35,111 bases of DNA, taken from positions 1-35,111 of the forward strand of contig JASBTR010000061.1 of NCBI GenBank assembly GCA_030148325.1, written 5' to 3'. Both the position numbers and the translations under genes were made by a program. The DNA comes from Gammaproteobacteria bacterium (GTDB taxonomy: Bacteria; Pseudomonadota; Gammaproteobacteria; UBA6429; Thiohalophilaceae). Numbering within the stretch: the first letter of the stretch is position 1; the number at the start of each line of letters is the position of its first letter. Shown here piece by piece: positions 1-35,111 of this stretch. Under the pieces are notes generated by a model. The model searched no databases. It had not been told where the DNA came from and saw only the letters and a program-made list of their open reading frames with translations.

Positions 1-93
1 GCGTACTATCAGTTCCTGTTATCCAGTAGTATCATAATGTTAGCAGCTTTTTCTACACTTGTTACTTAAATAAATCAATATCGTATTAATTCC
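1..93. other. upstream region of def
   Basis: An AT-rich leader with no gene. TTGTTA (59-64) and TATTAA (84-89) are promoter-like but 19 bases apart and too close to the start codon for a usual leader, so I do not call a promoter. In related genomes a LysM-protein gene is often divergent from def and would lie just off the left edge. Confidence 0.3.
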
Positions 94-597
94 ATGTCCA
101 TGCTCACAATTTTGCGCTATCCCGACGAGCGTCTGCGCACGGTCGCCACGCCAGTCGAGCATTTTGACGACAAACTCCAGCGTCTGATCGACGACATGCT
201 GGAAACCATGTATGCCGCCCCGGGTATCGGCCTGGCGGCAACCCAGGTGAATGCTCACAAACAACTGCTGGTTATCGACATCTCCGAGAACAAAAACCAG
301 CCGCTGGTGCTAATCAACCCGGAAATTCTGGAAAAAGACGGCTGCCAGAAATTTGATGAGGGCTGTCTGTCTGTGCCCGGCATTTATGAAACCGTGGAAC
401 GGGCTCAGCATATCCGCATCCGGGCCTGCGACCGACACGGGCAGACCTTTGAGATGGAAGCCGAGGACCTGCTCGCCGTCTGCATCCAGCACGAAATGGA
501 TCACCTCCAGGGCAAGTTGTTCGTTGACTATCTTTCCAGCCTGAAGCGCCAGCGGATTCGCAAAAAGCTGCAGAAACAGGAAAAACAGGCCATGTAA
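94..597 (+). CDS. def: peptide deformylase
   Basis: Iron-dependent hydrolase that removes the formyl group from the N-terminal methionine of new proteins in the cytoplasm. All three family motifs are visible: GIGLAATQ (residues 44-51), EGCLS with metal ligand C91, and QHEMDH with ligands H133 and H137 and catalytic E134. The 167-residue length is normal. Two starts are possible, at 94 and at 100; neither has a clear Shine-Dalgarno. I keep 94, although the conserved part begins only after the second Met (LTILRYPD). It is followed 117 bases later by fmt, whose product does the opposite reaction on initiator tRNA, the usual def-fmt pairing. Identification is secure; only the exact start is uncertain. 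Confidence 0.97.
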
Positions 598-714
598 GTG
601 CTGCTGCTCTAGTTTTGCGAGCAGAATAGCCATACTATCGCCAGCACAAAGCAAATCTTTAATCTGCCTGAGATTTCACGCCTAACTCATTCATTTCAGG
701 AACCGCCACAGCCT

Positions 715-1680
715 ATGACCTCAGTACGCCGCCTCATCTTTGCCGGTACCCCCGAGTTTGCCGCCACCTCGCTGCAGGCCCTGCTCGATGCCCGTGGCGA
801 TACCGACTACGAAATCATTGCTGTCTATACCCAACCGGATCGCCCCGCCGGACGCGGGCGTAAATTGCAGGCCAGTCCGGTAAAAACGCTAGCGCAGGCG
901 CACCAGATCCCGTTCTATCAACCGGAAAATTTTAAACACGGCGCCGACATTGACAGCCTGCAGAACCTCGAAGCCGATCTGATGATCGTTGCCGCCTACG
1001 GCCTGCTGCTGCCCCCGGCTGTGCTGGAGGCGCCGCGTCTGGGCTGCATCAACATCCACGCCTCCCTGCTGCCCCGCTGGCGCGGCGCAGCTCCCATCCA
1101 GCGCGCGATTCTGGCAGGTGACAAAGAAACCGGCATCACCATCATGCAGATGAACGAGGGACTGGATACCGGCGATATGCTGCTTAAACTAAGCTGCCCT
1201 ATCGAAGAAACAGACACCGGCGGCAGCCTGCATGACAAGCTGGCCAAACTGGGCGGCGAGGCGCTGCTGGCGGCGCTGGAGAAACTGGAGCGGGGCGAAC
1301 TTCAGCCTCAGCCACAGGATGACCGTCTCAGCACCTATGCCACCAAGCTCAACAAACAGGAAGCCCTGCTCGACTGGCAGGACGATGCGCAGGCGCTGGC
1401 ACGACGCGTGCGCGCCTTCAATCCCTGGCCGGTGACCCAAACACGAATCAACGACCAGGTATTGCGCATCTGGGCAGCAGAACCCATCGAAAACAGCCAC
1501 AACAACGCCGAACCGGGCACAGTCGTCGCCAGCAGCAAGGCCGGTATCGATATTGCCTGCGGCCACGGCCTGCTGCGCCTGACACGGCTCCAGCCCGCCG
1601 GCAAAAAAGCCATGGATGCACCCGCCTTTCTCAATGGTTATGCCGATCTGCTGCCCGTCGGCGCCCGGCTGGGGCAATAG
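715..1680 (+). CDS. fmt: methionyl-tRNA formyltransferase
   Basis: Transfers a formyl group from 10-formyltetrahydrofolate to Met-tRNA(fMet), making the initiator tRNA. The N-terminal Rossmann-type transferase domain shows the GTPEFA start motif (11-16) and the catalytic set N113, H115 and D151 in CINIHASLLPRWRGAAPIQR and NEGLDTGD. The SLLP motif is intact. A C-terminal OB-fold-like tRNA-binding domain follows from about residue 205. Length of 321 residues is close to the usual 310-320. It lies between def and rsmB on the same strand, a classic gammaproteobacterial order, and probably belongs to one transcription unit with def. The gap to rsmB (165 bases) holds a two-hairpin repeat. Confidence 0.97.
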   Translation: MTSVRRLIFAGTPEFAATSLQALLDARGDTDYEIIAVYTQPDRPAGRGRKLQASPVKTLAQAHQIPFYQPENFKHGADIDSLQNLEADLMIVAAYGLLLPPAVLEAPRLGCINIHASLLPRWRGAAPIQRAILAGDKETGITIMQMNEGLDTGDMLLKLSCPIEETDTGGSLHDKLAKLGGEALLAALEKLERGELQPQPQDDRLSTYATKLNKQEALLDWQDDAQALARRVRAFNPWPVTQTRINDQVLRIWAAEPIENSHNNAEPGTVVASSKAGIDIACGHGLLRLTRLQPAGKKAMDAPAFLNGYADLLPVGARLGQ

Positions 1681-1742
1681 AATGCCTACTTTTCTTTTAA
1701 TCTCTTCGGCAGTAATCCCCCCCGGCTTATTGCAAAGTTCTA

Positions 1743-1790
1743 TTGCAGGTGCGGCTTCATCTGCACCTGTTCGCCTGAAGGCGAATCTAC
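1743..1790 (+). repeat. two-hairpin palindromic repeat, copy A (fmt-rsmB gap)
   Basis: Two adjacent hairpins. The first has arms CAGGTGC (1746-1752) and GCACCTG (1763-1769); the second is TTCGCC-TGAA-GGCGAA (1770-1785). The second stem recurs at 13138-13156, 21313-21330, 27170-27186 and 32225-32240. The short AGGT...ACCT flanks seen in other copies are partly kept here. No U-run follows, so a simple terminator is unlikely. This looks like a dispersed intergenic repeat of REP type. Confidence 0.75.
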
Positions 1791-1845
1791 ATAACGAATA
1801 CCCCATCCACCTGTGGCGGGGAAATTTATTACGGCGCCCTGAACA

Positions 1846-3144
1846 ATGAATCCCCGTCTCGCCGCCGTCTATGTTCTGCAACAGGTCCTCGACCAGGGCC
1901 GCAACCTGCCCGATGCGCTGGAAACCGTGCATTCACGCATACCGGATCAAAAGGGCCGCGCGCTTACCCAGGCGCTGAGCTACGGCGTACTGCGCCACGG
2001 CTTTAGCCTTGACGCCATCTTGCTGCAACTGCTGAAAAAGCCGCTTAAAGCCAAAGATTCCGACCTCCGCTACCTGATCCTGCTCGGCCTCTACCAGATT
2101 ATTCACATGCGGGTGCCGAATCATGCCGCCGTCTCTGAAACCGTAAAGCTCACCCCGGCGCTGAAAAAGAACTGGGCGCGGGCCATGGTCAACGGGGTGC
2201 TGCGCAACTACCTGCGTCAGACCGATGCGCTGCTGGCATCGATCGAAAAAGAGGACATCAGCCGTTACGAACACCCACGCTGGCTACTGGACAGGCTACG
2301 GGCAAACTGGCCGGATAGCTGGCAGGCGATCGCCACGGCCAATAACCAGCCCGCGCCCATGACCCTGCGAGTCAACCCGCAAAAAATCAGCCGTGAAGAT
2401 TACCTGCAGCGACTTAAAACCGCGGGCATCCCGGCCGAGTTCTGCCGTCATTCAAAAGCGGGGCTGCGCCTGAATGAAGCGGTGGCGGTGGAGCAGCTGC
2501 CCGGCTTTAAAAAAGGCCTGGTCTCGGTGCAGGATGAAGCCGCGCAACTCGCCGCGCAACTGTTACAGGCGGCCCCGGGCGAGCGCATCCTCGATGCCTG
2601 CGCCGCCCCCGGCGGTAAAACGGCACATATTCTGGAAACTCAGCCGCAACTGACCCGGCTGAATGCGCTGGAACAGGTTCCGGCGCGACTCGAGTATGTA
2701 CGTGACACCCTGCAACGCCTCAGCCTTAAGGCGAAGTTAATTGCCGGCGACGCCAGCCAGCCAGATGCATGGTGGGACGGCAAGCCCTATGATAGGATTT
2801 TACTGGATGCGCCCTGCAGCGCCAGCGGCGTGATTCGTCGTCACCCTGACATTAAATACCTGCGCCGCGATGAAGATCTGGAAACACTGGTTCGCACTCA
2901 GCAACAGATACTCCAGGCCCTCTGGCCGTTGCTGGCCGCTGGCGGTATGCTTTTATATGTAACCTGCTCGGTGCTGGCAGAGGAAAATAACCGGCAGATT
3001 GAAGAGTTTCTGGGCGCCTGCAACGACGCCCGGCTGGAGCCCCTGGATACAGACTGGGGAACCGCAACCACGGCCGGCCGACAAATCCTGCCCGGCGAGG
3101 AGAATATGGATGGCTTCTTTTATGCCTGTTTGCGCAAGGCATAA
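1846..3144 (+). CDS. rsmB: 16S rRNA (cytosine-967-C5) methyltransferase
   Basis: Methylates C967 of 16S rRNA using S-adenosylmethionine. The N-terminal 130 residues are an all-helical NusB-like RNA-binding domain; the C-terminal part is a Rossmann methyltransferase. SAM motif DACAAPGGKT lies at 250-259. The two cysteines typical of RNA m5C enzymes are present: C324 in DAPCSASG and the catalytic C374 in YVTCSV. Length of 432 residues is normal for RsmB (also called Sun or RrmB). The start at 1846 has only a weak ribosome site, but the sequence after it fits the family N-terminus. Its 3' end overlaps the next gene by 35 bases, suggesting translational coupling. Confidence 0.96.
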   Translation: MNPRLAAVYVLQQVLDQGRNLPDALETVHSRIPDQKGRALTQALSYGVLRHGFSLDAILLQLLKKPLKAKDSDLRYLILLGLYQIIHMRVPNHAAVSETVKLTPALKKNWARAMVNGVLRNYLRQTDALLASIEKEDISRYEHPRWLLDRLRANWPDSWQAIATANNQPAPMTLRVNPQKISREDYLQRLKTAGIPAEFCRHSKAGLRLNEAVAVEQLPGFKKGLVSVQDEAAQLAAQLLQAAPGERILDACAAPGGKTAHILETQPQLTRLNALEQVPARLEYVRDTLQRLSLKAKLIAGDASQPDAWWDGKPYDRILLDAPCSASGVIRRHPDIKYLRRDEDLETLVRTQQQILQALWPLLAAGGMLLYVTCSVLAEENNRQIEEFLGACNDARLEPLDTDWGTATTAGRQILPGEENMDGFFYACLRKA

Positions 3145-3724
3145 ATTATTACCGGCAACCCCTGACCTGCGTGTATACACGCTGGCCGCGGCGCTATGCC
3201 TGCTGGCCCTGCTGGCCCCGCCGCCCGCCCAGGCGGCTGAAGCCTTCGTTATTAAATCGCTGGAAACCCGTCTGCGTAACAATGTCTATTCCTTCAGCAC
3301 CCATATCGAATACGGCTTCTCGGATGAGGCGCTGGTGGCGCTGAAAAACGGCGTGCCCCTGATTATTATCCTGAATATCGAGGTCCAGGAAGAACGCTGG
3401 TACTGGAACAAAACCATCGCCGAACTGGAACAGGGCTACCTGCTGATCTATCACGCCCTGTCGGAAAAATTCATCATCCACAACCTCAACAGCGGCGTCC
3501 AGACCGACTATTCCAGTCTCAGCGATGCCCTGCATGCACTGGGCTATATCGATAACCTGCCCCTGATCGACGCCAAGCTGCTGAAACCCGACAGCCGTTA
3601 TATCCTGCGCCTGCGCAGCGAACTCGACATTGAATCCCTGCCGGCGCCAATGCGCCCACTGGCCTATATTTCTTCTGACTGGCGACTGCAAAGCGACTGG
3701 TACACATGGCCATTAACGCCCTGA
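3110..3724 (+). CDS. DUF4390-family secreted protein
   Basis: Exported protein of unknown function. I set the start at 3110 because a good ribosome site (GAGGAGA, 3097-3103) lies six bases upstream; this gives 204 residues. An earlier in-frame start at 2999 would be buried in rsmB and would place out-of-frame rsmB-derived sequence before the signal peptide. Residues about 16-42 form a signal peptide (basic region, a Leu/Ala-rich core, then a PAQA-AEA-type cleavage site). The mature part has the immunoglobulin-like or beta-rich look of DUF4390 proteins, which are found between rsmB and an NtrY-like kinase in many Gammaproteobacteria. It overlaps the kinase gene by 19 bases. That coupling suggests, without proving, a periplasmic role linked to the kinase. 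Confidence 0.85.
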   Translation: MASFMPVCARHKLLPATPDLRVYTLAAALCLLALLAPPPAQAAEAFVIKSLETRLRNNVYSFSTHIEYGFSDEALVALKNGVPLIIILNIEVQEERWYWNKTIAELEQGYLLIYHALSEKFIIHNLNSGVQTDYSSLSDALHALGYIDNLPLIDAKLLKPDSRYILRLRSELDIESLPAPMRPLAYISSDWRLQSDWYTWPLTP

Positions 3725-5946
3725 TCAAACGCTTTTTCTCCGGCAGCACACCGATTATTCTGGTGTTCCTGCTGCTGCTCAACTCACTCTATATGATGAG
3801 CGGCGCGACCCACAGCTCGGCCACCTTCGGCCAGCTTTATTCCCTGCTGCTGGCAATTAACATTCTTGCTATTTTCCTGTTCCTGGTGCTGATCGGCAAA
3901 AGCCTGTGGCTGCTGGTACAACAGTACCGGCAACAGACCACCGGCTCGCGCCTGACTGCCAAACTGGTAATCATGTTCGTAATCCTTTCAGTTACCCCGG
4001 TCACCATCGTTTTCTATTTTTCTCAGGACTTCATTAAACGCGGCATCGACAGCTGGTTCGATGTGCGGGTAGAGAATGCCCTCAATGACGCGCTGAAACT
4101 GGGTCAGGCCGCGCTCGATGAGCGTATGCGCGAACTGCTGCAACGCACTCGCCAGGTGGCCCAGCAACTGGAAGCAACGGACAACAATCTGGTGGCGCTG
4201 AAACTCAACGATCTGCGTATGGAGCTGGATGCGCGGGAACTAACCCTGTTTGCCAAGAATGGTCAGATCATCGCGTCCAACAGCACCGAAACCGCACGCC
4301 TGGTGCCGGTGCATCTGGATGACACCACCCTGCACCTGCTCCACCAGCGTGCTTATAAGGTTGGCCTGATTCCGGTCAAGGATGCCGGCCTGCATATCCG
4401 CACTGCCGTTGCCGTGCCCGGCACCGGCATCGTCGGCGAGGGCCGCATCCTGCAGGCGCTGTTCCCGGTTGACGAACACATGAACGAACTGGCCAACAGC
4501 GTGCAATCCGCCTTCGGTCAGTACCGGGAGATCACCTATCTGCGCACACCGCTGAAATACAACTTTATCCTCACCCTGTCGCTGGTGCTGTTGCTGAGCA
4601 TTCTCACCGCTATCTGGGCCGCCTTCTATGCGGCACGGCGCATGACCGCCCCTATTTATGATCTGGTAGAAGGCACCCGCGCCGTGGCCGCCGGCAACTA
4701 CGACAAACGCCTGCCCCTGCCCGGCAATGACGAGCTGGGCTTTCTGGTGACCTCCTTCAACGACATGACCTGGAAAATCGCCCAGGCGCGGGAAGAGGCC
4801 AGCGACAGCCAACGGCAGTTACAGGCCCAGCACACCTATCTCGAAACCGTGCTCGCCAACCTGTCCTCCGGCGTACTGACCCTGGACACTGAACTCAATC
4901 TGCGCACCTGCAACCGGACCGCCAGTCAGATCCTCGGCCTGAATATCGACGCCTTCCTGCAACAGCCGTTAAACGCCCTGGCGAAAAAAAACCCGGGCCT
5001 GCAGATTTTTGTCGAAACCGTCAGCAGCCGACAGACGGATAACGAGCCCGGCTGGCAGGCGGAAATCAGCCTGCTGGGGCCGGCCGGGCACAAGGTGCTG
5101 ATGTGCCGCGGATCTATTCTTCCCGGCAGCGACGACAGCCCGGAAGGGCTGGTCGTTGTCTTCGATGACATCACCACCCTGCTGCAGGCCCAGCGCAACG
5201 CCGCCTGGGGCGAAGTCGCCCGGCGCCTGGCACATGAGATCAAAAATCCGCTGACCCCCATCCAGCTTTCCGCCGAGCGCCTGCGCCATAAATATCTGCA
5301 CACTATGCCCAAAAAAGATGCCGATGTGCTGGATCGGGCCACCCACACCATCGTCCAGCAGGTGGAAACCATGAAAGAACTGGTCAAAGCCTTCAGTGAG
5401 TATGCCCGCATGCCGGTGCTGGAACTGGAAGCCCTGAATCTCAACCGCCTGATCGAGGAAGTGCTGGATCTATACCGCGGCGCCGGTTCCCGGCTGCAGT
5501 TCGATCTCGAACTGGATCCAGCCATCCCACCGGTAGAAGCCGATGCCGGCCGCCTGCGCCAGTTACTGCATAACCTGGTGAAAAATGCCCAGGAAGCCAT
5601 GCATCATGCAACTGGCAGCAAAATCAAAATCCGCACCCGCTGCGGCGAGGAACAGGCCTGTCAGTTCGTCGAACTGCGCCTGAGCGATACCGGCCCCGGC
5701 ATTCCCGAAGATATGTTTGATCACCTGTTCGAGCCCTATGTCACCAGCAAACCCAAGGGCAGCGGCCTGGGTCTGGCCATCGTCAAGAAAATCGTCGAGG
5801 AACATGGCGGTGTGCTGTGGGCGGAAAACAACAAGGGTGCCGGCGCCAGCATAGTGATACGATTACCGGTGGCGCATGGCGCCACCGCCTCCTCCAGCCC
5901 GGAGCCACCTGAAAACGATGACAGCTATAACCATGCAACCGCTTGA
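3706..5946 (+). CDS. ntrY: NtrY-like membrane sensor histidine kinase
   Basis: Inner-membrane kinase that phosphorylates the response regulator encoded next to it. Domains in order: three N-terminal membrane segments (about 15-34, 45-72, 85-107), a periplasmic sensor region (about 110-285), a fourth membrane segment (286-311), HAMP (312-365), PAS (about 375-495), then the kinase core. The H-box is RLAHEIKNPLTPIQLSAERL with phosphorylated H510; the N-box is HNLVKNAQEA (622-631); the G-boxes are DTGPGIPEDM (661-670) and GSGLGLAIV. All catalytic parts look intact. The length of 746 residues and the topology match NtrY. The signal is unknown. The adjacent potassium genes trkA and trkH and the DUF4390 gene suggest envelope or ion stress rather than classic nitrogen control, but this is inference. 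Confidence 0.92.
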   Translation: MAINALIKRFFSGSTPIILVFLLLLNSLYMMSGATHSSATFGQLYSLLLAINILAIFLFLVLIGKSLWLLVQQYRQQTTGSRLTAKLVIMFVILSVTPVTIVFYFSQDFIKRGIDSWFDVRVENALNDALKLGQAALDERMRELLQRTRQVAQQLEATDNNLVALKLNDLRMELDARELTLFAKNGQIIASNSTETARLVPVHLDDTTLHLLHQRAYKVGLIPVKDAGLHIRTAVAVPGTGIVGEGRILQALFPVDEHMNELANSVQSAFGQYREITYLRTPLKYNFILTLSLVLLLSILTAIWAAFYAARRMTAPIYDLVEGTRAVAAGNYDKRLPLPGNDELGFLVTSFNDMTWKIAQAREEASDSQRQLQAQHTYLETVLANLSSGVLTLDTELNLRTCNRTASQILGLNIDAFLQQPLNALAKKNPGLQIFVETVSSRQTDNEPGWQAEISLLGPAGHKVLMCRGSILPGSDDSPEGLVVVFDDITTLLQAQRNAAWGEVARRLAHEIKNPLTPIQLSAERLRHKYLHTMPKKDADVLDRATHTIVQQVETMKELVKAFSEYARMPVLELEALNLNRLIEEVLDLYRGAGSRLQFDLELDPAIPPVEADAGRLRQLLHNLVKNAQEAMHHATGSKIKIRTRCGEEQACQFVELRLSDTGPGIPEDMFDHLFEPYVTSKPKGSGLGLAIVKKIVEEHGGVLWAENNKGAGASIVIRLPVAHGATASSSPEPPENDDSYNHATA

Positions 5947-5953
5947 AACTGAC

Positions 5954-7354
5954 ATGACTGAGCCGAGGACACACAGTGCGCCCTATATTCTGGTGGTCGA
6001 TGACGAGCCGGATATCCGTCATCTGGTGCAGGAAATTCTCGAAGATGAAGGCTATGAAGTCAGCGTTGCCGAAAACGGTGAAGCCGCACGCACCGCCCAC
6101 CGCCAGCGGCGCCCCGATCTGGTGCTGCTGGATATCTGGATGCCTGATCTGGATGGCATCAGTCTGCTGAAAGAGTGGGCCGAGGACGGCCAGTTACCCA
6201 TGCCGGTACTGATGATGTCCGGCCACGGCACGGTAGAAACCGCCGTCGAAGCCACTCGCCTGGGCGCCTATGACTTCATCGAGAAACCCCTGTCACTGGC
6301 CAAGCTGCTGCTGACGATTGAACATGCGCTGGAAACCGACAAGCTGCAGCAGGAAAATCGCGGCCTGCTCAGCCATAGTACAAGGATCAAGGAACCCATT
6401 GGCAAGAGTCCACGGATGCAGAAACTGCGCGAGCAGTTACAGCAGGTTGCGGAACATGACAGCTGGGTATTGCTTGATGGCGAACCCGGTTGCGGCATGA
6501 ATGTTGCCGCCCGTTATCTGCACGCCATGAGTAAACGCAGCTCGCGGCGGCTGATTGAAGTCAACCTCGGCGCCCTCTCAGAAAAACATTCCGCCCGCGA
6601 ACTGTTCGGTTATGAAGAAGGTGAAAAGGTCCATTATGGCCTGCTGGAACAGGCCAACGGCGGCAGCCTGCTATTATACGACATTGCCGAAATGGATCCT
6701 GACACCCAGCGCCGGCTGCATTCAGCCCTCTCCGCCAAAACCTTTCTACGCATCGGCGGCGAAGAACCGGTACAGATGCATGCCCGCATCATTGCCGCCA
6801 GCAGTCATGATCTACCGCAGCAGGTTGCCAGCAATCATTTTCGCAAGGATCTCTATTATCAGCTCAACGTGGTGCCGATACACATTCCGCCCCTGCGTGA
6901 ACATCGCGAAGATATTCCCGAACTGCTGGCTTACTTCAGCCATTATTTTATCGATCAGGAAAATCTGCCCTACCGACATTTCAGCCTGGCCGCACAGAAC
7001 CGTCTGCGCAACTACCCCTGGCCGGGCAATATCCGCGAACTCATGAATCTGGTCCAGCGCCTGCTGATCATCAGCAAGGGTGAAGAGATAACCCTGGAAG
7101 ATGTCGAGACAGCGCTGGGTAATCCACTACCGGCAACACCTGTCAGTGATGCGAGCCATTCAGATACCCAGGCCGATGAATTCAATCGCCCCCTGCGTGA
7201 GGCACGGGAAGAATTTGAACGTCGTTATCTGCGCCATCAACTTGCTCTGAATAATGGCAACGTCAGCAAGGTAGCGCAAATAGCCGGACTGGAACGCACC
7301 CACCTATATCGCAAACTGCGTGCACTGGGGATTGATCCGAAAGATAATAAATAA
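5954..7354 (+). CDS. ntrX: NtrX-like response regulator with degenerate AAA+ domain
   Basis: Response regulator paired with the kinase upstream. The receiver domain (residues about 11-125) is normal: acidic pair D16-D17, phosphate acceptor D60 in LLDIWMP, and K111. The central sigma-54 activator domain (about 148-375) has lost its key parts. Walker A reads GEPGCGM instead of GxxGxGK, the GAFTGA loop after ELFGYEEG is missing, and Walker B reads LLLYDI instead of LFLDEI. The C-terminal Fis-type HTH (about 420-466) looks complete. It probably binds DNA without activating sigma-54 polymerase. Start is uncertain: 5876 and 5918 are also in frame, but 5954 follows the kinase stop by seven bases and gives the short leader usual before ILVVDDE. 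Confidence 0.9.
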
Positions 7355-7367
7355 CAAACTTAAGACT

Positions 7368-8744
7368 ATGAAAATAATTATCCTCGGCGCCGGACAGGTA
7401 GGCAGTTCCCTGGCAGAAAACCTGACCAACGAAGCCAACGACATTACCCTTGTCGACAAGAATGAAGCCGCCCTGCTGGCGTTACAGGACAGACTGGATC
7501 TGCGCACGATTTACGGTCATGCCTCGCATCCGGATATCCTCAGCCGCGCCGGCGCCGATGACGCCGACATGCTCATCGCCGTCACCGACAGCGATGAAAC
7601 TAATATGCTCGCCTGCCAGGTGGCCTATACCATTTTTCACACGCCCACCAAGATCGCGCGCGTACGCTCGGTCGAATATCTGAAACACAAGCGCCTGTTC
7701 AGTCAGGAAGCGCTGCCCATCGATGTGCTGATCAGCCCTGAGCAGATTATCACCGACTACATTCAGCGCCTGATCCAGCATCCCGGCACCCTGCAGGTAC
7801 TGGATTTCGCCAATGGTCAGGTCCAGCTGGTCGGCGTGCGCGCCTATTACGGCGGTCCCATGGTCGGCCACGAACTGCGTGAAATCGGCGCCCATATGCC
7901 CAAGGGCGTCGATACCCGCGTGGCCGCCATCTATCGTCAGGATCGCGCCATCATTCCCGAAGGCCACACGCTGATTGAAGCGGATGACGAAGTTTTCTTT
8001 ATCGCTGCCACTGAACACATCAGCACGGTAATGAGTGAATTGCGACGACTGGACACCCCTTACCGCCGGATCATGATCGTCGGCGGCGGCAACATCGGCA
8101 AGCGGGTCGCCAAAGCGCTGGAAAACGACTATCAGGTCAAACTCATCGACCACAATGTTGCCCGCGCCAATGAAATTTCAAACGAACTGAATAACACCAT
8201 GGTGTTATTGGGCGATGCCGCCGATGAGGAACTGCTGCAGGAAGAAAATATCGAAAGCATCGATGTCTTCTGCGCACTGACCAACGACGACGAAGCCAAT
8301 ATCCTCTCTTCCATGCTGGCCAAGCGACTGGGCGCGCGCAAGGTGATGACCCTGATCAACCGCGCCGCCTATGTCGATCTGGTGCAAAGCGGTGACATCG
8401 ACATCGCCATTTCACCCCAGCAGTCCACTATCGGCAGCCTGCTCACCCATGTGCGTCGCGGTGACGTGGTCAAGGTTCACTCCCTGCGCCGCGGCGCCGC
8501 CGAGGCCATCGAAGCCATCGCCCATGGCAGCAAGGAATCATCCCGCGTCGTCGGCCTCAGCATCGGTGAACTCAAACTGCCACAGGGCACAACCGTTGCC
8601 GCTATTGTACGTGGCAACCAGGTAATCATCGCCCACCACGACATCGTCATCGAACCGGAAGATCATGTCATTCTTTTCCTTATCGATAAAAACCGTATCT
8701 CCGAGGTAGAGAAGCTGTTCCAGGTTGGGATTACGTTTATATAA
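7368..8744 (+). CDS. trkA: Trk potassium uptake regulatory subunit
   Basis: Cytoplasmic NAD(H)-binding gating subunit of the Trk potassium transporter. Two RCK halves are visible, each with a Rossmann nucleotide motif ([11 protein letters not shown] near residue 7 and [13 protein letters not shown] near residue 239) followed by a TrkA-C domain. From the start at 7368 it has 458 residues, the same length as E. coli TrkA; an upstream in-frame start at 7320 would run back into the regulator gene. It begins 13 bases after the regulator stop, so it is likely in the same operon. The membrane partner trkH follows on the same strand after a repeat-filled gap of 139 bases. Confidence 0.97.
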
Positions 8745-8873
8745 AGGGACGAGGGACGAGGGACGAGAAAATTATGAAAATGAAAAGAAACATATCACAA
8801 CAACTAAAATTTTTGACTGCCATTACTCATGGAAGGGGTTTCCTCGTCACTCGTCCCTCGTCACTCGTCCCTT
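8744..8873 (+). repeat. GGGACGAG inverted-repeat element between trkA and trkH
   Basis: The left arm (8745-8767) is a short tandem of GGGACGA units directly after the trkA stop. The right arm (8844-8873) holds CTCGTC-A and CTCGTCC units on the complementary strand. About 75 bases of A-rich sequence lie between them. If transcribed it could form a long hairpin between the two trk genes. No gene is visible inside. It is one of several paired-arm repeat families in this window. Confidence 0.7.
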
Positions 8874-8883
8874 AATTTAGTCC

Positions 8884-10338
8884 ATGCAATTCCTCGTCAT
8901 CCAGCGCATTGTCGGTCTTCTGCTCGTAATCTTCAGCTCGACCATGCTGCCGCCTATGCTGGTATCGGTCATTTATCTGGATAGCAACTTTGAGTCTTTC
9001 TTTTACGCCTTTGCCGTGACCCTGATCACTGGCATCGTGCTCTGGTTTCCGGTAAAAAACCAGCGCCGGGAACTACGTTTACGGGATGGTTTCCTGGTGG
9101 TGGTCATGTTCTGGACAGTGCTGGGCCTGTTCGGTGCAATTCCCTTCATCCTCGCGGAACATCCGCACCTGACCATTACCGATGCGGTTTTTGAATCCCT
9201 TTCCGGCCTGACCACCACCGGTGCTACGGTGCTGGAAGGCATCGACCACCTGCCCAAAAGCATTCTCTATTATCGCCAGCAGCTACAGTGGCTGGGTGGC
9301 ATGGGTATCATCGTACTGGCCGTAGCCATCATGCCTATGCTCGGTATCGGCGGCATGCAGCTGTATCGCGCCGAAACTCCCGGCCCCATCAAGGACAGTA
9401 AGCTCACGCCACGCATTACCGAAACCGCCAAGGCGCTCTGGTACATTTACCTGACCCTGACTGTGGCCTGCGGTATCGGCTACTGGATGGCGGGCATGGA
9501 GGTATTCGATGCGCTGGCGCACAGTTTTTCAACCGTGGCTATCGGCGGCTTTTCCACCCACGATGCCAGCATGGGTCATTACATCGACAAACCCATGGTT
9601 GAAGTCGTGGCGATTATTTTTATGTTCATTTCCGGGATCAACTTCGCCCTTCACTTTACCGCGTGGCGGACTCGCAACCTGCGCAATTATCTGTTCGACT
9701 CCGAATTCAAAACCTATCTCGCCATCATTCTGGTCGCCTGCGCTGTCACTACCGGCTATCTTTATTATCAGAACCTGTTCGCCACACACCAGGAAACCCT
9801 GATTCACAGTATCTTTCAGGTGGTCTCGATCGGCACTACCACCGGTTTCACCACCCACCAGTATCATCTGTGGCCAGGCTTCCTGCCGGTCATGCTGCTG
9901 TTCACCAGTTTCATCGGCGCCAGTGCCGGTTCTACCGGCGGCGGCATGAAAGTTATCCGCTTCCTGCTGCTGCTGCGCCAGGGCATGCGCGAAATCATGC
10001 GCGTCATTCATCCCAATGCAATTATACCCATCAAGATTGGCGGCAAGGCCATGCCGCCACGGGTGGTGGAATCCGTCTGGGGCTTCTTTTCCGCCTATGT
10101 CGCCGCCTTCGTTATTATTATGCTGATCATGATGATGACAGGGCTGGATCAGGTGACCGCTTTCTCCGCCGTCGCCGCAACCATGAACAACCTCGGCCCG
10201 GGTCTGGGTGAAGTAGCACTCAACTACGCTTCGCTGGAAGCTGCGGCCAAGTGGGTGCTGTGCTTCGCCATGCTGCTGGGACGACTGGAAATCTTCACCC
10301 TGCTGGTGTTGCTGACCCCCGCGTTCTGGCGCAAGTGA
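8884..10338 (+). CDS. trkH: Trk potassium uptake membrane subunit
   Basis: Potassium-translocating subunit in the inner membrane, working with TrkA. Length of 484 residues matches the family (E. coli TrkH is 483). The four pore-loop signatures that form the selectivity filter can be read in order: LTTTGAT, VAIGGFST, IGTTTGFTT and MNNLGPGLG. The rest is strongly hydrophobic with about ten membrane segments. No clear ribosome site precedes ATG 8884, which sits eleven bases after the inverted-repeat element, so translation or mRNA processing could be influenced by that hairpin (inference). Encoded close to trkA, whereas in E. coli the two genes are unlinked. Confidence 0.97.
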   Translation: MQFLVIQRIVGLLLVIFSSTMLPPMLVSVIYLDSNFESFFYAFAVTLITGIVLWFPVKNQRRELRLRDGFLVVVMFWTVLGLFGAIPFILAEHPHLTITDAVFESLSGLTTTGATVLEGIDHLPKSILYYRQQLQWLGGMGIIVLAVAIMPMLGIGGMQLYRAETPGPIKDSKLTPRITETAKALWYIYLTLTVACGIGYWMAGMEVFDALAHSFSTVAIGGFSTHDASMGHYIDKPMVEVVAIIFMFISGINFALHFTAWRTRNLRNYLFDSEFKTYLAIILVACAVTTGYLYYQNLFATHQETLIHSIFQVVSIGTTTGFTTHQYHLWPGFLPVMLLFTSFIGASAGSTGGGMKVIRFLLLLRQGMREIMRVIHPNAIIPIKIGGKAMPPRVVESVWGFFSAYVAAFVIIMLIMMMTGLDQVTAFSAVAATMNNLGPGLGEVALNYASLEAAAKWVLCFAMLLGRLEIFTLLVLLTPAFWRK

Positions 10339-10443
10339 TCACTCTCTCTTGACGCAGAACTCAGCTCCGCGTTTACACACCCGCCCTTCCCTCAGCACAG
10401 TCGTGCTAATTATCCCTGACTAGCCACGCCAGCGCATATATGC

Positions 10444-10472
10444 TTGACCATATATATGGATATCCATATAAT
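10444..10472 (+). promoter_or_regulatory. near-consensus sigma-70 promoter of the ars operon
   Basis: TTGACC (10444-10449), a 17-base spacer, and a perfect TATAAT (10467-10472). The expected transcription start, seven bases after the -10 box, is 10479, which is exactly the A of the arsR start codon, so the mRNA is probably leaderless. The spacer holds a perfect palindrome (10453-10470), the best candidate for the ArsR operator. Confidence 0.8.
10453..10470. promoter_or_regulatory. palindromic operator candidate for ArsR
   Basis: TATATGGATATCCATATA is a perfect 18-base palindrome lying between the -35 and -10 boxes and overlapping the first four bases of the -10. A bound repressor there would block RNA polymerase. 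ArsR-family dimers bind inverted repeats at such positions. Assignment to ArsR is inference from position. A second short palindrome, GCATATATGC, lies just upstream (10434-10443). Confidence 0.6.
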
Positions 10473-10478
10473 TCAACT

Positions 10479-10838
10479 ATGACTGAAATCGAATTCTACA
10501 AACAACTGGCCGATGAAACCCGGCTGCGCTGCCTGATGCTGATACTTGCTGAAGACGAACTCTGCGTCTGCGAGCTGACCCATGCACTGGACCTCTCTCA
10601 GCCGAAAATTTCTCGCCATCTCGCCAACCTGCGCCAGGCCGGTGTCCTGAAAGATCGTCGTGACGGCCAGTGGATTCACTACTGTCTGCATGAAAATCTG
10701 CCCGCATGGGCGCACAACGTACTGACGGCAACTGCGGAGGGACTGGCTCAAACCAGCCTTTATGCACAAGATCGCAACAAACTCAAAAGCATGACAGGCC
10801 GCCCCGGCAGTGTCTGCGCTACGACTGTCTCAGGATAA
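10479..10838 (+). CDS. arsR: arsenic-responsive ArsR repressor
   Basis: Winged-helix repressor that releases DNA on binding As(III). The metal-site motif ELCVCEL (C29 and C31) at the start of the DNA-binding region is that of classic E. coli-type ArsR. The recognition helix is in LSQPKISRHLANLRQAGVL, followed by the beta-wing DRRDGQWIHY. It has 119 residues. I chose start 10479; an in-frame ATG at 10440 lies upstream of the promoter -35 box and could not be on the transcript. No Shine-Dalgarno is present, in line with a leaderless mRNA. It leads an operon with arsC and acr3 and presumably represses it. Confidence 0.94.
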   Translation: MTEIEFYKQLADETRLRCLMLILAEDELCVCELTHALDLSQPKISRHLANLRQAGVLKDRRDGQWIHYCLHENLPAWAHNVLTATAEGLAQTSLYAQDRNKLKSMTGRPGSVCATTVSG

Positions 10839-10854
10839 ATACGAAGGAGAACAC

Positions 10855-11280
10855 ATGAAACTGCTGTTTCTATGCACCGGCAATGCCTGCCGTTCGCAAA
10901 TGGCCGAAGGCTGGGCGCATGCGCTGGCGGGGGAAACAATAAACGTCTATTCAGCCGGGATTGAAGCCCACGGCCTGAACCCGCGCGCCGTATCCGTCAT
11001 GCAGGAGGCAGGCGTCGATATATCCAGGCAGGAATCAACCCGGCTCAGCGAGGATATGCTGGGGCAGATGGACTATGTCGTCACCGTCTGCGGCCATGCC
11101 GACGAACGCTGTCCGATTCTGCCGCCAGGCGTGCGTAAGGAACACTGGCCACTGCCTGATCCCGCCAAAGCCGAGGGTACCGAAGACGACATTATGCAGG
11201 TCTTTCGTCGCAGCCGGGATGATATTAAACAGCGCACCCAGGCATTGATCGAACGGCTGTTAAAGGAATCAGCGGCATGA
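10855..11280 (+). CDS. arsC: thioredoxin-linked arsenate reductase
   Basis: Reduces As(V) to As(III) in the cytoplasm so that it can be exported. It belongs to the low-molecular-weight tyrosine phosphatase fold: the P-loop is CTGNACRS (nucleophile C7, R13), the catalytic Asp is in LPDPAKAEG (D102). The redox pair C79 and C86 in VCGHADERC matches the thioredoxin-coupled reductases of the Staphylococcus and Bacillus type, not the glutaredoxin type of E. coli plasmids. Length is 141 residues. The start at 10855 has an excellent ribosome site (AAGGAGA, 10844-10850); an upstream start at 10810 would overlap arsR. Its stop overlaps the acr3 start (ATGA), so translation is coupled. Confidence 0.94.
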   Translation: MKLLFLCTGNACRSQMAEGWAHALAGETINVYSAGIEAHGLNPRAVSVMQEAGVDISRQESTRLSEDMLGQMDYVVTVCGHADERCPILPPGVRKEHWPLPDPAKAEGTEDDIMQVFRRSRDDIKQRTQALIERLLKESAA

Positions 11281-12377
11281 ATATATTTGAACGTTATCTG
11301 ACTCTCTGGGTACTGCTGTGCATTCTCGCCGGTATCAGCCTGGGGCAACTGTTTCCCGCCTTTTTTCATACTCTGGGAACAATCGAACTTGCCCGCATCA
11401 ACCTGCCGGTTGCGCTGCTGGTCTGGCTGATGATCATTCCCATGTTGCTGAAAATTGATCTACGCGCGCTTAAAGGTGTAAGACAACACTGGCGCGGCGT
11501 AGGCATTACCCTGTTTGTAAACTGGGGCGTTAAACCTTTCTCCATGGCCCTGCTGGGCTGGCTGTTCATCGGTATGCTGTTCCGTCCCTGGCTGCCCGCT
11601 GCGCAAATCGATTCCTATATTGCCGGACTGATTATTCTGGCGGCTGCGCCCTGTACCGCCATGGTCTTCGTCTGGAGCCACCTGATGCGCGGCGAGCCCC
11701 ATTTCACCCTCTCCCAGGTCGCGCTCAACGACGTCATCATGGTCGTCGCCTTTGCCCCGATAGTCGGCCTGCTGCTGGGCCTGTCCGCCATCACCGTACC
11801 CTGGGACACCCTGCTGCTGTCGGTGCTGATCTATATCGTCATTCCACTGATAGCCGCCAGCCTCTGGCGTCGGCAGACACTCCGTCATAAACAGGGTTAT
11901 GCCCGCCTGGCGCGGCAAATCAAACAACTGGGCAGCGTATCGCTGGTAGCCCTGCTCTGCACCCTGATCCTGCTGTTCGGTTTTCAGGGCCAACAGATCA
12001 TCCAGCAACCGCTGATCATCCTGCTGCTGGCTATTCCCATTCTGCTACAGGTACTCTTCAATTCAGGCCTGGCCTACCTGCTCAACCGCGCAGCGCGCAC
12101 CCCCCATTGCATTGCCGGACCCTCGGCTTTAATCGGCGCCAGCAATTTCTTCGAACTGGCGGTCGCCACTGCCATCGCCCTGTTCGGATTTGAATCAGGC
12201 GCTGCGCTGGCCACCGTAGTCGGGGTACTGATCGAAGTACCGGTCATGCTGCTCGCGGTACGGGTGGTCAATGCCAGCCGCCACTGGTACGAACAGCGCC
12301 CCAGCGTTGTCCCCTATGAAAAGTGCTGCCCCACGGATGCGCATCTGCACAGCCACTCTAATCCTGGACCAGCCTAG
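11277..12377 (+). CDS. acr3: ACR3-family arsenite efflux permease
   Basis: Inner-membrane carrier that exports arsenite made by the reductase. About ten hydrophobic segments run through 366 residues. The ACR3 signature PCTAMVFVWS with essential C126 is present, as are the conserved ALIGASNFFELAVA and GVLIEVPVML segments near the end. This is the ACR3 class, unrelated to E. coli ArsB. The C-terminal tail carries CCPTDAHLHSH, a Cys/His-rich stretch that might bind metal (speculative). The start overlaps the arsC stop by four bases. The gene ends a few bases before a truncated IS630 remnant on the opposite strand, so any further ars genes that once followed could have been lost. Confidence 0.93.
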   Translation: MNIFERYLTLWVLLCILAGISLGQLFPAFFHTLGTIELARINLPVALLVWLMIIPMLLKIDLRALKGVRQHWRGVGITLFVNWGVKPFSMALLGWLFIGMLFRPWLPAAQIDSYIAGLIILAAAPCTAMVFVWSHLMRGEPHFTLSQVALNDVIMVVAFAPIVGLLLGLSAITVPWDTLLLSVLIYIVIPLIAASLWRRQTLRHKQGYARLARQIKQLGSVSLVALLCTLILLFGFQGQQIIQQPLIILLLAIPILLQVLFNSGLAYLLNRAARTPHCIAGPSALIGASNFFELAVATAIALFGFESGAALATVVGVLIEVPVMLLAVRVVNASRHWYEQRPSVVPYEKCCPTDAHLHSHSNPGPA

Positions 12378-12392
12378 AAAAAAAGAAAAAGG

Positions 12393-13348
12393 GAACGACA
12401 TGGATAGTTGCATAGCGTCGATAGCGCCTTGCCAGTTCCTTTAACCAGATAATAAACCCATCTGAATTTTTTCTATCTGATTCCGTCCAAATAATATGAC
12501 CTGTCACAGGATTGAGTCCACCAAACAAATAGCGTTTTTTATTTTGCCCCGGCGTGGCAATATTGAATTGGGTACCGCGCTGCATCCAGCAAGGGCCGAT
12601 TTTCGGGTTCAGATGTATATCAACTTCATCTTGATAAATCATCATTTCATCATCACCTAAATTAGCCTGTAATGCCTTAATTTTACCTGTTTTTATGGCT
12701 TTTCCATGTGGGTTGTCACTGGCTTTGCAGGTTGGTCTCGCTCGCCCCCATCGAATGTTCAACATATGCAGTAACCGGCCAATATGGCTTTCATGACACC
12801 GGATACCTGTTTCGTATTCCAGTTGCTGCGCCAGCAACTCTCTTGTCCAGGTACTGCGTTGCCAACCCTGTTCCTGAGGACTCTGATAAATAAGCACCTC
12901 AAGTCGCTCAAGGTAGTCCTCGGTCACTTTTGTTGCCTGTTTCTCCTCTCGACGATCACGCAGTCCGTCTATCCCTTCTTCGCTAAATCGCCGTAGTACA
13001 CGGCCAATCGTCGATGGGGCCGTACCTAATATTTGATCATACGTAGGTACTTAAGCGTATGAACAATTGCAGGTACGGCTTTAGCCGTACAAAATACTCA
13101 ATTATGCGCCACACTCTACGTTATTTAACCGCTGCTGTTCGCCTGAAGGCGAACCTGCAGGTGAATGAATTCCTTAAGTACCTACGTATGAATATTTGAT
13201 ATATTGTGGCATAGCTTAAGCCTCGATGCCGGGTCAATATGATCCGATATCGCTTTTCCTGAGCTGAATTTGTTTCTCCTTTAGCCAATTTTTCCAGTTT
13301 TTTCTTTTGGTATAGTATAATTTGAGCTTCACCGGCAAGACCTCTTCT
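12393..13348 (-). pseudogene. truncated IS630-family transposase interrupted by a MITE
   Basis: A dead transposase reading from right to left. The N-terminal HTH part (13348 to about 13201) reads SYATIYQILGTAPSTIGRV across the insertion once the 163-base MITE plus one target copy is removed. It continues through RRFSEEGIDGLRDRRE into a DDE domain with the first Asp in IYQDEVDIHL. The frame breaks off after TIHVV, where IS630 proteins normally continue with LDN, so the second and third catalytic acids are gone. Beyond the junction near 12393 lies A/G-rich sequence abutting acr3. The longest intact part (12358-12927) covers only the middle of the protein. The original start codon is unclear. 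Confidence 0.85.
13038..13190. mobile_element. MITE-like element with CATACGTAGGTAC ends, copy 1
   Basis: The 153 bp element has perfect 18-base terminal inverted repeats, CATACGTAGGTACTTAAG (13038-13055) and its complement (13173-13190). It is flanked by the direct repeat AATATTTGAT (13028-13037 and 13191-13200). If the terminal repeats are extended by one base pair, the duplication is 8 bases. It has no coding capacity. It carries two internal hairpins, GTACGGC-TTTA-GCCGTAC and TTCGCC-TGAA-GGCGAA. It sits in the IS630 transposase gene, and its removal with one target copy restores the frame. Confidence 0.85.
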
Positions 13349-13391
13349 TTATTTTGTTTTCGTCAGAAAAAACACTATAAGGCCTTGCCGG
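13330..13391. repeat. inverted repeat near the IS630 remnant edge
   Basis: CACCGGCAAGACC (13330-13342) pairs with GGCCTTGCCGGTG (13379-13391), with one mismatch, across a 36-base AT-rich loop. It lies between the 5' end of the IS630 remnant and the 3' end of xthA. It could be an IS terminus or a hairpin behind xthA. No adequate U-run is present for a clear terminator. The remaining bases up to 13483 hold nothing else recognised. Confidence 0.4.
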
Positions 13392-13483
13392 TGTTCTGTT
13401 GATCTATATATGTGATATGTGCTCTCTTATTTAGCCTATTTAGGGATTAATTAGCGCACGCCTAACATAAAGCAGTAGTAAAA

Positions 13484-14251
13484 CTACAAATCATAATCGA
13501 CAATCAACGGTGCATGATCGGAGAACCATTTATCCTTGTAAATGGATGCGGCCCGAACCTTGTCTTTCAAACCCGGCGTGATGATCTGGTAGTCAATACG
13601 CCAACCGACATTATTGGCGCGGGCGTTGCCGCGATTTGACCACCAGGTATATTGATCCGGCTCCTGGTTTACCTGACGAAAGGCATCCACGAAGCCCACC
13701 TCCTTAAACAGTTTGTCCAGCCAGGCGCGTTCTTCCGGAGTGCAACCCGAATTCTTCTGGTTACTTTTCCAGTTCTTGATATCGATCTCCTTGTGTACGA
13801 TATTGAAATCGCCACAGATAATAAATTCGCGCCGCTTGCGCCGCATGGCTTTGAGATCTTCAAGAAAATCACCCATGAACTTTAATTTATTCGCCTGACG
13901 TTCCTCACTGGAAGAACCCGAGGGCAGATACAGGGAAGCAATGCTCAGCTTACCCAGGTCGATCTGGATATAGCGGCCTTCCGTATCAACATGATCCCAG
14001 CCCAGCCCGGTGGTGATCGCATCCGGCTCCTTGCGTGAGTAAATCGCCACGCCACTGTAGCCTTTTTTCTCGGCATCAAAATAATAACAGTGGTAGCCTC
14101 CAGGATAGAACAGGCTGTCATCAAGCTGATGTTCCTGCGCCTTGGTTTCCTGAAGGCAAACCACATCGGCATCCTGATCTTTCAACCAGTCGAAGAAACC
14201 TTTTTTCGCGGCGGCGCGAATACCATTTACATTTGCCGTAATTACACGCAT
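13484..14251 (-). CDS. xthA: exodeoxyribonuclease III (AP endonuclease)
   Basis: Mg-dependent nuclease of the EEP fold for base-excision repair: cuts at abasic sites and removes 3' blocking groups. Catalytic positions are visible: N7 in ITANVNGIR, E35 in CLQETKAQ, D148 and N150 in CGDFNIVHKEIDI, and the terminal SDHAPL pair D245-H246. Length of 255 residues is in the normal range. A weak ribosome site (GGAAAA) precedes the start. It is transcribed away from pyrE, with 86 bases between the two starts to hold both promoters. The sequence is closer to the ExoA type (IRAAAKKGFFDWL) than to E. coli XthA. Confidence 0.95.
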   Translation of the reverse strand: MRVITANVNGIRAAAKKGFFDWLKDQDADVVCLQETKAQEHQLDDSLFYPGGYHCYYFDAEKKGYSGVAIYSRKEPDAITTGLGWDHVDTEGRYIQIDLGKLSIASLYLPSGSSSEERQANKLKFMGDFLEDLKAMRRKRREFIICGDFNIVHKEIDIKNWKSNQKNSGCTPEERAWLDKLFKEVGFVDAFRQVNQEPDQYTWWSNRGNARANNVGWRIDYQIITPGLKDKVRAASIYKDKWFSDHAPLIVDYDL

Positions 14252-14337
14252 GACAATTTTCCGGGGATTTGAAAAAGGTGTATCATACCCGCTGAAAAAC
14301 TACTCTGTCTTCCCTGTCACTCAAATCCCTGATCATC

Positions 14338-14979
14338 ATGCGCCAATACCAGAAAGACTTTATCGAATTCGCCCTCTCACTGAACGTCCTGCGCTTCGGC
14401 GAGTTCCATCTGAAATCCGGGCGCACCAGCCCCTATTTTTTCAACGCCGGGCTGTTTAACTCCGGCCGTTCACTGGCCCGGCTGGGACAGTTTTACGCCG
14501 AGGCCCTTGTCGATAGCGGGCTTGACTATGATGTGATGTTCGGCCCGGCCTATAAAGGCATCCCGCTGGCGGCGGTGACCACGGTCGCCCTGGCCGAGCA
14601 CCACCAGCAGGATGTGGCCTACTGCTTCAACCGCAAGGAGGCCAAGGATCACGGCGAGGGCGGCAACATCGTCGGCGCACCGCTGGCCGGCAAGGTGCTG
14701 ATCATCGATGATGTAATCACCGCCGGCACCGCCATCCGTGAAGCCATGCAGATCATCGAGCGGGCCAACGCCCGCCCGGCAGGCGTGATCATCGCCCTGG
14801 ATCGGCAGGAAAAAGGAACCGGCAAACTCTCCGCGATTCAGGAAGTGGAACAGCAATACGATATTCCGGTGCTGAGCATTATCAAACTTGAGCACCTGAT
14901 CAGCTATCTTGAAGATAAACCGGAAATGCAGGACAAGCTGGAAACCGTGCGCGCCTACCGTAAGCAGTACGGGGTTTGA
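14338..14979 (+). CDS. pyrE: orotate phosphoribosyltransferase
   Basis: Converts orotate and PRPP to orotidine 5'-phosphate in de novo pyrimidine synthesis. The PRPP-binding loop [13 protein letters not shown] (120-132) is intact, as are the conserved N-terminal [17 protein letters not shown] segment and the catalytic flexible loop around [13 protein letters not shown]. Length of 213 residues is standard. No strong ribosome site precedes ATG 14338. In Pseudomonas pyrE lies close to the argB and algC genes; here it is about 2.4 kb from slmA-argB with a permease and an exported protein between them, so this is a loosened version of that neighbourhood. Confidence 0.97.
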
Positions 14980-15005
14980 TGTGCCATTTCTGCACTATAG
15001 GGAAA

Positions 15006-15290
15006 TAAACGCAGAGGACGCGGAGGCGTGACCGGAGTGAAATGTAGGAAATACCGAATGTGACCAGAATCTTGCTTAGCAAGATTGGGAAATCCGTAAT
15101 GAAGCCCGAAGGGATTCTATGGGAAGCTCGCGAAGCGAGATTCTCACGGTGCAGAGAACGCAGAGTTTTTAATAATGGTTCTATGGCAAATGCTGCGCAA
15201 ATACAGGCAGAATTTCCGCTGTCACAAACTGTGTAGTTGGTAAAAAATAATTACCTCTGCGTTCTCTGCGCCTCCGCGTCCTCTGCGATA
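15006..15290. repeat. CGCAGAG inverted-repeat element, split by a 123-base insertion
   Basis: This fills most of the 329-base gap between pyrE and the permease gene. The left arm begins CGCAGAGGACGCGGAGGCG (15010-15028) and resumes at CAGAGAACGCAGAG (15152-15165). The right arm (15255-15287) is the exact complement of these two pieces joined together. Bases 15029-15151 are therefore an insertion in the left arm; they contain hairpins AATCTTGC-TTA-GCAAGATT (15068-15086) and CTCGC-GAA-GCGAG. No gene is visible. Confidence 0.75.
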
Positions 15291-15308
15291 ACCTACCACC
15301 CTCTAACA

Positions 15309-16058
15309 TCAACCAATGATCAGCTTCAGCCCCACCAGCATGGTCACCCATTCGAAAGCCCGCTTGATCATACGGTTGCTTTTGACTATCGAAAGATGCG
15401 CGCCCAGATAGCCCCCCAGGGCCGAGGCCACCAATAACACCGGTACCCAGTCCCAGCGGATGGCGCCCTGCAGGCCCAGCGTTAACGCACCACTGCCATT
15501 CCAGAACAGCCCAACCAGGATTAACGTGTGGGCGACGGCGCGTTTGTAGTCCAGCCCGAACCAGCGCACCAGCCAGAGAGTGACAAACAGGCCGGTACCG
15601 GAGGTCAGTGAACCATTGAGGATGCCGATACAAAACAGTACGCCGCCGCCGGTCAGACTGCCGCGCAAATCACGGTTGCTGGGCTGATAATCCTGCCCCA
15701 GCCCCTTGTTGCACCAGGAATAGATTCCCAGCCCCAGGGTTAACAGACCCAGCGCCAGTTGCGCCGGCCTGTCCGGCACCTGCAGGATCACGCCTGCACC
15801 CAGCACCACACCGGGTATGCCTGTGCTTAAAAGCAGCAGGACAAACTGTTTTTCCAGCGTTCCTTCACGAAAATGACGCAGCGATGCGCCAACTCCCAGC
15901 GCAACACTTGCCAGTTTATGGGTCGCAAGTGCTACACTAAAGGGCAGCCCCAGAAAGATCAGTGCGGGCAACTGTAACAGGCCTGCACCACCACCGGCGA
16001 AGGCGGAAAACGCATTAGCCACCAGCGAGACCACAAAAAGAGTCAGGTATTCAAACAT
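15309..16058 (-). CDS. TauE/SafE-family membrane permease
   Basis: Integral membrane protein of 249 residues with about seven or eight hydrophobic segments in two similar halves. The first half contains AFSAFAGGGAGLLQLPALIFLGLP, the second GILNGSLTSGTGLFVTLWLVRWFGLD, both typical of the TauE/SafE (former DUF81) family. Members are proposed to export sulfite, sulfonate-derived anions or other small organic anions. The substrate here cannot be told from sequence, and no sulfur-metabolism gene is next to it. It is a single gene on the minus strand between a repeat element and the divergent exported-protein gene at 16149. Confidence 0.85.
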   Translation of the reverse strand: MFEYLTLFVVSLVANAFSAFAGGGAGLLQLPALIFLGLPFSVALATHKLASVALGVGASLRHFREGTLEKQFVLLLLSTGIPGVVLGAGVILQVPDRPAQLALGLLTLGLGIYSWCNKGLGQDYQPSNRDLRGSLTGGGVLFCIGILNGSLTSGTGLFVTLWLVRWFGLDYKRAVAHTLILVGLFWNGSGALTLGLQGAIRWDWVPVLLVASALGGYLGAHLSIVKSNRMIKRAFEWVTMLVGLKLIIG

Positions 16059-16148
16059 CGCTTAATCAAAACACAGTTTTTTCACAATAGCTTTTTCCAG
16101 CATCGTTTTTCTGGAGCTATTGGATAAACTGTTATCGTTAGTAGAAAT

Positions 16149-16793
16149 ATGAGCAAAAAAATAAGCCCTACCCATATACGTATTTTTATTCTGACCTGCT
16201 TTATTATGAGCAGCACCAGCCTCAATGCACGGGACATCAAGTGCTGGCGGGGACATGGAAATATACGCGAGTGCGGCGCCGTTGTGCCACCTGAATTTTC
16301 CCAGCAGCGCATCGAGGTTCTCAACGAGCGCGGTATCGTTATAAAAGTTCTGCCTGCCGCAAAAACAAAAGAAGAACTGGCCGAAATTGCCCGCCAGGAA
16401 AAAATAGCGCAGAAAAAACAGCAGCAGATTGCAGAACAGAAACGCAAGGACAATATCCTGTTGCAAACCTACACCACGGAAAGGGACCTTCGTATTGGCC
16501 ATGAAAACAAGATGGCCGCAATAAAAAGCATTATCGACATCACCGGCAGTAATACCCGCAGCCTGCAGAAGAACCTGGCCAAGCTGCAGAAACGCGCTGC
16601 GGATTACGAGCGCAGCGGTCAGAGCATACCGAAAATACTCACGGCGGATATGGAAAATCTGATGCGCCAGATAAAGGACAACGACGAATTTATTGCCAAA
16701 AAACAGCAGGCCCTGATCGATTTAAGCAAACAGTATGATGCTGATGTAGAACGCTATCGGTTATTGAAACAGGGTAGAGTTAAATATAAATAG
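16149..16793 (+). CDS. exported coiled-coil protein, function unknown
   Basis: I do not recognise a named family with certainty. The 214-residue product begins with a signal peptide (basic start, FILTCFIMSSTSLNA core, cleavage near residue 27). A short N-terminal module, IKCWRGHGNIRECGAVVPPE, has two cysteines and resembles the start of DUF4124-type proteins. From about residue 70 to the end it is rich in Lys, Glu, Gln and Ala with heptad-like spacing, indicating long coiled coils, probably in the periplasm. It is transcribed divergently from the permease gene and ends nine bases before the convergent end of slmA. A structural or envelope scaffold role is only a guess. Confidence 0.7.
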   Translation: MSKKISPTHIRIFILTCFIMSSTSLNARDIKCWRGHGNIRECGAVVPPEFSQQRIEVLNERGIVIKVLPAAKTKEELAEIARQEKIAQKKQQQIAEQKRKDNILLQTYTTERDLRIGHENKMAAIKSIIDITGSNTRSLQKNLAKLQKRAADYERSGQSIPKILTADMENLMRQIKDNDEFIAKKQQALIDLSKQYDADVERYRLLKQGRVKYK

Positions 16794-16802
16794 CTGCGGC
16801 GC

Positions 16803-17405
16803 TCAGGCTTCAAACAGTAGCTGGCGCAGCAATGGCCATTGACTGTCCCACAGGTCGACCGGCGAACGCCTGAAACCACTACGCACAAACTGGTGAATCT
16901 GACCTTCGGCCTGCGCCATAAGCAGGTTTGCCATTGGCCCAACAGGGACGGATGCGCTCAGCTCGCCATTCATCTCCCCCTCACGCAATACCTGTTTCAG
17001 CTGGGTTTCCAGACGCTCATAGAACTGGTTCATGCGCTGACGCAGGCGTTCGGTCTCCCCCACCAGCGCGTCACCCGCCAGCAGGCGGCTAATACCGGCA
17101 TTACGCGCCGAGAAGCCCAGGATGATCAAGAGGATTTTTTCACAACGCACCTGCATCCGGGATTCTTCCTGCAGGATGCGATTGACCAGGCCAAAGACCG
17201 AGTCCTCAATAAAATCGATCAGACCTTCGAACATGCGCGCCTTGCTGGGAAAATGCCGGTAAAGTGCCGCCTCTGACACACCCACGGCGCGCGCCAGCCC
17301 GGCTGTGGTAATACGCTGGCCGGGACTTTTTTCCAGCTCCTGCGCCAGGGCTTCCAGAATCTGCTGACGGCGAGAGGGTTTTTCCAGTTTATTTTCCTGA
17401 GTCAT
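16803..17405 (-). CDS. slmA: nucleoid occlusion factor SlmA (TetR family)
   Basis: DNA-binding inhibitor of FtsZ ring assembly over the chromosome. It has 200 residues. The N-terminal HTH reads RRQQILEALAQELEKSPGQR then ITTAGLARAVGVSEAALYRH, followed by FPSKARMFEGLIDFIEDSVF, which is nearly the family pattern of E. coli SlmA rather than of metabolite-binding TetR repressors. The C-terminal helical domain is the dimer and FtsZ-binding part. The start is seven bases after the argB stop, so the two are co-transcribed. In E. coli slmA lies beside dut, and here dut is three genes upstream on the same strand, which supports the call. Confidence 0.92.
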   Translation of the reverse strand: MTQENKLEKPSRRQQILEALAQELEKSPGQRITTAGLARAVGVSEAALYRHFPSKARMFEGLIDFIEDSVFGLVNRILQEESRMQVRCEKILLIILGFSARNAGISRLLAGDALVGETERLRQRMNQFYERLETQLKQVLREGEMNGELSASVPVGPMANLLMAQAEGQIHQFVRSGFRRSPVDLWDSQWPLLRQLLFEA

Positions 17406-17412
17406 ATTTTTA

Positions 17413-18517
<1,105 letters not shown>

Positions 18518-18556
18518 TTATCCATGCTTCATGATGGACATAAATCAGGTTGAACA

Positions 18557-21172
18557 TCAAAACGGCAATTTCAGCGACGGATTGATCGCCAGCATCACGG
18601 CTCTGAATTCATCCTGAATGCGTTTCAACGCCTCCTCGCTTTGTGCTTCAAAACGCAGCACCAGACAGGGTGTGGTGTTGGAGGCCCGCACCAGTCCCCA
18701 GCCATCTTCGTAATCCACCCTGATGCCGTCAATCATGATGACATTCGCATTGGCAAAATCGGCCTTATCAAGCAGCGCATCCATGAACTTGAAGTGCTCA
18801 CCCTCGGCCATGCCCAGATTCAGTTCCGGGGTGTTCACCGCATCGGGCAGGGCGGCAAAAATTTCATGTGCAGGCCGATCATCAGCCGCAATGATCTCCA
18901 GCAGGCGCGCAGCGGCGTACAAACCATCATCAAAGCCATACCAGCGTTCCTTGAAGAAAATATGCCCGCTCATCTCACCGGCCAACAAGGCGCCGGATTG
19001 CTGCATCTTGGCCTTGATCAGGGAATGGCCGGTCTTCCACATTAGCGGTTCGCCGCCTTTTTCCCAGATGACTTTAGTCAGGTTACTGCTGCATTTAATA
19101 TCGTAAATGATCTGTGCGCCATGATTGCGCGACAATACATCGGCGGCGAACAGCATCATCAGTCGATCCGGCCAGATAATGCTGCCATTGGAACTGACCA
19201 CACCCAGGCGATCACCATCACCATCAAATGCCAGCCCCAGATCCGCATTCTGCGCACGCACGGTTTCAATCAGATCCTTCAGGTTCTCCGGCTTGCTGGG
19301 ATCGGGATGATGGTTGGGAAAATGCCCGTCCACTTCACTATAGAGCTCAATCACCTCGCAGCCCAAAGAATTGAACAACTTCGGCGCGATCGCACCGGCG
19401 ACGCCGTTGCCACAGTCGATAACAACTTTCAGTTTGCGCCTGAGTTTAACGTCCGAGGTAATGCGCTGGATGTACTCGTTGCTGATAACCCGGGTGGCGT
19501 ATTCCCCGCTGCCGCGGGTGAAATCTTCATTAAGGATGCGTTCCCGTAAAGACTGGATAGCATCCCCGGACAGGGTTTCCCCGCCCAATACCATTTTTAT
19601 GCCGTTATAGTCCGGCGGATTATGGCTGCCCGTCAGCATCACGCCGGTGCCTTCTGTCAATTCCGCTGCCGCGTAATACAGCACCGGCGTCGGCACCATG
19701 CCAATATCCAGCACATCCATGCCTGCCGCCTGCAAGCCTTTGACCAGCGCCCCACCCAGTTCCGGTCCAGATAGACGCCCGTCACGGGCAAAGGTAATCT
19801 TGCCCAGACCACGGCCAATCGCCTCACTACCCAGCGCCTGTCCAATCAGCATCATATACTGCGCAGTCAGGGTCTTGCCGACCACCCCACGAATATCATA
19901 GGCCTTGAAAATGGAAACCGGCGGTAACCCCGGCTTCTCCTGCTCAGGCTGAGCAGTGCTTTGCAGGCTGCTGTCCGACACCCCGGCCTTCGCCGGCTGC
20001 TGCATCTGCTGGCTCATACTCTGCTTGAATTCAGCATCATCCTCCAGTTCCTGAACTTCCATAACCCCGGTATCCATGAATACCCTGTCCATGCTGCCGG
20101 ACATGCTGATGTCACTGATGCTGATGGCATCGGGATCATCATCCCGCTCCCTGTCCAGCGACTTACCCTGCTTCAGATTGTCGAAACGCCCGGCAGCGGT
20201 CTTGAATTCCGGCATTTTAAGACTGTATTCGTGACGCTTGATGCCGCGCAGGAAATTGGCTTCCAGCTGCATGAAGCTCTCGATGTCGTTCCGGATAGCC
20301 CGGCTCAGGGCGCTTTTTAACAGGAAGATAAGCATGGCGCTGAGCAGCATCGCTACCAGCACGATGACCAGCAGGTTCATGTTAAACAGGGCGGGCACTG
20401 CCAGCGGCGTCCACACGATCATGCGCCAGCGTGTGCCCGTCACGCTGGACTCCGCCGTTTGGCCGTTTGTTTTTGCCCTCACATCGCCAGCCTGCCCAAT
20501 CACCAGCGCCGGCTTGCCTTCCACCGGCTGGGTCAGTTCCAGATAGCCCTTGATGCCATCTTCCTGCAACCACTTGCTGATCAGCGTGACATCCAGCGCC
20601 AGCTGAATATGACCTACCACCTTATCGCCTGTCAGCGACAGCACCGGTTGCATAATATCGATATGCTGCTGACGAGTGCCGAACATATGAATTTCCACCG
20701 GCGGGCTGAGGTGGGTTTTTTCTGCCTGACGCTGCATATCCAGACAGGCAAAGCCCAGGTGCGGCTCCTGCGTCCTGTCCACCTTGAAGACCCCGGTCGG
20801 CAACATACGCATGCGCAAAGCACCGGGAAACTGTTTTTTCAACTGTTCGGCCCTGGCCTGCCTGGCCGCATCATCACCCGAGAGAATCAGACGGCGCACC
20901 TGCGGATCAGTGGCGATGCCTCGTAACGCCTGAGCGTAATAGGCCACCTTGAAAGCCAGCTTGTGCGCCGTTCGTTCAGCGATGGCATTGACCACCTCTC
21001 GCTGCTGCAGGCGCAACTCCGTAAGACCGGGGTACTGACTGAAAAAACTCGCAGCCAGAATAATCAAACTGAAAAACACAAATGCCAGCAAGCTGGCCAT
21101 GTTCAGACTGAGCGCACGCTGTGCACCGCTTTTTTTGCTCTTACGTGTCCGACGTTTCCGTGCTTTCGCCAC
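18557..21172 (-). CDS. algC: phosphomannomutase/phosphoglucomutase with membrane N-terminal extension
   Basis: Interconverts mannose or glucose 1- and 6-phosphates for LPS and exopolysaccharide precursors. The catalytic part fills residues about 418-871: catalytic S516 in TGSHNPPDYNG, Mg site D650, D652 and D654 in FDGDGDR, sugar loop GEMSGHIFF, and phosphate loop RASNTTPCL. Before it come a membrane segment (about 24-45), a periplasmic sensor-like region (46-257), a second membrane segment (258-286) and an acidic Ser/Met-rich linker (about 335-415). Long AlgC forms of this kind occur in Pseudomonas. Total is 871 residues. The start is GTG, preceded by GGGAG ten bases upstream. The role of the membrane part is unknown. 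Confidence 0.93.
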   Translation of the reverse strand: MAKARKRRTRKSKKSGAQRALSLNMASLLAFVFFSLIILAASFFSQYPGLTELRLQQREVVNAIAERTAHKLAFKVAYYAQALRGIATDPQVRRLILSGDDAARQARAEQLKKQFPGALRMRMLPTGVFKVDRTQEPHLGFACLDMQRQAEKTHLSPPVEIHMFGTRQQHIDIMQPVLSLTGDKVVGHIQLALDVTLISKWLQEDGIKGYLELTQPVEGKPALVIGQAGDVRAKTNGQTAESSVTGTRWRMIVWTPLAVPALFNMNLLVIVLVAMLLSAMLIFLLKSALSRAIRNDIESFMQLEANFLRGIKRHEYSLKMPEFKTAAGRFDNLKQGKSLDRERDDDPDAISISDISMSGSMDRVFMDTGVMEVQELEDDAEFKQSMSQQMQQPAKAGVSDSSLQSTAQPEQEKPGLPPVSIFKAYDIRGVVGKTLTAQYMMLIGQALGSEAIGRGLGKITFARDGRLSGPELGGALVKGLQAAGMDVLDIGMVPTPVLYYAAAELTEGTGVMLTGSHNPPDYNGIKMVLGGETLSGDAIQSLRERILNEDFTRGSGEYATRVISNEYIQRITSDVKLRRKLKVVIDCGNGVAGAIAPKLFNSLGCEVIELYSEVDGHFPNHHPDPSKPENLKDLIETVRAQNADLGLAFDGDGDRLGVVSSNGSIIWPDRLMMLFAADVLSRNHGAQIIYDIKCSSNLTKVIWEKGGEPLMWKTGHSLIKAKMQQSGALLAGEMSGHIFFKERWYGFDDGLYAAARLLEIIAADDRPAHEIFAALPDAVNTPELNLGMAEGEHFKFMDALLDKADFANANVIMIDGIRVDYEDGWGLVRASNTTPCLVLRFEAQSEEALKRIQDEFRAVMLAINPSLKLPF

Positions 21173-21239
21173 TTTAGACTTACTCCCTAATCAAACAAAT
21201 TGAAGATGACTATTAAGCATGAGTTTTTTAGTTCCTCAT

Positions 21240-21367
21240 CATACGTAGGTACGGCTTTAGCCGTACAAAATACTCAATTATGTGCCACACTCTACGTTAT
21301 TTAACCGCTGGTGTTCGCCTGAAGGCGAACCTACAGGTGAATGAAATCCTTAAGCACCTAACGTATG
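21240..21367. mobile_element. MITE-like element with CATACGTAGGTAC ends, copy 2
   Basis: The 128 bp copy matches the element at 13038 almost throughout. The left end is CATACGTAGGTAC (21240-21252); the right end CACCTAACGTATG (21355-21367) has one extra base relative to a perfect complement. Both internal hairpins, GTACGGC-TTTA-GCCGTAC and TTCGCC-TGAA-GGCGAA, are kept. It lacks the roughly 26 bases found after the left end of copy 1. No target duplication is visible. It lies upstream of algC. Confidence 0.75.
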
Positions 21368-21545
21368 AACAAGCATTAATCTCTGCGTCTTTGCGTTAAT
21401 AAACATGTCAAATAAACTACCCCGCCACAAGCGGGCAGGGTATTAACTGTAGGTTGGGCTGCAAGCAGCGGGGAATTAAACCCTCAGAGATTAAATTAAA
21501 GAGGGCCAGCCCGTGATCATTCATGATTAACGGTTGTACGGCTAT
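21368..21545. other. repeat fragments between algC and dut
   Basis: No gene is visible. A single arm of the CGCAGAG family (CTCTGCGTCTTTGCGTTAAT, 21381-21400) stands alone without its partner. A short hairpin CCCGC-CACAA-GCGGG follows at 21421-21435, and a lone start of the GGTTGGG family (TGTAGGTTGGGCTGC) lies near 21448. These look like decayed or recombined repeats. The algC promoter presumably lies upstream of 21172 within or near this stretch, but no clear boxes were found. Confidence 0.5.
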
Positions 21546-22001
21546 TCAGCCCCGCCCGGTGTGACCAAAACCACCTGCCGCACGGGCGCTGGTATTGAAG
21601 TCTTCAACAATCTCGAACTCGGCCTGCACTACGGGAACAAAAACCAGTTGTGCAATACGATCCCCCACTTCAATGGTAAAAGATGTGCTACCGCGATTCC
21701 AGCAGGAAACAAACAGCTGCCCCTGATAGTCCGAGTCGATCAGCCCCACCAGGTTACCCAGTACGATCCCATGTTTGTGTCCCAGCCCGGAACGCGGCAG
21801 GATCACCGCCGCCAGTCCGGGATCGCCAATATGAATGGCCATGCCGGTTGGAATCAGAAAAGTATCACCTGACTCAATACACGTCGGCGCTTCCAGGCAG
21901 GCGCGCAAATCCAGCCCGGCTGATCCTTCGGTCGCATATTCAGGCATGGGAATCTCCTGGCCCAGTCGCGCATCCAGAATTTTAAGTTCAATTTGATTCA
22001 T
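21546..22001 (-). CDS. dut: dUTP diphosphatase
   Basis: Hydrolyses dUTP to dUMP and pyrophosphate, keeping uracil out of DNA and feeding thymidylate synthesis. This is the trimeric all-beta form of 151 residues. Five conserved motifs can be followed: [29 protein letters not shown] with the catalytic Asp (D89), GDRIAQLV, and the C-terminal GGFGHTG arm. The last motif has His where Ser is common, a small and probably harmless change. It follows coaBC after 99 bases on the same strand and precedes algC, the standard Gammaproteobacteria order coaBC-dut-algC. Confidence 0.96.
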
Positions 22002-22100
22002 GTGTTTTATCCCCAGAAAAATATATCGGCAACCCGAATAGAAAAATGAGCCATAGAATCAGCAGGGGTCGGCGTCAAACCCGGCTCCAACCCCGGAAAA

Positions 22101-23366
22101 TTATCGCTTAATATTAATTACCTTATTACCTTCGCTATCGCTATCCGGTCGTTCATGCAACACGTAACGCTGCGCTATGACGCTGACAAGCTGGCGCGCC
22201 AGTTTATCTTTTGACGCCTGTTCCAGTTCAAGCTCGCCACCACACCAGAATAGATGCAGCGCATTCTCATCACTGCCAAAAGCGCCACCGGTGGCTTTCG
22301 CTGCCGGGCCGACCCAGTTAGCCGCCACCATATCAATGCCTTTTTTGTGCAGCTTCTGCTGCGCATAGTCCGCCAGATGTTGTGTTTCAGCCGCAAAACC
22401 CACACAGAACAGACGCGGGAACTGCTGTTTAACAGCTGCAAGAATATCGGGATTAGGCAACAGGTCCAGCTTCAGCCGGCTATCATCTTTTTTCAGTTTC
22501 TCATCCAGCGCCAACGCCGGCCGGTAATCGGCCACCGCCGCCGTGGAAATAAAAATATCGGCCTCTTTGGCCTGATTCAGAATCACATCATGCATTTCCA
22601 TGGCGCTGATAACATCAGTGCGCTCTACCCGATCTGGTGTTGGCAACACTACCGGCCCGGCCACCAGCACCACCCGCGCCCCGGCCTCCACTGCCGCCGC
22701 CGCAATACTGAAGCCCATTTTGCCGGAACTGTGGTTACTCAGATAACGCACCGGATCGATCGCTTCGCGGGTCGGCCCGGCGCTGACCAGGACGGTCCTG
22801 CCGCTGAGACTACCGGGGGCAAACAGCTGCGCCAGTTGCAAAATCATGGCTTCGGCTGACAGCAGGCGCCCGGCGCCCACTTCGCCGCAGGCCTGCTCAC
22901 CTTCATCGGGCCCCAGCCTCAGTACACCACGCTGGCCAAGCAGGCGCACGTTTTCCTGTGTCGCTGCACTGGCCCACATCTGCGCATTCATGGCGGGTGC
23001 GACCGCCAGCGGCGTCCTGCCGCCCGCCAGACACACGGCGGCAAGCAAGTCGTCTGCACGTCCCTGGGTCAGGCGAGCGAGAAAATCCGCGCTGGCCGGC
23101 GCCACCAGAATCACATCCGCCCAGCGGGCCAGTTCGATATGCCCCATGCCGGCTTCCGCCTCGGTATCCAGCAAATGCAGATGCACCGGCTTGCCCGACA
23201 GCGCCTGAAAAGTCATGGGTGTGACAAACTCGGTTGCGCCACGGGTCATCACCACCCGCACCTCCGCCCCGGCCTCGCGCAGACGGCGTACCAGATCGGC
23301 CGCCTTGTAGGCGGCGATGCTGCCGGTCACGCCCAGCAGGACGCGCTTGTTAGTAAGGACTTGCAT
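22101..23366 (-). CDS. coaBC: bifunctional coenzyme A synthesis protein CoaBC
   Basis: Makes phosphopantothenoylcysteine (CoaB) and decarboxylates it to phosphopantetheine (CoaC) in coenzyme A synthesis. The N-terminal flavoprotein decarboxylase shows GSIAAYKA, active-site H76 in [12 protein letters not shown], the PAMNAQMW motif (124-131) and C160 in [11 protein letters not shown]. The C-terminal CTP-dependent synthetase has [21 protein letters not shown] cut by family pattern, here read as [19 protein letters not shown], and ends near residue 421. Length is normal for the fused protein (also called Dfp). No clear ribosome site precedes the start. It is transcribed divergently from radC, the usual arrangement. 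Confidence 0.96.
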
Positions 23367-23422
23367 AAACGCCAGTTTAGCAGAATCCGCCCTGCAAATG
23401 ATAAGGTCAGGTAATAAACAAT

Positions 23423-23450
23423 TTGCTCCTGAAAGAAAAAGCGCTATCCT
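23423..23450 (+). promoter_or_regulatory. candidate promoter of radC
   Basis: TTGCTC (23423-23428), a 16-base spacer and TATCCT (23445-23450) form a moderate sigma-70-type promoter upstream of radC. The -10 box overlaps the left edge of a long palindrome at 23448-23472. Sequence evidence only. Confidence 0.45.
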
Positions 23451-23472
23451 GTCAGAGCTTGCTCATGACAGG
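23448..23472. promoter_or_regulatory. palindrome overlapping the radC promoter and ribosome site
   Basis: CCTGTCAGAGC and GCTC-A-TGACAGG form an 11-base-pair stem with a two-base loop and one bulged A. The right arm ends in the first bases of the radC ribosome site GGGAGG (23471-23476). It could be an operator or an mRNA hairpin. It does not match the LexA consensus spacing CTGT-N8-ACAG. Confidence 0.45.
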
Positions 23473-23484
23473 GAGGTCATACAC

Positions 23485-24159
23485 ATGCCGATTACCGACT
23501 GGCCGATACAGGAACGGCCGCGCGAAAAACTACTCCACCAGGGCGCGGCCGCGCTCTCCGACGCCGAGTTGCTGGCTATTTTCCTGCGCACCGGCATTCC
23601 CGGCAAAACTGCGGTAGATATGGCGCGGGATTTGTTGCAGGAATTTTGTGGCCTGCGCGGCCTGCTCACCGCTCGCCAGGATCAGTTCTGCCGTCAGCCC
23701 GGTCTCGGGCCGGCCAAGTACGCCCAGCTTCAGGCGGTGCTGGAAATGGGCAAACGCCACCTGCACGCCACCCTGGTGCGGGATGAGGCGCTCACCGATC
23801 CGTCGGCGACCTGTGATTACCTCAGCGCACGCCTGCGCGACCATGCTTTTGAGGTCTTTGCCTGCCTGTTTCTGGACAACCGCCACCGGGTGATCCATTT
23901 CGAGGAACTGTTTCGGGGCACTATCAACGGCGCGTCAGTCCACCCGCGCGAGGTAGTGCGCCAGACGCTGGAGCATAATGCAGCAGCGGTTATTTTCGCC
24001 CACAATCATCCCTCCGGCGTGGCCGAACCCAGCGAGGCGGATCGCCAGCTGACCCGCCGCCTGCAGGCGGCGCTGGAGCTGATCGACGTGCGGGTGCTGG
24101 ACCATATCGTTATCGGCGATGGAGAATCGGTGGCTTTTTCCGAGCGGGGCTGGATCTGA
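23485..24159 (+). CDS. radC: RadC family JAB-domain protein
   Basis: The protein has an N-terminal helix-hairpin-helix part (about 20-95) and a C-terminal JAB/MPN+ metalloprotease-like domain with the zinc motif FAHNHPSG...SEAD (H173, H175 and D186). Despite the name, a role in DNA repair is not established; the biochemical function is unknown. From the start at 23485 it has 224 residues, as in E. coli RadC, and a strong ribosome site GGGAGG lies eight bases upstream. A longer in-frame start at 23317 would overlap coaBC on the opposite strand and is unlikely. Divergent from coaBC and just upstream of rpmB, a widely conserved gene order. Confidence 0.95.
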
Positions 24160-24205
24160 GCGGAGTGAACCCCGCTCAAATACAGATTTTGGGGGTGGAT
24201 AACAC

Positions 24206-24234
24206 TTGTATCCTGCCCGCCATTTCCGTAGAAT
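24206..24234 (+). promoter_or_regulatory. promoter of rpmB-rpmG
   Basis: TTGTAT (24206-24211), a 17-base spacer and TAGAAT (24229-24234), followed by a GC-rich start region (GCGCGG), as is common for stringently controlled ribosomal promoters. The expected start near 24241 leaves a leader of about 60 bases before rpmB. Confidence 0.6.
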
Positions 24235-24303
24235 GCGCGGTCTTTGACGCTGGACCCGGCGCTGAATGTCGGATCGAATATAAAATTTTCTGGAGAATGA
24301 GTC

Positions 24304-24540
24304 ATGTCACGAGTTTGTCAAGTTACCGGCAAGCGCCCAATGAGCGGAAACAATGTTTCCCACGCGCACAATAAAACCCGTCGCCGTTTTCTGCCGAATC
24401 TGCACAGCCATCGTTTCTGGGTTGAATCCGAGCAGCGCTTTGTTCGTCTGCGCCTGAGCTCCAAGGGCATGCGCATCATCGACAAGAAGGGCATCGAAAC
24501 CGTCCTCGCCGAAATGCGTCGTCGCGGCGAAAAGGTTTAA
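24304..24540 (+). CDS. rpmB: 50S ribosomal protein L28
   Basis: Small basic protein of the large ribosomal subunit, 78 residues, the same length as in E. coli. The family pattern is clear: [20 protein letters not shown], then [19 protein letters not shown] and the C-terminal [17 protein letters not shown] ribosome site (GGAG, 24292-24295) precedes the start. It forms an operon with rpmG eleven bases downstream, with a promoter in front and a strong terminator behind. Confidence 0.98.
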
Positions 24541-24551
24541 GGAGAAGGATC

Positions 24552-24710
24552 ATGGCATCAGATAAAATCAAACTGGTCTCAAGCGCCAAGACCGGCCACT
24601 ACTACACCACCACCAAGAACAAGCGCAACATGCCTGAAAAAATGGAGATCAAAAAATACGATCCCGTTGTTCGCAAGCATGTGATGTACAAGGAAGCCAA
24701 AATCAAATAA
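24552..24710 (+). CDS. rpmG: 50S ribosomal protein L33
   Basis: A 52-residue basic ribosomal protein starting [20 protein letters not shown] and ending in [11 protein letters not shown], very close to the E. coli protein. It has no cysteines, so it is the zinc-free (C-minus) form. A ribosome site (GGAGAAGGA, 24541-24549) lies in the gap after rpmB. Second and last gene of the rpmB-rpmG operon; a hairpin terminator follows the stop by about 25 bases. Confidence 0.97.
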
Positions 24711-24734
24711 ACCGGCGTCTCGGCTTATTCCCTG

Positions 24735-24765
24735 AAAAACCCGCCCCTGTGGCGGGTTTTTTATT
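24735..24765 (+). terminator. intrinsic terminator of rpmB-rpmG
   Basis: Stem AAAACCCGCC / GGCGGGTTTT (24736-24745 and 24751-24760) around a five-base loop, ending in a run of six T. A textbook Rho-independent terminator; the A/T-flanked stem could also work on the other strand. Confidence 0.92.
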
Positions 24766-24818
24766 GCTCTGTGTAAACATATGCCTGCTTTTCCATTTAC
24801 TGCAGTATGATAATTCAT

Positions 24819-24983
24819 CGCAAAGACGCAGAGGCGCGGAGTTTTTTACGGAACCTCTGAATTAATTCCCCGGCTAATAGCGAGCCCTTCAGCAAACTCA
24901 GGCTTCAGTGTAAACAAAATTAACCCGGATTTTTCCAAATATTAATCTCCGCGCCTCTGCGTCTTTGCGTTCTCTGCGTTAAT
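24819..24983. repeat. CGCAGAG inverted-repeat element with a chimeric interior
   Basis: The left arm CGCAAAGACGCAGAGGCG plus CGGAG (24819-24841) is perfectly complementary to bases 24947-24969, and the right side continues with TTCTCTGCGTTAATTATA. The interior (24850-24905) begins GGAACCTCTGAATTAATTCC and goes on AGCCCTTCAGCAAACTCAGG, which resembles the left end of the separate element at 32991. It fills most of the 304-base gap between rpmG and the hydantoinase gene. No gene is present. Confidence 0.7.
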
Positions 24984-25014
24984 TATAGTCCTATCCAAAA
25001 ATGCGCCTTTTACC

Positions 25015-26994
25015 TCAAGCTGTCTTCCTGCTTAGCATCAGGTTGCCCAGCTCATCCACCTCGCACGCCCAGCCCGGCGCTACATAGGTGGTCGAAACCG
25101 TTTCGGTGATCAATAGCGGCCCCGTCAGCCGCTGCCCGGCGGCGAGCGACGGCCGGGCATACACGGGTACCGGCGAATCCAGTCCCACCATTTCGACCTG
25201 CACCTGCGCCTCACCCGGCTGCTGCACGGCTGGCGCATCAAGCGCCATCTCAACCGCCGGACTCTGTAGCGCCACGCGGATGTTCACCAGCTCGACTGCC
25301 AGATCCAGCCGGTGGCCATAGCGGCGTGCATGCTGCTGATGAAAAGCCAGGGCTGTAGCGGTCAGATCCTGCCAGGGAATATTGAGGGTGTAGGACTGGC
25401 CCCGGTAACGCAGATCGAGGCTGCGCTGAACCTGAATAGATTCAGCCTGCACGCCTTCTTCAATCAGGGCGGCCTGTCCCTGTTGTACTAATTGCTCGAA
25501 TTCCGCCAGTAGCTCCTGCTCCTCTATTTCAGCCAGCAGGCCGATGCGGGTCTGTGACAGGCGCCGTTCGCGCGGTGCGACCAGCATCCCCAGCGCCGAG
25601 AGCACACCGGCATGCACCGGCACCAGCGCCCGCTGCATGCCCAGCGCCTCGGCCAGGGCGCAGACATGTAACCCACCCGCACCACCGAAAGACACCAGTG
25701 TCAGGCCGCGAGGATCGATACCACGCTGCACTGACATCACCCGCAGGGCCTGAGCCATGTGCTCATCGGCCAGACGAATGATCCCCGCCGCCAGCTGTTC
25801 CACGCCCATGCCCAGCGGTTCAGCCAGTCGCGCACAGGCATCCACCGCAGCCTGACGATCCAGGCGCATGCCACCGCCGAGAAAGGCCTCGGCACGCAGG
25901 CGACCCAGCACCAGATTGGCATCAGTGACTGTCGCCCGCTGCCCGCCCTGTCCATAGCAGGCCGGCCCCGGCATCGCCCCGGCCGATTCAGGGCCCACCT
26001 GTAACAGCCCTCCGGCATCCAGACTCGCCACCGAACCGCCGCCGGCGCCGATAGTGTGCATATCCACCATCGGCACCGCGACCGGCCAGTCGGCAATCCG
26101 ACCCTCGATGGTCAATTGCAGATCGCCATCTATCATCGCGACATCGGTCGATGTGCCGCTCATGTCAAACGTCAACAGACCTTGACAACCCGCTGCCTCA
26201 CCGATGAAACGCGCCCCCGCCAGTCCCCCTGCCGGACCGGACAGCAGCATGTGCACCGCCTGTTTGCCCGCCTGCTCTGCGGCAATGGTGCCGCCTGAAC
26301 TCTGCATCACCGAAATCTGCGCGTGGCTTGCGCCCTTGCCCAGGCGACCGAGATAGCCTTCCACCAATGGGCCGACAGCGGCATTGAGCCAGGTGGTCAT
26401 GCCCCGTTCATATTCGCGAAACTCCGGCAGAATAGCTGAGGAGCGGGAAATAAACAGGTTCTCTGGCAGCGCCGCCTCAATCGCTTTTTCAAAGCGATCA
26501 TCCAGATAGGAAAACAGCAGGTTGATGGCCACCGCAGCCGGTTTAAGCCTCTGTACCTGCTGCACCAGTAGATCCAGATCATCCTTGCTCAACGCCTCCA
26601 CCACGCTGCCGTCAGCGCCGAGTCGGCCACCGGTTTCAAGAGAGTGTGAGGCCGGCACGGGCGGCCTGGGTGAAGATGGTTGCAGGGCATACAGTTGCCG
26701 GCGCGTCTGCCGCGCAATACTGAGCATGTCACCAAGACCACGATTGGTGATGAACACGGTGCTTACACCCTTGCCTTCTAATACGGCATTGGTAGCTACG
26801 GTCGAACCATGTACGATATAGAAGTCCGTATCAGGCGCCAGTGAATCCAGTTGCAGATCCGCAAGCCCCTGCAAAATAGCCTGCTCCGGCGCATGCGGGG
26901 TAGAAAGAACTTTATGGGTTTTTAATTGTCCATCGCGATACAAAACAAAGTCGGTGAAGGTGCCACCAGTGTCAACGCCGAGAAGAAGTCGCAT
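25015..26994 (-). CDS. hydantoinase A / 5-oxoprolinase-type ATPase subunit
   Basis: A 659-residue protein of the HyuA family, which uses ATP to open cyclic amides such as hydantoins or 5-oxoproline, or acts in acetone carboxylases. The N-terminal ASKHA-type domain begins GVDTGGTFTDFVLYRDGQ; later motifs include HGSTVATNAVLEGKG, FDMSGTSTDVAMIDG, VDMHTIGAGGGSVA and VSFGGAGGLHVCALAEALG, all family hallmarks. HyuA proteins usually act with a HyuB subunit, but no hyuB is nearby on either side and the protein is too short to be an A-B fusion. Substrate is therefore unknown. It is a single-gene unit with repeats at both borders and no clear ribosome site. Confidence 0.88.
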   Translation of the reverse strand: MRLLLGVDTGGTFTDFVLYRDGQLKTHKVLSTPHAPEQAILQGLADLQLDSLAPDTDFYIVHGSTVATNAVLEGKGVSTVFITNRGLGDMLSIARQTRRQLYALQPSSPRPPVPASHSLETGGRLGADGSVVEALSKDDLDLLVQQVQRLKPAAVAINLLFSYLDDRFEKAIEAALPENLFISRSSAILPEFREYERGMTTWLNAAVGPLVEGYLGRLGKGASHAQISVMQSSGGTIAAEQAGKQAVHMLLSGPAGGLAGARFIGEAAGCQGLLTFDMSGTSTDVAMIDGDLQLTIEGRIADWPVAVPMVDMHTIGAGGGSVASLDAGGLLQVGPESAGAMPGPACYGQGGQRATVTDANLVLGRLRAEAFLGGGMRLDRQAAVDACARLAEPLGMGVEQLAAGIIRLADEHMAQALRVMSVQRGIDPRGLTLVSFGGAGGLHVCALAEALGMQRALVPVHAGVLSALGMLVAPRERRLSQTRIGLLAEIEEQELLAEFEQLVQQGQAALIEEGVQAESIQVQRSLDLRYRGQSYTLNIPWQDLTATALAFHQQHARRYGHRLDLAVELVNIRVALQSPAVEMALDAPAVQQPGEAQVQVEMVGLDSPVPVYARPSLAAGQRLTGPLLITETVSTTYVAPGWACEVDELGNLMLSRKTA

Positions 26995-27120
26995 AATTTT
27001 GTTTTTAATAATTATCTGAACGAACAGAGACGAGGGTACTTGCCTGGAAAATTAGAGCCCCTATAATTCGCCTCATACTAACATAAGCCCCGGTGGCGTA
27101 TTATAAGTGTAAAGACAATT

Positions 27121-27190
27121 ATAGGTGCGCATTCAGGCGCATAATTCGAAATAAAATTTAACTGCTACTGTTCGCCTGAAGGCGAACCTA
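27121..27190 (+). repeat. two-hairpin palindromic repeat ending at the ABC gene start
   Basis: The first hairpin has arms TGCGC and GCGCA (27126-27141); the second is TTCGCC-TGAA-GGCGAA (27171-27186). Between them is AT-rich sequence similar to that in the MITE copies (TTTAACTGCTACTG here, TTTAACCGCTGCTG there). The repeat ends in ACCTACAGGGA, and the ABC transporter start codon follows at 27200, so the repeat supplies the only ribosome-site-like bases (AGGGA). Upstream, 26995-27120 holds nothing recognised. Confidence 0.7.
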
Positions 27191-27199
27191 CAGGGAACC

Positions 27200-28189
27200 A
27201 TGTCATCCGATTTACTGATTAGTGTTACCAACCTCGATCGTCAGTACGGCGCACTGCAGGCCGTGCATGATGTCAGTTTCGAACTCCGACGCGGTGAAGT
27301 GCTGGGTTTCCTCGGCCCCAACGGCGCAGGCAAATCCACCACCATGCAGATCATCACCGGTAACCTGGCACCCAGCAATGGACAGGTACGCATCTGCGGC
27401 ATCGACCTGCTGGATGCACCCCGACAGGCCAAGGCGCACATCGGTTACCTGCCGGAAAAACCGCCCCTGTACCGGGAACTGAGCGTAGATGAATATCTTG
27501 GCTTCTGCACCCGGCTTAACCGAATTCCGAAAACACAACGCCAGGCCGCTCTTGAGCGTGCCAAACAACGTTGCGGTCTGGAGCAGGTAGGCCAACGTTT
27601 AATCAATAATTTATCCAAAGGCTACCAGCAGCGGGTCGGCATCGCCCAGGCCATTATTCACAGCCCCGACATCGTAGTGCTGGATGAGCCTACCGTGGGA
27701 CTGGATCCTATTCAAATTCGCGAAATCCGCCACCTCATCCGCGAGCTGGCCGAAGAGCATGCGGTGATCCTCTCAACCCATATTCTGCCCGAAGTACAAA
27801 TGACCTGCAGCCGGGTACAGATCATCAATCAGGGACAACTGGTGTTCTGCGATGACATCGATAATCTCAACCGCCGCATGCGCGCGCGCAGCCTGATCCT
27901 CGGCCTGCAACAGTCACCGACAGGCATTATTAGCGAACTGGAAAGCATCGAGGGCGTCGAAACGGTAGAGGCACTGGAAAACAGTCGCTGGCGCATCCAG
28001 CATACTGAAGATCAAAGCCCGGCCAGCCGGATTGCCGAGAAGGCAGTGCAAAACAACTGGGGGCTGACCGAGTTAAGTCCGGAAACGCGCAGCCTGGAAC
28101 AGATCTTCCTCGACATTACCAGCAGCGACCAGGCGCTGCCTGAAACCGCCGACATCGACGCCGGGACAAAGGGAGGACAGGCCGCATGA
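27200..28189 (+). CDS. ABC transporter ATP-binding protein (GldA-like)
   Basis: Cytoplasmic ATPase of an ABC-2 type transporter, 329 residues. Walker A is GPNGAGKST (39-47), the signature is LSKGYQQR (138-145), Walker B IVVLDEP (158-164) and the switch His H194. A C-terminal extension of about 100 residues follows the ATPase, as in the GldA and CcmA-like drug or polysaccharide exporters. It overlaps the permease gene by four bases (ATGA). The four-gene set ATPase, permease, GldG-like protein and DUF4340 protein resembles the gliding-associated Gld transporter of Bacteroidetes by family, but in Gammaproteobacteria it is not tied to gliding. The substrate is unknown. Confidence 0.93.
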   Translation: MSSDLLISVTNLDRQYGALQAVHDVSFELRRGEVLGFLGPNGAGKSTTMQIITGNLAPSNGQVRICGIDLLDAPRQAKAHIGYLPEKPPLYRELSVDEYLGFCTRLNRIPKTQRQAALERAKQRCGLEQVGQRLINNLSKGYQQRVGIAQAIIHSPDIVVLDEPTVGLDPIQIREIRHLIRELAEEHAVILSTHILPEVQMTCSRVQIINQGQLVFCDDIDNLNRRMRARSLILGLQQSPTGIISELESIEGVETVEALENSRWRIQHTEDQSPASRIAEKAVQNNWGLTELSPETRSLEQIFLDITSSDQALPETADIDAGTKGGQAA

Positions 28190-28947
28190 TGATTTTTACT
28201 CTTGCCGCACGCGAACTGCGCAGCCTGTTTCTTTCACCGCTGGCCTGGTCCATTCTCGCCGTAGTGCAGTTTATTCTCGCCTGGCTGTTTTTATCCCAGT
28301 TAAATGACTTTATTTTGCTGCAGCCACAACTGAAAATGATCGACAACGCCCCCGGCGCCAGCGAACTTGTAATCGCACCGCTCTATGGCAGCGCCGCCTT
28401 TATTATGATGATGGTTAGCCCGCTTCTAACCATGCGGCTTATCAGTGAAGAACGTCGCAGCGGCAGCATTGCCCTGCTCATGTCGGCACCTGTCTCGATG
28501 ACCGAAATCATCCTTGGTAAATTCCTCGGCGTATTCAGTTTCTTGCTATTGATGACGATCATGCTGACACTCATGCCCCTGTCGCTGTTCATCGCCGGCC
28601 CCATTGATCCGGGCCTGCTTGCCGCCCTGTTCCTGGCCTTAAGCTTATTGCTGGCCTCTTTCACTGCGCTCGGCCTGTACATGTCCACTCTTACCCTGCA
28701 GCCAACAGTGGCCGCTGTCAGCACCTTCGGCGCCCTGTTGCTGCTGTGGATCCTCGACTGGGCCGGCGACAAGGTGGGTAATGAAAACGCCGGCGGCCTG
28801 CTGAGTTACCTGTCTATCCTGCGCCATTTCGAGGCGCTGGGCAAAGGCGTGTTCAGCAGCAGCGATGTGATCTACTACCTGTTGTTCATCAGCCTGTTTC
28901 TGATTCTAAGCATCCGTCGCCTGGATGCCGATCGTCTGCAGCACTAA
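28186..28947 (+). CDS. ABC-2 type permease (GldF-like)
   Basis: Inner-membrane partner of the ATPase encoded just upstream, 253 residues with six predicted membrane segments (first about 20-45, last about 225-245). The pattern of a long first loop followed by RLISEERRSGSIALLMSAPVS is the usual coupling segment of ABC-2 permeases that contacts the ATPase. Start ATG 28186 overlaps the stop of the ATPase gene. The GldG-like gene starts twelve bases after its stop behind a GGAG ribosome site. Confidence 0.92.
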   Translation: MMIFTLAARELRSLFLSPLAWSILAVVQFILAWLFLSQLNDFILLQPQLKMIDNAPGASELVIAPLYGSAAFIMMMVSPLLTMRLISEERRSGSIALLMSAPVSMTEIILGKFLGVFSFLLLMTIMLTLMPLSLFIAGPIDPGLLAALFLALSLLLASFTALGLYMSTLTLQPTVAAVSTFGALLLLWILDWAGDKVGNENAGGLLSYLSILRHFEALGKGVFSSSDVIYYLLFISLFLILSIRRLDADRLQH

Positions 28948-28959
28948 CGGAGACGAGGC

Positions 28960-30339
28960 ATGAAAATAAATAACAAAATTCGCACCCAGTTACGTCTACA
29001 GAACATCATCTTCCTGCTGCTGTTGCTGAGTATTATCGGCCTGCTCGGCTGGCTCTCACAACGCTATAGTTACGAAGCCGACTGGACCGCCAACCAGCGC
29101 AACACCCTGTCCAAGGCCAGCATCAAGCTGCTGCAGCGTATGCCGGAACCTGTTCGCATTACCGCTTTCGCCCGCGAGAGCGAGCTGCTGCCCACGCGCC
29201 GTAAAATTCGTGAACTGATTGAACGCTACCAGCGCCGCAAGCCCGATATCGAGCTGCGCTTCATCGACCCGAACACCGAACCGGATCGGGTACGCAGTGA
29301 AGGTATCACGGTAGATGGTGAACTGATTGTCGAATATCAGGATCGCCGCGAACATATCCAGAATCTGAACGAGGAAACCCTCACTAACACCCTGCAACGC
29401 CTGCTGCGTAGTGGGGAACAGAAAATCGTTTTCATCAGCGGCCACGGTGAACGCAAACCCGATGGTCAGGCCAACCATGACTACGGCCAGTTCATGAAAC
29501 AGCTGGCACGCAAGGGCATACAGGCTACCAGTCTAAGTCTGAATGACAAGCCAGAAATTCCAGCTGACACGTCGGTGGTCGTGATCGCCGGCCCCCAGGT
29601 CGATTACCTGCCCGGTGAAGTGAAGATCCTGCAGGATTATCTCGATCAGGGCGGCAACCTGCTCTGGCTGCATGATCCCGGTTCACGCTACGGCCTCGAC
29701 AGTCTGGCCGAGTCGCTGGGCATCAGTTTTGTTCCCGGGACCATTGTCGATCCCACTACCCAGGTGCTGGGCATAGCCGATCCTTCCTTCGCCCTGGTCA
29801 CCGGCTATGGCGATCACCCGATCGTGCGCGACTTTACCTATATGACCATCTACCCACGTGCAAGCGGGCTGAAGCACTTCGAAAAAAATAACTGGACCGC
29901 AGAGGTCCTGCTGCAAACCGTGGCCCGCAGCTGGTCTGAAACCTCAAAACTGGAAGGCACGATCGCCTTTGATGAAGGCAGTGATGCACCCGGCCCGCTG
30001 ACCATCGGCTTTGCCCTGACTCGATCAAACGCAGATGCTGCCGAAAATAAAACCGAGGTAAAAGAAAGCAGTCAACGCGTCATCATCCTCGGTGACGGCG
30101 ATTTTATTTCCAATGCCTATCTGGGAAATCAGGGTAACCAGGATCTCGGTTATAACCTGATCAACTGGCTAAGCCATGACGACAATTTTATAGCCATTCC
30201 TTCCACCACCGCGCTTGATACCGAACTGGTGCTGGAAGAACGCACCTGGTCACTGCTGGGGCTGGTTTTTTTAATTGTAATACCGGTGATGCTGCTGGTG
30301 GCCGGAATTGTAATCTGGCTGAAGCGGCGGAAACGGTGA
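28960..30339 (+). CDS. GldG-like ABC transporter auxiliary protein
   Basis: A 459-residue membrane-anchored protein with one N-terminal membrane segment (about 15-35), a large periplasmic part, and one C-terminal segment (about 432-453) ending in basic residues WLKRRKR. The periplasmic part has the ABC-transporter auxiliary / DUF4350-like look: SKASIKLLQRMPEPVRITAF, then VFISGHGERKP, and VIAGPQVDYLPGEVKILQDY with GGNLLWLHDPG, a GATase-like Rossmann core. This matches GldG of gliding Bacteroidetes and its homologues elsewhere. It probably forms part of the same inner-membrane complex; no enzymatic residue set is evident. A ribosome site GGAGACGAGG precedes the start. Confidence 0.88.
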   Translation: MKINNKIRTQLRLQNIIFLLLLLSIIGLLGWLSQRYSYEADWTANQRNTLSKASIKLLQRMPEPVRITAFARESELLPTRRKIRELIERYQRRKPDIELRFIDPNTEPDRVRSEGITVDGELIVEYQDRREHIQNLNEETLTNTLQRLLRSGEQKIVFISGHGERKPDGQANHDYGQFMKQLARKGIQATSLSLNDKPEIPADTSVVVIAGPQVDYLPGEVKILQDYLDQGGNLLWLHDPGSRYGLDSLAESLGISFVPGTIVDPTTQVLGIADPSFALVTGYGDHPIVRDFTYMTIYPRASGLKHFEKNNWTAEVLLQTVARSWSETSKLEGTIAFDEGSDAPGPLTIGFALTRSNADAAENKTEVKESSQRVIILGDGDFISNAYLGNQGNQDLGYNLINWLSHDDNFIAIPSTTALDTELVLEERTWSLLGLVFLIVIPVMLLVAGIVIWLKRRKR

Positions 30340-30357
30340 TAGCCTTTTTAAGTAACC

Positions 30358-30437
30358 TGTAGGTTGGAGTGAATAAAACGAGGCCCAACAAGTTACCGTA
30401 TAATGTTGGGCTTCGCTCTCGCTCAACCCAACCTGCA
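30358..30437. repeat. GGTTGGG-type imperfect inverted repeat
   Basis: The left arm (30358-30390) starts TGTAGGTTGG and ends GGCCCAACA; the right arm (30404-30437) starts TGTTGGGC and ends CAACCCAACCTGCA. The arms pair imperfectly around a 13-base loop. It fills the 130-base gap between the GldG-like and DUF4340 genes and could form a hairpin on their shared transcript. Confidence 0.65.
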
Positions 30438-30469
30438 TTTAACCCCCTAAAATTAAGACCTGGCAAATC

Positions 30470-31381
30470 ATGACATCACGAACCCTGCTCAATCTTGCGC
30501 TCCTGCTCATCGTCCTGATCCTGGTCGCGCTGGTCATGTTCGAACCGGGTAAAACGCCTGAACCGGAAGCGATATTACTGACCGATCTTAAAGACAGTGA
30601 TGTCAGCAAAATTAGAATCGTTCGTAAAGACAGGGGTACGATTGAGCTGGAAAAGAAATCCGGCCACTGGCAGATGCTCGCGCCTTACGCACTACCCGCC
30701 AATGACTACAAGGTGACATCGGTACTGAAGCTGCTGGCAACCGAAACGGCTGCCCGGTATAACATCAGCGTTCTGGATCCGGCCCGCTTCGATCTGCTTA
30801 CACCGGCGCTCAGCATCAGCTTTAATGATTCACTGAAAATTGATTTCGGCAATATCGAACCCCTGCAGAAACAGCGTTATGTGCGTATCGACAGGCAACT
30901 GTATCTTATTCCTGACTACTACTATTATCAGCTCATCGGCAACAGCACCGATTATCTCGATCATGCGCTTATTGCAAAGGGCGAAAAAATTGTCCGCCTC
31001 GAACTGCCTGACCTGACGCTGGCGCTTAAAGAGGGCAAATGGACGCTGAGTCCGGAAAATAAAGACTACTCTGCCGATGCCTACACTGATTTACTCAACG
31101 AGTGGCAACACGCCCATGCCGTTGAATTGCGCGCAATGAAAAGCGAAGACAAAAAAAATCCTCCGAACAAACCGCTCGGCAAACAGATTCGTGTTTTCCT
31201 GCAGGGTAGTGAGACCCCCATTCGCTATACCCTGCGTCGGACAGAAGATGAATTCGTCCTCATACGGGCAGACAAAAACATCGAATATGTCATGGCTGCC
31301 GACAAGGCTGATGCGCTGCTGGGCCTGCAAAAAAGCACGCCTGATGTCGAACCTGATTCCGAGTCGGCGCAGGACAAATAA
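30470..31381 (+). CDS. DUF4340 domain protein
   Basis: A 303-residue protein with an N-terminal membrane anchor (about 5-24) and a long periplasmic part made of repeated beta-rich units: SDVSKIRIVRKDRGTIELEK, KSGHWQMLAPYALPANDYKV, and RYVRIDRQLYLIPDYYYYQL in order. This is the DUF4340 pattern, found again and again next to GldG-like genes. No catalytic motif is visible. It is the fourth gene of the ABC cluster and is followed 14 bases later by mutM. A structural or substrate-handling role in the periplasm is the most that can be inferred. Confidence 0.85.
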   Translation: MTSRTLLNLALLLIVLILVALVMFEPGKTPEPEAILLTDLKDSDVSKIRIVRKDRGTIELEKKSGHWQMLAPYALPANDYKVTSVLKLLATETAARYNISVLDPARFDLLTPALSISFNDSLKIDFGNIEPLQKQRYVRIDRQLYLIPDYYYYQLIGNSTDYLDHALIAKGEKIVRLELPDLTLALKEGKWTLSPENKDYSADAYTDLLNEWQHAHAVELRAMKSEDKKNPPNKPLGKQIRVFLQGSETPIRYTLRRTEDEFVLIRADKNIEYVMAADKADALLGLQKSTPDVEPDSESAQDK

Positions 31382-31395
31382 CCGATCAGCGCCGT

Positions 31396-32211
31396 ATGCC
31401 CGAGCTTCCCGAAATTGAAACCACCCTCCGTGGCATCGAACCCCATTTGCTGGATCAAACCATCACAAAGGTCATCGTTCGTAACCGCAAACTGCGCTGG
31501 CCCGTTCCCTCACAACTCGCGAGTGAACTCCGTCAACAGACCGTTCGCACGGTTAAGCGCCGGGGGAAATATCTTTTACTCAGTGTTGATAAAGGTACAC
31601 TGATCCTTCACCTGGGCATGTCCGGCAGTCTGCGTATTCTGCCGGTCGATAGTGCCCCACAAAAACATGATCATGTTGAATTACAACTGGCCAGTGGTCA
31701 GTGTCTGCGCCTGCGTGATCCCCGCCGCTTTGGCGCCGTACTCTGGACTCGCCGAGACCCGCTCAAACACAGGCTGCTGGCAGCGCTCGGTCCGGAGCCC
31801 CTGTTGAGCGAGTTCGATAACGACTACCTCTACACTCACAGCCGCGGGCGCAAACAGGCAATCAAGTCATTCATCATGGACAGCAAAATCGTGGTCGGCG
31901 TCGGCAATATTTACGCCAGCGAAGCTCTGTTTATGGCGGGCATTCATCCACAGCGCGCCGCCGGACGCCTCTCTCAAAAGCGTTGTGCGCAGTTAACAAG
32001 CGCAATAAAAAAGGTACTCGCTGCCGCTATTCGCCAGGGCGGCACGACGCTGCGGGATTTTACGCATAGCGACGGCTCGGCCGGCTATTTCAAACAGCAG
32101 TTAAAGGTGTATGGCCGGGCTGGACAGGCCTGCCCGAACTGTAAGCAACCGATCCGACAGCAGACTATCGGCCAGCGCGCCAGCTATTACTGCCCCCAGT
32201 GCCAGACATAA
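31396..32211 (+). CDS. mutM: formamidopyrimidine-DNA glycosylase
   Basis: Bifunctional glycosylase and AP lyase that removes 8-oxoguanine and formamidopyrimidines. The N-terminal nucleophile P2 with E3 (MPELPEIET) is present, as is K58 in RRGKYLL. The helix-two-turn-helix motif contains GVGNIYASEALFMAGIHP. The C-terminal zinc finger has C246, C249, C266 and C269 and the DNA-binding R261 in QRASYYC. All residues needed for function are there. Length of 271 residues is normal. It starts 14 bases after the DUF4340 gene and may be transcribed with it, though the functions seem unrelated. Confidence 0.97.
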   Translation: MPELPEIETTLRGIEPHLLDQTITKVIVRNRKLRWPVPSQLASELRQQTVRTVKRRGKYLLLSVDKGTLILHLGMSGSLRILPVDSAPQKHDHVELQLASGQCLRLRDPRRFGAVLWTRRDPLKHRLLAALGPEPLLSEFDNDYLYTHSRGRKQAIKSFIMDSKIVVGVGNIYASEALFMAGIHPQRAAGRLSQKRCAQLTSAIKKVLAAAIRQGGTTLRDFTHSDGSAGYFKQQLKVYGRAGQACPNCKQPIRQQTIGQRASYYCPQCQT

Positions 32212-32218
32212 CCCCGCC

Positions 32219-32246
32219 GGTAGGTTCGCCTTCAGGCGAACCTACC
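32219..32246. repeat. single-hairpin TTCGCC repeat after mutM
   Basis: GGTAGGTTCGCC (32219-32230), loop TTCA, and its perfect complement (32235-32246) form a 12-base-pair stem eight bases after the mutM stop. No U-run follows, so it is more likely a dispersed repeat or a 3'-end stabiliser than a true terminator. It is the longest stem of the TTCGCC family in the window. The rest of the gap to 32389 is AT-rich and holds a TATAAT box (32354-32359) without a good -35. Confidence 0.75.
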
Positions 32247-32389
32247 GCCCCTCTACATTTTAAGGCCAAACTGATATATCTAAGAACATATATTTAACGG
32301 AATAATATTCAGTATTTTGATTCAGGTTCAGGGGAAAGATGACCGATAAAGCCTATAATTAAATACATGGAAACGTCAGGACACAGATC

Positions 32390-32947
32390 GTGAAACTCTC
32401 TTTTAAACTCATGCTTCTGGCGCTGGTGCTGGTTGTCGCCAGCCCCTTTTTGCTCCATACCCCCAATGGCAGGCCGATTCTCTCACTGGATAAACTGTCC
32501 CTGCCGGATTTCTCCAGTCTGTTCGGCCGCAGCAACTCCGCCCGCGTCTCGAAAACCACCGACAAGCTCAAGTCTACTGCTGATGAAGCCTTACCGATTG
32601 AACTCGATGATAACAGCACGGCCGTACACAAATGGATCGATGAACATGGCGTCTGGCATTTTTCTGATAAGAAGAATCCCGATGGTCATGACGAGGTGGT
32701 CCGCATCAACACCAGCACCAATGTGGTGCAGGCTACCCCGGTGGCGAAAGATATAGCCGATGAGAGCGAAAGCGGCGCTGCTGCGGATGGAAAAGAAGAC
32801 AAAAAGGATGACGGGCCGACTATTCCTTTCCCAACTACAATCCCGATGAAAGACATCCCCAAACTTGTCAACGACACCAAAGCCTTAAAGGAAAGCATGA
32901 ACAAGCGTTACAAGGAACAGCAGCAACTGATGGACTCCCTGCAATAG
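32390..32947 (+). CDS. DUF4124 domain membrane-anchored or secreted protein
   Basis: A 185-residue protein with a GTG start (AGGA lies seven to ten bases before it). Residues about 5-22 form a hydrophobic signal or anchor. The middle contains VHKWIDEHGVWHFSDKKNPD (about residues 81-100), the core of DUF4124, a short module in which a Trp-Asp-Gly-type turn precedes H-x-S-D. A low-complexity Asp/Glu/Lys segment and a C-terminal helical tail rich in Lys and Gln follow. Function unknown; such proteins are common as single genes in Gammaproteobacteria. No operon partner is evident. Confidence 0.8.
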   Translation: MKLSFKLMLLALVLVVASPFLLHTPNGRPILSLDKLSLPDFSSLFGRSNSARVSKTTDKLKSTADEALPIELDDNSTAVHKWIDEHGVWHFSDKKNPDGHDEVVRINTSTNVVQATPVAKDIADESESGAAADGKEDKKDDGPTIPFPTTIPMKDIPKLVNDTKALKESMNKRYKEQQQLMDSLQ

Positions 32948-32990
32948 ACAAAGTGAACAAAATCTGCTGAGGTTTGCTGCAGGATACTAA

Positions 32991-33143
32991 GGAAGCTCTG
33001 ATTAATTCCGTTCGCCCTGAGCCCTTCGTCAAACTCAGGAGAGCCTTGTCGAAGGGTGTGATTTTTAAGTGGTTGATTTTATTGTGCCCGCTGTTCATGG
33101 TTCGACAAGCTCACCACGAACGGTGGAATTAATCAGAGTTTCC
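32991..33143. mobile_element. MITE-like element with GGAAGCTCTGATTAATTCC ends
   Basis: A 153 bp non-coding element. The left end GGAAGCTCTGATTAATTCCG (32991-33010) is matched by the right end (33121-33143), whose complement begins GGAAACTCTGATTAATTCC. CTAA occurs directly on both sides (32987-32990 and 33144-33147) as a possible 4-base target duplication. Inside are the imperfectly paired CCCTTCG...CGAAGGG segments and GGTTCGACAAGCTCACCACG, a motif seen in many bacterial intergenic repeats. Confidence 0.6.
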
Positions 33144-33150
33144 CTAAGTT

Positions 33151-33300
33151 GTAGGATGGGTAGAGCGAAGCGAAACCCATCAAATGGAAACATTTCATTC
33201 TGTATTTCTTACGCTTCGCTCCAATCACACAGTAGAATTTGGCCCGGCTAGTTTGTCATATTTATGCATGATGGGTTTCGCTTCGCTCTACCCATCCTAC
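33151..33300. repeat. 32-base perfect inverted repeat of the GGATGGG family
   Basis: The arm at 33151-33182 begins GTAGGATGGGTAGAGCGAAG and is perfectly complementary to 33269-33300 across an 86-base spacer. The spacer contains no gene. The arm differs by a few bases from that at 30358-30437, so they look like members of one family. With the element at 32991 it fills the 407-base stretch between the DUF4124 and FHA genes. Confidence 0.75.
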
Positions 33301-33354
33301 AGTTTTCCGCGGCAAGCTGTGCGGGGAATCACAGCTGAAAGAAATTGCTAAAAC

Positions 33355-33801
33355 TTACTCCGCGCCCAGAATCCGCAGACGGCGACTGAAACCCGAGTGC
33401 AGCTGGCTGCTTTCATCAGACATAATTTCCATGGTATGGCTGGATACCACATGCTCAACTTCAGCCTCCGGAAACGTCATAAATTCATTTTCACTACAGA
33501 CAAAACGAAACATATTGTGTCCCAGATACACCATGTCATTATTTTTCAGGCGCAGACAGGATATCTTTTCCTTGTTGACATAGGTCTTATTGGTGCTGCC
33601 CAGATCGTGGATAAAATACTCACAGGCGCCAGACAGCCCCTTGCTCTGCTTGGCCTCGATCAGTGCATGTTCCTTACTGACGTAGGCATCCACAACACAA
33701 ATATCATTATGCATCGCACTGCGGCCAATGCGCATTACCGGCTTGTCTATGCTAAAGCGAATGCCCGGAACGCCATTGGCATACTGAATTAATTCTGCCA
33801 T
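33355..33801 (-). CDS. stand-alone FHA domain protein
   Basis: A 148-residue cytoplasmic protein that is mostly one forkhead-associated domain, which binds phosphothreonine peptides. The core is MRIGRSAMHNDICV, then SKEHALIEA and LGSTNKTYVNKEKI, giving the conserved Gly-Arg, Ser-x-x-His and Asn of the binding site. A tail of about 40 residues follows without a known domain. A good ribosome site (GAGGAAA) sits six bases before the start. No Ser/Thr kinase or phosphatase gene lies nearby, so its phosphorylated partner is encoded elsewhere. Confidence 0.9.
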   Translation of the reverse strand: MAELIQYANGVPGIRFSIDKPVMRIGRSAMHNDICVVDAYVSKEHALIEAKQSKGLSGACEYFIHDLGSTNKTYVNKEKISCLRLKNNDMVYLGHNMFRFVCSENEFMTFPEAEVEHVVSSHTMEIMSDESSQLHSGFSRRLRILGAE

Positions 33802-34131
33802 CTTGATTTCCTCACCAGTTAAGTCTGTCTGCCAGCTAAGTCTGAACTGTCGGACTCCTGGGATCTGATTATTTTTAAAGGCTTCTCCCCATGGTCGTCC
33901 AGATTACTGCAAGCCATGAAAAGGTAAAGTGAAACCGTTCACATTTTTACCAACGCCGCCCCAGCCCCGCAGGCCCGCCTGTTTTTTTCTCAGTCGGCTG
34001 TCAACCCCGCGCGGCTTCCTGCGTTTATAGAAATAAATCATTCACAGTCAGATTCGCTGCACGCAGGCTGCATCCAGCACCGTGCACTGAATCCGACCTT
34101 TATTTTTACCTTAAACCAGGGGAGCCACGCC
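33802..34131. other. intergenic region between FHA and DUF4382 genes
   Basis: Divergent promoter region of 330 bases with no gene seen. GTGAA-acc-gTTCAC-type dyad lies near 33929-33943. At 33970-33988 a short CAGG/CCTG stem precedes seven T, a weak terminator-like structure with no obvious gene to end on that strand. The ribosome site of the lipoprotein gene (AGGGGAG, 34118-34124) is at the right edge. Confidence 0.4.
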
Positions 34132-35010
34132 ATGAGCACACTCACATTTTCACGCCAGACAGGGGCCGGACTCGCCGGCATCCTGCGCTACCTGTTTCTT
34201 GGCCTTTTCATGCTTGCCGGGCTCAGCGCCTGCGGCGGCGGGGGTAGCGGAGACAGCGCCGACAGTAGCAGCAGCGGCACGCTTAATATCAGTCTCACCG
34301 ATGCCGAGGGCGACTTCATCACCTACACTGTCGATGTCGTAAGCCTGAGCCTGACCAAAGCCAACGGCACGATCGTGGAAACCCTGCCGGTCAACACCCG
34401 CGTCGATTTCGCCCGCTATACCGACATGACTGAGTTTCTCACCGCTGCGACCGTCCCCAGCGGGGTCTATGTCCGCGGCGTCATCACCCTGGACTACAGC
34501 AATGCCGACATCCAGGTGGAAAACGCCAGCGGCGAGGCGGTCAAAGTGGATACCATTGTTGACGCCAGTGGCACGCCCATCACGACACTGGATGCCTCGG
34601 TGCGACTGGAAGATCGTAACCGACTGGTGATCGCGCCCGGCATTCCCATGCACCTGTCACTGGACTTCGATCTGCAGGCTTCCAACAAGGTGAGTTTCGA
34701 TGACGCCGGCCAGGCCGGTATCGAAGTCGCGCCGATTCTAATCGCCGAGGTCGATCTGGAGAGCGACAAGGTTCAGCGCCTGCGCGGCCCGCTGCAGAAT
34801 GTAAATCTGGAAGCGGATACCTTCCATGTCAATATACGTCCCTTCTACCACCGTTTGCGTCAGGGTGAACGTCACTTTGGCGCCCTGCGCGTAATCAGTG
34901 CCGATGACACCCTGTACGAGATCGACGGTCTTTCCTACCAGGGCCATGACGGCCTGCGCGTACTGTCCGAACAGACCCTGAGGGATCCCCAAGTTTTTAC
35001 CAACCATTAG
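34132..35010 (+). CDS. DUF4382 lipoprotein, 3' end probably replaced by an IS
   Basis: A predicted outer-membrane or periplasmic lipoprotein: hydrophobic leader and lipobox LSAC at residues 31-34, then a Gly/Ser-rich linker. Residues about 46-200 form the DUF4382 domain (LNISLTDAEGDFITYTVDVV and later VPSGVYVRGVITLDYS). The frame continues with a beta-rich segment but ends abruptly with TLRDPQVFTNH, which does not look like a family C-terminus. These last codons overlap sequence that resembles the end of an insertion sequence on the other strand, so the original protein was likely longer. Function of the domain is unknown. A strong ribosome site precedes the start. Confidence 0.8.
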   Translation: MSTLTFSRQTGAGLAGILRYLFLGLFMLAGLSACGGGGSGDSADSSSSGTLNISLTDAEGDFITYTVDVVSLSLTKANGTIVETLPVNTRVDFARYTDMTEFLTAATVPSGVYVRGVITLDYSNADIQVENASGEAVKVDTIVDASGTPITTLDASVRLEDRNRLVIAPGIPMHLSLDFDLQASNKVSFDDAGQAGIEVAPILIAEVDLESDKVQRLRGPLQNVNLEADTFHVNIRPFYHRLRQGERHFGALRVISADDTLYEIDGLSYQGHDGLRVLSEQTLRDPQVFTNH

Positions 35011-35111
35011 CGTGTGCCCCTGCCATTTTCCATAAATCTTTGCCTGCTTGTATGATATCCTTCTCATCCATTAAAAATCGTTCATCATTAGCAACACGTA
35101 AACCTAAAAAG
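34997..35111 (-). CDS. C-terminal fragment of a probable transposase, runs off the window
   Basis: An open frame of 37 codons enters from the right edge on the minus strand and stops at 34997-34999. It ends in KDLWKMAGAHANGW. Its position at the broken end of the lipoprotein gene, and the GGGATCCC palindrome just outside the stop (34982-34989), suggest the 3' end of an insertion sequence. I cannot assign a family. The reading frame is real but short, so the call is tentative. Confidence 0.4.
   Translation of the reverse strand, partial: FLGLRVANDERFLMDEKDIIQAGKDLWKMAGAHANGW

Follow-up and report, generated by a model that had tools for sequence, protein, structure and literature searches.

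The closest described relatives of the regulator analysed here belong to the NtrYX family. In Bordetella, the betaproteobacterial member PlrPSR is encoded in the order rsmB-plrP(DUF4390)-plrS-plrR-trkA-trkH (PMC13001219). It combines a HEIKN kinase with a phospho-dependent HTH regulator, and a role for the DUF4390 protein PlrP as third partner, keeping the phosphatase activity of PlrS in check, has been proposed (PMC13001219). NtrX-type regulators without an AAA+ domain have been reported from betaproteobacteria (PMC13001219). In alphaproteobacteria, NtrX directly recognises a palindromic site when phosphorylated, and expression is reduced at genes where this site overlaps a start site (PMC9223101). 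NtrC proteins that lack the GAFTGA motif work at sigma-70 promoters (PMC10274813). ATP binding is reported as necessary in Rhodobacter capsulatus (PMC10274813), both binding and hydrolysis in Caulobacter. Among gammaproteobacteria, an annotated NtrX of Thioalkalivibrio thiocyanoxidans is entered as lacking GAFTGA in Table 2 of PMC5744179, a trait it shares with the protein described below. NtrX proteins without GAFTGA and NtrX proteins without an AAA+ domain are both already known.

A PlrPSR-like locus in a gammaproteobacterium

We analysed a stretch of 35,111 nucleotides from a gammaproteobacterium of the Thiohalophilaceae, referred to as the window. It encodes an NtrYX system with the following neighbours (window coordinates):

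1846-3144, plus strand: rsmB, 16S rRNA methyltransferase, conserved upstream neighbour (synteny)
3122-3724, plus strand: PlrP (DUF4390) exported protein (PF14334, E 2.7e-44; hydrophobic leader; start codon uncertain)
3706-5946, plus strand: sensor kinase of the NtrY/PlrS type; its N box, its G boxes and the HEIKN phosphoacceptor (H510) are all intact
5954-7354, plus strand: NtrX/PlrR-type response regulator of 466 aa with receiver, AAA+-like domain, lid and Fis HTH (translation, Pfam; best PDB match Brucella NtrX, 5m7n)
7368-8744, plus strand: trkA, conserved downstream neighbour (NCBIfam PRK09496; synteny)
8884-10338, plus strand: trkH, downstream neighbour at many orthologous loci (synteny)

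The locus has the hallmarks of PlrPSR and the beta-gamma NtrYX systems: rsmB and plrP (DUF4390) lie directly upstream of the kinase-regulator pair, the kinase carries HEIKN with H510, and the receiver carries D60. The DUF4390 gene is present as a single copy in the source genome. Most of 80 named gammaproteobacterial loci display the order rsmB-DUF4390-ntrY-ntrX-trkA-trkH or its rsmB to ntrX part. Gene order, kinase type and a regulator with an HTH domain are thus shared with Bordetella. However, while the betaproteobacterial regulators are reported as AAA+-less, the window NtrX has a full-length AAA+ domain without the ATPase residues.

ATPase motifs of the window NtrX

The preliminary description of this DNA had placed the gene at the right coordinates, on the right strand and in the right frame, and the open reading frame contains no internal stops. 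Pfam assigned Response_reg to residues 12-122, Sigma54_activat to 149-310, AAA_lid_14 to 315-391 and HTH_8 to 418-457. The parts of the gene relevant here are:

5981-6325, plus strand: receiver domain (PF00072), phosphoacceptor D60 at 6131-6133 and K111 at 6284-6286
6392-6892, plus strand: AAA+ alpha/beta core, residues 147-313 (PF00158), ATPase motifs lost, predicted fold intact (AF2, Foldseek)
6479-6502, plus strand: Walker A remnant GEPGCGMN, residues 176-183, Lys replaced by Met182 (translation, orthologue alignment)
6599-6667, plus strand: loop 1 region of 23 residues without GAFTGA (PDB and orthologue alignments)
6668-6694, plus strand: Walker B remnant LLLYDIAEM, residues 239-247, Asp-Glu replaced by Tyr242-Asp243 (translation, orthologue alignment)
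6860-6862, plus strand: Gln303 at the arginine-finger position, NtrC1 R299 (PDB alignments)
6896-7126, plus strand: AAA+ lid subdomain, residues 315-391 (PF25601)
7205-7333, plus strand: Fis-type HTH (PF02954)

All three motif losses proposed earlier from the letters alone were borne out. Met182 occupies the position of the Walker A Lys, Tyr242 that of the Walker B Asp, and in alignments to PDB sequences a five-residue gap falls exactly on GAFTG(A). Two further changes had escaped notice: residue 243 has turned from Glu to Asp, and Gln303 stands in for the arginine finger (NtrC1 R299; role according to PMC7175178). The receiver and the HTH are indeed intact, with D60 and K111 present, the HTH matched by Pfam and its recognition helix kept; E447, R448, T449, L451, Y452, R453 and K454 are invariant in a 56-member alignment. 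Judged as a bEBP, the protein has the AAA+ fold but neither GAFTGA, GxxxxGK, the Walker B Asp-Glu nor the arginine finger. An NtrC-type protein devoid of all four should be unable to remodel the sigma-54 holoenzyme.

For control, we turned to the seven further sigma-54 activators that the source genome encodes. GAFTGA, GxxxxGK, Asp-Glu and arginine finger were found in 7/7, and they score 224-259 bits against PF00158 versus 148 bits for the window NtrX, whose own Pfam search gave 144.9 bits for this model. Since rpoN is also present, loss of the motifs through a missing sigma-54 is ruled out. Co-occurrence with rpoN and seven canonical activators would fit a role as poisoned or regulatory subunit in a hetero-oligomer with one of them. 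We nevertheless regard this as highly improbable: loop 1, the arginine finger and both Walker motifs were lost together, a partner activator is absent from the locus, and orthologues without any AAA+ domain (see below) persist in the same locus.

Both by sequence and by predicted fold, the closest solved structure is Brucella NtrX (5m7n/o/p). The NtrX family model NF051870 scores the window protein with 459.4 bits, which is below its cut-off of 600 yet the best score among all NCBIfam models. We compared it with 30 alphaproteobacterial NtrX above this cut-off, the label 'alphaproteobacterial' resting on the family model matching only Caulobacter among the control genomes and on a position outside the class of the window. 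The Walker A Lys was kept in 30/30, Asp-Glu in 29/30, the arginine finger in 30/30 and GAFTGA in 0/30. As proposed earlier, NtrX without GAFTGA thus occurs in other bacteria, and the loss of both Walker motifs goes beyond it. While domain order, missing GAFTGA and a similar HTH unite the alphaproteobacterial proteins with the window NtrX, they differ from it in having retained the arginine finger and both Walker motifs. Judging by this control, lack of GAFTGA is a trait shared by every NtrX in our analysis, whereas erosion of the ATPase site is specific to the class of the window.

Motif loss and domain deletion among orthologues

The orthologue set comprised 255 sequences, 250 of them full length. 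D60 and K111 were kept in all 255, and GAFTGA was found in none of the 250 full-length proteins. Of the latter, 178 have the Walker A Lys; among the 72 without it, 41 carry Arg and 31 another residue. Asp-Glu was intact in 76 and missing in 174, the arginine finger was kept in 36 and missing in 214, and R297 together with the sensor 2 Arg (R361) was kept in most orthologues. In an even sample across the class, 104 of 146 NtrX lacked Asp-Glu and 24 lacked Lys (16 of these having Arg); as this sample was confined to the better-scoring places, decay is probably more frequent than these figures show.

Lys and Asp-Glu were both missing in 20/20 full-length orthologues from the source organism's own family (16 genera), with Ile (8), Met (6) or Leu (5) in place of Lys in 19 of the 20. 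The preliminary description had taken canonical orthologues in the same context as a sign of a recent mutation. Such orthologues do exist, as Lys and Asp-Glu were both kept in 56 of the 250 (e.g. L018, L067, L139); the loss, however, is old and fixed in the family. A recent mutation, chance or a sequencing error is thereby ruled out as its cause. In a FastTree tree computed after removal of the motif columns, 16 of the 20 family sequences fall into a clade of 20 members in which neither Lys nor Arg occurs at the Walker A position. The tree needs a minimum of 16 changes for Lys, 6 for Lys-or-Arg, 25 for Asp-Glu and 15 for the arginine finger, parsimony counts that do not orient the changes. Canonical orthologues in other families such as the three named above suggest that the motifs are ancestral, a direction deduced from these sequences. 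Among independent pairs, too few of which were informative, a sign test of whether the two Walker motifs tend to be lost together was not significant. Three Chromatiaceae, cultured purple sulfur bacteria (L049, L051, L055), have Arg for the Walker A Lys and an intact Asp-Glu, and offer a handy intermediate state for biochemistry. Among culturable relatives, Arg takes the Walker A position in Thiocapsa roseopersicina and Thiorhodococcus drewsii, and Walker B is broken in a Methylobacter strain.

In other relatives, the AAA+ domain itself is reduced. Part of the core is gone in L181 and L184 (about 424-431 aa), L183 (298 aa) has kept the lid alone of the AAA+ region, and the domain is wholly absent in L189, L191 and L192-L194 (about 190-240 aa). 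Each of these genes adjoins ntrY, and several also have trkA nearby; some of the loci may be betaproteobacterial. Since the AAA+ domain can be deleted partly or wholly, receiver and HTH form the common core of the NtrX family. L185, a 198-aa receiver-Fis protein, was dropped as a candidate AAA-less NtrX as no ntrY match lies alongside; it may be a RegA-type regulator.

Selection, predicted fold and proposed role of the AAA+ domain

Comparing the window with L002, dN and dS were 0.047 and 0.744 for the AAA core (dN/dS about 0.06), 0.026 and 0.541 for the receiver, 0.049 and 0.923 for the lid, and 0.052 and 0.811 for the HTH, ratios that lie near that of the core. That is, the AAA+ domain of the window NtrX is still under purifying selection. 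The AAA+ fold was predicted with confidence by AlphaFold2 (pLDDT of 87 on average and above 90 for most of the core), and Foldseek aligned the predicted core to AAA+ domains of sigma-54 activators with TM scores of 0.86-0.93 for most single-domain matches. At matched receiver identity, core identity was 0.50-0.64 within the own family versus 0.58-0.88 among orthologues with Lys and Asp-Glu. Together, sequence comparison and model fit a domain in which catalytic constraint would be relaxed and structural constraint retained.

Two other readings of the domain bear on these data. It might be a functionless relic heading for deletion, given that the core changes faster relative to the receiver than in orthologues with both motifs, and that deletions have occurred elsewhere. 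A core dN/dS similar to that of the other domains and a full-length domain in 20/20 family members speak against this, and we think it improbable. Alternatively, the domain could have given up hydrolysis and yet be regulated by binding a nucleotide or other ligand (e.g. ADP or a cyclic dinucleotide), in the manner of R. capsulatus NtrC or the c-di-GMP-responsive FleQ and VpsR. With Asp243 and most P-loop glycines still in place, nucleotides may be bound weakly. The retained fold and the purifying selection are in line with such a role, VpsR and FleQ are among the fold matches, and the R. capsulatus protein requires ATP binding, not hydrolysis (PMC10274813). However, in the window NtrX the nucleotide site itself is lost, the phosphate-binding Lys has given way to aliphatic residues in nearly the whole family, and since the domain is deleted in relatives, the conserved role does not depend on a ligand there. 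A ligand-binding function therefore appears unlikely, though less so than a relic.

The explanation we consider probable is that the window NtrX is a PlrPSR/NtrYX phospho-switch acting at non-sigma-54 promoters, with a catalytically dead AAA+ domain retained as a scaffold. Under modulation by the DUF4390 protein, which is exported, NtrY would phosphorylate and dephosphorylate Asp60 of NtrX, and phosphorylation would alter how the NtrX dimer presents its two Fis-type HTH domains to operator DNA. Through direct contact or occlusion, the protein would then activate or block promoters that other sigma factors use, with neither remodelling of sigma-54 RNA polymerase nor ATP hydrolysis; the folded AAA+ domain would be a scaffold between receiver and HTH. 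Retention of Asp243 and most P-loop glycines, and of R297 and R361 in most orthologues, speaks against this explanation. The comparative evidence fits the earlier proposal of a phosphorylation-switched DNA-binding protein that is no sigma-54 ATPase: D60 and the recognition helix persist, erosion of the ATPase machinery has occurred repeatedly, and relatives with matching neighbour genes show partial or full deletion of the AAA+ domain. From this we infer, as proposed then, action with another sigma factor or as a repressor. GAFTGA-less NtrC of R. capsulatus and Caulobacter would be comparable in this respect, being NtrC-type regulators at sigma-70 promoters. Of the NtrX motifs known from publications, GCAN9TGC was found once upstream of mraZ in the own family versus 1.6 expected, and CAAN2-5TTG 17 times versus 10.4 expected, counts that include one mis-sized region (L326).

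In the likely order of losses, GAFTGA would already have been absent; Walker B would have gone next along with the arginine finger, the Walker A Lys after them, and elsewhere the domain would have been deleted in part or completely. Intact ATPase, dead AAA+ and no AAA+ within one gene context would then mark a route from an ATP-driven activator to a plain phospho-switch, and the series supplies natural variants for testing what role is left to the AAA+ domain where a regulator works without sigma-54. Our literature search, to which subscription papers were mostly inaccessible, found neither a family-wide pseudo-ATPase NtrX nor such a graded series described. We see an about even chance that, in much of the gammaproteobacteria, a sigma-54 activator lineage has become a response regulator independent of ATP, through a pseudo-AAA+ intermediate actively maintained as structural coupler of receiver and HTH, and that this constitutes a pseudoenzyme class undescribed for NtrX. 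Annotations commonly list proteins of the NtrX type as sigma-54-dependent regulators, and counts of PF00158 proteins overestimate sigma-54 regulation.

Some further features of the window lie around the locus. An Rfam scan of the window gave zero matches. The gap of 139 bases between trkA and trkH (8745-8883) exceeds the other gaps in the cluster and may contain a promoter. Directly 3' of trkH, an arsenic resistance cluster (10440-12377, plus strand) encodes ArsR-like, ArsC-like phosphatase and Acr3-like transporter proteins, as judged from the translations. The end of the transporter gene is overlapped by an apparently shortened IS630-like transposase fragment (12358-12927, minus strand; judged from its translation). 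Further downstream, we noted an AlgC-like phosphomannomutase/phosphoglucomutase of 871 aa with a long membrane-anchored N-terminal extension (18557-21172, minus strand) and a single run of ABC transporter, GldG-like and DUF4340-like genes (27200-31381, plus strand).
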